Of a stretch of 64,000 bases of DNA, positions 1 through 64,000 are shown piece after piece. The DNA is from Microglena sp. YARC (Eukaryota > Chlorophyta > Chlorophyceae > Chlamydomonadales > Chlamydomonadaceae). How positions within the stretch are numbered: position 1 is the stretch's first letter; the number at the start of each line of letters is the position of its first letter. The stretch is taken from assembly GCA_022414725.1 (NCBI GenBank), contig CM039465.1:39830435-39894434 (forward strand), read 5' to 3'. The notes under the pieces were generated by a model, which was not told where the DNA came from, did no database searches, and worked only from the letters and a program-made list of their open reading frames with translations. Position numbers and translations under genes: made by a program.

Positions 1-3000
1 CCTATGTCCAGGTGTGTGGCTGTCTTCCTTCATGTCCTGAAAAGCTAAACCCTAAACCCTCCGTATGTCCAGTGTGTGGACTGTCTTTCTTCATGTCCTA
101 AACCCTAAACCCTAAACCCGTCCCTATGCCCCAGGTGTGTGGCTTGTCCTCCTTGCATGTCCTAAACCCTAACACGTCCCCTTGCCAAGGTGTGTTGCTG
201 TCCTCCTTGATGTCGCTAAACCCTTCCTCTTGCGCGCAATGTCCTAGACCCTTAACCCTAGTACGACCGTCCGTATGCCTCAGGTGGTGGTGTCTGTCTT
301 CTTCATACGCCATCCCCTATGTCCCAGCCAGGTGCTGTCTTCCTTCAATGTCCTAAACCCTAAAACACTTCGGTATGTCCAAGGGTGTGTGAACTATCCT
401 TCCTTCATGTCCTACTGAACTAAACCCGTCCCTATTGCCAGGTGTGTGGCTGTCTCATGTCCTAAACCCTAAAAAACCCGTCCCTATGCCCAGGTGTGGT
501 GGCTGTCTTCCTTCATGTTCCTAAACCCTAAAGACCCTAAACCCGTCAAAACCTTATGTCCAGGTGTTGTGACTGTCTTTTCTTCATGTCCTAACCCTAT
601 ACCCGTCCCTATGCCCAGGTGTGTGGCCCTCCTTCATGTCCTAGTCCCCCTATGACCAGGTGTGTGGCGTCTTCCTATCATGGTCCTAAACCCTTTGTCC
701 GTATGTCCTGTCTTACCGTTCATGTCCTAAAACCCTTAACCCTAAACCCATCCCTATGTCCAGGTGTGTGCTGTTTGTCTTCCTTCATGTCCTAAACCCT
801 AAACCCGTCGGTATGTCCAGGTGTGTGACTATGTTCCTTCATGTTCCTCCTAAACCCTAAAGCGGGGTGTTTTTCTCGTCCGTCACCTATGCCAGGTGTG
901 TGGCTGTCCTTCTTCATTCCTAAACCCTAAAAACCCGTCCCTATGCCCAGGTGTTGGCTATGTCTTCCTTCATGTCCTAAACCCTTCAAAACCCTAAACC
1001 CGTCCGTATGTACCAGGTGTGTGACTGTCTTTCCTTCATAAACCCTCCCTATGCCCCAGTCCTAAAACCCTTAACAGCCTAAACCCATTCCCTATGGTCC
1101 CAAGTTGTGTCTTCCTCATCCTAAACCCTTAACCCGTGGCTGTGTCTTCCTTCATGTCCTAAATCCCTAAACCCTCTTGTAGTCCAGGTGTGGACCTATG
1201 AACCCGTCCCAGGGTGGGCTTCTTCTTTCTTATCCTAAACCCTAAACCCGCCCAGGTGTGTGGCTGTCTTCCTTCATGTCCTAAACCCTTAAACCAAACC
1301 CGTCGTGTTGAACTGTAAACCCTGTCCAGGTGTGTGGTGTTCTGTCTTTCTTCATGTCCTAACCCTAAACCCTAAACCCGTCCCTATGCCGTAATCCACG
1401 TGTGTACCAATGGACTGTCCTCTTCATGTTCCTAAAACCCTAAACCCGCCCTTATGCCCAAGCCCACAGGTGTGGTGGCTGTCTTCTTGCATGTCCTAAA
1501 CCCTTTAAACCCGTCCCCTAATGCCCAGGTGTGTGGCTGTCTCTTCCTTTCATGTCCTATACCCTAAACCTAAACCCATCTATGCAGGTGTGTGGCTGTC
1601 TTCCTTCATGTCCTAAACCTTAAACCCTAAACCCATCCCTAATCTGTCTTTCCTTCCAGTCCGTGGTGTGGTGGCTGTATGGCCCTAGTGAGTGGCTGTC
1701 TTCTTCATGTCCTAGAAACCCTTAACCCTAAACCCGTCCGTATGTACAACATCCCCTAAGGCCAAGGTGTGTGGCCATGTTCCTAAACCTAAACCCGGCC
1801 CAGGTGTGTGGCTGTCTTTCCTTCATGTCCTATTTAAAACCCGTCGTATGTCTTCCTTCAGTAGAACCCTAAAACCCGTAACAGTGTTGTCTGTCTTCCT
1901 TCATTGTCCTATTACCCTAAACCTTAAACCCATCCCTATGTCCAGGTGTGTGGCTGTCTTCTCTTCATGCCTAAACCCTAAAACCCTAACCCGTCTGTAA
2001 TGTATGTCCAGGTGTGTGTGACTGTCTTGTCTTCATGTCCTAAACCCTAAACCCTAAACCCGTCCCATGCCGCAGGTGTGTGGGCTGTCTTCCTTCATTC
2101 CTTAACCCCTAAACCCCGTCCCTTTGCCCAGGTTAGAGTGGCTGCTCTTCCTTCTCATGTCCTAATCTCACCTCAAAAGAACCCTAACACCGCGTCCGTA
2201 TGTACAGGTGTGTGACTGTCTTCCTTCATGTCCTAAACCTCTGGGTAACCCTAAAGACCCCATCCCTTAATTTTCCAGGTGTGTGGCTGTCTTCCTTCAT
2301 GTCCTAAACCCTAAACCCTAAACCCGTCCGTATTTCCAGGTGTGTGACTGTCTTTCTTCATGTCCTAAACCCTAAACCCTAAACCCGCCCCTATGCCCAG
2401 GTGTGTGGACTGTCCTCCTTCATGTCCTAAACCCTAAACCCGTCCCTATGCCCAGGTGTGTGCTGTCTTCCCTTCATGTCCTAAACCCTTAACCCTAAAA
2501 TCCCGCACCTCCCTAATGCCCAGGGTTGTGGCTGACTTCTTTCGATGTCCTAAACAACCTTAACCCTTAAACCCATCCCTATGTCCGAGGTGTGGTGGCT
2601 GTCGCCTCTCATGTCCTAAACCCTAAAGCCCGTCGGTATGTCCAGGTGTGTGGACTATCTTCCTTCAGTCCTAAACCCTAAACCCTGGGAAAACCCGTTC
2701 CTATGCCAGGTGTTGTGGCTGGCCTGGTGTTCTTTCTTGCAGTGTCCTAAACCCTAAACCCGTCCCTATGCCCAGGTGTGTGGCTGTCTTCCTTCATGTC
2801 CTAAACCGCCTAGACCTAAACTAGTCCTTAATGGACAGGTGTGGGCTGTGCTTTCCTTCACTTTCCGTATACCCTTAACCGCCTAAACCGATCCCTGATG
2901 TCCAGTGTTGTGTCTGTCTTTCGCTTCATGTTCCTTAAACGCCTAAACCTAAAACCCCCGTAGGTGTCCAGGGTATGGCTGGCTCCTGTTCAGGCCCAAA

Positions 3001-4737
3001 CCCTAAAACCCTAACCGTCCGCTATGCCCAGGTGGTGGCTGTCCCTTCATGTCGCTAACCCAAACCTTTCCCTAGTGCCCAGTGTGGCATAGATGCTTCC
3101 TTCATGTCCTAAACCCGTAATCCCTAAACCTCATCCTAGGTCCAGGTGTTTGCTGGTCTTCCTCATGTCCTAAACCCGTAAAACCCGGTCCGAGGTATTC
3201 CAAGGTGGTGACTATTCTCCTCGTCATTTGTCTAAATGCGCTAAACCCTAAAACCCGCGCGCTTGATGCCCAGGCGTGTGTGCGTCTTCGCTCGGAGTGT
3301 CCTAGAAACCGCTGTAAGCGCCTAAAGACGCTGTCCGTATGACGGGGGGTGGGTGGGCGGTCTGTCCGTGCATGTCGCTAAACCCTAAACCTGTAAACCT
3401 GTACCTGATGTCAGGTGTTGGCATGTTGGGCCTTGCACTGGTCGCCAGAAACTGGTCCTAAATCCCTGAGAACCGTCGGTATGGCCGAGGGGGGTTACGT
3501 GTCTTCCTCGATGGTGGTAAACGGCGGAGGAAGGCCCGTTAAGCCGCGGTCGGGACGCGGTCCAGGGGGGGGGTGTGGTTGGCGGTCCTTGCAGGGTGGG
3601 CGGGGCGGGAAGAGGCGCGCGGGGGGGGGGAGAGCGGCGGAGATGGCGAGGGGCGGTGGGGCGGGGGGGCGGCGAGGTTATGCGGGGCCTGGGGAGTGAC
3701 CTGAAACCCTAAACGCGGGGTCGCCCATTCTCAATGGTTGGCGGGTCTGCCTTCATGGTCCCTGGAACCCAAACCCTGTCGATTTCCATGTTTGACTATC
3801 GTTACCTCATTCCTAACGCTCTAACCGACCTCATCCGGTGGGTGCCTGTCTTCCTTGCAGTCCTAAAACCCTAAACCGTCCCCAACCCAGGTGGAGGGCT
3901 GGTCTCTTCGTTCGCTAAACCTAGCCCGTAACCCGTCCTTGATTACAGTGTGCTATGTCTTCCTCATGTCCTATACACAACCCTGATGAACCCATCCCTA
4001 GTCAGGTTTGACTGGGCTTCCTTCGATTATCCCTCTAAACCAACCCTAACCCGTCACGTACGTCCAGGTTGTGGAGCTGTGTTTATGCATTCCTAAACCC
4101 TTAACCCTAAAACCCGTCCCTGATGCCCAGTTGCTGTCCATCGCTTCATTTCCCCAAACCCTAAACCCCCCTAGCCCGAGGTGGTTTGTGTCTTCTCATG
4201 TCCCAAACTTAACCCATAACGCCCCCTATCCAAGGGTGTGCTGTCTCCCTTCCATTTCCTAAACCCTAACCCTAAACCGCATCCCTAGTGTCAGTGCTTG
4301 GACGTCTTGCCTTATGTCCAAACCCAACCCGTAGTCAGGTGTGATATCTTCCTTCATCGTAAACCTAACCCTAACCCGTCCCTGAGTCCAGTGGCGTGCG
4401 CCTTCAATTCCTAGAAGCCCTAACCCGAACTCCGTCGCCGATGCCGCAGTGGGTGTCTGTCTTTCAGCGCTAAACCTAACCCTAACCCATTCCCTTGCCA
4501 GGGGGTGTTCTGCCTTCATCCTAAACCCAACCTTCTATGTCCATGATGGGACTATCCTTACTGCCTAAACCCCACACCCAAACCCGTCCCATCCGAGGTT
4601 TCTCTTCCTCGCCCTAAACCCTAACCCCTGCCCGTGCTGTCTTCCTCAAGTCCTAAACCTACCCTAAACCCATCCTAGTACAGGGTGTGTCGCTTCTTCC
4701 CTTCACTTCCGATTACCCCTAAACCACCCAATCTCCC
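1..4737. repeat. Degenerate subtelomeric repeat array with CCCTAAA telomere motifs
   Basis: The stretch is a tandem array of roughly 55-65 bp units. Each has two or three CCTAAAC-type telomere motifs followed by a non-telomeric block resembling CCCGTCCCTATGCCCAGG, then TGTGTGGCTGTCTTCC and TTCATGT. At least three variants recur: GTCCCTATGCCC, ATCCCTATGTCC and GTCCGTATGTCC, the last often followed by TGTGACTGTC. The C-rich strand reads left to right, so the chromosome end lies to the left. Units are cleaner near 2280-2480 and full of small insertions and deletions elsewhere; 3200-3720 becomes very G-rich. The density of indels could be biological decay or uncorrected long-read error. Reading frames here are chance products of the repeat. 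Confidence 0.9.
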
Positions 4738-5737
4738 NNNNNNNNNNNNNNNNNNNNNNNNNNNNNNNNNNNNNNNNNNNNNNNNNNNNNNNNNNNNNNN
4801 NNNNNNNNNNNNNNNNNNNNNNNNNNNNNNNNNNNNNNNNNNNNNNNNNNNNNNNNNNNNNNNNNNNNNNNNNNNNNNNNNNNNNNNNNNNNNNNNNNNN
4901 NNNNNNNNNNNNNNNNNNNNNNNNNNNNNNNNNNNNNNNNNNNNNNNNNNNNNNNNNNNNNNNNNNNNNNNNNNNNNNNNNNNNNNNNNNNNNNNNNNNN
5001 NNNNNNNNNNNNNNNNNNNNNNNNNNNNNNNNNNNNNNNNNNNNNNNNNNNNNNNNNNNNNNNNNNNNNNNNNNNNNNNNNNNNNNNNNNNNNNNNNNNN
5101 NNNNNNNNNNNNNNNNNNNNNNNNNNNNNNNNNNNNNNNNNNNNNNNNNNNNNNNNNNNNNNNNNNNNNNNNNNNNNNNNNNNNNNNNNNNNNNNNNNNN
5201 NNNNNNNNNNNNNNNNNNNNNNNNNNNNNNNNNNNNNNNNNNNNNNNNNNNNNNNNNNNNNNNNNNNNNNNNNNNNNNNNNNNNNNNNNNNNNNNNNNNN
5301 NNNNNNNNNNNNNNNNNNNNNNNNNNNNNNNNNNNNNNNNNNNNNNNNNNNNNNNNNNNNNNNNNNNNNNNNNNNNNNNNNNNNNNNNNNNNNNNNNNNN
5401 NNNNNNNNNNNNNNNNNNNNNNNNNNNNNNNNNNNNNNNNNNNNNNNNNNNNNNNNNNNNNNNNNNNNNNNNNNNNNNNNNNNNNNNNNNNNNNNNNNNN
5501 NNNNNNNNNNNNNNNNNNNNNNNNNNNNNNNNNNNNNNNNNNNNNNNNNNNNNNNNNNNNNNNNNNNNNNNNNNNNNNNNNNNNNNNNNNNNNNNNNNNN
5601 NNNNNNNNNNNNNNNNNNNNNNNNNNNNNNNNNNNNNNNNNNNNNNNNNNNNNNNNNNNNNNNNNNNNNNNNNNNNNNNNNNNNNNNNNNNNNNNNNNNN
5701 NNNNNNNNNNNNNNNNNNNNNNNNNNNNNNNNNNNNN
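4738..5737. other. Assembly gap of 1000 N
   Basis: Exactly 1000 consecutive N, the usual placeholder for a scaffold gap of unknown size. The subtelomeric array ends directly at it and ordinary sequence begins on the other side, so the link between the two is a scaffolding inference. Confidence 0.99.
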
Positions 5738-8600
5738 CGCCAGGTGGTAGCTAGGTAGATGACGAGGTGGGTATGACAAGCAGGTGAGGACGAATGTGTG
5801 AAGTAGATGGAAAGTTGAAGGGTAGCCACTATCAGTAGACAGTGCCGTAGAGGCCGTGGGAGAGCTTAAAGATTATAAAGGAGTCCACGTTTGGAGTTAG
5901 CGGTATTGGACACCCGGTGTGGGTTACGCTCACACAAGTAATTTACCGAGAACTCACGTCATAGCCAGTGCAGCTTAATACGGCGGTTTTTTGCACTCCC
6001 CGGTTTGGGAGCACCGGCCAATACAGTGGTAAGAAAAAACTAGAAGGGGGCGCAGGCGGTCTGTTGCTAGTCCCGCGGTATCGACCTGGGTAGGCTTCAT
6101 ACAGCGTTTGCAACTGTAAAATACTCTGGAAACTAGTACTTATGTCGCTACTTAGAGAGTATGACTGCTTTACTGTGTTCGCACAGTTTGAGGGCACAGG
6201 ATCTACTGAAGTGTCAAGAGTTGTCATAGAAGTCATAAAGCGTGCCACGCGAGTACGATCGTTCCTGTCTTCCAAGTTAGATAGACACGCGTCTTCGGTC
6301 ACTCGCATTCATAGTGAAACAAAGGTAATGGCAGATACGATGCGATAGGCCTTTACTAATTCAACATGCTGCGGCTGTCTTATGTGTAATAAACTTAGTA
6401 GCCATGGTTGAATACATCCAGAGGCAGTATCCAAGCTCAAAGAACCCCGAGTTTTTAATCGAGGTACATACATGCGTCAGGAGAGGTCCTTATGTTCAGG
6501 TAGGGTACGGCCGATGAGCCGTCCTCAATTCTCACCTTCCAAATGCCGTACACGTATCTCGTGGAAGGGGGCGTACCTAGTCCCGCGGAGACCGTTTGCC
6601 CCAGACCGAGGCCCGCCCTGGGGATGGTCCTCTTCCTTAGCTCCAGCGTGCCATGATCAATTCTGCGAGATCCTCAGGGCTCCATGTGCAAATGGCCATT
6701 GTCGTGGATGAGTCGCACTGCGGCGTCATCGTCTGCTTCGATGTAGGCCCTTGAAAGTCCGCGTGTGTGCAGCGACCCCCCAGGATGTGGCCGCTCCGTC
6801 CTCACAAGGTGAATGGCAAGATGTAGAGAGATGAGGAGATATAGTAGGGTGGGTGAGTATGGTAATTATAAGGAGTTTCGCAGGCGCGAATGCAAAGTTT
6901 CGGCGTTACACAGTCTACCCCACGCGGGCTTTTTAAAGGAGTGCGAATTTAGTTTTATGCTGGAAAGGGTTGAGGAATCACATATAAATTTGTTTACTTG
7001 CTTGAGGAAGTGGTGGGGGTGTTCATCAGCAGGTGGTTGCTAAATCCGTTTTGAGAGCGGGTGTTTTTTGACCAAGGTGGGCGCTAGTGGGAACTGGGTT
7101 CAGAGGTGATACCGTGTGTAAAGGTTGGGGTGCTAATCAATCTTTGGGGGAGTATCTCCCATGGGTCGTACGAAGAAGGTTGAAGCTGTAGGCCCGTAAA
7201 CATTGTTGGCGCGGGGGATTTCCCAGTGTTATCAGTAACAATTGAGTTGAGGTAGGGTGCGTCAGCTGCCTTGCGTGCAGACTGTGTCTGATGCTGCTCA
7301 TTTCACGGATACTGTGTTGTGGAAGCTGTGACTTTACAAAGCGGTGGTGTGTGAGTAAATCGCAGGGATATGCGTTGGATGAGGGTTGTCTTTTGATGGA
7401 TTGATTGAGTATATGGTCAGTTATTATTTATGATTGTAATGGAACGGTTTGTTGGTGGTGGGGTCGGATGATCATATTTTTTATAAGTTGATAGAGAGCT
7501 AGCGCGCTTGCTCTGTGTGACGGGTAGAGATTTGTCATAATCAATAGTTGAGAAGCGAGACTTGGTGGATGGCTACCTAATTTATGCCCGGCTTGTTAGT
7601 TCTTGTGGGTGCCGTAATTCCCCCAGGGTTGATGGCTAGTTGTTTGTCCTGCAGCGCGTGACATATACTGGCAGGGGCACGCTAATATACTTCGCTAGGG
7701 TGCCCTGGTTTACTCTTTCTTTTAGGCTACATGTCCCTGTGTAGACGCTTGGAGGAGCAGAGGAGAGGGGTAGGCAAGCGTACAAACAACAGGGTGGGTA
7801 ATGGTTAGCCGAGGAGAGGGCGGAGGTGTTGGTCGGAGTGGAGGTTTGCCAGGGTGCGATTTTTGGAGAGATTTAAGGTTCCGAGCGGTCAAGGTGGATG
7901 ACATAGTTCCAGCACTTCGACAGATCACACGCTGATAGGGAGGTGGTGTGATAGTAGAGGCTCCCAGGCATGAGGGAGGTTGGCATGTAGGATTCTCGCA
8001 TTGCGTCAATAAAATCTGGGAGTTTAGGAAAGTAAGCGATATTCTGGACTGTGAGGGTCTCGCATATCAAGACTGACGCGCTCCTAGTCGTCTTCTCGCA
8101 GCTCGGATGCGTGGGCGGTGTGAGTATTTTGCTGCAGTCAAATTCTCAGAGGTAGTATAAAATTCAGACTGTGGTCTAGAGTCAATGTAGTTGAATCCAG
8201 GAGCTGATGAAAGGAGAGTTTTGCTAGGGGGCAGGCAAGGTCATCAGGGGAGGAAGCATCCAGGTGTGCAGGTAGGGCTCTGAGAGCTATTTCGCAGGTC
8301 AGCACTGGCTAGAGCCCACCTTAGATGCGCTTGGTGTGCTTTGTGTGGTGGAAATTGGGAATGTCACAAGTGAGCCTTCGCAGTCAGATGGTAAAGCAAA
8401 GGGGTCTTGGTTGACCAAAGATTGTGGTCCGGCAGGGTGGTAGAAAGAGAAGCTGTGAGGCTTTTGGTCGTAGCAGAGGATTGGGAGGTACGGCATGGTG
8501 AGTAATGCCCAGAGCAGCCTGCTTGCTTGGTAGAGGAACGGGAGACCAGAACGTTAGTGGCAGCAGGAGCAGTCTGTATCTGGTGAAGAGGGCACTAAGT
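5738..8600. other. Unassigned sequence, no recognisable gene
   Basis: Only short overlapping reading frames occur (for example 6142-6348 plus and 5943-6308 minus). None shows a known domain, a convincing codon pattern or splice structure. From about 7.7 kb the composition becomes G/T-rich on the plus strand, like the LINE to the right, so 7.7-8.6 kb may be the decayed 3' part of that element. I see no tRNA, rRNA or tandem array here. Confidence 0.5.
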
Positions 8601-10699
8601 CGTGTGGTGATGGTTCCTTCTTGGGTCAGTTGGGTTCATTTGTAGGGTGGTGATTTTTAAAGTGGTCATAGTTTGTTTAACAAGAGAGGTGAGCCTGTCG
8701 TTGGGAATGTGCCCAAAGACAGTGACTGTGGGGGGTTATAAAGATATGGAAGCGTTGGTAATGTGTGTGTGTGTGGATTGGTCATCCAAAAGTAGTGAGG
8801 GATGCTGTTTGTATATAATGTAGGCTGAGGGTGGTTGAATGTCCCAGTCTGGGTTCTGTCGGTGTGTGTCAATGTGCAAAAGTTTGTGTACCAGATTATG
8901 ATTGTCAGATTAAATCTGGGGAGATGGCCCATTGGCCTTAATTGCTGGAGGTTAGTGAGGTGGATGTCCTTCCTGGGATTGAGGTGTGTGGTTACCGGAG
9001 CAGTGGTTTTAAAGATGTGGGCTAATTGGTCATATGCTGGTTGTCCACCAGTTCAACAAGGTGAGCCGCATGGTGAGATTGAGGGTTTCCAATGTATGGT
9101 GGAGGTGTGGAGAGGTAAGAGTGTGCAGTGGTGGATGCTGTAATTCCCCATGCGTGTGTAGGAGTTGATATGGGCGTTTGTGCATGATGGTTGGGGCCAT
9201 TGGACGTGGACAACGGTGGTGGTGGCAAGTTTGTCGTCGCTGGTAGAGAGCGCTTGCCCGCAGCTCGTAATGTGGCAGGGCTCTGTACTGATATCCGTAA
9301 GTAAGGTGAAGAGCGCGCGCCGGTGGTGCAGGTGCGCTGCTGTCGGGGGAATGTCATTTGGCTCGCGGATCCTATCAGGGTGCGAGGTGGAAGTTATTTT
9401 ATATGCGCGGTAGAATTTGGAGGAGGAGGAGTGTCGGATCCAAGATTTGCACAAGTAGTGGCGTGCTGACCAGGTGGCGTCACTGTTGGGCAGCCCCATG
9501 CTTGGTGGCGCGTGACTGCCTGCGATCTGCGTGGGCCACGAACCATTGGTTTCCTTCAGGTCCCAGTGGGGTCCGCTCGTAGTCTGCATCAGTAACGGTG
9601 GCGTGAGGTTGGTAGCGCTGGGTGAGTGGGGTGGAGGATTCGATAGGAGTAGGGAATTTAACGTTGTCTGTCGTGTTTCTGCGAAATTTGCGTAGCAGGC
9701 GCAAGTTGCCTGTGGGAGAGGGGGAGTGGGTCCGAGTGAGTTGGAGGAATGCGGTTTGGAGGGAGGAGAGGTGTGCGGTGAGGCGGTTTCAGGGATCGTT
9801 TGTGGTGTTCAGTAATTTTTTGTGTTAAGTCATAAGAGAGAGGTTGTAGTACTGATAAGATGAGTTCCCATGGGGGTGACACAGGTGTGGTAAGTGAGTA
9901 GAGTGTCCAGGTCGTGAAAGGGGTCATGAGTGAGACAGGATTGCCTGTGGTGGAAGAGGGAGAGAGTGTATGTTAAGTTGTCAAGAAGTTCTATGTCATT
10001 CTCAAGAAATTGTTATGTCAGATTTTTTTAATAATTTCCGCTGGCGGGCTAGGGACATAATTTAAGTTGCTTGCGGGATGAGAGAGAGAGGATCTAGAGT
10101 GGTCATGGTGGAGGTTGATTTGTCAAGAAGAGCCTGGTGAGAATTTCCAGGTGGACGCTTCGGTCGTTCATGGACTATGTGAGGGCTGTTGCAGTAATCT
10201 GAGTATATTCAGTGAGTAGAGAGGGCACCCTAGTCCTGCCTCTGTTTTTTTGGGGAGGATGAGTGCTCTTGTAGGAAAGGATCTAGGAAGGGAGCAGCAG
10301 AGTTTAACTGTTTTTAATACTGCTACTGGTCAATGACATGAATGTCAGTTAGTGAGAAGGGAGCTACTATCATGGGGTATTTAATAGCTGCTCTGACACA
10401 TTGTGAGATTATTCGTAGACATTGGGTGGGGGTTGCCCTATTTTTAGCTTTAGTGAGGATACTCAAGCTTTGTTGTGGATGGTTTCAATAGTAGAGTGAA
10501 GTTTGAGTTTCCAATTTAAGGTAAGTGAGATGTGAACCCCCAGGTATTTATAGGCTTGGTCTGGCGGCTGGTAGGGTAGCATAGGAATTACCTAAAGGAA
10601 TTTTTTCTAAGCCTTTGTTTGAGAGTGTTTGTTGTGAGTAGGTTGTGAGGGGTGTGATTTTGTGGAGTATGCCCACTAACCACACATTTAGTGGCGTTA

Positions 10700-11677
10700 A
10701 GAGGAATGCCGACCAGATACTAAAGTTTGAACTTTACCACATTGGATGCGAAGGTCCTCTGAGCTGCCGGTTAGGACGGCAAGTGTCGTCAGCATACCCA
10801 AGCTGCTGAGTGTGGTTTTCATCTGCTGTTGTGGAGGTAGGGATGCTGCTCTGTATCCTCGTCCTCCAGAACGGAGCCATCTGTGTAGGGGGTCTATGAA
10901 AAATAATGAAGAGTAAGGGGGAGAGAGTGTCTCCCTGGATAGTGCCCTAGTGATGGGGATAGGGGAGCCAGATGTATTGTTTAAGGAGGATATGTGTAGT
11001 AGAGTTTGTGGTAAATTCCTTTAATTGTATCTATAGTATCATGGGTATAAACCCAAGCTGTGCATAATGCAGAGAAGTTTTTGGTGATCAATCATGTTGA
11101 AGGCAGAGCTAAAGTCAAAGTAGGGCAGCATAAAGGTCTGGTGGAAGAGGGCAGCATCCTCAATGTTGTGGAGAAGGGTCAAGAGTTGTCTATAGGTACT
11201 TTTTGTCTTTTCTGAAACCCTCTTGGCAGGCACTAAGAAATGTGATTGGTTTCAGAGTAGGTAGTAATAGTGTTGGTAAATAACAAGAGAGGTCCAGAGT
11301 TTGGCTACAGCATTGTTAAGGCCTATTGGCCTGTAATTTTGGGGTAAGCATGGATCTGATTTTTTGTAGAGCATGACTGTGTGGGATATTTTCCAGCAGT
11401 CTGGTGTTTCTCCCAGGATCCATACTAGCTGCATGAGTTTGTGTATGGTGAGGTGCATTTCCTGTGGGAGGCACATAAGTAGTTCATTAGGTATGCCGTC
11501 TGGGCCTGTGGCTTTGTTAGTGGAGAGTTTCCTGATGCAGTCATCATATAGGTGGTTGAGGAGGAGAGATAGGTGTAAGGGGAGGCAGTGGTTTGTATGG
11601 AGTTGGGCTGGAGTTTCAAGGTGGTATTTGTCTGTGTGTGTTTCCATGGAGGGGAGTGGCATGTCGGGTATAATCAT
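10700..11677 (-). pseudogene. LINE reverse transcriptase domain, frameshifted
   Basis: Three minus-strand pieces rebuild the core of a LINE reverse transcriptase. The first (11677-11252) has the fingers motif NKATGPDGIPNELL and then QNYRPIGL. The second (11233-11039) has the palm motif A, YFDFSSAFNMIDH. Further on, about 10930-10900, is the block IQGDTLSPLLFIIF, and at 10796-10785 the catalytic YADD in the context LGYADDT. The order and spacing match non-LTR RTs. At least two frame changes separate the pieces, so no functional enzyme is encoded as assembled. The enzyme would copy element RNA at a nicked target site. Confidence 0.85.
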
Positions 11678-11811
11678 CTAAGATGGGTGGTGTGGGAGGT
11701 GACATAAGTTTACCCATGTGTTTGGTCAATACTTCCAGGAGACCCTGGGGTACTGGTGCTAAGTGTGTTTGAGGATGCATCCAGTAGGGCAGTGGGTGTG
11801 TGTGTGTAATT

Positions 11812-12575
11812 TTAAGGAGAGAAAATATACCTGTGAGTTTGTCGTGCCTGTGTGCTGAGGCGGCGTCTGAATTTCTTGATGGAGGCAGTTGCTCTCTCCT
11901 CTTTGAGTGCAGCCTGCATGTGACGTAGTTCTGTAATACTTTGTTTAATATCAGCAGTTAGGGAGAGGCAGTAGTCAGGGAGGAGTAAGTTTTGTAGGTG
12001 CTGTTGTATTTTAATTTTAGTGGTAGGTGAGTATGTGCCTGCCGTATGAGGTGTGCTTCTGAGCTCCATGTATTGTTGTTGGTCAAGGTGATTGGAGGCT
12101 GTTTCGAAGTGCTTTAATGTGTTTAATATGGTAGTTAAGACGTCTGTAGGTTTTAGCAGTTTGTCTGGGCAAAAAATTCCTGGTGTGCTAGACTTAATGG
12201 GGCAGATGTCAGTCATGGTGGAAAGAGCTTGGTGAAGAGTGATCATGCGATGATCTGCCATGCTGTTAAAGATTTTCTGGCATGGTGGCTGTGAGTTCTT
12301 GTTAATAGATTGGATGTGTGCAGATGTTTTTATCTTCTCCCAGTAAAGTTTGTGCTATAGTCCAGGCTTTATTTATGTTGATGTGGCTGTGTTTGAAATT
12401 GATGGAGAAATTTATTTGAGATTGCCTCTCTGGCTTTGGCCATGTCCTGTTGCTTGAGAGGGAGTTTGCAGTTGGGGTGTTGGATTGTGAGGTGGTGTGT
12501 CAAGGTTGGGAGGAGGAAAGAGAGAGGAGGTAATTTGTTGTTTTCCAGGGTCAAGTGGTCAAGTGTGTCTCCCAT
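11812..12575 (-). pseudogene. LINE ORF2 spacer between endonuclease and RT
   Basis: Two minus-strand frames (12575-12369 and 12261-11812) lie between the endonuclease and RT pieces. The second contains a helical, charged stretch with LRHMQAALKEERATASIKKFRR, plausible for the linker upstream of a LINE RT. No domain is recognised. Its inclusion in the element rests on position, strand and matching composition. Confidence 0.55.
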
Positions 12576-12636
12576 TTGGTGTGTGGTTTCTCTGTCACCA
12601 TGGTTGCAGGTGGGGGGGTGATGAGAATGATGTCAT

Positions 12637-13458
12637 CTATCCTGCTGCTGTAGGAGGTGTTGTCTGAGTAAGTATGGGGACGTGGTGATGGTTGGATGTG
12701 AATTGAATATTTATTAAGATGCTGGTAGTGAGGCTGGTCCTCCAGGTGATGGACTGTATTGCTTCTATCAGTAAGGTAGTAAGCTGCATTCCAGTCTCCC
12801 CTGCAATATAGTGGTGAGAGGGGTTCTGGGATATGATGTAGTGGATGTGTTCATAGATGCGGGCTCTTTTGGCAGGATCATTGCAGGGCATGTAGACACC
12901 TAGAATGTGAGTGATGTTGTTAATAGTTTGATGAGTGAGATGACCAGCTATGTCAGTGGGGATTTCATGTTTAATTAGGTGTGCAGTAAGAGTCTTTTTG
13001 ATAAGTGTGATGACTCCAGCTGAGCGGGTAACAATGTTGTCTGCATTGGTAGCTTGCTTAATGGTTTTGCTGCTGTGATGAAAGTGGTAGTCAAAGAGGT
13101 CTTGTTTTGATCATATTAATTATGCTGTATTGTTGGAGGTGAGTTTTGTTTCGGTGAGAATAGCAATGTCTGGCTCTTTGGTTCGAATATGGTCATAGAG
13201 TGTTTCCCAGGATGTGAAGATGCCTCTGCAGTTGGAAGTGATAATGTTAGTGAGATAGAGTGCAGTTTGCTGTTGTTGAACAGGGTGTGAAGTAGTATGA
13301 GTGATTTTAATTCTTTTTGTTGGAAGGATTTTAGTGGTGGGTCTGGGGAGAGCAGGTTTCTTGGTAGGAGGTTCTGCTCCAAAGATTCTGCGTTGGCGAA
13401 ACTTAGTGAAGTCAGGAAGGACGACTTTGCTGGGTATAGGGAGAGGTGTGTTGTGCAT
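12637..13458 (-). pseudogene. LINE APE-type endonuclease domain, frameshifted
   Basis: The frame 13458-13120 ends with a typical N-terminal half of an exonuclease-endonuclease-phosphatase domain: NIITSNCRGIFTSWETL, then EPDIAILTETKL. The NCRG segment and the TETK segment with its catalytic glutamate are the conserved first blocks of LINE endonucleases. The frame 12891-12637 begins MPCNDPAKRARIYEHIH, which fits the later part of the fold. They are in different frames with a gap, so the gene is broken. This domain would nick genomic DNA to prime reverse transcription. Confidence 0.8.
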
Positions 13459-13527
13459 CTGGTGTGTGCAAAGGTGTGAGAGTTTTGTAGTTAAATGATT
13501 TTTCTTTGTAGGGGATGTTTTTTGTTT

Positions 13528-14964
13528 TTATCTGGGAGGTTCCTCATCGTCAGAGACTAAGGAAATAGTTTCTGTGGGGTCTTTTTGATTTAAAGAGGGA
13601 GGGTCTATGGGGTCTTCTTGATCTGATAAGGTGGAGTCTAAAAGATCTGAGAAAGTTAGATCTGAGGAGTTGTGATCTGTGAGTTCTGCAGGCCAAGGAG
13701 AAGTTATGTGGTCCATAATGGAGGGAGAGTCAGGGTGGTTTTGAGGAGGTGTGGTGTTACTGGTAGGGGAGATCATGTCAACAGTCTCAATAGTAGGGTG
13801 GCCTGGTGTGTGGTTAATTTCTGGTTGAAAAGGGTGTGAGAGGAAGGAGGTTGATGTTTTGGTAAGAGTGTAGATGTGCCCTTGGAGTTTTATCCAATCT
13901 TGTGAGTGGAGAAGACTAGGGCCGTTGTGTTCAGAGCTCATGTCCCACCACTTACCATTAATTTGCTTAATGGTGATAGCATGTCCATATCCACAGTTGT
14001 AGTGGAGGATAAACCTTGAGTAGCTGGGAGGAAGACGAGACAAAATTTGCTGTTTTGTGCTGCCAGGCATGATTCCTGCAGAATAATTCTCAGATGTGTC
14101 TTCAGTTGTTGGTGTAGTAGTAGGAGGATGAGATGGAGTATATGTTTGTGAGTTCTTGTGGCCAGTGAGAAAGCCTAAGTGAGATTTCCATTTAGCCAGG
14201 TAATAGTTGACTAAGGGGATTGTGTAGTTACCGGTTAGTTTGTTGAAGTATCAACGTTCTAGATCCCACTCATGTTGAGTGTAGTTAGTGACGTGTGTGT
14301 TGAGGTTTATGGAGAACTGCAGGACCTCTTTATAGTCCAGGGCTTTGTATCCGAGGTAGGCGTAAATAGAATGAATTTGACAGTGAGAAGCTATTGGGGG
14401 TTCCCAATAGTTAGAGCTGTTTACAGGAGTGGAACGAAGTCTGGGAGTAGGTCTACCTCCCCTGGGAGCTGTTTCCCAGGTAGGATGAGTCAAAATTCTA
14501 GAGTCCTGAGTACAGGGTTTCCTATTAGGTTCACAGCTAGAATTCTGCTTTGCAGAGGAGTTAAGAACAAAGAGGCTATTCACGGTTAACTTGTCAATAG
14601 TGGGTGTACTCTGTACTGTTATCAATAGCTTGGTACACCCTATGATCCAACAGGTAGACAGGAGGAGAGGAACAATCAGAAGGATGCTATAAAAGTCTAT
14701 GACTAAGAAGCAGGAGGTCACTATGGATGCACATAAAGTCCTTATGGTTTCTTCCAGACCGTCTTCTTGGTCCCCTCGTTCCACTGGTTGTTGAGTGCTG
14801 GCTGTCTCCTTGGCTGGCTGGGTCCAGCTGCTGGGGCAGGAGTGGCTGCCTGTGAAATTAAAAGTATAGTTATGTAGCTGCTGGCTATCAAAACGTGAAC
14901 TGCGGAGAGAGAATATTTTAGTATGGTTTACCTGGAGGGGGGTGTAGCTCTGGAGCAGTTCCAT
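13528..14964 (-). pseudogene. Putative papain-like cysteine protease part of the LINE polyprotein
   Basis: Two consecutive minus-strand frames (14964-14251 and 14070-13528) look like one interrupted coding region. The first ends with ASHCQIHSIYAYLGYKAL, which resembles a catalytic-cysteine helix. The second has CGYGHAITIKQINGKWWDM, then SSEHNGPSLL and WIKLQGHIYTL. A Cys-helix followed by a GHA-type histidine strand and an aspartate- or asparagine-bearing strand is the layout of papain-fold proteases (Ulp1, OTU and Josephin families). Dualen-type LINEs are known to carry a cysteine protease upstream of APE and RT, which is the position here. Part of 14964-14251 also has a hydrophobic segment (VTSCFLVIDFYSILLIVPLL). 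Family-level identity is inference; a profile search against C48, C65 and Josephin models would settle it. Confidence 0.5.
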
Positions 14965-17489
14965 CCAGGTGGTAGGTACTTCCAGGTTAGGAGCAGGTCC
15001 AATCCTGGGTGGAGAGCAAGGTCAAGCTCAGCGTTAGCCGTGGGCCATGGAGCAGGCAATCCATAGGGCTTGGCTTTGGCCAGGGAGGAGAGGGCATGGA
15101 AGTACCTAGTCACATTCTGCCATAGGAGGCGATGTTGAGACGGTTCTGAATCCCCTTCCAGCTGGCAAGGTCAGCACCAAAGTTGGTAGGGTCGAGGGGG
15201 ACAACCTTGCCAGTGCTGTCATGGCCAATCTCCCTTGTGATGATGTAGCCAGCAAGGGCTACCCAATCTGGGAGGTTGTCCTTCTTGGTAGGGTCCAGGT
15301 CAGGCATGAAGCAGGACGGAAGGTGAACTGGATTCCGTTGACCTTGACTTGGCCCTTGCAGCAGATGAATGCTGTGAGGACATGTAGTCTGCTAGACAGG
15401 GGATGCGGATGCCCTCTTGATAGCCAATTGAACTTCGTAGTTCGTGAGCACTCTCAGAGGGATGAGTCCCTGGTGTACAGTGAGAGCTCTGGGGCATCAG
15501 CCTGATCCTGGTTTCGGCATTCCAAAAGGAGAGGATGAAGTGGTCAAGGTTGTCTGTAGTGGAGTCACAGCACTGCTTGTTGTCCATGAGACGAATGGTT
15601 TCCTTGCACAGCCGATTCACCTCCGTGGTGAAGTCAGCATGGATCTGAGGGCAGTGTTGGCCTCAGACTTCAGAATCAGGGAGGAGTTGCAGACATCTGA
15701 AGGAATCTTGGAGTGAGTGAAGTAGGCAGAGAAGTGCATATTGGAGATGAAGAGGGGGAGTAGGGATTCAAAGTGTTCCTTGTCCTCTTGAATTGCAAAG
15801 TGCAGTTCTTCAGCAACCCTGCCGTCTCTCCCATTCTTCACATATCTGAAGTTGAGGAGCCTAAGGGCCGACACTTGGTCATCACATTCCTCAAGCTCTG
15901 CAGCCATACGTAGGATGTTCTCCAGCTTGTTGAAACCATGCTGGCTTCTCAGGCTGGGACCTCCAGCTGGTGGTAAGGTAGTGACCCTGCTGCTCCAGGA
16001 TCCAAGCAACTGAGGTGAAGTCAGTTTCTTCAGGGAAGGGGTGGTATGGTAGTAGCTGGGGGTCCATTTGAGGCTCAGTCCTCTGCCTTTTAGAGCCATC
16101 GGACTGGTCTTCATGGTCAGTCATAGTAGAGTCGCTGCCTTCTGCTGCGGGATTGGGGAAGATGTAGGGGATCTCCCTCAGACTTGAATTAGCAGTATCC
16201 AGCCCGTCCTGGGCACAGGATCTCCCTGTTTGGCTGCTGCCAGAGGGGTTAGTTGAACAAATCCTGGTACCACCGATGGTAGACAGGATGGTTGGTCCAA
16301 CCAGCATGGAGATAGCACATTGCCGGTTGTGCCAGTTGATCCTAGATGAAGGATCTGAGGGGAGGTGAAGGTGGAGGAGAGAGTCCTCCTTACTGCCAAA
16401 GTGAGTCTTGCAGTTCAAGATGTGTTGGTTGGTTACCCGAGGAGGGATGATCCTGGGAACCCCCTTCTCCAGCTTGTTGGCTGTAGAGAGGACTGCAAAG
16501 TTGTTAAAGTCCTCCATGATGACCAGGCCAACCTGGGACAGCCTGTCGTTGTCAGCGAACAGCTTGACTGACCATATTGGTGGCTTTCCAGGCTAGGAGG
16601 TGTTAGTAACTTGGTCCTCGGTTACTCCACCTTTGAAGATACCGTCTTGGGGTCTGTTCGCGAGGATCTCGCTCATGATCCGGACCACAGAAGCTACGTC
16701 GGTGCACGGGTGTGCGCCGGCAGGAAAGGTCAGAGATTGGGGCGCAGCGGGGGGGCCTCCAGCAAGGATGCTAGGGTCGCGTCCATAGATGCCACTGAGA
16801 GTTATCTCGTAGAACTCCTCATTGTCGGTGGTGTTGTGTACCGGGAGGATCTTGAATTTGGAGAGCAAGTCAGCGTAAGGATCAAGATGCTGGAAGGTTG
16901 ACTCTCCAAGGGGGGAAGGAGGTTGAGGGTTGGACGTGAGTCTCTCAGCAATCAGCTGGATGTCCCTCGCTTTCTTGATGAAGGTAGGACGGTAAGGAGG
17001 AGTGGACGTCGGCTTCCCGTCGCTGTTGTAGATCTCTTCAACCTTGGAATGGATGGTGAAGCGATTGGCGATCAGGGCTGCAGGGTGGTTCGAAATTGCG
17101 TTAGTTTTGCAGAAGATGAGAAGAGAGTTGTAGGACACAGTTGTCCAAGGTTGATTGTAAAGTTGGTTGTGAGCATAAGAACTTGCAACTTCGTCATTGA
17201 TTAATGTTGTCGAGGACGACAATGCCATGAAAGGCATATCGGGACTTGCACCCACGCCGTGAAAGGCTGTATTGATCGTTAGAGACGATAATGCCACGAA
17301 GGGCATATGGGGACTTGCACCCACGCCGCGAGGGGCTGTATTAATCGTTAGAGACGATAATGCCACGAGGGGCATATCGGGACTTGCACCCACGACACAA
17401 CCCTTCATAAGTGTAATTATTCGAATTTGAATTGTTACGTGGTTGCCAGCCAACTCTGGGCTGCTCTCCGTCTGCCAATTCCAAGTCAC
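14928..17489 (-). pseudogene. Gag-like pseudogene of unknown retroelement
   Basis: A chain of minus-strand frames (17489-16593, 16517-15891, 16114-15617, 15620-15300, 15307-15110, 15113-14928) forms what was probably one long coding region with frameshifts and a stop near 16590. The N-terminal part has an in-frame 69-bp tandem repeat and a proline-rich segment (TSTPPYRPTFIKKARDIQLI). The middle has a long helical stretch with LENILRMAAELEECDDQVSALR and NFRYVKNGRDGRVAEEL. There is no zinc knuckle or enzyme motif. The helical, enzyme-free character and position directly before LINE ORF2-like sequence suggest a capsid or ORF1-type protein. It could be ORF1 of the neighbouring LINE or a remnant of another element. 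Confidence 0.5.
17206..17402 (-). repeat. 69-bp tandem repeat inside the gag-like frame
   Basis: Units begin with GGGACTTGCACCCACG at 17241, 17310 and 17379, a period of exactly 69 bp, with a partial unit before 17241. The period is a multiple of three, so each unit adds 23 residues of the form GVGASPDMPFVALSSLTINT in the minus-strand frame. Copies differ by a few substitutions. Confidence 0.9.
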
Positions 17490-17639
17490 CCCGTGCGATA
17501 CCCACGGAAAAAAGGGAGCACACTAAGCGGATTAGACAGTTTAAAGACTTGTCCAGGTTTAAATGTGTAGACAATTCATCCTGTGGTCGTAAGCTGAAGT
17601 CTGATCTTTCTATTCTGAACTCTTTTATGGTGACTACTG

Positions 17640-17735
17640 CTAGCTCCAGCTTACGCAGTGTTGTCCTTAACTTCACGTCCTGAGAGTGGCTCATTACTCA
17701 GATGTAACGATTTCAATTTCAATTTCTGACCTCGT
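17640..17735 (+). repeat. Retroelement 3'-tail-like sequence ending in ATTTCA repeats
   Basis: Read on the plus strand, this ends in GATGTAAC followed by ATTTCAATTTCAATTTC. The preceding 60 bp (GTCCTTAACTTCACGTCCTG and on) recur on the opposite strand at 36150-36240, with the same terminal hexanucleotide tail, and partly at 35540-35575. A shared end plus simple-sequence tail is typical of the 3' end of LINEs or SINEs. Alternatively it is the shared 5' end of minus-strand copies. Confidence 0.55.
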
Positions 17736-17736
17736 G

Positions 17737-19640
17737 ACCTCTTGTCACACGCGATTGCGTGTTTACCTACATATCACTAAAAGGAGGGTGTACACACACG
17801 CACCAGGCGCAGACTCCGACCAGACCTGAGCCCAGCTGGCCCAGATCTGGCTTAGTCAACCCGCCGTACATGTCTACCTAGCGCCCAGCTAGACACTACT
17901 ATACCCTCGATACCCTCGATCTCGGACGCACCTTAGGCACCGCACCTTAGCCCACCGCACCTTAGCGTGGCGTCCGTACTGCCTGTACTGTTCTGACTTG
18001 GAGTTTGAGAAGGCGCTGACGAGGCCGGTTCGGAGCGCTAAAAAAACGTTGCTCACGTAATTTTATCAGTTTCGATTGTTTTACCTGACCACGATCATCA
18101 CAAAATCACATCTTCTATATCCTCGATCTCTTACGCGCCTTAGGCACCGCACCTTAGCCCACCGCACAATGTTGTATCTTCGTTCGTCTATGAAGTTCGA
18201 ATTATGCGCTGTCCATTAGGGATAGATGACGAGGCTGTAGGTCCTTCTGATGATAGTAAGCATGCTTCCGACGACAAGTCTGATAGGGTATCCGGATACG
18301 AGCGGTCCTTCATTGACGACGAGTCTGTTGAACAGACCTATCCGATGCTTGGGCCAGGTCCCTCGGTTTCCTGTGGGAGACGTCAGCGTGCCGCTTCTCA
18401 ATCAGGCGGGCAGCGAAAGAGGAGAAAATTTGTATCCGGGGAAGAACGAGCGGCTGCTAAACGAGAACGAGACATCTTGTACAACGCCCGAAGAAGAGCG
18501 CAGACAAAGGAAAAAGCAGCTCAAAAGAAAAGCCAGGCTCTTGCGAAGGAGAAGGGCAAGGATACGGCAGGCAGAGATCTTTCTGTTCAGGTACGTTCTG
18601 AAAATTATATACTGCATAAATTTGTTGATGTTCTGCATTTTCCAGGATATTGCTTTTGATATTTGAAGAATTCCCGAATTTTCGCTGTCTTTCCTCATTT
18701 TACGAACAGTTGCCTAGATTGACAGTAAATTCGGGTCCGGTTGTTATTTTGGGTGTTAAGGTGCCGATGTTAAGGTATCCCTCACTATACCCTCGATCTC
18801 GGACGCGCGACTATGGCCCGCTTTCTGTGTTCGACTAATGCCTGATTACTCTGTTACACATGCGGGCCAAGGCCGCGTCACAGCGCATGACACGCGGGCG
18901 CTTGTCTTAACACAAGACGATTAGCGGGCGCTTGTCATAACACGAGACATAATAATCCAGTGCCGTAGAAGACATTGAACATATCTCCTTTCGCCCGCAA
19001 ATGCAAAGCCATAGTAACGATAGTACCCTAAAGACAGAAGAGCTGATAGTCGATTGAGACGACCAATTCTCTCTCATTTCTACTTATCAAACTCTTGTCC
19101 AGGTGCGTCTATGCTATCGTCGGGATAGGTAACTGCTCGGCGCTACTTGCGCACCTACCCCTTGTAGTGTTGGCCTTGTCTTGACACCAAACCCGTCACG
19201 ACAATCCAATAAAGCTTTCACGCATCATAAATAATTATCTTAGGCTCTTGCAAACACTTGACAACTTTCGCGCATTGCAATCCCCACCTTGCCGACCATT
19301 TCCGGCAAGATATGTAGACACTGGCGCGTTCACATAGCAACCACAGTTTTAGCTTCTAATGTTCCTAGAACAAATTGTAACTCATTTCTACTTATCAAAC
19401 TCTTGTCCAGAATCACCACGGGTAATCCGAAGTCTGCGTCTCCAAGCCCCTGTCGTCACCGACTCCGGAAAACCTCTCAACCTACTCTGTCACTCCGGTG
19501 AACCCCTCTTCTTTCGCCTCGACTCCTCAACTGCCGGCAAAAGTCTAACCCCTCGGAACGGTGAGACGCCCCCGTCGACCCCTTCCAACCCCTCGGTAAC
19601 GCGGCTACCGGAGTACAGAATCCCCCACAACGTGGTACTC
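17737..19640 (+). repeat. Left LTR-like arm, interrupted by a 0.95-kb insertion
   Basis: The arm aligns by eye to the reverse complement of 25004-26060, first over 17737-17886 and then over 18838-19640. The intervening 17886-18838 has no counterpart on the right. The aligned parts share long exact stretches, for instance around CTGATAGTCGATTGAGACG and TAACTGCTCGGCGCTACTTG. The motif ATTTCTACTTATCAAACTC occurs twice within the left arm (about 19078 and 19384), followed each time by TTGTCCAG. Confidence 0.75.
17886..18838 (+). mobile_element. Insertion in the left arm carrying a short basic ORF
   Basis: This block is absent from the right arm, so it was either inserted on the left or lost on the right. 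It contains TACCCTCGATCTCGGACGC near both ends (about 17913 and 18790) and a third related copy near 18118, each followed by variants of CCTTAGGCACCGCACCTTAG. An open frame at 18204-18659 encodes an acidic N-terminus followed by a very basic, alanine/lysine/arginine-rich helical region (RKRRKFVSGEERAAAKRER and on), resembling a bZIP basic region without a clear leucine zipper. A GT donor-like CAGGTACGT follows at about 18590. I do not recognise the protein. Confidence 0.45.
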
Positions 19641-20986
19641 CCTGCCAGGGCTTTAGTTTTCTTTCTGGACAGATACAAAGCTACCCAAGGGACATACCCT
19701 GGGGACGCTTTCTAAGAGATTGAGCGAGCAAGCAAAGCGATCACTTTGGGCAGCGAACCCATAGCCTTTTGCTGCTGATTGGATAAAGCTGTACACATAT
19801 AGTTTGGACCTAATTCACCCAACCTACCTGCTGTGACCATAGAATGGAACTAATTACCCCATTCTAACAACACGCATACAGCCTCCATAACCATACTGAT
19901 CAACTATAGATCACGGGCGCACTTGTCCTCCATTGCTCCTCCTACGTTGCGAGTAGACGCAACTCACTAGCAGCCCCTAGAGGATTTAATAACCCAACCC
20001 ACCTTGCGGTTCCTCACCCAAGACTTCCAACATCAGAACATACTCTGATCCCCGCCTTCGTGATCTAACCAACACCAGCAACCATATCTGCTGTAAACAT
20101 AACCCATCATATAATCTAGTCCATTTTAGCCTGCCCTATCAAATCAGAGACGGTACCGGTACCGTACTTCTGAATATTGATACGGCTATTACTGACTAGC
20201 CGATACCGATTTGCGGATACAGACTTGCTGATACCAACGACTTGCTGATACTACTTGTCTTGCTGATACCAACGTACTCATACATTCCAACTCATACCAG
20301 CATTTGCATACATCCACCAAACACAACCAACCATTAAATTGGACCAACTGCTCTATAATAACCAGTTGTCCCCCCTTTCCCACCGTGCGTAGGTCCACCT
20401 GATTTCAAGTTCTTCGGAGGAGACAACCCAATACCTCGCTAGGTACGGAGCACTCCCTGAATTTCTGACCTCGGACCCAATCGCTTAAGCCATACGGCAC
20501 TGCGAAGGGCCGCCCTTTTTTTAGTTGGACTTCTGTTTCGGATACACCATCCACATCTTTCAAAAAGCACGCCGAAAGACCGCCCAATTTTTGGTTACAC
20601 CACTGTTACGGATACACAGTCCACATCTTTCAAAAAGCACGCCGTTAGGCCGCTTTTTTTACTTGCACCACTGTTCAAGACGCACCACCCACAAAAAAAA
20701 AAAGGAACGGCGATGGGCCGCCTTTGTTTTATTTTTTGGACTCCTGCTCCACAACACGATACAATTCCAACCACAGGTGACAGCAAAGAGCTGACCCACC
20801 TGATACCCTACAAACAAAACTCTGCACATCTCTCCTTGCAGTACTACAACTCTGTACAACCAATCCATATACACCTGAGCTGCTTCATCAACTCAACACT
20901 CATCTTCCTTCATGTAAACATCAAGACAACAAGCCTTGATACCAAATTGGAACAAACCCAGCCCTGAATACTAATACAACACAACA
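19641..20986 (+). other. Leader between left LTR-like arm and gag
   Basis: No gene is recognised. 20150-20290 has a short degenerate repeat around CTTGCTGATAC. 20505-20720 has three to four copies of a roughly 75-bp unit with CACATCTTTCAAAAAGCACG followed by CCGCCC and a T-run. This may be the untranslated leader of the element. Confidence 0.5.
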
Positions 20987-22960
20987 ATGCGAGGTACACG
21001 AAGACAAATCAGAGCAGCTGCCGAAGCAGAAGCTCGCTCAGATGCAACTGCTCAAGCCGAAGCTCAATCAGTTGCCAGGCAAGCCCTCTTGGACATCAGT
21101 AACACTCATTCTGATAATTCACTAACACATCAACTTGCACAACTACATCTGCATGACACCACTCACACAATCACCCCAACCATCCCCCTAACTATCCCAA
21201 ACTCACCCCTCCCACTGGGGGGCAGCCACCCCTGGTACGAGGGGGAGTCATAGGAGATCGAAATTCCCCTTCCTATGCCTCTTGACACTAGCTCACCAGC
21301 CCCAGCCACAGCAGCTGACAATATCAGCCCCAGCCTTCAGCTCTCAGCCCCCAGCCTTCCGCTATCAGCCCCCAGCCACCAGCTATCAGCCCCCAGCCAC
21401 CAGCCCAGAGCGCACAGCTACCAGGCACCTCCAAACGACGATTCTGTGGAACCCTACGACCACCAAACACTCCATTAAACCCTCAGCCATCGCCTACACC
21501 ACTCAAGCCCTGGTGCGAGCAGTGTGGAATGCGCCTTGCCCTTGGAAGCTCACAACGACCATTGCTGAACACGCCCCCTTCTCACGTAGCCGTCAATGCG
21601 GAAGATGAGGACAATGCTTACCCACCATTGTCCCCATTCCGACGACCGTTTGCCACCCTGTCCCAGCCGCCAGTGCACAGTCCCCTGCAGGAATTTATAA
21701 CCCCTCAGGAGACCTTCACCGGCGCAATTGCGACACAGGCAGCAGGTCCTCTAGACATGACCACCAACAACCTTTTCAACTCAGAAGAGGAAGTAGAAAG
21801 CCCCAGCAAAAGGCTTGCCCGCACTCCACAACAGCTTGCAGTCCCCGCACCAGCCAATCAGCTTCCTGCAAGCCAACCTTCCCGCAACGGGTCAAGCAGT
21901 TCCTCCACCAATAGTGGATCTCAGGCCAGTCAATCACCGCATGGACGAGGTGGTAATCCAGGAGGTGATACTGCAAATTCTTATGACAGTGATGGTATCC
22001 TGGATGAAGAGGAAGATAATGGAGGACCACCTGATCAACCAGGAGGCCAACCCCCCAGCCCACCGGACTGAGACAACGATGGGCCACCCCCACCCCCTCA
22101 AGAGAATCCACCTCCACCAGACTGTCACGAGGATGTGAGCGACGCTGACAGCAATGACAGAGAACCCCACGTCGCACTCATGATCGGTGTTGGTTCTGTC
22201 TTATCATGGCAACTTCCAACAGCAGGATCACAGCTACACGGCGGCAGCGTATCCCACACCAAAGCATGGCTGCTAATGATGAAGAGCTACATTGTCAACA
22301 TCAAGAGGGACCTTACAGTGGAGGCGCTGTGGGAACAGATGATGATGCAAGTCTATGAGAACGCTCAACCATTCGTCTTGTTTACAGAAAACAGGAACGT
22401 GTGGGTCCAGGTGTGCAATGCTCTTCAGACACAGAATTCCTTGAACGGAGTCCTCCAAGTCAACGAGCATGGTCAACCGATCATGATCCCGGCCACTTGG
22501 CAGGTGTAGCTCACGCATTTCTACGAGTTAGTCAAAACTGGACTAGCACTCGCCCTCAAGGTCACCCCTCTCGACGCCAAGGAGGAGTATGAGAAGTTTG
22601 ACTGTTACGACAGGGCAGGCCTCGTATTCCCCATGCCTCGCATCTTGATGGCTGAGTTCAAGAAGAAATACGAGGACTTTGATATCCAGGATGGACAGCC
22701 CCATTACCGGGAGGCAATGGCCAAGGTAGCCAAATTACTTGATCGCTTGGCTCCCACCCTGAAGGAGAACTTTGGCAGCTATAAGGATGTCACCCCTCTC
22801 GGTTGCTGGTCAATGGCCAAGCTCTACAAGCTTGACCAAGACCAACACACCATGGACAGACTATCCGTCATTGCCCAAACTGAGGCATCCAAGAGGGACG
22901 ATATGACAGCACAAGGCATGTTGCTCTGTGTCTCTAAGCCACCGACACAGAGGCCAACTG
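20987..22960 (+). pseudogene. Gag-like polyprotein of the LTR element, interrupted
   Basis: The region starts with ATG at 20987 and a basic, alanine-rich helix (MRGTRRQIRAAAEAEARSD), hits a stop at about 21253, and is followed by a proline/serine-rich stretch with repeats of the type AGCTATCAGCCCCCAGCCACC (21340-21410). From 21529 a single frame continues through an acidic low-complexity region to a globular helical part (KAWLLMMKSYIVNIKRDLTV, DQDQHTMDRLSVIAQTEASK) that behaves like a gypsy-type capsid. That frame is broken by TGA at 22069-22071 and TAG at 22507-22509. Beyond about 22940 the coding continues in another frame as the nucleocapsid-protease part. Confidence 0.65.
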
Positions 22961-22961
22961 T

Positions 22962-24638
22962 GTGTCTGTGTCGCCACGCCAAACGCCTGTTTTTCGGGTC
23001 ACCCAGGACCCCAGTGCACTCAAGGGCAAGAACGGTGAACCCAAGTCTTCCACAGTATGCTCTACTTGCAACATCACCGGACACGGTTCCGACACTTGCT
23101 ACCTGAACAATTCAGGGACCCTTAACCCATCTTGGAGCCCGAAGAACCCAGCACGGTATGCCATCTAGCGCACCGCAACAATCCAGCAAGGCTTGGCTCC
23201 ACCACCACCCTTGGACCAGCTCAGATCTGGAGTGCCTTACTACTGCTCACAGCAGGGAGCTGTACAACACAGCCCGCATACACAAATGCGTAACCCCCCT
23301 ACACAGCAGTACAGGCAGCCACAGACTCTAGTACACCAGCAATCCTCCCTACCTCCTCACAACCCCAGGTACAAGGGGAAGAACCCGCGACCCTTTCCCG
23401 CAAGCAACCCAGGCAACAACAACTAGGGGAGCATGGCAGGAACCGGTGGCGGGTATCACGGTGGCTACCAAAACAGCAACCAAGGCACCCAGGGTGGATA
23501 TCAAGCAGAGTATCAGGGCAACAACCAGGGCACTCAGGGCAACTACCAAGGGCAGACAAGAGGTAACAACAACAACAGCATGCAGCAGCACCAACGACCA
23601 GACGTCGTCATGCAATTGCAACAACAACAGCACAATCGGCAGATGCAGTTGCAGCAACAACAACACAACCAGCAATTGCATGACACCGTCTTCGCCATTC
23701 GTGAGGAACTCCGTTCGCAACCCTCCAGCGGATGCCATGCCTCACACCCCCACGATCAACACAGCCGTAGCAACCAGCCACTACAACTGGAGGCTCCACA
23801 AGCTGCTCAATCAGAGCCACCAGAACCTGACTAGTACAATGCAGCCTTAGTAGTCAGCTTCCGTCAGACTCCATAGGCAGAGACACATGCTAACTCACAG
23901 GCAATTTACAAGCCTACATTTGATCCTTCCACTAATGGAACTGGGACAGCAGCTGCCATTCCCCTACCCAGCGCTCGGGTATCACAGCATGTGACCCAAG
24001 CACAGCATCGGGCATCACAGGACCTCCTCATGGATGAGATGACAGTCTTGCGAAAGGATCTTGAATTGCTGTTCAGAGAAGTACAGAACCTGCACAAGTT
24101 CAACAGGGTCTTGCAAGTCAGAGCCACTGCAGTTGAGACAGCCCAGCGCGCAGCTTGTGTCACACACAACCCGGTGGACACATTTGCACGCGTCCACACT
24201 CCTTCAGGCCACTTGAGCCCTTCCACAGCAACCGTGCTGCAAGGAACAGCGCCCAGCTACGGTGTGCCGTACCTGGCCAACCTGTCCCACCAGACAGGCC
24301 TCTCGCTCAAGTCCGTAACTGGCCTCCTCCAGTGCGTCAACCTCATGGTCCTTGTCAATACCGGCAGTGGTCTCAACTTCATCTCGCAATCCATGGCGGA
24401 CTCGTTGGGAAACGACCCTCTTCCATGCCACCATAAAACAATTGCATTTAATGACGTCAAAAGCTCCCTCACCAAGGAGATTCAAATACCAGTAATTTTT
24501 TGCAGCAACACCCCAAACGAGATTACTGTCAGGGCAACTTTTCTCATTGCCCCTAACAACACCATTTTCGATGCACTCATCGAAACCCCACTCATGGCCA
24601 TGCCAGGCATTTCTGCTCTTCTCGACATCTCGCAATAA
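22962..24638 (+). pseudogene. Nucleocapsid zinc knuckle and retropepsin-like protease with active-site Asp to Asn
   Basis: In one plus-strand frame there is a CCHC zinc knuckle, CSTCNITGHGSDTC (C-x2-C-x4-H-x4-C, about 23050-23100), typical of retroelement gag. A glutamine/asparagine-rich region follows (23430-23830), then after in-frame stops a coiled-coil-like segment (MTVLRKDLELLFREVQNLH). Next comes a retropepsin-like domain with LMVLVNTGSGLNFISQS, where the family normally has DTG or DSG; here the codon is AAT instead of GAT or GAC. The later part (FDALIETPLMAMPGISALLD) fits the second half of the fold. The changed catalytic residue and upstream stops indicate a dead copy. The frame ends at 24638 just before the palindrome. 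Confidence 0.7.
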
Positions 24639-25003
24639 AATATCACATTGCGCCCTTTTCTCCACCTATCGAGCGCAGAACATGCAGCCACAAGTCGCGC
24701 TTTGACCGTGGACTTGCCATTCCGACCAGTATCCAAGACCAAGCAGCTTCCTCTATGCTTGGCTGCCAATTGGTCTTGGATACTGGTCGGAATGGCAAGT
24801 CCACGGTCAAAGCGCGACTTGTGGCTGTTTGTTCTGCGCTGGATAGGTGGAGAAAAGGGCGCAATGTGAGCTTTTCAAGCGAGATGTCAGGCAGAGCAGA
24901 AATGCCTGGCATGGCCATGAGTGAGGTTCTGATGAATGCATCAAAAATGGTGTTGTCAGGGGGCAATGACAAAAGTTGCCCTGACGCTGATCTCGTTTGG
25001 GGA
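24515..25003. repeat. Inner palindrome joining the two halves of the fold-back element
   Basis: 24645-24745 and 24768-24870 are near-perfect inverted copies around a centre near 24757 (for example TTGGTCTTGGATACTGGTCGG against CCGACCAGTATCCAAGACCAA). The outer parts continue the symmetry into the protease region (24530-24640 against 24880-24990). The right half ends at about 25003, where protease sequence is joined directly to the inner end of the inverted LTR-like arm; in the left half those two pieces are about 4.9 kb apart. Confidence 0.85.
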
Positions 25004-26060
25004 CCCAAGTTGTGGGGAATCTGTACGCCGGTAGCCGTGTTACCGAGGGGTTTGAAGCACCATCGTCTGCACTAACGGGGGCGTCTCACCGTTCTGAGGG
25101 GTTAGACTTTTGCCGGCAGTTGAGGAGTCGAGGCGAAAGGAGAGGGGTTGACCGGAGTCTCCTTCTGAAATCCGGCAGACGAGGGTTGTCAATGCTCGGA
25201 GAGGGTACTGGAGGCGACAGCAGGTTGACAGGTTTTCCGGAGTCAGTGACGACCGGGGCTTGGAGACGCAGACTTCGGATGACCCGTGGTGATTCTGGAC
25301 AAGAGTTTGATAAGTAGAAATAAGTTCCAATTTGTTCTACGAACATTAGAAGCTAAAACTACGGTTGCTATGTGAACGCGCCAGTGTCTACATATCTTGC
25401 TGGAAATGGTCGGCAAGGTGGGGATTGCAATGCGCGAAAGTTGTCAAGTGTTTGCAAGAGTCTAAGATAATTATTTATGATGCGTGAAAGCACTATTGGA
25501 TTGTCGTGGCGGGTTTATTTGGTGTCAAGAGAAGGCCAGCACTGCAAGGGGTAGGTGCGCAAGTAGCGCCGAGCAGTTACCTATCCCGACGATAGCATCG
25601 ACGCACATGGACAAGAGTTTGATGAGTAGAAATGAGAGAGAATTGGTCGTCTCAATCGACTATCAGCTCTTCTGTCTTTAGGGTCCTATCGTAACTATGG
25701 CTTTGCATTTGCGGGCGAAAGGAGATATGCTCAATGTCTTTTACGGCACTGGATTATTATGTCTTGTGTTATGACAAGCGCCCGCTAATCGTCTTGTGTT
25801 AAGACAAGCGCCCACGTGTCACGGAACCTGCGCTGTGACGCGGCCTTGGCGCGCATGTGTAACAGAGTAATCCTAGGTAGCTGTGTGTAGCTGGGTACTA
25901 GGTAGACATGTACGGCGGGTTGACTAAGCCAGATTTGGGCCAGCTGGGCTCAGGTCTGGTCAGAGTCTGCGCCTGGTGTGTGTGTGTGTACATGGTATTT
26001 TCCCTGCTTTTAGTGATGTGTGGGTAAACACGCAATCGCGTGTGACAGCTGTCACGGCTG
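25004..26060 (-). repeat. Right LTR-like arm in inverted orientation
   Basis: Reverse complement of the left arm without the 0.95-kb insertion. It starts, read on the minus strand, with TGTCACACGCG at about 26045 and ends near 25004-25025 with GTACAGATTCCCCACA. It differs from the left arm by scattered substitutions and small indels, so the two arms are not a recent perfect duplication. Confidence 0.8.
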
Positions 26061-26977
26061 TATGCGTGCTCCTAAGGATATATATGTTACCACTTCAATT
26101 CCCCCCCTTCACTACTGAATAGGAGTGAGTGTAGTGAAAAAAGAGAAGTGGTAACGGGGAGAGTAAATTGTAATTCTGTTGAGACAGAAAACAAATCTGG
26201 AAATCTCTCTCTCCCCCCCCCCTGCTGCTGGTATCGAGCAGATGGGTATGATGTTGCTGGATACACAAAAAGGTATGTACAGAAGGTGTATACATTCTGG
26301 TGCCGGAATATGATACAGCAGGACTCACCACCTAGTTTGACCCCCCTCTGCACGGAGTGAAGAATAAAAGGTAGGTGGTGGTTTATTTGAAATTGAATGG
26401 AACTAAAGCCACGTCTATTACTTAAAGAGGTAAAACCTTGGGAGTCATCAAAGATCAAGTATGGAACCGGCCGAATAAATCTGAAGGCATGTTATACAGT
26501 GGCCAGTAGAAAAATTCGTGGTGTCCAAGTTGAAAGAAGTTGACGTAACTGGGCGAAAATCCTCATCTGGTCATATTGCAAGTGCTGACTGCCCCTCTTA
26601 GAGGCTTCCAGTCAGCAACCCAGTGGTGGCTGCAAACTTGTTTTGAAGTAAGTTTGGGATCGTGTTGCGTATATGTAACGCAACACAGAACATTGAGCAA
26701 GAAAACAAAAAGAACCCCAAAACTGTTGTGATCACTGGGACGTGTATTGTCCCAGGAATGGAGACGCATGTCCTCTCCCCCCCCCCCCCCCCCCCCCCCC
26801 TCCCCCCCCCCACACACACACACATGGATTAACAAAGAAACATGACAACCTGATGGCTAGACGTAACTGGTCCATCACAAGCACAAGGCATGTTTGGGTT
26901 ATGCAAGCTGTCTGTCTGCTACACAGCCGGCATAACCAAACCAGACCGTGGGTATGGTGGGTTGTGTAAGAGTGTGT
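26061..26977. other. Spacer with C-tract and CA repeat
   Basis: No gene recognised. It contains C-runs at about 26098 and 26212, a long C-tract at 26774-26810 followed by a CA microsatellite, and ordinary sequence between. It separates the fold-back element from the end of the methyltransferase-bearing retroelement. Confidence 0.6.
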
Positions 26978-27655
26978 CTAGTCCACTGGAACATGGGTGT
27001 TGTGCGGGGTGATGTATTCCATGAATCGAGGACGCGTTGCCATGTAGTAGATGGGAGGGGGGGTTGAAGCAAAGTCCAGGAAGGCTGAGGAGGGGTGGGC
27101 GCCATAGGTTGTTAAGCCTGACCCTTGGTCCATGTGCGGTGGCATGTAGACCATGGGAGTCAGGTGGGTCTTGCGGTCAACGTCAGGGAGGCAACGAGGG
27201 AAATGTACATGGACTGGGTATGGGTATGCCCCATTAATGCGTCTGGTTTCCTCTACCCTGGTGAAAACCTTGATCAGGTCAGCTTGCTGGTGGAGCCAGG
27301 CAGCTTGGAGGAAGTGAATGCGTGTAGTGAACTGTTGGACAGATTCAATGGGGAGTTGGAGGACATGGCCTTGGTGGTTATCGAGGTCACCATAGTAGCA
27401 TGGGCCGAGACAAAGTAAATCATCTGCGAGGGGTGGTTGGCCATTGTATCGCGATGCCCAATGGGATTTGACATTTGGTGCGTAACGGGGCAAGCAGTCC
27501 CATGTGAGTGCATGGGTGCTGTCACGATATTCCGCTGTGTTTACCATCACCTGAGGTAAAAGGGAATGTAAGGAGTAGATGTGTAATGGTGTGCTCATGT
27601 GTGGTAACTTGGGTTGTCCTCTGACGCCAGGATGGTGTGCGTTGGGTGCTTGCAT
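26978..27655 (-). pseudogene. C-terminal unrecognised region of the methyltransferase retroelement
   Basis: A 225-codon minus-strand frame overlaps the end of the PHD/Tudor frame by 61 bp in a different frame, so it is probably its continuation after a frameshift. It contains globular-looking stretches such as PNVKSHWASRYNGQPPLADD, CYYGDLDNHQGHVLQLP and WLHQQADLIKVFTRVEETRR. I see no integrase, chromodomain or zinc-finger motif. The function is unknown. Confidence 0.5.
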
Positions 27656-28428
27656 GCATGGATGAGGCAGGGGAGCACAGGTGTTAGTGGTATGGGCTTC
27701 TGTGTGCCTGTGGGAAGTGGGTTGAATTTTTTGAGTCCAGCCATGGTCACCTTAATCACTTGGCCGTCATCGTAGGTCAGCTTGAAGTACCATGGTCTGG
27801 AAAGTGGCCCTTGGAAGGAGGCAGTGCCCCAGACAGCTTTGTCGAGGCCGCCTTGGACTCTGACCAGCTTGATGACAAGCATCTTGTCATAGGCTAGGGC
27901 GGCCTTTTCTTTGGAGCGAGTCTGCGGGGTGGGGAATAGGTTAGGTTCCTTTTGTGGTGCCTCTGGGGTGCGTCCTGCAGGGATTGCGGTGATGCCGCTG
28001 GCTTTGCAGTTGGGGCAGAACCAGTCCTCGACGGGCACTGCAGAGAGAGGTGGGTCAAGGCAGTGAGTGTGGTAACCGGCTCCGCAGCCGTCGCAGAGTA
28101 GCATGCAATTGGCGTTGTCAGGGAAGTTGCAGACGCTGCAGGCGAGGCTGGGGGGGGACTGCCAAGTCTCATCTGATTGTGCCATCCAAGTTAGGGAGGT
28201 GGCAAGGAGACAGATTGCGGGCATGGTTGGTGATGGTGCAGCCGCAACGTCCTTGCAAGACGACCACCTATGTTGGTTTGAGATCGATGATGCGGAGGCT
28301 GGGGGCGGGCTGGTGGATGGGGGCTGGGGCTGGGGTTTGGGGGCTGGGGGCTGGGGGCTGGTGCTGGCGGCTGTGATGGCCGTATGTGTGGCTTGACAGC
28401 CTTGCTCCTGGTGACTGCCAGCAGGCAA
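27595..28428 (-). pseudogene. PHD finger plus Tudor-like module fused to retroelement polyprotein
   Basis: After a proline/serine-rich linker the frame has a complete C4HC3 PHD finger at 28140-28005. It starts ACSVCNFPDNANCMLLCDGC, continues GAGYHTHCLDPPL and ends VEDWFCPNC, so all eight metal ligands are present. About 40 residues later is a small barrel-like segment: VWGTASFQGPLSRPWYF followed by KLTYDDGQVIKVTMAGLKKF. The YDDG turn is characteristic of Tudor or chromo-barrel folds. PHD and Tudor modules read histone tails, so a targeting role for the methyltransferase or the element is plausible. It is in a different frame from the preceding methyltransferase end (28733-28191), with the frameshift in the GGGGCT-rich linker near 28300. 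Confidence 0.8.
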
Positions 28429-28559
28429 GCGAGCTCAATGCCATAGAACTGGCGTGTGGGAGGTGCTGAGTCTGATCCGCGACTGCCAGAATTGCTGGGA
28501 AAGCTGGGAGATGTTGTTAGAAGAAGAACAGGGCTGGGAGAAGGCAGTAACGCAGGTCG

Positions 28560-29667
28560 GGGTGGTGGCTGAAATTCCAGCATAGATGTTAGACGTGTAG
28601 GGATTGCCATTTCCAAGGCCTTTTTGATGATTGCTACCAAGGCTCGCTGGTCCATGCTGTTGCCTGTGAGGATATGCCTTTGGTTTTGAGTGAGACCTGG
28701 TGCTGCTGTTGCTCCTGTGTAGTATCCGAGCATGCGTTCTCTCTTAGCTAGGTTGGGTTCAGACCATGCGCCGCCCTGGAGAGAGTAGATGCTGCCTGGC
28801 TTGTCAGGTCTGAAGACTCGAGATAGAGGGTACGCTACTAGAGTAGGCAGTACATTGCGTTCTTGTCAGATCTTGTTAGCTAAGCAAAAAGGGGCTGTGT
28901 CTGAACTGCAGACCCTTGTAGTGCTCCGTCCTGGATCCAAGAAGGTGTTAGCTGAAATGTTGGCAGTCCGACGGGTCTTGTTGAGCTGGAGCTGGAGATC
29001 GAGTGGGTCAACCAAGTTCTGCCACTTGTTGCGGAGTCTGTGCGCCCCTGAGTCGAATGTTGCCGCATCCACGCAGATAGAGAGGCCAAGAGTTTTGTTG
29101 ACTGCGTTGAAGTCTTGCGTAGCAATATGTTTTGATCGGAAGTTGTGTTGCATTGCTGCATTCTCCTCGATGTAGCGGGGCTGCCGAGCGAGGGTGCTGT
29201 AGCTGCTGGATGTACCCAATGACAGTGGTACAAGCCTGAAGGACGGCTGCCCGGGGTCCCTTGAGTCTTCTGTTGCCTCGTGCTGGGCTGAAGTCCTGGC
29301 ACTCTGGACCGGCTATGATGAGCCACTGTGATTGGTCGTTCACAGATGCGGTCATGAGCTGTTCTGGTGTGATCTTGGTCACATCCTGGGGCAGCGTCGT
29401 GAAGGCATGGTCGCAGGCGTATGACTTGAGCAGATGGGAGTAGAGGTTGGTCAAAGCTTGCGTCCTATAGTGGGCGGCTGTCTGAGCAGCGGGCGCAATG
29501 TCACTATAGATATACCTGTTAACCTGGATGCCATTGCGCAGTGCTGCCTCCAATCCTGCACACATCCCCCCGCACATCTCGTATATAGTGATGCCATTTT
29601 GGGCCATGTATGTGACGGCGGCAGGCAGGGGTGTTGTGCAGATGGATAAGACAGGATAAGACGTCAA
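28560..29667 (-). pseudogene. C5 cytosine DNA methyltransferase domain of the retroelement, frameshifted
   Basis: Conserved blocks occur in order on the minus strand. Motif I-like: YEMCGGMCAGLEAALRNG with the following YIYSDIAPAAQ (about 29580-29490), the SAM-binding start. Motif IV: AGPECQDFSPARGNRR with the catalytic Cys at about 29300; the usual PPC or SPC is PEC here. Motif VI: YIEENAAMQ (about 29170), equivalent to ENV. Motif VIII-like: DSGAHRLRNKWQNL (about 29050-29013), close to the DNMT3-type arginine-rich block. Motifs IX-X: ERMLGYYTGATAAPGL and ILTGNSMDQRALVAI (about 28740-28620). At least two frame changes (near 29200 and 28800-28860) break it. It starts about 60 codons after the RNase H ADALSR motif, where integrase would be expected. 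It would transfer methyl groups to cytosine C5. The catalytic core is about 365 codons. Confidence 0.85.
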
Positions 29668-31113
29668 GGATGTAGTCCACGATGTGCCCTAGTGTCAGGT
29701 CTAGGGGCGCATAAGGGGGGGTGGGCACTGTTGGGAATGCTGCATACAGGTCGCTGTCCAGGTCAATGCGAGCGCCAGTGTTGTCCGCTGCAGTGGGGCT
29801 GGGAAACCTAGACAATGCGTCAGCGTTGCCATGCTGTGCACCTGGTCTGTGCATGATGTCAAAATCAAATGACTGCAGCATGCATGCCCATCGAGCGATG
29901 GCCCCGGTGACGTTGGCAGAGGAAAACATCCACAGCAGAGGCTGGTGATCAGTGACAAGTGTGAAATGCAGTCCGAAGACATGTACTCAAAAGATCTTGT
30001 AACCCAGCAGGCAGCTGGCATCTTCCCCTGGAAGCTGCTGTACCTTGCTTCATGCTTGTTAAGGGTGCGGCTGGCACAGGCGACGAGGTACTCATTACCT
30101 TCCGAGTCGAGCTGGCCGAGCACTGCCCCTAGTCCATGTTGGCTCTAGTCACAGTGGATGAGGGTGCGCGCGTTGATGTCAAAGCGTCGCAAAACCTTGC
30201 CTGGCGTGCTGATATTCTTCATGATGGCGTCCATGGCTGCTGTGTGTTCAGGTCCCCAAGTCCACTTGACATTATTCTTGGTGAGGTCATTGAGGGGTCT
30301 GGCTATGGCTGAAAAGTTTTCACAAAAACAACCGTAGTAGCGCAGCTTACCCAGGATGGTCTTGAGGTCCTTGAGGTTGTTTGGGTAGGGCAGGTCCTTG
30401 ATAGCTTGGACTTTGGCTGCTTGCGGGGGGAGACCATGGTTGCTGACATCGAAGCCTAAGAAATCCACTGTGTCCAGTGCGAAGCAGGATTTGTCAGAGT
30501 GTATGCGGAGGCCGATGTCGATGAGACACTGTAGCACGGCTTCTACGTGCTTGATGTGCTCAGCAAAGGTGGCGCTGTGGACCAGAATGTCGTCTATGAA
30601 AACCTTGCTGAACTTGAGGAGACCACGTTTGCCCAGCTCAGTTTCCATGACCTTCTGGAAGAAAGCTGGTGCTTGTTTCAGTCCAAAGGGCACACGCTTG
30701 AATCTGTAGAGCTGCTTATCCCACCAAAAGGCTGAGAAGTCTTGACAGCCAGCAGACATGTGGACTTGGTAGAAGCTAGAGCGCAGGTCTACTCGTGTGA
30801 ACCACTTGGAGTCGCCCAGGTCTTGGAACAATTCCTCTGCAATTGGGAAACATGTGTGCATGTCCTTGGTCAGGAGGTTGATGGCCTTGTAGTTGTAGCA
30901 CACTCTGTTTGCAGTGTACTGGCCATCAGGTCCTTTCTTCAAGGCGACGACAGGGTTCGCTGCGTGTTGAGCTGAAGGAGCTGGCTCTATGAAGCCTAGC
31001 AGGAGCAATTCAGCGCAGACTTTGTCCTGAGCAAGTTTTTGTATAGGTGGCTTGCAGTAGGGGCTAGTGAATGCCTGCTTGTCGTTGTCCTTCTCTATGT
31101 GCATAGGAGGCAC
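29519..31113 (-). pseudogene. Gypsy-type reverse transcriptase and RNase H
   Basis: The frame 31113-30145 is a textbook Ty3/gypsy RT: VVALKKGPDGQYTANRVCYNY, WFTRVDLRSSFYQVHM with motif A Asp, RFKRVPFGLKQAPAFFQKVM, the catalytic box KVFIDDILVHSATF, then DFLGFDVSNHGL and LRYYGCFCENFSAIARPL. A TAG at 30147-30145 interrupts the sequence between IHCD and SQHGLGAVLG, most simply a TGG to TAG change, and the same frame continues into RNase H (ASRTLNKHEARYSSFQGK). A frameshift near 29930 leads to FDIMHRPGAQHGNADALSRF (29870-29800), the conserved end of gypsy RNase H. Strong family assignment; inactive as assembled. Confidence 0.93.
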
Positions 31114-33586
31114 TGCCTTTGTAGCCCTCTCTCAGATCCTCCATAGTCCGTGCTACTGCTGGGGTCATCTTGTTAAGCATGGCTGCCATCTCAGTGCGCT
31201 GCGCATCTATGCCATCTCGATGATGTCCAATGAAGAGGTCAAAGTCTGGGTGTAGGGCCCCTCTATCTGCATTGGGTGTGACTTCTCCGTCTGGCATACT
31301 GTTGTTAATCCCCCCCTCCTAAAGATAGTTGGGGTCCATGTGATTGAGGCAGCTAGTGAGGCCTCCTTGTAGGCGGTCAGGTAGGAGAGAGGCTGGAGTG
31401 GTAGCTGGGCTGGAAGAGTCCAGGTGTACGGGTAAAGCGCAAGCAGGGGAGCCGCTTGGTAAGCTGCCGCTTGGCCGTCCAGAAACTCTTGACCTGGTCG
31501 CCAATAGACATTGTCCTGCTGGCTTGTGAAGAAGTCTTGGGGTTCGTCACAGGGGTCGCAGTCTGGGGTGGATATGCTAGGGGAGGAGGTGTTGGCCATC
31601 ATCAGCAACCGATTAGCAGGTATGAGGTGAGGGCACAGACGAGAGCGTGGAGCAGAGGTGGCGGCAGCGTCTTATTCGTAGTCATCTGCATCCTCACTGT
31701 TAGGGACGGGTGGCCTGCGGATAAGGAAGATGGAGGTGGAGTGCAAGCTGGGTGCCTACGCGTGATACCAATCCTGGCATCTGGTTTGGTGGCACTGGCG
31801 TTCTTCTGTATCCTGGAGGGGGAACAGAAGAGGAGAGTATGCTGTTGTGGGTCGTGTAAGGGGGCCAGCACAAGGCATGGGCTGTCTCCCTTGCACGACT
31901 GCATACATGTCCAGCGGGGAACCGAAAGAGGGTACAGGTGGGTATGACCCATGGAGTCGGGTGTTGGTGTAGCAGCTATCCAAGTAGGGATTGGGGTTAG
32001 AGAACAGACTGCAGGTGCCATGGATTGAGGGGGAGATGCACACAGAAGCGTCAGTCATAGGTCTGATTGGGTCAGTTGGGGTGACCAATGGGTGTGAAAG
32101 GTGAAGGGACGCTCCGGAGTGTTCCATGCTCCTAGGGTCGAGTACAGTGCCCATGCTGCGTGGGATGAGAGTGACTCGGATGGGCAGGCCTTGTTCCTTA
32201 CCCCAGCCCCCAGGTGAGGACAGTCGTATAGTTGTCCCTCGCTGGCAGGTTTTGAATGCACCTGTGGAGGAGGTTGACGTCCCCAAGGTACAGCGAGTCA
32301 TCACTGTTGGTCTCATAGCTGTATCGCTCCATGCTGTGCTCATGGGTCACCATATGCATGAGAAGTGTCACATAAAATGCTGACCAGTTTGCGTGAGAAA
32401 AGCGTATGGAGGACATGTTGAATGGGGTGTGACGACGGAGGTGGGGGAAGAAGCGGAGGATGTCCATCATGAGGTCGATGGGGGCTGTCTGCCCAGACGT
32501 GTTCCATATGATGGACTCCGTTGGGTGGGTGGGGGGTCCCTCGAAGGGTGGTACTTGGCCATTGCTAGCGGCAACATGTGCCTTGTATGACTCCATGTTG
32601 TGGGTGGGCGTGGCTGTCTCGGAGAGGGGGTTGAACATCACAGCTGTGTGGTTGTGCACAGCTACTACAAAAGGGAAGCAAAGAGTGGATTGTCTCGGTG
32701 GTCTGGGTAGCAGGCTGCCATCCGCTGTAGGTACCTCTCTGTGCGTGGCAGTATGCATGATTTGCCTCCATCTGCTTGAGGATGAGAGCAAGTTGTGGTC
32801 GTCGGTGGGTGTGAGGTGGTGTGTAGTCAGGAGGTTCTCACGGCGGCCATCCAAGTTGTGGCCTGTCGTGGAGCTCCTGGTGTATTCCCATGGGACATTG
32901 CATGGTACCCTTGGGGGGTGAAGGTGCACCCAAGTCGTCACCAAGGCTGCTGCAATTATAAGCAGTGCTGTGCAGAAGGCAGGGTGGGGGTCATGCCGAG
33001 GGTTGTCTCCAGCTGCAGGATGGTTGGGTTGGTGGCTTAGGATGTGTTCCACAGCTGCTGAGAGGATGTTGCAGTACTGCATTACATGGTGGAGTGCAGT
33101 TGAGGAGTTGACCCGGCGAGGGGTCTCATCAGGCGCCCATGTGGGTGGTTGTGCAGTGTCTCTGTACGTTCTTGGGTAGGAGCGGATGGAGATGAGGAAT
33201 GTAGCAGATGGTGGGAGGGTTAGCAGGTAGTTCAGGTAATCTGCTGGAACGTTGGAAGTGCCCAGGACAGGGCTACGAGTTGGCCCGTGGGGCCATGTGA
33301 AGCACTGGACTGTTCCTTGAGGTGGCGTGTTTAGCTGTAGTGTGCGGTGCACCTCAGAATCCCTTAAGGCTGTCAAAGGGTGGAGTACATGTGCGCGGCT
33401 GTGAATATCCTGTCGCGGCTAGCTGTGAATAGCGGCAAGGGGGATGTGCCGTGCGTTCATGAGAGCTCGCTGGACGTCGGAGAAGAGGAGGAAGAAGCGG
33501 GCTGCCAATGTGTTGTTGACAGCTTCATCTTGGAAGTAGTATGCTGGGATGTTGCGAGATTGCATGTGCAACTTGTACCGCTTCAT
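31064..33586 (-). pseudogene. N-terminal region of the methyltransferase retroelement (gag position), unrecognised
   Basis: From ATG at 33586 the minus frame reads MKRYKLHMQSRNIPAYYFQD, meets a single in-frame TAG at 33421-33419 and continues in the same frame to 32198, about 460 codons in all. It contains hydrophobic stretches (AFCTALLIIAAALVTTWVHL) and PLCFPF-type and WSAFYVTLLMHMVTHEH segments. A frameshift near 32230 leads into 32343-31756, then 31608-31207 and 31297-31064, which run into the RT frame. No zinc knuckle or protease DTG/DSG is visible. By position it should be gag/protease, but sequence does not show that. The start lies one base from the inverted repeat at 33587, so the true 5' end may be displaced. 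Confidence 0.5.
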
Positions 33587-34890
33587 ACTTGAACTTTGTT
33601 ACGTAGCTCCAGCCAGCAATTTAGATACTCGCTGTCTAAGGCAGTAAAATGACAAAAAAAATGTAAACACGAACTAAAAAACCATATGGCTGCAGCCTGT
33701 GATATTAAAGCTTTTATTTGAAATTATTAATTTACTGCTGACAACGGCGACAGCTTTAACTGTAAATAAATCCAAATGGCCCCAGCCTGCAAGTCTGCAC
33801 TGTCTTTCGAACAACCTACTGTGTCGTCGAAATAAACAGTGAATCTTTTGCTATACGATTTTTAGGGTATCCCAGAAGATATCCAAGAGCATAATACAGC
33901 ACATTTCTATATTTTCTAGCCCCCTAGAACACACAAGTACTGTCTACTACTCCATGTATGCTTCCTGGTTCACGTGGGTATGGGGGATTGGGGAGACTTG
34001 GAATTGGCAAACGGTAAGCAGCCCAGGTTAGGCTGAAAAGCCATGTAACAATTCAATTCAGACTGCTCTGTGTCTGCGGGCAGAGTAAACATGGGTGCCA
34101 TACAATAATCGTAGCGCTACTACACCACACAGAACATAATGCAATCTTCGACTATTTACTAAAATAGGTCAAATCCGTTCATCAAGGAAAGAGGTAGGGA
34201 AACCCGCTCCCACGTCTACTAAGGATTTGGGACCCGCGTCCGTCCACCAGGAGTTCAGGAAGCTGGGGCCAAGGTGGACGAACCGGAGACCACGTCTGCT
34301 ATTGGATATGGGACCCAGGTTTCTTCAAGGGGATGTGGGAACCAGGGTTGTTCAGGACACTGCGTCCTCCATCACAGACGCAACGGCGAAGGGCCCGTTG
34401 CGGTCCAGGACGCAACGTGGGGAGGGTCTGTTGACCAGATAGAAGGGTCCGTTGTGTCACAGGACGCAGGTTCCACAATTTGTTGTGTCTGAGGCAGCAG
34501 AGCTGGGGGTCCTCCTGAAGTACCCTCGTAGTAACAGATTGGAAGTGCACTCATCAACCTTCGTTATGACAGGTGGAAAGAATACAGATTACAAGGGGCT
34601 CATTTCCTAGCAGTGAAACAACACTGCTCTATAATTGGAGTCGAGACATCGCCGTTCAGCCTTAACGTTGGGTTCTGGACCGTACTGCCCTTCAAACCAA
34701 GTTCAAGTACCGCCCTCCAGACTGGGCCAGTTGGAAGACATAAACGTTTGCTAGAATGCTTATCGGTATTAAATAAATACAAATGAAACAAAAGTGATTT
34801 GTTCGCGTTTACATTTTCCTGGTATTTTGTTTTTGCTGCCGACGGCGAGCAGCCAAATTGCTGGCTGGAGCTACGTAACCAAGTTCAAGT
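33587..34890. mobile_element. 1.3-kb element with about 80-bp terminal inverted repeats
   Basis: The left end, ACTTGAACTTTGTTACGTAG continuing to CCAGCCAGCAATTT, matches the reverse complement of the right end, GTTCAAGT at 34890 back to AAATTGCTGGCTGG. The match extends inward through AAAATGTAAACACGAAC (about 33658) against GTTCGCGTTTACATTTTCC (34801). By eye the arms are roughly 80% identical over 75-80 bp. The interior encodes nothing recognisable and has local repeats around ACGCAACG and GGGTCCGTTG. No convincing target duplication is seen, so it could be a non-autonomous DNA transposon or a degenerate palindrome. Confidence 0.65.
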
Positions 34891-35008
34891 TACCGGTATA
34901 GGAATTGAAATGTCCAATTGAAACCTAAATGTTACCCTAAATAAATGGAGTCCAGGCCCTTGATCAAATTTCTCCGACCAAAAGCTCCACTTTCACTAAT
35001 CAGCGTTG

Positions 35009-35060
35009 ACTGTTATTGTTGTCCCTTCATTTCCCTCGAGGCCCTTGGGTAAAATTTCCC
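35009..35060 (-). repeat. Partial copy of NDUFAF5 exon 9 downstream of the gene
   Basis: GTCCCTTCATTTCCCTCGAGGCCC-like sequence mirrors the exon 9 segment at 35394-35440 (GTCCCTTTCTTCCCCTCGAG). It is short and diverged. It continues the pattern of exon-edge copies seen throughout this gene. Confidence 0.55.
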
Positions 35061-35361
35061 CAAACAAAAGCAGAACACTCACTACCATCATAATCAAAAT
35101 CATTATTGACTGTTATGCGTATTTTTCCAATCTAGCCGGTTAAGGCGTAGCCAAATAGGCCTAATAGACGTACCCAACCTGAATATAGAGAAGAGATGTA
35201 TATAAAACAAGCACTGGTGAACTGAACTCCAACAACTCGTAATGGCGGGGGCTTGGAGTTCGTGCTATGCAGACGATTTAACTGTTAATACTGTTTTGTG
35301 TTGGTGCTTGGCTCCAGTGCAAAGCAAGCGGGCTGGCTCCCTCAACCTCGCGCCTTAGGTA

Positions 35362-38300
35362 TTACTGTTTTGCATCAGGACTGTCATCCTCGGCACCTAC
35401 TGTCGTCCCTTTCTTCCCCTCGAGGCCCAGGGCCAGATCCTGGAAAGAGACGGTTGCTGACCCCCTCTCCTTAGCCTTGGGTTGAGAATCATGCGGTGAC
35501 CATCCCGTCATGTACATCACCTGCACAAAAAACGAAAATTAGTACGAGCTGCCACAGGACGCGAGATTGAAGGACCCCTCTCGTTTGCATGCACCTTGCA
35601 TACTGGAGAATGGCTACTATGTTGGGTGTATTTGGTTCGGCAGACCGCAACTGCGCCTGAGCTTGGAGTACCACGGGATAGCACTGAGGGAAGGTCTCAA
35701 CCTCCTACAAGGAGGCACGTCTGAAATTTGTAAACCTGGCCAGGGCTCGAACCGCAGACCCGTCTGATTGGTGCTGGGTAATACCTTACCATACAGCCAG
35801 AGCTTGATATTAGATATCACCTGCGTTTGTGTATGTTTGTTACAGTTCAGGGGTAGACCAAAAGGCTGAAAGGACTTGCCCAACCGTGACAGGATTACAG
35901 GACGGGCTAAAAATAAAGAACAACATTGATGAACTGAACACCAAACAATCATTTTACGGACGAGGGCCCTGACACAATACACAATATTGTGAACAAGATG
36001 ACATGGCATCACCTTGACATGCCTGGTAGGTGGCTGGGTATGGGTGTATGGGTGGCTGGGTGTATTGGTGGCTGGGTGTATGGGTGGCTGGGTGTATGGG
36101 TGGCTGGGTGTATGGGTGGCTGGGTGTATGGGTGGCTGGGTGTATGGGTATAATTGAAATTGAAATTGAAATTGTTACATCCGTGTAATGCAGTCACTCA
36201 CAGGACGTGAAATTAAGGACACCACAGCGTATGGTGTGGGTGTATGAGTATGGGTGTACGGGTGGTAGGTGATGGGGTGGGGGTGGGGTTATATAGGGTG
36301 GTGGTGGTAACACTGGGATAGAGGCGCCATAATCTGACCCAAACATGTCCAAGAACACGGACAAATATGGCGCCCCAATACAGGCCCAATGTTAACTTCT
36401 TTTAACAAGTCCTAGGCACGTCGCAAGCGACGTGGGACTTTGTGGAGAGTGTTGGCTATCGAAGCGACAGGTGGCAATGGGATCGAGTGCACCGGACCGA
36501 AGCCAGGGTTTACACGGCAGTTAGGGCTAGGGTTACTTGTGGTTTGACGGACAACGCGGTGTCTATGGGGGCTCACGCTCCCCAGAAGGGGGGGCTCTGC
36601 CAACGACTCAACAAGTCATCAACTGGACTTACCTGGAATGTAGCTGGAATAGAGGCTCCATCATCTGACCCAAACATGGTCTGGTACATAGCAGCAGCCT
36701 GAGTGCGTGAGGTTGGTTATGGGTATGTGAGATGGTGGTGGTGGTTCGTGATGGGTGTGATGGAGGTCGGCCTGGATGGTGGTGGAGGTTGGTGATGGGT
36801 ATGGGAGATGGTGGTGGTGGTTGGCCTGGGGAGTGGTGGAGGTTGGTGATGGGTATGGGAGATGGTGGTGGTGGTTGAGCTAGGTGTGATGGAAGTCGGC
36901 CTGGACGGTGGTGGAGGTTGGTGATGGGTATGGGAGGTGGTGGTAGTGGTTGAGCTGGGTGTGGTGGAGGTTGGTGATGGGTATGAAAGATGATGGTGGT
37001 GGTTGAGCTGGGTGTGGTGGAGGTTGGCCTGGATGGAGGTGGAGGTTAGTGATGGGTATGGGAGGTGGTGGTGGTGGTTGAGCTGGGTGTGATGAAGGTT
37101 GGCCTGGATGGTGGTGGAGGTTAGTGATGGGTATGGGAGGTGGTGGTGGTGGTTGAGCTGGGTGTGATGGAGGTTGGCCTGGATGGTGGTGGAGGTTGGT
37201 GATGGGTGTGGGAGGTGGTGGTAGTGGTTGAGCTGGGTGTGGTGGAGGTTGGTGATGGGTATGAAAGATGATGGTGGTGGTTGAGCTGGGTGTGATGGAG
37301 GTTGGCCTGGATGGAGGTGGGAGGTTAGTGATGGGTATGGGAGGTGGTGGTGGTGGTTGAGCTGGGTGTGATGGAGGTTGGCCTGGATGGTGGTGGAGGT
37401 TGGTGATGGGTATGGGAGGTGGTGGTAGTGGTTGAGCTTGGTGTGGTGGAGGTTGGTGATGGGTATGAAAGATGATGGTGGTGGTTGAGCTGGGTGTGAT
37501 GGAGGTTGGCATGGATCGTGGTGGAGGTTAGTGATGGGTATGGGAGGTGGTGGTGGTGGTTGAGCTGGGTGTGATGGAGGTTGTCCTGGATGGTGGTGGA
37601 GGTTGGTGATGGGTATGGGAGGTGGTGGTAGTGGTTGAGCTGGGTGTGGTGGAGGTTGGTGATGGGTATGGGAGGTGGTGGTAGTGGTTGAGCTGGGTGT
37701 GGTGGAGGTTGGTGATGGGTATGAAAGATGATGGTGGTGGTTGAGCTGGGTGTGATGGAGGTTGGCCTGGATCGTGGTGGAGGTTAGTGATGGGTATGGG
37801 AGGTGGTGGTGGTGGTTGAGCTGGGTGTGGTGGAGGTTGGCCTGGATGGAGGTGGAGGTTAGTGATGGGTATGGTGGTGGTGGCCTGGGCAGTGTTGACA
37901 TTGACTGGGATTGCAACAGTGCTCATAATGGAGATTGTAATGGTGGTGGTGGTGGTGGTGGTGGCGATTGTTGTGATGGTAGTGGTGGTGGTGGCGATCG
38001 TTGTGATGGTAGTGGTGGTGCTGATCATTATGGAGGTGGTGGTGGTGGTGATCGTGGTGGTTGTAGTGGTGGTAGTGGTGGGACTGTATTGAATATAATA
38101 ATGTGGACGTTTAGACTGTGCTGATGATGATGACGACGTTCATAGTCAGTAATGAGGGTGGACGTTAAGACTATGCTGCTGATGATGGCCACGTTCATAA
38201 TCAGTAATGAGGGTGGACGTTAAGACTATGCTGATGATGATGACGACGTTCATAATCAGTAATGAGGGTGGACGTTTAGACTATTTGTGTGGCTCAGGGA

Positions 38301-41023
38301 TATTTTTTTATAATATAGCGATCGCTAGTTTTGACCCCGTTTTGGAGAAATTATCGCTATAAAAAAGTAAAACAAATGAAGTTTTAGTATTTGTTGCCCC
38401 AAATGGCCCCCAAAAGCTACAAAAAGCACTATAAAGCACTAAAACGGTGTCCCTGGAGGAGGCCTACAACTATAAAGCTAGGAGAACCCCAATTCCAGAT
38501 TTGAAAAAAAATCACTGGTGTGGTTATTGGATTTTGATAGAGAACTTAGTAGCCTTTATGCTGCTCACCATCTGCAGGCGGAGTAAACATGGGCAGTATA
38601 ATCAACAATACACCAACCAACCAACCAACCAATAGTACACCTGACATAGGAAGTATAAACACTAATACACCACACTCCTGAACCAGCGCCGCTGCCTGGA
38701 TCAGGGTACTACAAAGCGCGCGTGGCAGCGCGATTTCGCGCACGCTTTTTGAGCTCCACTGCGCGTTTTGCACAGTTTTTTCAACCCCCTGTGGGCGCAG
38801 CGCACAGTTTTTGCGCTTTTTGCTCTACAAAGCGCTGACCAATTTGACGTCTGTGCGCTTTAAGCCTTGGCAAATTTGACAAAAAGTAGTACTCTGGCCC
38901 AGATGGTGCTTCTTCAGAGTCTTATTTATGAATGTCTTTACGATGATTCCACACTTTGCTGTATTGTGTTTGGAAAGTCCATTTGAAGAAGAATTCTTAC
39001 ATGGTTATAAGTGCCTGAATCGAATTGATTACATGGTATGTCAGCCTTCACGCTGCTCACCATCTGCAGGCGGAGTAAACATGGCCAGTATAAACACTAA
39101 AACACCGAAGTCCCGAATTTGCATGTATGTTGCCACAGTCCAAGGGTAGGTCGAATAGCAGTTTTTGTTAAGTGTTTCTTTTTTTGACGACGCGTCGCCA
39201 TTCCGTCACTATTCCGTCGAATGCTACCCCCCCGTACCCCCCGATATCAGGACACGCTGCCCCCCGACTGCCCCAGGCTCCCACTTTGCGCTCCGCCATG
39301 CGATGGCTACGCAAATATCCTGAAATCAGGGTTGAGTAGTCCAAGTAGCTACTCAACCTGGACTACAGAAATCTGAAATAAAAAACACTGGTTTTGTTTC
39401 CCGTTCTTTGTTTCCCGTCGTTTTGTTAATCGTTTTTTTTCTGTAAAGCGATCGCAACCTGAGACCCTGTTTTGGCCAAAATTATTGCTGATTCAAACCT
39501 GATTTGAGAACCCAGCTCCCAAACCCAAATTGCTACCCAGAACCCGAATCAGAACCCAAATGATATCATCCCTGCCCTTGGTCAACATCATATGATATGC
39601 CAGCCCCAAGTTGTAACACAGGCAGCACTTGGAAATGGACAGTATTTAGGATTTATTTATTTACCAGAAGTGTTCTTCTGTTTTTTTTATTTTTATTTAC
39701 CTGAAATGTTTATGTTATGTTCTTTTTTTTATTTTTATTCACCTGAAATGTTTATGTTATGTTCTGTTTTTTTATTTTTATTTACCTGAAATGTTTATGT
39801 TATGTTATATTTTTATTTTTATTTACCTGAAATGTTTGTGTTATGTTATTATTATTTTTTTACCTGAAATGTTTATGTTTTTATTTACTTTATTTTTATT
39901 TACCTGAAATGTTCTTCTGGTTTTAGCGAGTCAGTAAGTAGGCACTTATTGTTTGCGATTTATTGATGGATACATTTTCCTGAACAGTTCTCCTATGGTA
40001 GATCTCTAGGCTAACATGTTGACGTGAAACGTGATTCCAAGTGTGGGTGGTGAAAAGTCCTGTGCAGCGTTGCAAGCGGAAAATTGGCGTAGTGTGTTGG
40101 CAATGGAACGACAGGTGGCAACGATGGAGCTGACCGAAGACAGTTAGTTATGAGACAGTTGGCTGACGTGACAGGCTTCAATTGTTTGGTCGGTCGGACA
40201 GTCAAACGGACAAATGGTTAACCCTGAAGGCTCTCGCCTCCCAGAAGGGGGGGCTACGCTATAATATCAAACCTCACCGCTAAAGCTGTCTCTCTTTTCA
40301 GTATGCGCTGTCGATGGATGACCGCATTGCTTTCTCCCATGGCCTACATTTTAATCGTGGTGATGGTGATGGTGGTGGTAGTGGCGGTGGTAGTAGTGGT
40401 GGTGGTGGTGATCGTGGTGGTGGTGGCGGTAGTGATGGTGGTGGGACTACATAGACAATGATAATGTAAACGTTTAGACTATGACAGTGATAGTGTGGAC
40501 GTTTAGACTATGCTGGTGATAGTGTGAACGTTTAGACTATGACGGTGATAGTGTGAACGTTTAGACTATGACGGTGATTGTGTGAACGTTTAGACTATGA
40601 CAGTGATAGTGTGAACGTTTAGACTATGACAGTGATAGTGTGAACGTTTAGACTATGGCGGTGATAGTGTGAACGTTTAGACTATGACGGTGATAGTGTG
40701 AACATTTAGACTATGACAGTGATAGTGTGAACGTTTTGACTATGACGGTGATAGTGTGAACGTTTAGACTATGACAGTAATAGTGTGAACGTTTAGACTA
40801 TGACGGTGATAGTGTGAACGTTTAGACTATGACGGTGATAGTGTGAATGTTTTGACTATGACGGTGATAATGTGAATGATGCACTCTCCAATGGCCTGCA
40901 TTTGGGCAGTGGTATTTATCCAGCCCTTCATGACACTTAAGAATTCTAGTTTTTGCATTCGGCAAATCCCTTGAACCTATTTGGCTTCCCCTGGACTGCA
41001 AATGTCTTCATTTCTACATGTAC

Positions 41024-41075
<52 letters not shown>

Positions 41076-41315
41076 GCAAGCAAGTGAGTCAGCAAGCAAT
41101 TTATTTACTTACTCACCATTAAATTGCACATGCACAAACGCATGCAGGGGGTGGTGATAAGACATACTATTTATATATCTACTCACCTCCAGTTGGCACA
41201 TGCACACACGCATGCAGGGGGTGGTGATAAGACGTACTATTTCTTTATTTATCTATTTACTTACCCTCAATTGGTACATGCACAAACGCATACAGGGGGT
41301 GGTGATAAGGCGTAC

Positions 41316-41359
<44 letters not shown>

Positions 41360-44300
41360 TACTCACCCTCATGAGGCGTACTATTGATTGATTGATTTAC
41401 TCACCCTCACGCCCCGTAATAAGGCGTGCTATATATTTACCCAGCCTCAGATGGCACATGCCCACACGCATTCAGGGGGTGGTGGAGCGGTATATGATTT
41501 ATTTACTTACCCTCAGATGGCACATGCACACACGCATGCAGGGGGTGGTGATAAGGCTTACTATTGATTGATTTACTCACCCTCATGCCCCGTTATAAGG
41601 CGTGCTATTTATTTACCCAGCCTCAGATGGCACATGCCCACAAGCATTCAGGGGGTAGTGATGAGGCGCATTATTTATTTATTTACTTACCCTCAGATGA
41701 CACATGCACACGCATACAGGGGGTGGTGATAAGGCGTACTATTGATTGATTGATTGATTTACTCACCCTCATACCCGGTAATAAGGCGTGCTATTTATTT
41801 AGCCAGCCTCAGATGGCACATGCACACACGCATTCAGGGGGTGGTGCATGAGACTCAGTGCTTTAAACAAAAAGAAAAAGCACCCACAAATCGAAAACCC
41901 CCATTACATGAGGGGTGTGTCGAGGACAAACAAACCAAACTCCCAACCACCGTTTTGGTGGCATAGGTATTAAATCCCCTAGAGCAGGACCCTGATCTCA
42001 ACCACTAACAGTGGCGGAGGTAAGAAGCTGAAGGTGGTGAAGCAGCATATTATTTATTTACTTACCCTCAGATGGCGGATAAGGTGAGGCACGGAGGGAT
42101 AGTTGAGGCAGAAGTCGTCAATGTCAACAGTAGGCAACGTGAGCCCAGCACGAGTTAGCAGATTGCCGGCGTCTCGCACCTACGGCACGTTGGTGGGGGT
42201 GGTTGGTGTTGGTTGGTTGGAGTTGTTGGTTGTTTTTGTTTTTGTAAATGAATGTATGTGTTTCAGTCATGGTGAGGCACCGAGGGATAGTTGATGCAAC
42301 AGTCATAGATGAAGACTGAGCCATGCACGAGTTAGCAGACTGCCAGCATCTCACACCTACAGCAGGTTGGTGGTGGTGTTGGTGATTGGTGGTGTCAGTT
42401 GGTGGTGTTGGTTGGTGTTGGTGGTTGGGGTTGGTGCTTGGTGTTGGTTGGTGTTGGTTGGGTGTTGGTGGTCAGTGGTTGGTTAATGGTTGTTGTTGTT
42501 GTTTTCAGTCAACAAACAACAAGGTGAGGCACCAAGGGATAGTCGTGGCAAAATTCATCGCTGAAGACGGTAGGTAAGGTGAGATCGGTAGGGGTTAGCA
42601 GATTGCTGGCGTCTAGCACCTACAGCAGGTTGGTGGTGGTTGGTTGGTGGTGGTTGGTTGTTTTTGTTGGTTGTTTTTGTTTTTGCAAATGAATGTATGT
42701 GTTTCAGTCAAGAAACAACAAGCTGAGGCAGCAAGGGATAGTTGTAGCAGAATTCATCGATGAAGACGGTAGGTAAGGTGAGATCGGTAGGGGTTAGCAG
42801 ATTGCTGGCGTCTTGCACCTACATTAGGTTGTTGGTGGTTGGTTGTTGGTGGTTGGTTAGTGGTTGTTGTTGTTGCTGCTGCGAATTAATGTGCGTGTTT
42901 CAGTCAAGAAACAATAAGGTTAGGCACCTAGGGATGGTAGTGGCAAAAGTCATTGTTGTCAACGGTAGGAAATGTGAGCCTGGTACCAGTACGCCAGGGT
43001 TTTATTTTCCAGAATACATTCCGATCGGAATACGAGACCCCGTTTTGGCCGCAATTGCCGGAATAAGAAACCTAAAAAAAAGGTTTTTTTTTTAGTAATG
43101 AAATTGACTAGAAATGACCCAAATTTACCCAAATCCGAATAACGATTCTGTTTTGGGAGGAAAAAAGGGAGGAATAAAATAAAAAGGAGTGAGATTTCCT
43201 CTTTTTGATTTGAAAAAATATCCCTGCAGTACGCTAGTTGCCAGAGTGTCGCACCTACAGCAGGCACATGTATGGTCGTGTTTTGGTCAACAAAATAATA
43301 ATACAAAATACAAATCAATACAAATAATAACACAAATAATATAAAATAACACAAATAATAATACAAATAATAAAACAAATAATATAAAATAATAATGTTG
43401 GCACGAAGCTCCTTCAAAGTCTTGCAACCAGAAATGGAGCCTAAACCTAAACTCCAACAGACAAAGTTGAGCCCCAACAAACCAACAAAGCAAACAAAGA
43501 AGACACACCTAAACTCCAACAGAAAAACTTGAGCACCAACATACAAACCTGAGACCCAACAAACAAACAAACAAACCAAACACGGAAGACATACCTAAAC
43601 ACCAACAAACAAACACAACACCAACCAACAAACCTGATCAAAAACAAACAAACAAACCAAACACAAAAAACACACATAAACACCAGCAATCAAACTACAA
43701 CCCCAGCAAACAAATCCGAACACAAACAAACAAAAACTTTGATCAGAACGTGAAAACATCTGGGCACAAACAAACAAACAAACCAAACTTTTGATCAGAA
43801 CGTGAACGCACCTGGGCACAAACAAACAAACAAACAAACCAAACTTTTGAGCAGAACATGAACGCACCTGGGCAAGGGGTGATGTGATAGGTGAGACCCC
43901 CCCTTGACGCTCCAGCTGTGGGATACAGCACGAGACATGCGCAGCTCTGTCACCAATTTTGTTTGGGGTACAGCAGAGTACAGTGTTAAATCCCCACCTA
44001 TACAGAACCCGAACACACCCACCATGTCTTCTCCCTCACAACCTTTTGATCAGAACGTGAACAGGGTACTTCCATTGACCAAATTGGCCAGCGCTTGAGC
44101 GCACTTGAAAAAAACAAACTGCGCTGTGTACTGCAAAAAGTGCAAAAATTGCTTGCTGCGCCCCAGTGTTTTTTATTTCAGAAATCTTCAGGCCAATTTG
44201 GTAGCCACAAGTGGCGACCACAGGCTCATCCTGGGACGGTGCGGTAGCACCATCTGCACTAGGTGAATAAGTGACTTCCACCAGGAGTAGGCCTGAGCTA

Positions 44301-47300
44301 GCTACCTGGGCTGGGCCTGTGCGACCCAGGTGCGACCCAGGGCACAAATCACTGACCTGAGGGTCGCCATTGTGGCGACCAAGGGCCCATTTCGCCTGAA
44401 TTTTGCACACCCGAGGGTCGCACAGGGTGGCAACCGCGCGCCACAATATGCGACCGGTCGCACAAATAAAGAACACTGCTGCGCCCACAGGGGGTTGCAA
44501 AAAAACTGCGCGAAACGCGCAGTGGGGCTCAAAAGGCAGCGCGCCAGCGCGCGCTTGGAAGTACCCTGAATGTAAACGCACCTGGGCGAGGGGTGAGGTG
44601 ATAGGGGAGACCCCCCCTTGACGCTCCAGCTGGGCTGCGGCACAAGACATGCGCAGCTCGTTCAAAGTCTCACCACCAAACATGGAGCCTAAGAACAGCC
44701 CATCTGGTTTGAGCGCAATCCGGGCCTGCGCCAGTACACCCTGCAGAGGATACACATGCTGAGATGAGGCATGAGAGTCGTTCAGGCAGTGCTAAATTCC
44801 CTGCATCTCGAACATGTGATGAAATGAGGCATGGGAGACAGGCAGGCCTGGACTTAATACCTCGTGGTCAAACACATCTTAAAATCAGGTATGAGCGCAA
44901 TCCGGGCCTGGGCCAGGACACCCTGCAGTATGAACAAATGCTGAAATGAGGCATGAGAGTCATTCAGGCAGTGCTAAAATCCCTGCAGTTCGAACATGTG
45001 ATGAAATGAGGCATGGGAGACAGGCAGGCCTGGACTTAATACCTCGTGGTCAAACACATCTCTAAATCAGGTTTGGGCGCAATCCGGGCCTGCGCCAGAA
45101 CACCCTGCAGTTTGAACATATGATGAAATGAGGCATGAGAGTCATTCAGGCCTGGGCTAGAACACCCTGCCGTTCGGACACATGATGAAATGAGGCATGA
45201 GAGTCATTCAAGCAGTGCTAAATTCCCCGTGGTTCGAACACATGATGAAAGCAGGCATGATAGAAATTCAGGCCTCCCCCAGATATCCCGTGGTTCATTC
45301 ATATGATGCAATGAGGCATGGGAGACAATCAAGCAAGGGCTACATTTCCCGTGGTTCGATCACATAATGGAATCAGGCATGATGGACAATCAGGCATGGA
45401 CTAGATACCCCGTGGTCTAAACACATGATGAAATCAGGCATGAGAGACAATCAGGCCTACACTTATTATCCCGTGGTGAACACATCATGAAATCTATCAT
45501 GAAATATACAAGTACAAGTACAAGTACAAGCACAAGCATAAGCATCAGCATACACATACGCATACGCATAAGCATGAGCATAAGCATAAGCATAAGCATA
45601 AGCATACGCATGAGCATACGCATAAGCATAAGCATAAGCATACGCATACGCATACGCATAAGCATAAGCATAAGCATAAGCATAAGCATAAGCATAAGCA
45701 TACGCATAAGCATAAGCATAAGCATAAGCATAAGCATAAGCATAAGCATAAGCATAAGCATAAGCATGAGCATAAGCATAAGCATAAGCATAAGCATAAG
45801 CATAAGCATAAGCATAAGCATAAGCATAAGCATAAGCATAAGTATGAGTATAAGTACAAGTATAAGTATGAGAGTCGGGTATAAGTTTATCATGAAATCT
45901 AAGTATGAGAGTCGAGCAGACCTGGATTCACTGCAAATTTTAGGGGTCTCTGGCAAACTTGTATTTGGCTTGTAAGGGTGCATCCTGGATGAGAAGAGTG
46001 CCGTTGGGGTCTAGAAAAGGGTGCCCAACTAGATCAAGACTAACTAAAGTCGCAGTGATTGAAATTCCGTGTGGTCCAAACACATTAAAAAATCAGGTTC
46101 TATGGCAAGACCAGAACAATCTGCGGCTGAGGCAAAACGAAGAAAATCGTTCACTAAGGTTCAGGTGTATGGAACGGCAATATGATAACTGCTATGTCAT
46201 CATATGATATCATATGATGCCGGCAGTCTGAGTAGATCAAGTTAGCATTTATATCCAATATCATATGATGCAATTTGTATGATATCATATGATATCATAC
46301 TTGCCCTTGATCAACATCATATGATATGCCGGTCCGTAACAATATGCGGCAAAGGCAAAAAAAGAAGAAAATAGTTCACCAAGTTTTAGGTGTGATTGCC
46401 ATGAACTCCTTTTTTCTTTGTTAAGCCAAGCCAACTTGCCTTGGCTTGGTCATTTGACTCTAAACCTGAAAGTATGTCCGTTACATTACATTGAGTATTC
46501 AAATCCAAACTACCATACTGCATCAGGCCTAGGCTTGGACAACCTGACCGCCCTCATCCAATGTCAGTTGGCTTGGGGTGGTTATTTGTGGGTTTGGGGT
46601 GGCGCGTTTGGGGTGGCGTAGCGAAAACTGTCATCTGGTATCCTCAAGTGGCGTGGGTCCGAGGGCCTCGGTCGAGGTTAAGGTCAGGTTGCCCTGGACT
46701 TCGTTAGACCTAGGCTTGAACAACCTGACCACCCTTATCTAACGCCAGTTGGCTTGGGGTGGTTTTTTGTGGGTTTGGGGTGGCGCGTTGGGGGTGGTGT
46801 GGCAAAAACAGTCATCTGGCATCCTCAGTTGGCGTGGGCCCGAGGGCCTCGGTCGAGGTTAAGGTCTGGCTGCCCTTGACTCTGGAAGGTCTAGGCTTGA
46901 ACATCCTAACCGCCTTATCAACCTGAGGTGACCGGCCCATGTCAAGGGTTCATGCGCAGGTGGCGTGGCCTGACCGTCCTTATCAACCTGAGGTGACCGG
47001 CCCATGTCAAGGGTTCATGCGCAGGTGGCGTGGGATGAAGGCCTCAAATGATTGGAGTGGGCCGAAGGCCTCAGTCGTCGCCAAATTCTTAGGTATAATC
47101 GGCACCTCCAGTGTGACCAGTGTTACAGTGGAGTCTCTGCTACATTGAGGGCGGTAACAAGTAGGGGTCGGCAATATGATATCATATGATATCATGTCAT
47201 CATATGATATCATATGATGCCGGTGGTCTGACTAGGTAACTTTGGCCTGGGCCATCATATCATAAGATATTAAATCATATGATTTTGGCATGATATCATA

Positions 47301-48085
47301 TGATATCATACTCGTCTTTGGTCAACATCATATGATTTGCCGTTTCCTAGTAACATGGCAACAATGGTAAAAATAAAATCCATCTACCCAGCCACCCACC
47401 CATTGAACAAGCTATCTACCTGTCTACCCACATGTCGAACAACCCATCTACGCACACCTCCGACCGACCGAGTGTAGAAGAAGAAGACAGACCTCAATAC
47501 TCACCGGTAAATCATTGTGCCAGTGAAGGCCCAAGCTGCTGATGACGACTGCAAGCAGGAAGTAGGTGCGGGGTCAGGTGGGGTAAGGAGTATCACGAGC
47601 TAGCTATCACATCCTCCCACCCTCAAGCCATCCATCCATCTATTCAGCCAGCCATCCATCCATGCAAAGAGGATATATAGTCAGGTGAAGGAAGGATTAT
47701 CACAAGATAGCTACCCGCCCCTCCCACCCTCAAGCATTCCATCCATCCATCTATCTGGCCATCCATGCAGAGAGGAGATTAAGTCAGGCGGGGGAAAGAT
47801 TATCACAAGCTATCTATCCCCCCCTCCCCACCTTCAATCATCCCATCTATCCATCCATCCATCGATGCAGAGAGGTGAGGGAAGGATTGTCACATGCAAC
47901 CTATCCCCCCCTTCCCCCACTCTATCAATCCACCCATCCACCCATCATCCATGCATGCATGCATGCATCTAGACATCCACCTACCTATCCACCTGCTCAT
48001 CCAGGTTTCTGTCTGGGTCGCAAAGGGTAGTGGTGAAAGTCACGATTGGGGGGGACATGTGTGTGTGTGTGAGGGGGTACGTGTG

Positions 48086-48121
<36 letters not shown>

Positions 48122-50341
48122 GGGGGGGGGGATGTCCCACCTTTCCAACGTGAAATTCCTACTTATGTAGGACTTCTTCCGCCTTTCTTCCTTAACCCTT
48201 AGTGGCATTTGTCTGGGAACAGGGTCCCACTTCCTAGTGTGAAAATCCTTCCATAGATAAAAAGCAAAATAAGTTATATGCAGCGTCGCATGCGACGCTA
48301 AAAAATGGCTGAGAGTGATCGCAATGGAGAAACGGGCGGCAACAGAAGCGAGTTAGTTACGTGACTCTTGGCTGACGTGTCAGGCTTCATCGCGGTCAGA
48401 CAGATGGTCGGTCGCACAGACTGACAAATGGGTAACCCCGGGGCTCCAGCCCCCTGGAAGAGGGGGATCCGCCAAACATGAAATAAGATCAAACATCCAT
48501 CAAGCTCACGACCTGATTATATTTGTGAAATAAAAATGACAAAAGATAAAACGTCCATTAAGCTCACGACCTGATTATATTTGTGAAATAAAGATGAAAT
48601 AAGATAAAACGTCCATCAAGCTCACGACCTGACTCTTTTTTTGTCTTCACTTGCCGTACTTTCCGCCTGGCTACCTACAGAAAGATAGTCTGCGAGGCTA
48701 AACCAGACGCTTACGCTCAGCCCTGGCCAACATTGGACACCCGTCAAATTGATGGTGGTCAAGTGCCTCTGGAGGCTGGGAATGTAAATAGTGAGTGGAA
48801 GGCTGGCGGTGAGTTGAGTGGAGGGTGGGTACCTTGCCCTTTTTTTTGCTAAGCTTAGCAGCTTCTAAGCAGCTCCCTTTACCCACCCTTGGGCCGAACC
48901 TGAAGCTAGCTAGTGTGCCTTGAAGCCTGACTAGCTACCGGCCTTTCTTTTTGGCGGAGCCCCCTCTTCAAGGGGGCGGGAGCCCCCATGTTTACCCATT
49001 TGTCCGTCTGACCGAAAAATGTATTGAAGCCTGACACGTCATCCAACGGTCGCGTAACTAACTCGTTTCGATCAGCTCCATCGTTGCCACCTTTCGTTCT
49101 GTTGCCAACACACTCAACCAATTTTCCGCGTCGCTTGCGACGCTGCATAGGACTTGTTTGGGCTACTCATGTCAGCTTCCCGCCAGCTCCAATATCCAGC
49201 CGCTGGGTCAAACCCAATGCTTGAAGTTGCATGCTGGCCAGATCAGCTTTCAGACACACTAGCTAGCTTCGGGTTCGTCCCAAGGGTGGGTAAAGGGAGC
49301 TGCTTAGAAGCTGCTAAGCGTAGCCAAGAAAAGAAGCACGGCTAAGTACCCACCATCCACTCAACCCACCACCAGCCTTCCACTCACTATTTACACTCCC
49401 AGCCTCCTGAGGCACTTCACCGCCATCAATTTGACAGGTCTCCAATGTTGGCCAGGGCTGGGCATCGGCGTCTGGTTTAGCCACGCAGACTGTCTTTCTG
49501 CCTGGCTACCTGCCTAACTACCCACCTTTCACTCAACCCACCACCAGACAGCTACCACCACACATTTACACTCCCAGCCTACAGGCCACTGTTGTCACCC
49601 TCCATATGACGGGTCTCCGATGTTGGCCAGGGCTGGGCATCGGCGTCTGGTTTAGCCACGCAGACTGTTTTTCTGCCTGGCTACCTGCCTAACTACCCAC
49701 CCTTCACTCAAACCATCACCAGACAGCTACCACTCACCATTTACACTCCCAGCCTCCAGAGGCACTGTGTCACCCTCCATTTGACGGGTCTCCAATGTTG
49801 GCCAGGGCTTGGCATCGGCGTCTGATTTGGTGTCCCTAGCATGCTGATCACGAAGTCGCTTGACCCGATCGAGCATGTCCTGGGAGGCGTCGACCAACAC
49901 AACATGTTCGATTCCAGATCGAGTTCCTGCCAGGCGGGCTAGCACGTGCTCGGCTGTACAAACCAGGCAAGGGCAGGGCAGGGTATAAGGCGGGAAATAG
50001 GTAAGAAGGATGAACTTACAAACATGGGGGTGGAGGGAAGGAAACAGGGGTGGGGGGATAGGGGTGGGGGTGGGGGGCTTTCTGTGTTTACAACTAGGAT
50101 GAACGGACAGACAGGGGTGGGGGGGAGGAAGGAAACAGGGGGGGGGGGGGGGGGGGGGGGAGCTTCATGTGTATATAAGTGGGATGAAGGTACAAACATG
50201 GGGGGGAAGGAAAGGAAGCAGGGGGGTGAGAGGGGGGGGGGGGGGGGGGGGGGAGGGGGGGGGGGAGGGGGATGTAGGGCAGCTTCATGTGTCTGTAAGT
50301 AGGATGAACGTACAAACATGGGAATGGAGGTAAGGAAGCAA

Positions 50342-50377
<36 letters not shown>

Positions 50378-52820
50378 GAAAACAGGGAGAGGGCAGCCAC
50401 CGCGAATGACCTCTTGAAGTCCAGATCAGCTGCCCCCCACCCACCCACCCACCCACCCCACCCCACCCCCCCACCCACACCCACATCCTTCCATTTTGCC
50501 GTGCCTCCCCCCCATCCACTCCCTCCACCCCACCCCCTCCACCCCCACCCACATCCTTCTCTTTTTTCATGCCTTCCCCCCACCCAACCATAAATCATTT
50601 GTGACCCAAATTTCATAAACTCACATGCCCCTCCCAACACAGCAGCCACTGGGAATAACCTCTTGCAGTCTTCAAGCCTATCCAGCAGACGTTCAGAAGC
50701 CACAGACAGCAAGGGATCATCGCCGCTGCCCAGGTATGCAGCTCGATCTCGATGCCTCTCCTTAAAGGCACTGCGGAGTTGGGTTGGGTTGGGTTGGGTT
50801 GGGTTGGGTTGGGTTGGGTTGGGTTGGGTTGGGTTGGGTTTGGGTTGGGTTGGGTTAGGTTGGGTTGTACAGGATTGGTTTAGTTTGGTTTGGGCTGGTT
50901 TGGATTGGTCTAGGCATGGTTGGTTTGGTTTGGGTAATGACTAATGAGTCTGATGTACTGATGTGCATATCTCGAAGCCTCGTAAAGGCACTGCACAGTG
51001 AGACATGGACGATTACACCCTAATATAACGGGTTTGCTAAGGGTTGACTAGCTGGGGAACAGCTGAGTCTTGAAACTGTAAGGTAATCCAGAAACATACC
51101 ATAGGCAGTACAACTAAAAACTACTTTTCCTGGGATTTTTGACCATTTAACCGATTTTTGACAGTTTTCTATGATTTCCGACCGCCCCAACCGTTTTGGG
51201 GGATTTTTGACCATTTTCTCAGTTCCCATCACACAGGTCAGCGCCAACGAGCAAGCCAACTGTAAGGCAATCCAGAAAACGACATAACCAAATAATCAAT
51301 GAATGGAGCATCTGCAATTACACCCTAATATGTATGGAACGGCAATATGATATCATATGATATCATGTCATCATATGATGTCATACGATATCTTTTGATG
51401 TCGGCAGTATGACTAGGCTAAAGTTACTATTTATATGCAATATCATATTATGCAATGTGCATGGTATCATTTGATATCATACTCGCCTTTGGCCAACATC
51501 ATTTTATACGCCAGTCCCTACAAATATAGGATGAATATAGGATGAAACACTTAACACAAAAAAGTCTTCTTAATTTTTTGAAAGATGCCTCGCCTTAAAG
51601 GCACTGCACAGCACGGCACGGCACTGCACAGCACTGCACTGCACTGCACAGCACTGCACGGCACTGCAAAGCACTGCACGGCACTGCACAGCACAGCACT
51701 GCACGGAACTGCAAAGCACTGCACTGCACTGCACTGCACTGCACTGCACAGCACAGCACTGCAAAGCACTGCACTGCACTGCACTGCACTGCACTGCACT
51801 GCACTGCACTGCACTGCACTGCACTGCACAGCACTGCAGGGCACTGCAAAGCACTGCACTGCACAGCACAGCACTGCACAGTGAGCAAAGGATGAAACAC
51901 TGACGATGATCCCCTGCGTGTTCAGAAAATGGTAACGCCTGGTGGGGCGTGATTTTAAAGGAGCCCGTCGTACGCGAGAGAGAGAGCGGTCTTCTACCTC
52001 AACTGGACAAGCTACCATTGCGGTTGACAACGACCTGCAACGCTGAGGGCGACCGAAGGGGGAATCGAACCCCCGACTCTTCATCCTCAAAGCGATTTTG
52101 TCTACCACTAGACCAATATATGTCACTGAAAGGGGCCGCGTTCAGATATGATGTTGATGTATGATCAAATATTTGATATGGTATGATATATGATATATCA
52201 CCATCATATGATGGTGAAATATGATTCGGGATTAGGATGCTGATCAGGGTTTAGGGTTTGGAGGCATTTTGTAAGAGGGCACAATCAATGGGCATGGATT
52301 GGAATATGTTAAGGTGCACGTGTGTTCGATATAAGCACACAATCTGTGTGCATTATGGCCATTCAGCGGATGATTTGGAGTTGGGTTTTATAAACACTTT
52401 GTAGTATATACTTTGTAGCTTGAACTTGAGAATTCTGCCTGGTAATTCTGACATTTTGGCTTGAGAATCGATAATTCTGATAATTGACAAAAATTGTGCC
52501 TGACAGAGTGGAGATAATACAACTATGCACCATTGAAAGATACTACAATTACAAGTACGAGACCCAAATCCAAGCCTATTCCTGAATGGTCATAATGCAG
52601 GACAGAGTTTCCCCCCCCCCCCTATATATAGCTTCCCCTACTTTGACCCCGGTTTTGTACAAATTACCGCTATAAAGAACCCATCTTTATGGCACTATTA
52701 GGCCTTAAAAAGCTATAGTGGCGCTGTCTCTTGAGGAGGGCCTAAACCCTTCCCTGATTCCCCAACCTGATCTTCTGACCCAACCTGGAGAAGAAGAAAA
52801 AAACTGATGAGTTGCCCCTC

Positions 52821-52857
<37 letters not shown>

Positions 52858-53153
52858 ACCTGATCAGCTGACCCCACCTGTCAAAAAATTTCAATCCCCC
52901 CTGACGTCTGCTTCATCTCCTTTGCCACAATCTTTGCCTGGTCAAGGGCAGCGTCGGCTTCGTTAAATTGTGTTCTGACGGAGCATGGGGCCATGTGAGC
53001 AGCACACAGCTGCTGGGGTGCTGCAAACCCGCCTTGTCCATTCACAGCTGAGCCTTGGCGCGCTCCCAGCCTCTCAATGAGGGATACTGAGGACAGATGA
53101 TCGGACCACAGTCGGCATCGCAGAGCATACACGTAGTTCAGGGAACGCCTCAT
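35362..53153 (-). CDS. NDUFAF5: NDUFAF5 homologue, mitochondrial complex I assembly factor (nine exons)
   Basis: Exons, minus strand: 53153-52878, 50770-50625, 49953-49738, 47548-47505, 44740-44582, 42179-42066, 40343-40278, 36698-36633, 35520-35362 (stop TAA 35364-35362). All eight introns are GT-AG and phases agree, giving 414 residues, except that exon 1 ends with T6 (52888-52883) where T5 is needed. The N-terminus [16 protein letters not shown] is basic like a mitochondrial targeting peptide. Exons 1-2 give IEIFD and [12 protein letters not shown]; exons 3-4 give [17 protein letters not shown], then [12 protein letters not shown]. Exon 5 has [20 protein letters not shown], exon 6 [18 protein letters not shown], exon 7 [14 protein letters not shown], exon 8 [15 protein letters not shown], exon 9 [13 protein letters not shown] and [17 protein letters not shown]5 is a SAM-dependent matrix enzyme that hydroxylates an arginine of NDUFS7 early in complex I assembly. 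The SAM-loop region (VLGGASEHVL) departs from the usual GCG pattern. Confidence 0.93.
35735..35806 (-). repeat. tRNA-like sequence with A and B boxes (intron 8 of NDUFAF5)
   Basis: On the minus strand an A-box-like TGGCTGTATGGTA (35799-35787) is followed 33 nt later by a B box GGTTCGAGCCC (35753-35743). The spacing is tRNA-like, but I cannot draw a proper cloverleaf, so a tRNA-derived SINE head or tRNA pseudogene is more likely than a functional tRNA. Confidence 0.5.
36028..36150 (+). repeat. 17-bp minisatellite (GGGTGTATGGGTGGCTG)n
   Basis: About seven near-identical units in intron 8 of NDUFAF5, directly followed by the ATTGAA hexamer tail of the dispersed repeat at 36150-36240. Confidence 0.9.
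36150..36240 (-). repeat. Second copy of the tailed retroelement-end repeat
   Basis: On the minus strand it reads CCTTAATTTCACGTCCTGTG, then GGATGTAACAATTTCAATTTC. It matches 17640-17735 on the plus strand. Both end in a variable number of ATTTCA units, as expected for a retrotransposon 3' tail. Confidence 0.6.
36314..36347 (-). repeat. Partial copy of NDUFAF5 exon 8 in intron 8
   Basis: The plus-strand string GGGATAGAGGCGCCATAATC followed by TGACCCAAACATG matches the 3' part of exon 8 (36645-36680), with a few changes. It lies downstream of exon 8 in transcription, as the exon-3'-edge copies of other exons do. Confidence 0.75.
36403..36605 (+). mobile_element. Family A interspersed element, copy 1
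   Basis: About 200 bp, starting AAGTCCTAGGCACG with the palindrome CGTCGCAAGCGACG, then CGACAGGTGGCAATGG, and ending with a GC-rich hairpin-like GGGGGCTCACGCTCCCC and AGAAGGGGGGGCT. Related copies lie at 40053, 48275 and 48953 (reverse). Type unknown; the short length and conserved ends suggest a MITE or SINE. Confidence 0.7.
36720..37890 (+). repeat. 1.2-kb GGT/GAT-rich minisatellite in NDUFAF5 intron 7
   Basis: Units of about 50-140 bp are built from TTGAGCTGGGTGTGATGGAG, GTTGGCCTGGATGGTGGTGG and AGGTTGGTGATGGGTATGGG in varying order. Long frames across it in several phases (His/Pro/Thr-rich on the minus strand) are repeat artefacts. Confidence 0.9.
37891..38285 (+). repeat. GTGGTG microsatellite and 60-bp minisatellite
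   Basis: 37935-38085 is a (GTG)n-rich stretch. 38098-38280 has about three copies of a 60-bp unit around GATGACGACGTTCATAATCA and GTAATGAGGGTGGACGTTAA. It lies in NDUFAF5 intron 7. Confidence 0.85.
38295..38517. mobile_element. hAT-type MITE with 8-bp target duplication
   Basis: 223 bp starting CAGGGATATTTTTTTAT and ending TTTGAAAAAAAATCACTG. The flanks GTGTGGCT (38287-38294) and GTGTGGTT (38518-38525) match in 7 of 8 positions. CAGGG-type termini and 8-bp duplications are hAT hallmarks. The interior has CGATCGC and CCCCGTTTTGG motifs that recur near 39450 and 52640. Confidence 0.8.
38702..38896. mobile_element. hAT-type MITE, short relative of the element at 44062
   Basis: 195 bp from CAGGGTACTACAAAGCGC to GTAGTACTCTG. 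The flanks GCCTGGAT (38694-38701) and GCCCAGAT (38897-38904) match in 6 of 8. The interior (CTGTGGGCGCAGCGCACAG) matches the outer part of the nested element at 44062-44568. Confidence 0.75.
39170..39390. mobile_element. Probable hAT-type MITE with 8-bp target duplication
   Basis: It ends with TCTGAAATAAAAAACACTG, as does the nested element at 44164-44478 read in reverse. The left end is AAGTGTTTCTTTTTTTG, a mutated CAGTG terminus. The flanks TTTTTGTT (39162-39169) and GTTTTGTT (39391-39398) match in 7 of 8. A 10-bp-stem hairpin, GGTTGAGTAG/CTACTCAACC, lies at 39329-39357. Confidence 0.65.
39560..39620 (+). repeat. Partial family B (ATATGATATCATAT) repeat
   Basis: ATGATATCATCCCTGCCCTT followed by GGTCAACATCATATGATATG matches the right end of the family B elements at 46165, 47165 and 51330. 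Confidence 0.6.
39655..39915 (+). repeat. AT-rich minisatellite of about 37 bp
   Basis: About seven units around ATTTTTATTTACCTGAAATG followed by TTTATGTTATGTTC, in NDUFAF5 intron 7. Confidence 0.85.
40053..40256 (+). mobile_element. Family A interspersed element, copy 2
   Basis: It starts AAAGTCCTGTGCAGCG, has GGAACGACAGGTGGCAACGA, GGCTGACGTGACAGGCTTCA and GGTCGGTCGGACAG, and ends CTCCCAGAAGGGGGGGCTAC. It is the same family as 36403, 48275 and 48953. Confidence 0.75.
40446..40880 (+). repeat. 29-bp minisatellite in NDUFAF5 intron 6
   Basis: About 14 units of GTGTGAACGTTTAGACTATG followed by ACGGTGATA, with exactly 29-bp spacing. It is continuous without unique spacers, so it is not a CRISPR array. 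A GTG-rich microsatellite (40355-40445) precedes it. Confidence 0.92.
41030..41850 (+). repeat. AATC/ATTG microsatellites and about 80-bp minisatellite
   Basis: (CAAT)n lies at 41031-41080 and (ATTG)n at 41318-41350. Between and after are about eight copies of a 70-85 bp unit with TGGCACATGCACACACGCAT, GCAGGGGGTGGTGATAAG and CGTACTATTTATTT. Confidence 0.9.
42271..43264 (-). repeat. Tandem copies of NDUFAF5 exon 6 in intron 5
   Basis: Four diverged copies lie upstream of the used exon: 42271-42366, 42521-42629, 42721-42828 and 42917-43264 (the last split by a hAT element). Each carries the acceptor-side sequence CTGTAGGTGC/T, the CAATCTGCTAAC/T segment and CTATCCCT/CGGTGCCTCACC, ending near the exon 3' end. 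All read with TTGG-rich microsatellite between them. Several have frame-breaking changes, so they look like decoys or dead copies, not alternative exons. Confidence 0.88.
42995..43226. mobile_element. hAT-type MITE with perfect 8-bp target duplication
   Basis: 232 bp from CAGGGTTTTATTTTCCAG to TTTGAAAAAATATCCCTG, flanked on both sides by CAGTACGC (42987-42994 and 43227-43234). It interrupts the fourth copy of NDUFAF5 exon 6, and the two halves of that copy join cleanly once it is taken out. Confidence 0.92.
43280..43862 (+). repeat. AAATAATA and AAACAAAC simple repeats
   Basis: 43290-43400 is an AATAATACAAAT repeat. 43440-43862 is a degenerate repeat of AAACAAACAAACC alternating with TAAACACCAACA and AACGTGAACGCACCTGGGCA. 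The last motif copies the donor edge of NDUFAF5 exon 5 several times. Confidence 0.85.
43863..43953 (-). repeat. Partial copy of NDUFAF5 exon 5 in intron 5
   Basis: It matches the 3' half of exon 5 (44582-44665), including the donor-side ACGCACCTGGGC, the GACGCTCCAGCTG segment and AGACATGCGCAGCTC. It lies downstream of exon 5 in transcription. Confidence 0.85.
44062..44568. mobile_element. hAT-type MITE containing a nested second MITE
   Basis: Perfect 13-bp inverted termini: CAGGGTACTTCCA at 44062 and TGGAAGTACCCTG to 44568. The flanks AACGTGAA (44054-44061) and AATGTAAA (44569-44576) match in 6 of 8. Without the nested 315-bp element and its duplication, the outer element would be about 184 bp, close to the 195-bp relative at 38702. 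It sits 13 bp inside intron 5, next to the exon 5 donor. Confidence 0.88.
44164..44478. mobile_element. Nested hAT-type MITE with perfect 8-bp target duplication
   Basis: 315 bp from CAGTGTTTTTTATTTC to AAATAAAGAACACTG. It is flanked by identical CTGCGCCC (44156-44163 and 44479-44486), showing insertion into the outer element. The interior is rich in GCGACC and GGGTCGC repeats (GTCGCCA). Confidence 0.92.
44760..45490 (+). repeat. Minisatellite of about 60-125 bp in NDUFAF5 intron 4
   Basis: Units contain TGATGAAATGAGGCATGAGA, GTCATTCAGGCAGTGCTAAA and TCCCTGCAGTTCGAACA. The block GCGCAATCCGGGCCTGCGCC with ACACCCTGCAG copies the acceptor-side part of NDUFAF5 exon 5 (44720-44746) at 44900-44935 and 45075-45105, so exon sequence has been drawn into this array. 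Confidence 0.85.
45500..45860 (+). repeat. (AAGCAT)n hexanucleotide microsatellite
   Basis: About 55 units of AAGCAT with AAGTAC and ACGCAT variants. Continuous frames in all phases (Ser-Ile or Met-Leu runs) are artefacts. Confidence 0.97.
46165..46345 (+). mobile_element. Family B element with ATATGATATCATAT palindromes, copy 1
   Basis: It starts GGAACGGCAATATGATA, has CATCATATGATATCATATGA and TGCCGGCAGTCTGA, then GTATGATATCATATGATATC, and ends CAACATCATATGATATGCCG. Start and end are roughly inverted (GGAACGGCA...TATCATATGAT). About 180 bp. Confidence 0.75.
46530..47045 (+). repeat. Two tandem duplications (about 195 bp and about 60 bp)
   Basis: GGCTTGGGGTGGTTATTTGT and surroundings (46520-46720) repeat at 46700-46905. 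AACCTGAGGTGACCGGCCCA and surroundings (46918-46965) repeat at 46984-47032. Located in NDUFAF5 intron 4. Confidence 0.8.
47165..47360 (+). mobile_element. Family B element, copy 2
   Basis: Same order of palindromic blocks as at 46165: GGCAATATGATATCATATGA, TGCCGGTGGTCTGACTAGG, ATGATATCATATGATATCAT and CAACATCATATGATTTGCCG. Confidence 0.75.
47385..47965 (+). repeat. CCATC-rich repeats and about 95-bp minisatellite
   Basis: In introns 4 and 3 of NDUFAF5, on either side of the 44-bp exon 4. 47590-47965 has about four copies of a unit with CATCCATCCATGCAGAGAGG, AAGGATTATCACAAGCTA and TCCCCCCCTCCCACC. Confidence 0.8.
48040..48135 (+). repeat. GT microsatellite followed by G-tract
   Basis: TGTGTGTG runs end in 14 or more G at about 48118-48131, in NDUFAF5 intron 3. 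Confidence 0.95.
48275..48478 (+). mobile_element. Family A interspersed element, copy 3
   Basis: It starts ATGCAGCGTCGCATGCGACG, has GGCTGACGTGTCAGGCTTCA and GACAAATGGGTAACC, and ends GGCTCCAGCCCCCTGGAAGA. It faces copy 4 (48953-49157) across about 470 bp. Confidence 0.8.
48476..48645 (+). repeat. 60-bp tandem repeat, three units
   Basis: The unit contains AAATAAGATCAAACATCCAT, CAAGCTCACGACCTGA and TTATATTTGTG. Confidence 0.85.
48660..49510. repeat. Large inverted repeat carrying NDUFAF5 exon 3 fragments
   Basis: The arm 48665-48920 is inverted relative to 49245-49500. Shared landmarks are AAGGGAGCTGCTTAGAAGCT, the TTTACATTCCCAGCCTCC-type segment and GCCAGGGCTGAGC/GGGCAT with AGTCTGCG/AGACTG. 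Each arm includes a diverged copy of the 3' half of exon 3 (48698-48800 inverted, 49381-49480 direct). Between the arms is family A copy 4. Confidence 0.85.
48953..49157 (-). mobile_element. Family A interspersed element, copy 4
   Basis: On the minus strand it starts AAGTCCTATGCAGCGTCGCA, followed by AGCGACGCGGAAAATTGG, and ends with the GGGGGCTCC hairpin region. It has the cleanest start of the four copies. Confidence 0.8.
49381..49660 (-). repeat. Two tandem partial copies of NDUFAF5 exon 3 in intron 3
   Basis: 49561-49656 and 49381-49480 repeat the 3' half of exon 3 (49738-49840), from the GATGCC/CAGCCCTGGCCAACATTGG segment to the donor-side GAGTGTAAAT. They are spaced about 175 bp apart and separated by TGGCTACCTGCCTAACTACC. 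The donor becomes TGTGTGG in one copy and AGTGAGTGG in the other. Confidence 0.9.
49985..50580 (+). repeat. G-tract and CCCACC-rich low-complexity intron
   Basis: NDUFAF5 intron 2 consists largely of G-runs (the longest about 36 G at 50343-50376) alternating with AGGATGAACGTACAAACATG and AGCTTCATGTGTNTATAAGT units, then ACCC-rich sequence. Glycine- and proline-rich frames across it are artefacts. Confidence 0.9.
50777..50870 (+). repeat. (TTGGG)n array forming the pyrimidine tract of NDUFAF5 exon 2
   Basis: About 17 TTGGG units with few variants. On the transcribed minus strand this is (AACCC)n ending ACTCCGCAG at the exon 2 acceptor. Confidence 0.95.
51330..51520 (+). mobile_element. Family B element, copy 3
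   Basis: It starts GGAACGGCAATATGATATCA, has the GATATCATGTCATCATATGA block and GTCGGCAGTATGACTAGG, and ends CCAACATCATTTTATACGCC. More diverged than copies 1 and 2. Confidence 0.7.
51597..51885 (+). repeat. (GCACT)n pentanucleotide microsatellite
   Basis: About 57 units of GCACT/GCACA/GCACG in NDUFAF5 intron 1. Cys-Ala-Val-Gln-type frames are artefacts. Confidence 0.97.
52051..52123 (-). tRNA. tRNA-like sequence (Gln-like), probably a pseudogene or SINE head
   Basis: The minus strand has a near-consensus A box TGGTCTAGTGG (52115-52105) forming a D-stem GTCT/AGAC, and a perfect T-arm GGGGG-TTCGATT-CCCCC with B box GGTTCGATTCC (52071-52061). By alignment to tRNA-Gln the anticodon would be TTG, but the anticodon stem does not pair well and only three acceptor-stem pairs (GAC/GTC) are clear. 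It lies in intron 1 of NDUFAF5, same strand. A covariance-model scan would decide. Confidence 0.5.
52140..52215 (+). repeat. ATATGATAT-type palindromic repeat, fragment
   Basis: TATGATATATGATATATCAC followed by CATCATATGATGG is related to the family B core but lacks its flanks. Confidence 0.5.
52605..52860 (+). repeat. C-tracts and a fragment of the 38295-type MITE
   Basis: C-runs lie at 52610-52622 and 52822-52854 (about 33 C). 52640-52760 has TTTGACCCCGGTTTTG, ATTACCGCTATAAAG and GAGGAGGGCCTA, matching the interior of the element at 38295-38517. Confidence 0.7.
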
Positions 53154-54058
53154 AGTGACGACTGGCAGGTTGGGGAAGAATGAAGCACAGGAGGCGAAGG
53201 TGTGGCGTCGTCAGGTGTCGTGGATTGGGAGTGTGCAGAAAATAAGTTAGCGCTCGGAGTGCTAGTGTGTGTGTGTGTGCTGGTGTCTACACCGGGAAAG
53301 ACGACCTAGCCTCTATGAGGCGTGGCGTGAGAAGAGTGAGCTGCCCTCGGTGTGGCTGATATTGTAGCTATGTGTGCGGTAGCTAGTAGCTAGGGCTGTG
53401 GCTGTCAGTTCAATTTCCCCCGATTGTGTGCGGCAGCAGTTGGCGCGTTTGTCTTCGGGCCAGTATCCCTGCATAATACGCACGATGTTCCGTGCATTAG
53501 CCTGGTCTATTCACCTCGATCTTCAGGCGATCTAAATGCACTAAGAGCTCAGGATCCAGATCGCTAAGCCCGACACCATCAGCACAATTTCTCACCTTTG
53601 CTTTCTTCCTTTCGCCCATTTGCCCGTCCCCTATCTCTCTAGAAGAAAAATAGTAATTGTCACAAGCGTCCTTTAGGCGTCTAGCCGACTGCAGCATACA
53701 ATCCGTCTCCCGAAACCAAGGAGTGTAACCAGCAGGATTCGAACCCAGGACGTCTCTCCCTCAACCCAGACGAACCACTCCCCAACGAAGGCATCAGCAC
53801 TTTTTCCTGCCTCTTCCATCCACCCACTTGTTGGCACGAACGAAGCCTGGTGCGCATGAGAATTTCCCCCCACCTCACGACCTTGAGGTAACCCTCAGCC
53901 CTGGTTCCTAGCCCACCAGCTCATTCCCCCCCAGCTGTACTAGGACATAGGCCTGCCTGCCTGCGACCGCTTTTCCTGGGCCTCCCGTACTGAGCCATAG
54001 CCCACTGCCTGCGCGGCCCTAAGACCTGGAGCACCCTAGTGAACCTCTACAAGTGGGC
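53154..54058. promoter_or_regulatory. Divergent promoter interval between NDUFAF5 and GTF3C5 homologues
   Basis: The two start codons (53153 minus, 54059 plus) lie 905 bp apart in head-to-head orientation, so the interval should hold both promoters. Minus frames at 53497-53878 have no recognisable domain. The first ATG of the plus gene follows an in-frame TAA at 54020. A tRNA-like A/B box pair lies inside (53735-53785). There is no clear TATA box. Confidence 0.6.
53728..53795 (-). promoter_or_regulatory. tRNA-like A-box/B-box pair, candidate TFIIIC site
   Basis: On the minus strand TTGGGGAGTGG (53785-53775, A-box-like) is followed 29 nt later by GGTTCGAATCC (53745-53735), an exact match to the B-box consensus GGTTCGANTCC. 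A full cloverleaf is not evident. It could be a SINE relic, a tRNA pseudogene or a TFIIIC-binding site. Its position, in the promoter of a TFIIIC subunit gene, makes the last worth testing. Confidence 0.6.
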
Positions 54059-55452
54059 ATGGATTCCACCCCAGATAGTCAGACACTCAGGGCCCCCCCT
54101 ATTGGACCTCTTCAAGGGGGCATGGAATCACCTTCGGAAAGTCAGGCATTCAAGGTCCCCGATGCCACCTACGTGGCTGTGGAGTATCCCGGCTACGTGC
54201 GAAACATGGAGCGAGCCATGGAAACACTTGGGGGCCTTCCCTCTGTAGCAGGTAGTCCGGGTGGGGGGATTGGTTTTGTGGAGTGGGGTGGGGGTAGGTG
54301 GGGGTGGTGGGGTGCTATAGTGGGATTGTGGGGGTGGGGTGGGGCTTTGGGGGTTATATGTCGGTTGGGGTGTTGTTGGGGTTGCCAGACGTGCCAACAA
54401 ATTCAAAACATGCTTGTCAGACAATATGTTGGAGGAAGGTCAGGGTGGGGGATTGGTTTTGTGGAGTGGGGTGGGGGTAAAGTGGGGGTGGGGTGGTGCT
54501 TCTGGGGGTTATGTGGGGTAGGGTGTGTGTTAGGGTGGGGCTTTGGGGGGGCTTTCGGGTTTATATGTAGGTTGGGGTGCTCCCAGAAGTGCCAACAAAT
54601 ATAGAACATGTTGAAATGATTGTCAGACACTTTATAGGAGGTAGTCAAGGTGGGGGGATTTTTGTGGGAAGGGGTGGGGCACAGGAAAACAAACTGTGGG
54701 CTCCTGTATCGTACTGTACTCCCTTTTTTCTACTTTACTTGCATCTGTTTTTCTCTTACTTGCATCTGTCTTTCTATGCTGTTTTTCTCTTACTTGCATC
54801 TGTTATTCTCTTACTTGCATCTGTCTTTCTATTTTTTGCATACTCGCACCCCTTCAACACTTTGTTTTCCGTTCAACATGTCGCAAATTGAGCGACTCGG
54901 TGCGACGCCAGTGCCACGCGCTGCCCCCCCCCCCCCCCCGAACCCTTTGCAGCCACTCACCCTCCACCTCCAGCTGCCATGTCAGCGCCACGCATCCTTG
55001 CCAGTCCCCCCCACCACCACCACCACCACACCACACACACACACACACACACAAAACTCACGCACACAAACTCACACACACACCACACTCACCCTCCACC
55101 CTCCAGCTGCCATGTCAGCCACAAGCATCCTTGCCAGCCCCCCCCCCCCCCCCCCCCCTTCCCCTCCCCCCCAACCCACACGCGCCCACACCCCCACACC
55201 CCCACACACTCACCCTCACCCTCAATCTCACCCTCCACCCTCATAATTCACCCTCCAGCTGCCATTTCAGCACAAGCATCCTTGTCAGTCCCCTCCCCCC
55301 CCCCCTCCCCCCCCCCCCCAACCACACACAAACACACACAACACACACTCACCCTCAATGTCACCCTCCACCCCCCACCCTCATCTTTCACCCTCCAGCT
55401 GCCATGTCTAGCACAAGCATCCTTGTCAGTCTCCCCCCCACCACCACCACCA

Positions 55453-55487
<35 letters not shown>

Positions 55488-55822
55488 CACCCCCCACCCT
55501 CCAGCTGCCATGTCAGCACAAGCATCCTTGTCAGTCTCCCCACCACCACCACCACCCTCACCCTCACCCTCTACCCTCCAGCTGCCATGTCAGCACAAGC
55601 ATCCTTGTCAGTCTTCCCCCACCCCGCCACCCCCCACCCCACACACACCCTCACCTCAATCTCACTCTCCACCCTCACCCTCATCATTCACCCTCCAGCT
55701 GCCATGTCAGCACAAGCATTCCTTGTCAGTCTCCACCACCACCACCACCACCACACACACACACCCTCACCCTCACCCCCCACCCTCCAGCTGCCATGTC
55801 AGCACAAGCATCCTTGTCAGTC

Positions 55823-55896
<74 letters not shown>

Positions 55897-55990
55897 ACAC
55901 ACACCCTCACCCTCAATCTCACCCTCCACCCTCACCCTCACCATTCACCCTCCAGCTGCCATGTCAGCACAAGCATCCTTGTCAGTCCCC

Positions 55991-56045
<55 letters not shown>

Positions 56046-59000
56046 CCTCAATCTCACCCTCCACCCTCACCCTCACCCTCACCATTCACCCTCCAGCTGC
56101 CATGTCAGCACAAGCATCCTACCTCAAGGTCAACTACCGACCTGACGACCCGAATTCCCATCCCATCTTGGGCGACCGCAAGGAAAGCCGCAACCTGCTT
56201 CTCCGAATCAGCCGCAAGCGAGGCACTGCTGGTGGTAGTGAGGGCGACGAGGCCCCAACAGTGAAGTGTGTGGCTAGAGTGAACACCACCTTTCGCTTCG
56301 ACGGACTGTGCGACTACCAGTACTTGCCCATAGACTCAGGTGAGGAAAGAAGGCAGACCCGTTCCCAGGCATTCTCATGCAACCCCACTCCACCCACACA
56401 AATGCAAGACACTAGTGGTGGTAGTGAGGGCAGCGTGGCCCCAACAGTTAAGTTTGTGGCAAGGGTGAACACCACCTTTCGCTATGGCAGACTGTGTGAC
56501 TACCAGTACTTGCCCATAGACTCAGGTGAGGATTGAAGGCAGACCCCCTCTCAATCACTCCCATGCCACTCCACTCCACTCCACCCACACAAAAGCGAGG
56601 CACTGGTGGTGGTAGTGGGGCAAACGTGGCCCCAACGGTGCAGTGTGTGGCAAGGGTGAACACCACCTTTCGCTTTGATAGTCTGTGCGACTACCAGTAC
56701 TTGCCCATAGACTCAGGTGAGGAATGAAGGCAGACCCACTCGCAATCACTCCCATGCCAACCCACCCACTCCACCCACACAAAAGCGAGACACTGGTAGT
56801 GGTAGTGAGGGCTACGTGGCCCCAACGATGAAGTGTGTGGCCGGGGTTATCACCACCTTCCGTCATGGCGGACAGTGGGACCACCAGTACTTGCCCATAG
56901 ACTCAGTGAGGAATGAAGGCAGACTCACTCGCAATCACTCCCATGCCACCCCACCCACTCCACCCACACAAAAGCAAGACACTGGTAGTGGTAGTGAAGT
57001 CAGCGTGGCCCCAACGGTGAAGTGTGTGGCTAGGGTGAACACCACCTTTCGCTTCGACGGTCTGTGCGACTACCAGTACTTGCCCATAGACTCAGGTAAG
57101 GAATGAAGGCAGACCCACTCGCAATCACTCCCATGCCACCCCACCCACTCCACCCACACAAAAGCGAGGCACTGGTGGTGGTAGTGAGGCAGGCATGGCC
57201 CCAACAGTTAAGTTTGTGGCCAGGGTGAATACCACCTTTCGCTTCGACGGACTGTGCGACTACCAGTACTTGCCCATAGACCCAGGTAAGCAAGGCATTA
57301 TGTCTGTTCCCACTGTCAGACCCTCCCATGCAACCCCACCCCACCTGCCTAACCCAAGCTAACCAAAACTAAAATAAAATAACCCAACCTAACCAAAACT
57401 AACCTGACCACCCCTCCAGGCTCCCGAAATGCACGCGACTACCAAAACACTACAGCTGGGGACGACCTCAAGCATGCAGAACCCTCCCAGCCATCCCAAC
57501 CCCACCTCAACCCACCCCACCCCATCCCATCCCTCCCCATTCAATCCCACCCCACCCCACCCCACCCCACCCAATCCCCTCCAGGTTCCCGAAACGCACT
57601 TGACTACCAACACACTCCAGCTGGGAACGACCCCAAGACAGCAGAACCCTCCCAGTCATCCCAACCCCACCTCAACCCACCCCACCCATCCCTCCCCACC
57701 CAATCCCTCCCCACCCCACCCCACCCAATCCCCACCAGGTTCCCGAAACGCACGTGACTACCAACACACTCCAGCTAGGAACGACCCCAAGACAGCTGAA
57801 CCCTCTCAGTCATCCTAACCCCATCTCAACCCACCCCATCCCATCCGTCCCCCAACCCAACCCAACCCAATCCCCTCCAGGCTCCCGAAATGCACGTGAC
57901 AACCAACAAACTCCAGCTGGGAACGACCCCAAGCAAGCAGAACCCTCCAAGTCATACCAACCCCACCTCAACCCACCCCATCCATCCCCTCCCCACCCCA
58001 CCCCATCCCTCCCCACCCAATCCCACCCCACTAAATCCCCACCAGGCTCCCAAAACGCACGTGACTACCAACAAACTCCAGCTTAGAACGACCCCAAGAC
58101 AGCTGAACCCTCTCTGTCATCCCAACCCCACCTCAACCCACCCCACCCCATCCCTCCCCACCCAATCCCACCCCACCCAATCCCCTCCAGGCTCCCAAAA
58201 CGCACTTGACTACCAACACACTCCAGCTGGGAACGACCCCAAAGACAGCTGAACCCTCTCAGTCATCCTAACCGCATCTCAACCCACCCCACCCCATCCC
58301 ATCCCTCCCCATCTAATCCCACCTAATACCACCCCACCCAATCCCCACCAGGATCACGAAACGCACGTGACTACCAACACACTCCAGCTGGGAACGACCC
58401 CAAGACAGCTGAACCCTCCCAGTCATCCCAACCCCACCTCAACCCACCCACCCCATACATCCCCACCCAAATCCACCCTAACCCAATCCCCGCACCAGGC
58501 TCCCAAAAGGCACGTGACTACCAACAAACTCAAGCTGGGAACAACCCCAAGACAGCAGAACCCTCCCAGTCATCCCAACCCCCACCTCACCCCAACCCAC
58601 CCAACCCATCCCATCCCTCCCCACCCAATCCCCACCAGACACCCGAAACGCACGTGACTACCAACACACTCCAGCTGGGAACAACCCCAACCAAGCAGAA
58701 CCCTCCCAGGACGCTGAAAGCCTGATGTCTGTGCCGCCCATCTTCTCAGAGGCAGACGAGACACCTGACCAGAACACACCAAACCCAACCTACACGAAAC
58801 TATGCTGCACTGAACCCAACCTACATGAAACCCAATCTACATGAAACTATGCTGCACTGAACCCAACCTACATGAAACTACGCTGCACTGAACCCAACCT
58901 ACATGAAACTACGCTGCACTGAACCCAACCTACATGAAACTACGCTGCACTGAACCCAACCTACATGAAACTACGCTGCACTGAACCCAACCTACATAAA

Positions 59001-62000
59001 AATACGCTGCACTGAACCCAACCTACATGAAACTACGCTGCACCAACCCAACCGAAACCCAACCTTCACCGAAACCCAACCTACATGAAACTACGCTGCA
59101 CCAACCCAACCGAAACCGCAACCAACCGAAACCCAACCGTACACCGAACCCAACCCAACCAAAACCCAACCTACACCGAAACCCAACCCAACCGAAACCC
59201 AACCTACACCGAAACCTAACCCAACCAAAACCCAACCTACACCGAAACCCTACCCAACCAAAACCCAACCTACACCGGAACCCTTCCCAACCGAAACCCA
59301 ACCTACAAACCCAACCTACATGAATCTACGCTGCACTGAACTACCCTACCCTGCACAAGCATAACCTACCCTACCCTTAACTAAGTTAAACTTAACTAAA
59401 CTAAACTATCCTGACCTAACCAAACCTAACCTACACCGATACAAAAATATCCCAACCTCACCTATCAAAATGTGACCACCCCTCCAGGCCCCCGAAATGC
59501 ACGTGACTACCAACAAACTCCAGCTGGGAACGAACCCAAGCAAGCGGAACCCTCCCAGTCATCTCAACCCCACCCCATCCCTCCCCACCCCACACCATTC
59601 TATCCCTCCCCACCCGATTCCACCCCACCCAATCCCCACCAGGCTCCCGAAACGCACGTGACTACCAACAAACTCCAGCCGGGAACGAACCCAAGCAAGC
59701 TGAGCCATCTCAGGTTGCTGAAAGCCTGATGACTATGCCGCCCATCTTCTCAAAGGCAGACGTCCCTTTCGACTACTCTTTCAAGCAGTTCCATGCACTC
59801 CCTAGTACATCAAAGAAACAGGTTCCAACAGGTGGGCAACAGGGACTGGTTCTGACTGAGGGTCTGGGTCTGGGTCTGACTTTCACTCTGGGTCTGGGTC
59901 TGGGTCTGGGTCTGGGTCTGACTTTCACTCTGGGTCTGTGTCTGGGTCTCGGTCTGACTTTCACTCTGTGTCTTGGACTGGGTCTGACTTTGGCTCTGAC
60001 TCTGGCATACGCACATGGCCTAGCCCTAGCTATTAGTTGTAGCCCTGGTGTTTCAAGCAGTCCCATGCACTCCCTAGTACAGCACAGAAACAGGTTCCAA
60101 CAGGTGGGCAACAGGGTCTGGTTCTGACTTTGGGTCTGTGCCTGTGTCTGGTCTAGCATACGCACACAGCTTAGCCCTGGCTACCAGTTGTAGCCCTGGT
60201 GTTTCAAACAGTCCCATGCACTGCTTATCACGGCAAAGAAAACAAGTTCCAAGTTCCAACAGGTGGGCATTTCCCTAGGGGAGGGGCCCACTTGAGGCAG
60301 CTTTTAGCTGCTTAATACTTGGGGGGGGTAGCTAGTCTGCCTATGGGTAAGCTATTCCGCCCCCCTTTGGGGGGTGAGCTAGTCCGCCTATGGGCGGAAT
60401 AGCTTACCCATAGGCGGACTAGCTCCAAGTACCGGCCCTCTGGGCGGTACTAGCAAGTCTGCGAGTACCAGCCCTCTGGGCAGTACTCGGGAGTGGGCCC
60501 CTCCATGAGGGAAGGGGCCCACTTGAGGCAGCCATAGCTGCCTTATACTTGACCCCCCCAAAGGGGGGGCGGTACTAGCTTACCCAGAGGCAGAGGGCCA
60601 TTCAAGTACTGCCCCCCTGGGCACTACTCACAAGTGGGCCCTCCCCTTAGGGAGGGGTCCCACTTGAAGGTACTTGGTAGGCCACTTGGAAACGGAAGGG
60701 TTTCACTTCGGTTCCAGCATGATTGGGGCAATGCTTTTTATGTTGATTCGTATGTTGAGGGCCGGTACTTGGACGTCAAAGTAGGTTGGTGGTTTGAGAC
60801 CGCCTCTGTCCCAGTGCGGGCCCCGGAGTCTCGTTGCAGCATTAGATTGTTGATACTTGAAAGTTTTAACAATCTTACAAGCATGTAAACTTTAACAATC
60901 TTACAAGCATGTAAGCTTTAACAATATTCAAAGCTGTAACAATCTTACAAGCATGTAAGCTTTAACAATATTCAAAGCTTTAACAATCCTACGGGCATGT
61001 TCAACAACCTTAAAAGGCCTGTAAGATTGGTAGTAACCCCCCCCCCCCCACACACACACACACACCAACCCCAACCCCAACCCCATTTACCCCCCCCCCC
61101 CCCCCACACACACACACACACACGCACAACCACCCCCCTCATCTCTCCTGATGCAATGCAAAACCACTGACCACTTCTGCACTCGCAGATACCGCCTTTG
61201 CCAACCTTGAGCAATGTAGCATTCTTATTCCAGAAGTCCCCCAGCCACTTCCGGAACCTGACTTTGTCGGCAGCGACGGAGAAGGTGAGAGGCCTGACAC
61301 TGTGGTTGTTTCTAAGGCAAGGGGCAGTGGTTCTAAGGCAAAGAGCAGAATCCCACCACCACCACCATCCTATCCCCCCACCCCACCACCAGCCATCACC
61401 AGAACCTGACTGTGTCGGCAGCAACGCAGAATGTGAGAGTCCTGACACCAAGGTTGATTAAACCTCAACCACACCCCTTCAACCACTAACACACCCTACA
61501 CAAGGCAATGAGCACTTTTTTTCCGACCCGTCGCAAATTGAGACACAAAGTTTGTTTCTAAAGCAATATGCAGAACACCACCACCACCACCACCATCCTA
61601 TCCCCCACCCCCACCCCCAGCCACTGCCAGAAGCTGACTTTGACGGCAGCAATGGAGAAGGTGAGAGGCCTGACACCAAGTTTGTTTCTAAGGCAAGGGG
61701 CAGTGGTTCTAAGGCAAACAGCAGAATCCCACCACCACCACCACCATCCTATCCCCCACCACCAGCCACTCCCAGAACCTGACATCGACAGCAGCAACGG
61801 AGAAGGTGGGAGGCCTGAGACCAGGGTTGATTCTAAGACAAGGGGCAGTGGTTCTAACGCAAAGAGCAGAATCCCACCACCACCACCATCCTATCTCCCA
61901 ACCCCACCACCAGCCACTACCAGAACCTGACATTGACAGCAGCAACGGAGAAGGTGGGAGGCCTGAGACCAGGGTTGATTCTAAGACAAGGGGCAGTGGT

Positions 62001-63466
62001 TCTAACGCAAAGAGCAGAATCCCACCACCACCACCATCCTATCTCCCAACCCCACCACCAGCCACTACCAGAACCTGACATTGACAGCAGCAACGGAGAA
62101 GGTGGGAGGCCTGAGACCAGGGTTGATTCTAAGACAAAGAGCAGTGGTTCTAAGGCAAAGAGCTGAATCCCACCACCACCACCATCCTATCCCCCACCTC
62201 CACCACCAGCCACTACCAGAACCTGACTTTGTCGGCAGCGATGTAGAAGGTGAGAGGCCTGACACCAGGGTCGTTTCCACCTCAACCACACTCCTTCAAC
62301 CACAAACACACCCTACACAGGGCAATGAGCACTTTTTACCGACCCGCCACAAATTAAAACAAGAAGGTTGTTTCTTAGACAATGCGCTGAACACCACCAC
62401 CACCACCATCCTATCCCCCACCCATAGCCACTGCGGTAAGCTGATTTGATGGCAGCAACGTAGAAGGTGAGAGTCCTGACACCAGGGTTGTTTCTTAAGC
62501 AATAAGCTGAACCCCACCACCACCACCACCACCATCCTATCCCCCACCACCAGCCACTACCAGAACCTGACTTTGTCGGCAGCAATGCAGAAGGTGAGAG
62601 TCCTGAATCCAGGGTTGATTCAACCTCAACCACCCCCCTTCAACCACAAACACACCGTACACAGGGCAATGAGCAATTTTTTCAACCCGTCGCAAATTGA
62701 AACAACAAGGTTGTTTCTTAGACAATGAGCTGAACACCACCACCACCACCACCACCATCCTCTCCCCCACCCCCAGCCACCACCAGAAGCTGACTTTGAC
62801 GGCAGCAACGGAGAAGGTGAGAGGCCTGACTCCAAGGTTGTTTCTTAGGCAATTAGCTGAACACCACCATCACCATCACCATCCTATCCCCCTCCCCCAG
62901 CCACTCCCGGAACCTGACATTGACGGCAGCGACGTAGAAGGTGAGAGGCCTGTCAACAAGGTTGTTTCTAAGGCGATGGGCAATGGTTCTAAGGCAAAGA
63001 GCAGAATCCCACCACCACCACCACCACCACCATCCTATCCCCCAGCTCACCCCTCCCCAAACCAATTCTGTCCAAAAACCAAGCAGGATAAATCAAATCA
63101 AAAGAAAACAAAAGATATTAAATAGCATCAGGTAGCACATATGTCAAATATTGAGGACCAGTGCCAAATAATAAAAGAAAGCAGAACAAAAAAAGCAAAT
63201 CAAACCACAATAAATCAAAAGAAATTAAATATCAAGTAGCACGTAAATCATATATCGAGTACCAAACAATAAAAGAAAGCAAAACAAAAAAAGCAAACAA
63301 AATGAAAGAAAATGAAATTAAGCCCCACCAAAACAAACCAAGCTTAATCCCAGCACGTCCACACCAACACACCCACCCACCCAAGAAAAATAACTACCAC
63401 AAACCCTCCTGCATGCCTACCCCCACCTCATTGTTGAATCTTCTACTTTCCTTCACCCCCCCCCCC

Positions 63467-63507
<41 letters not shown>

Positions 63508-64000
63508 CAACCTTCCAGCTTTGGCGAATTTTGTCAAGCTTCAGCTGGAGCTTCGGCCCATCTGGTGCATTCATCACTTGCTGGAGACCTTGTTGGATGG
63601 GCCTTGCGCAGAGGGGTGTGGGTGGGGGCCTAGCCCACAGGAGACCCGGGTTCTGTTGGAGGAAGTCTTGAAGAAGCTGTGCTACACCTTCAAGACAGGT
63701 ACTGTTGGGGGATAGGATGTTTGGGTGTGTTTGGGGTAGTGTGTGTGTGGTAGGTGGGGGGGGGGGGGGGGGGGGTCTGATGGCGGGAGTGTTGAAGAAG
63801 CTGTGCTGCACTTTTAAGACAGGCAGTGTTTGAGGATGGTGTGTTTGGGGTAGTGCGGGTCTTAAACCGACCTGTAGCCAAGAGGAAAGGGTCAGAAATT
63901 GGGGTATTAATTAATTGCGAATTGGTTGGGTGAGCTGAGCCCCTTGGGTTACACCGGGGGTTACACCCAGAGCAGGTACTTGGGCAAGAATTTCGGTCTG
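54059..64000 (+). CDS. GTF3C5: TFIIIC tau95 / GTF3C5 homologue (5' part, runs off window)
   Basis: Exons: 54059-54251, 56097-56339 (an in-phase alternative acceptor exists at 56109), 59643-59831, 61189-61284, 63519-63698 and 63976 to the window end; more exons must follow. All junctions are GT-AG and in phase. Exon 1 has YVAVEYPGYVRNMERAMETL; exon 2 YLKVNYRPDDPNSHPILGDR, LLLRISRKRG, TVKCVARVNTTFRFDGL and YQYLPIDSG; exon 3 MTMPPIFSKADVPFDYSFKQ; exon 4 DTAFANLEQCSILIPEVPQP; exon 5 ELRPIWCIHHLLETLL and YTFKTG; exon 6 starts TWARISV. This order matches GTF3C5/Tfc1/Sfc1: the N-terminal dimerisation barrel, then the start of the winged-helix DNA-binding domain. The protein is a TFIIIC subunit contacting the A box of tRNA genes for RNA polymerase III. 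The introns contain arrays of exon-edge copies (listed separately). The choice of exon 3 copy is inferred from its continuity into PPIFS. Confidence 0.9.
54252..54900 (+). repeat. G-rich and CTTACTTGCATCTG repeats in GTF3C5 intron 1
   Basis: 54260-54670 alternates GTGGGGGTGGGG stretches with two copies of GGTTTTGTGGAGTGGGGTGG and two of GTGCCAACAAAT. 54730-54840 has about five CTTACTTGCATCTGTNTTTC units. Confidence 0.85.
54957..55990 (+). repeat. Nine tandem copies of the GTF3C5 exon 2 acceptor edge
   Basis: Each copy reads CACCCTCCAGCTGCCATGTC followed by AGCACAAGCATCCTTGTCAG, reproducing the exon 2 start at 56090-56120 (CTCCAGCTGCCATGTCAGCA, then CAAGCATCCTACC). Copies begin near 54960, 55103, 55251, 55393, 55497, 55575, 55690, 55785 and 55949. 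C-tracts and CA microsatellites separate them (C-run of about 58 at 55825-55882). All diverge from the true exon right after CAAGCATCC. Confidence 0.95.
56400..57290 (+). repeat. Five tandem copies of the GTF3C5 exon 2 donor half
   Basis: With about 190-bp period, the 3' half of exon 2 (GGCCCCAACAGTGAAGTGTG through ACCAGTACTTGCCCATAGAC and TCAG) recurs, ending at about 56526, 56715, 56908, 57094 and 57285. Each is followed by a donor-like sequence (GTGAGG, GTGAGG, GTGAGG shifted by a missing G, GTAAGG, GTAAGC). The spacer contains CCACTCCACCCACACAAAAG. Protein-level similarity is well kept in most copies (VARVNTTFRFDGLCDYQYLP). Confidence 0.95.
57415..58770 (+). repeat. Nine tandem copies of the GTF3C5 exon 3 acceptor edge
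   Basis: Units of about 145-165 bp start CCAGGCTCCCGAAACGCACG, continue TGACTACCAACACACTCCAG and CTGGGAACGACCCCAAG, and are linked by CCCCACCTCAACCCACCCCA. Copies begin near 57419, 57581, 57738, 57880, 58045, 58189, 58351, 58497 and 58638. The last extends into GCTGAAAGCCTGATGTCTGT and CCGCCCATCTTCTCAGAGGC, almost a whole exon. Confidence 0.95.
58770..59460 (+). repeat. 29-bp and related CCAACCTACA minisatellites
   Basis: 58800-59040 has about eight units of ACTACGCTGCACTGAACCCA followed by ACCTACATGAA. 59040-59320 changes to AACCGAAACCCAACCTACAC units. Located in GTF3C5 intron 2. Confidence 0.92.
59480..59560 (+). repeat. Tenth copy of the GTF3C5 exon 3 acceptor edge
   Basis: CTCCAGGCCCCCGAAATGCA at about 59484, immediately upstream of the copy at 59643 that continues into the full exon. 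Confidence 0.9.
59832..60270 (+). repeat. GGTCTG repeat and two copies of the GTF3C5 exon 3 donor edge
   Basis: 59850-60000 is a (GGTCTG)n array with GACTTTCACTCTG inserts. 60048-60111 and 60205-60268 repeat the exon 3 end: TTTCAAGCAGTCCCATGCAC, TCCCTAGTACAGCACAGAAA and CAGGTTCCAACAGGTGGGCA. Confidence 0.88.
60275..60665. repeat. Complex inverted repeats including a 48-bp hairpin
   Basis: 60377-60424 has an 18-bp perfect stem AGCTAGTCCGCCTATGGG with a 12-nt loop. The motifs GAGGGGCCCACTTGAGGCAG (60281, 60512) and CAAGTGGGCC (60630) recur in both orientations. TAGTCCGCCTATGGG, TAGTCTGCCTATGGG and CGGTACT also repeat. Confidence 0.85.
60850..61000 (+). repeat. Minisatellite around AACAATCTTACAAGCATGTA
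   Basis: About five units of TTTAACAATCTTACAAGCAT followed by GTAAGC, some with the variant AACAATATTCAAAGC. Confidence 0.88.
61380..62970 (+). repeat. About ten tandem copies of the GTF3C5 exon 4 donor half
   Basis: Units of about 105-220 bp (typically about 145) repeat the exon 4 end, CCAGCCACTACCAGAACCTG, then ACTTTGTCGGCAGCAACG and GAGAAGGTGAGAGGCCTGAC, with CACCACCACCATCCTATCCC between. Copies begin near 61388, 61616, 61763, 61910, 62055, 62203, 62430, 62550, 62775 and 62899. Most keep a GAAGGTGAGA or GAAGGTGGGA donor. Three copies also share a segment with CAATGAGCACTTTTTTCCGA and CAAATTGA (61505, 62320, 62667). Confidence 0.93.
63060..63518 (+). repeat. A-rich 80-bp duplication, C-tract and CA repeat before exon 5
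   Basis: 63115-63200 and 63222-63310 share TAAAAGAAAGCAGAACAAAA-type sequence. 63460-63505 is a C-tract followed by (CA)n just upstream of the exon 5 acceptor CCTTCCAG. Confidence 0.85.
63780..63835 (+). repeat. Copy of the GTF3C5 exon 5 donor edge
   Basis: GTGTTGAAGAAGCTGTGCTG followed by CACTTTTAAGACAGGCAGTG mirrors the exon 5 end at 63665-63705. The donor GT has become GC here. Confidence 0.88.

Follow-up and report, generated by a model that had tools for sequence, protein, structure and literature searches.

Exon-edge copy arrays in Microglena introns are consistent with tandem duplications spanning single exon–intron junctions

Intron lengthening is usually attributed to transposable elements, and some algae contain introners, intron-making transposable elements that occur as dispersed similar elements. 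The arrays described here resemble introners as a case of large-scale intron change in an alga, but their copies adjoin, and derive from, their own exon. Intronic minisatellites (VNTRs) consist of units some tens to hundreds of bases long, arranged head to tail, with variable copy number and multimeric periods. The unit layout here is the same, but each unit also includes part of an exon with a splice site that looks intact, and is anchored on a real junction.

In the potato RdRp gene, a single tandem duplication crossing an intron–exon boundary is summarized as having given a new intron, and the boundary-crossing copy, as in the case described here, takes over a putative branch site, a pyrimidine tract and a splice site from its parent (PMC4974935). 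The present case differs in that an existing intron lengthens and the event recurs, giving as many as 10 edge copies in one array, with near-edge copies on 36 of the 90 exon sides examined. Novel Drosophila introns have been ascribed to tandem duplication of coding sequence carrying a proto-splice site (PMC2891723); there too a regional tandem duplication supplies intron sequence and splice sites, but exonic duplications turn into introns and the abstract describes no arrays of junction copies. The present layout also fits exon definition, in which, as summarized, splice-site pairs are recognised across the exon in a manner insensitive to intron length (PMC3488318), although this is a splicing mode and not a sequence family. 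In the literature titles and abstract openings listed by the searches, no description of exon-edge copy arrays was found. An earlier sequence-only reading knew of no described system with this regularity. The single event is known from potato RdRp; of the serial, multi-gene case the listed titles and abstract openings gave no example.

The window, the whole 64-kb stretch of DNA analysed, includes the first five exons of a gene named as GTF3C5 in the sequence-only reading. This identity was confirmed by Pfam matches to Tau95_N (1.3e-26) and Tau95 (1.1e-5) and by PDB chain 8clk_E (GTF3C5, 1.7e-19). Each exon was compared with its flanking introns by local alignment, using a threshold above the scores of 10 Markov shuffles and of the reversed intron. 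This returned 37 exon copies: 9 upstream and 5 downstream of exon 2, 10 upstream and 2 downstream of exon 3, 10 downstream of exon 4 and 1 downstream of exon 5, exactly the numbers previously read from the letters. All 37 extended to within 3 bases of the near exon edge, and the far edge was present in none (0/37). The exons and copies, in window coordinates, are as follows.

54056..54251, + strand: exon 1; start placed just before an ATG, donor CAG|GTAGTC
54974..55979, + strand: 9 exon 2 acceptor-edge copies (exon positions 1-24); AG kept 9/9
56097..56339, + strand: exon 2
56404..57285, + strand: 5 exon 2 donor-half copies (exon positions 120-243), unit ~190 bp; GT kept 5/5
57420..59558, + strand: 10 exon 3 acceptor-edge copies (nine end at positions 67-71, one at 120); AG kept 10/10
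59643..59831, + strand: exon 3
60051..60252, + strand: 2 exon 3 donor-edge copies (from position 137); GT kept 2/2
61189..61284, + strand: exon 4
61386..62940, + strand: 10 exon 4 donor-half copies (~positions 50-96), unit ~124-148 bp; GT kept 10/10
63519..63698, + strand: exon 5
63772..63822, + strand: first of 8 exon 5 donor-edge copies; the other seven, at 63997-64758, extend into L007, the next 10 kb, where the numbering of the window is carried on

In the flanking introns, local alignment found no copies of exon 1 and none upstream of exon 4 or exon 5. When the next 10 kb was added, exon 5 was followed by 8 copies, 6 of which extended to the edge; only one had been noted earlier because the window ends there. 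Exons 6–8 lie outside the window in this added sequence, where the copy layout is the same, and exon 8 has one downstream copy (positions 9-95) that represents the wrong half.

In GTF3C5 and the six further genes described below, the copies run from the exon into the adjoining intron in direct orientation. The 25 intron bases beside them matched the real exon flank with a median identity of 0.80, compared with 0.52 for random nearby 25-mers, which supports the earlier proposal of tandem duplication across exon–intron junctions. TRF reported long-period arrays in GTF3C5, with units of, for example, 190, 165 and 148 bp, lying head to tail as in intronic minisatellites. Each array showed one or a few exonic breakpoints, and there were higher-order periods, for example 190/379 bp. 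Among the copies of the exon 2 donor array, divergence was greater in the exon part than in the intron part (176/1228 vs 21/396 differences), which is not predicted by simple neutral decay; three other arrays showed the reverse, with greater divergence in the intron part. Differences among the exon 2 donor copies numbered 51, 56 and 69 at the three codon positions (~410 each), and this similarity means that no coding constraint is seen. When the whole assembly was searched with exon 2 DNA, starting at position 24, the 6 matches were exon 2 itself and the 5 copies downstream of it, with just one candidate region scored. The plastid PsaB of the same assembly matched photosystem I chains in the PDB; the two chains with the highest scores, from Chlamydomonas reinhardtii, differ from it, and chains from Dunaliella salina score slightly lower. 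This places the source among chlorophyte algae, and an initial assignment to D. salina was rejected.

The same copy layout was observed in a second window gene, on the minus strand and NDUFAF5-like, the protein of which had no match among PDB chains at 1e-3. Rfam and tRNA scans of the 64-kb window gave no matches. The features of this gene are as follows.

51584..51603, - strand: N1 acceptor-edge copy (exon positions 1-20), upstream of N1
50625..50770, - strand: exon N1, the first exon found
49738..49953, - strand: exon N2
49389..49653, - strand: 2 N2 donor-half copies (positions 126-216)
47505..47548, - strand: exon N3
44884..45104, - strand: 2 N4 acceptor-edge copies (positions 1-39), within a 60/182 bp array at 44702-45492
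44582..44740, - strand: exon N4
43868..43947, - strand: N4 donor-half copy (positions 82-159)
42271..42980, - strand: 4 exon N5 copies; three begin at the acceptor edge, the outermost is positions 35-101
42066..42179, - strand: exon N5
40278..40343, - strand: exon N6
36633..36698, - strand: exon N7
35362..35520, - strand: exon N8, carrying the stop codon

Exon N2 also has one inverted copy (reverse-strand score 111), which is no simple tandem product.

The search of other genes that the sequence-only reading had called for returned exon-edge copies in five CCT chaperonin genes, which were picked by their Pfam matches and lie on four further large contigs, and in coding-like fragments of random stretches. 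Together with GTF3C5 (window exons and the next exons) and the NDUFAF5-like gene, the CCT genes gave a set of seven, in which 143 exon copies flanked 90 exon sides. The near edge was present in 126 of the 143 and the far edge in none, so that copies adjoin their source exon at the junction that was spanned; no single copy included both edges, and 17 ended short of any exon edge. Near-edge copies were absent from 54 of the 90 exon sides and ranged from 1 to 10 on the others. When each exon side was represented by a single copy, the near edge was included in 36 of 40, whereas intervals placed randomly in the exon gave a mean of 1.7 and a maximum of 8 over 20,000 trials. For the CCT genes, 58 exon sides had 71 direct copies (62 near edge, 0 far, 9 neither) and one opposite-strand match. 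The coding-like fragments came from 19 stretches and were found by codon usage, which yielded only some likely exons: of 83 tested, 51 had no copy, 17 were dropped since a copy spanned >80% of their length, some of them being satellites or coding repeats, and 15 had partial copies only. Of 49 copies, 47 lay on the predicted half, as was the case for 17 of 18 fragment-sides; two copies in random stretch L010 lay on the wrong half.

As a measure of intron growth, the length between the junction and the outermost edge copy was summed for 38 introns. It came to 21,042 of 65,354 bp, with none in 13 of the introns, and this large share upholds the suggestion that introns grow by such duplication. 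The exons flanking copy-bearing introns join in frame, and these duplications therefore lengthen introns.

A preference of the copies for exon edges was not supported. Among 58 long-period arrays in the seven genes, 34 contained no edge copy, and 4 of these 34 end 20 bases or fewer from an exon by coordinates. In the two window genes, 340/436 and 338/869 complex intron positions were locally duplicated, and 5/9 and 3/15 junctions by a strict test; intron positions were thus duplicated at least as often as junctions, in a comparison that is not clean because the counted intron positions include the copies themselves. Neither the array counts nor the position comparison supports exon edges as duplication hotspots. 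Likewise, the rule that 5′-edge copies precede an exon and 3′-edge copies follow it holds as a layout, but is not in itself the surprising regularity it was first taken for, since any tandem duplication that spans just one junction must place its copies in this way.

The reading that we favour, at a probability of roughly three in four, is that the arrays arose by tandem duplications spanning one junction, were amplified, and were tolerated since the splicing machinery joins up, over the exon, the acceptor and donor that lie closest to it. A segment of ~60-200 bp, with one end exonic and the other intronic, would be duplicated. As the layout shows, the new copy lies beyond the exon boundary, upstream where the acceptor was spanned and downstream where it was the donor, leaving the complete exon intact beside a new half-exon bearing a splice site. 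Unequal exchange or slippage would then add further units, together with linkers of simple sequence, until as many as 10 edge copies stand on one side in the scans; such amplification is suggested because exonic breakpoints are shared and periods are multimeric. Judging from position, the duplication would survive through exon definition, the nearest acceptor and donor being paired across the exon, and duplications within an exon or of a whole exon would change the mRNA and be removed by selection. The net effect would be one-way intron growth at exon edges, as part of a wider habit of tandem duplication in the introns of this genome.

The description of the arrays as decoy splice sites is supported. 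The real splice dinucleotide was present in 110 of 126 near-edge copies, where 99.6 would be expected from exon-part identity (z 2.4, the copies being non-independent). Only 5 of 98 decoys would keep the frame without a stop if used. Decoy donors were weaker as a group (median 7.4 vs 9.8 for real donors, p 0.002), so site strength may help discrimination, and decoy acceptors were not clearly weaker (8.4 vs 9.4, p 0.19). Weaker decoys as the whole explanation of correct splicing were rejected, as 56 of 122 decoys had a score equal to or above that of their own exon's real site. In all eight introns holding both kinds, every donor copy preceded the acceptor copies, and therefore no short exon is enclosed by decoys. 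The protein-fitting exon comes directly after the last acceptor copy and directly before the first donor copy, a layout consistent with pairing across the exon. Judged by frame and homology, the decoys are probably not used in splicing.

Ordinary minisatellite growth in long introns, catching exon edges by chance and with splicing neither permitting nor shaping the result, is a possible account, though less likely than not. It is favoured by the arrays without edge copies and the frequent duplication of intron positions, by the 0-97% of long-period array in 18 random stretches, and by the expectation that a random 150-bp unit in a short intron would often span a junction. The absence of any whole exon among the 143 copies suggests, however, that some filter acts, and decoys so rarely frame-safe would be harmful if used, so that their tolerance needs explaining. 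This account overlaps the mutational half of the best explanation. That the copies are functional, as alternative half-exon borders or as decoys regulating or assisting removal of long introns, is unlikely: the excess of shared dinucleotides and the accumulation of up to 10 copies on one side would agree with it, but few decoys keep the frame, the exon 2 donor copies lack visible coding constraint, and copy number is variable, with most exon sides bare. Similarly doubtful is a bolder, genome-wide ratchet, in which junction-spanning duplications drive much of intron growth and the splice-site arrays are weakly selected for a role in splicing, e.g. as stepwise removal points or factor-holding decoys.

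Duplication of whole exons, or mutually exclusive exons of which one copy decayed, would account for copies that are exon-like and often retain a splice site. The kept edge faces the exon in all 126 near-edge cases, however, and random decay would leave both halves; this origin is very improbable. Copies as real alternative exons were rejected, one edge being missing and the exon 2 copies having no codon-position constraint. An assembly artefact seems just as remote. The opening 8 kb of the window, which surround a 1-kb run of N, have an unpolished look and two CCT exons have an apparent one-base frame break, but the 13 window exons give two clean open frames and copies obey the side rule on each of the contigs C1, C2, C3, C4 and C5. 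Mean exon-part divergence between copies was 6% upstream and 14% downstream of exon 2, 12% upstream of exon 3 and 14% downstream of exon 4, and linkers differed between copies in these four larger window arrays, which would be unlike assembly stutter of one sequence.

About one-third of the intron sequence in the seven genes thus sits in arrays starting at the border of a neighbouring exon, providing a readable record of growth. Junction-spanning duplication on this scale also sets a natural test of splice-site choice, in which one junction is offered as many as ten times, the versions often being similar in strength, while in nearly all cases tested the protein is kept by one choice only. This bears on the question of exon versus intron definition in green algae, and gene prediction and spliced-read alignment may go astray in genomes of this kind. 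The exon 2 acceptor unit has, by eye, one apparently dispersed copy near position 8620 of the added 10 kb, ~12 kb off, which is no simple tandem product.

The assembly examined (GCA_022414725.1, 568 Mb in 2,390 contigs) places the window at G000:C4:39830435-39894434. The GTF3C5 gene model was rebuilt, each exon was searched against its own flanks, and other genes of the genome were then examined. Exons 1–5 form a single open frame with GT-AG introns, and the predicted protein carries the Pfam domains Tau95_N and Tau95 and matches the GTF3C5 chain 8clk_E in the PDB (1.7e-19). Exons 6, 7 and 8 continue the same frame in L007, the 10 kb of contig after the window. The gene features within the window are as follows.

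35362..50770, minus strand, methyltransferase gene of eight exons (NDUFAF5-like)
54056..54251, plus strand, GTF3C5 exon 1
56097..56339, plus strand, GTF3C5 exon 2
59643..59831, plus strand, GTF3C5 exon 3
61189..61284, plus strand, GTF3C5 exon 4
63519..63698, plus strand, GTF3C5 exon 5

The sequence-only reading had counted partial exon copies around exons 2–5 (9, 5, 10, 2, 10 and 1), and these counts were recovered exactly, 37 in total. It had also held that copies before an exon carry its 5′ edge and copies after it its 3′ edge; consistent with this, all 37 end within 3 bases of the near edge, the one facing the copy, and none at the far edge. The single copy reported after exon 5 is correct within the window but not beyond it, as inclusion of L007 gives eight donor-side copies. 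Adding the L007 exons raises the total for the gene to 58, of which 55 lie at the near edge. Of the other three, two are copies of exon 5 ending before the donor, and one, of exon 8 (positions 9–95, the 5′ half), lies downstream of that exon (L007 7857–7943), contrary to the side rule.

Visual inspection of L007 showed some 25 short copies of the exon 6 acceptor (GATGCAG|GTCCTTG) at 1109–2430, where the scan counted the seven longer ones. It also showed the exon 2 acceptor unit copied about 12 kb downstream of that exon (L007 near 8610–8645), dispersed rather than tandem. A tandem duplication of 63 bp, a length divisible by three, overlaps the coding part of exon 1 (window 54034–54160).

The second window gene (minus strand, 35.4–50.8 kb) reads as a single open frame of 322 aa and shows a methyltransferase domain (Methyltransf_11, 1.9e-9) and a BioC match (2.2e-24) far below that model's cut-off; no PDB chain was matched at 1e-3. 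We refer to it as NDUFAF5-like. It lies outside the region of the original observation and carries exon-edge arrays like those of GTF3C5, with 14 exon copies in the exon flanks, nine at the near edge, five at no edge and none at the far edge. An additional, inverted copy of the donor-half region of its exon N2 with flank (window 48678–48926) is not accounted for by direct tandem duplication.

The domain Cpn60_TCP1 (Pfam), picked without reference to repeats, gave 64 matches that trace several CCT chaperonin genes exon by exon. Five genes with their exon matches within 10 kb were taken (L027–L031), leaving out other gene-like clusters, some equally compact. Exon borders were set from domain match, GT/AG and phase, partly by hand; the 29 exons include some without both borders fixed and two apparently with a frame break. 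Copies were found at 22 of 58 exon sides, 71 in all: 62 at the near edge, none at the far edge or at both, and nine at neither, with one opposite-strand hit. Exon-edge copies extend to other genes of the genome. One CCT intron has a possible GC donor (CAG|GCAAGT; L029 near 4080, gene orientation).

Unselected sequence was sampled from 18 random 10-kb stretches of contig C4 and the stretch adjoining the window (L008–L026), with fragments ranked by codon usage. L018 and L020 were first viewed by eye, and all 83 fragments passing fixed limits were then tested: no copy was seen for 51 of them, another 17 were set aside because their copies were near-full-length, and the remaining 15, some of which may not be exons, had partial copies only. 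These partial copies came from the half predicted by side in 47 of 49 cases (17 of 18 fragment-sides). The clearest case is a 195-base fragment in L020 with six upstream copies within its first 47 bases and ten downstream copies all from base 115 on; by eye, the acceptor CAG is kept in four of the six and the donor CAG|GT in nine of the ten.

Across GTF3C5, the NDUFAF5-like gene and the CCT genes, 90 exon sides were tested (16, 16 and 58), of which 40 had copies and 36 near-edge copies (19 acceptor, 17 donor). The 143 copies comprise 126 at the near edge, 17 at neither and none at the far edge, with a median of 61.5 exon bases copied. With each side represented by a single copy, 36 of 40 reach the near edge, against a mean of 1.7 and a maximum of 8 when the same intervals are placed at random (20,000 trials). 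Homology crosses the junction, the adjoining 25 intron bases matching the real flank at a median of 0.80 against 0.52 for random nearby 25-mers.

A tandem duplication that spans a single junction, with part of its length in the exon and part in the intron, would leave the whole exon intact, and the additional portion would lie beyond it on whichever side was spanned. The side rule is therefore geometry; it holds, but not as the separate regularity first supposed. It speaks against dispersed insertion of exon pieces and against decayed whole-exon duplicates. Spans from junction to outermost edge copy cover 21,042 of 65,354 intron bases in 38 introns, 13 of which have no such span; in GTF3C5 introns 1–5 the shares are 61, 96, 31, 74 and 53%. 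The seven genes contain 58 long-period arrays. Edge copies occur in 24 of them, which total 15,808 bp, and are absent from the other 34, which total 12,591 bp; by coordinates, four of the latter end within 20 bases of an exon and may be cases in which the intron side of a junction was arrayed. Within the window, such arrays make up 4,735 of the 9,945 bp of GTF3C5, 5,936 of the 15,409 bp of the NDUFAF5-like gene, and 180 of the 32,909 bp of the remainder, excluding the first 5.7 kb, itself array-rich. Their share in random stretches of the contig runs from 0 to 97%, which shows that arrays also occur outside the seven genes. Tandem duplication is general in these introns, junction-spanning units are one outcome of it, and an edge preference cannot be claimed. 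One random stretch (L024 1–10000) is 97% satellite with units of about 62/127 bp.

The point needing explanation is tolerance of the copies, not the side rule. Of 68 acceptor decoys 63 have AG, and 47 of 58 donor decoys have GT; 110 of 126 copies share the real site's dinucleotide, where exon-part identity would predict 99.6, a hint only since the copies are non-independent. The real sites entering the strength comparison were those with GT/GC or AG at the assigned border (36 of 38 donors, 36 of 38 acceptors). In this comparison 56 of 122 decoys equal or exceed their own exon's real site in score, and donor decoys as a group are weaker than real donors. Splicing at a decoy would preserve the frame without introducing a stop in five of 98 cases, 30 copies whose exon lacked exactly one open frame having been dropped. 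In all eight introns with both kinds, donor copies all precede acceptor copies. Were splice sites matched across the intron, each donor with its closest acceptor, the first acceptor copy or the last donor copy would be chosen, and in most cases the frame would be broken; under a rule in which the earliest-transcribed site always wins, donor arrays would do no harm but acceptor arrays would. Judged from the layout, matching each acceptor with the closest donor across the exon is the single simple rule we see that would silence both kinds, with exon definition (PMC3488318) as background.

Within the array at the exon 2 donor, comparison among the five copies gives 176 differences in 1,228 positions for the exon part, and comparison among copies 1–4 gives 21 in 396 for the intron part. 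Such an excess of exon-part divergence is not general: three other arrays (exon 2 acceptor, exon 3 acceptor, exon 4 donor) show more divergence in the intron part. Equal decay would be expected, and the exon 2 donor excess may reflect clustered mutation, conversion or selection against exon-like decoy sequence.

Going by their abstracts, a single junction-crossing tandem duplication made a new intron in potato RdRp (PMC4974935), and introns were born by duplication in Drosophila (PMC2891723). A single junction-crossing duplication is thus already known; in contrast to the potato case, the alga has serial junction copies that lengthen existing introns, a mode for which no account was found among the titles and abstract openings listed by searches of the open literature.

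Elsewhere in the window, a 1,000-N gap lies at 4738–5737 in sequence that looks unpolished (1–8400), and the first 4.7 kb consists mostly of a degenerate array bearing CCCTAAA-like motifs. Retroelement fragments on the minus strand (27598–31131) include a reverse transcriptase (RVT_1, 1.2e-22), RNase H and a PHD finger (2.9e-11). Plastid psaA/psaB matches, some with stops, occur on chromosome-scale contigs (G000:C5:24910957-24911940 and others) and look like plastid DNA in the nucleus.
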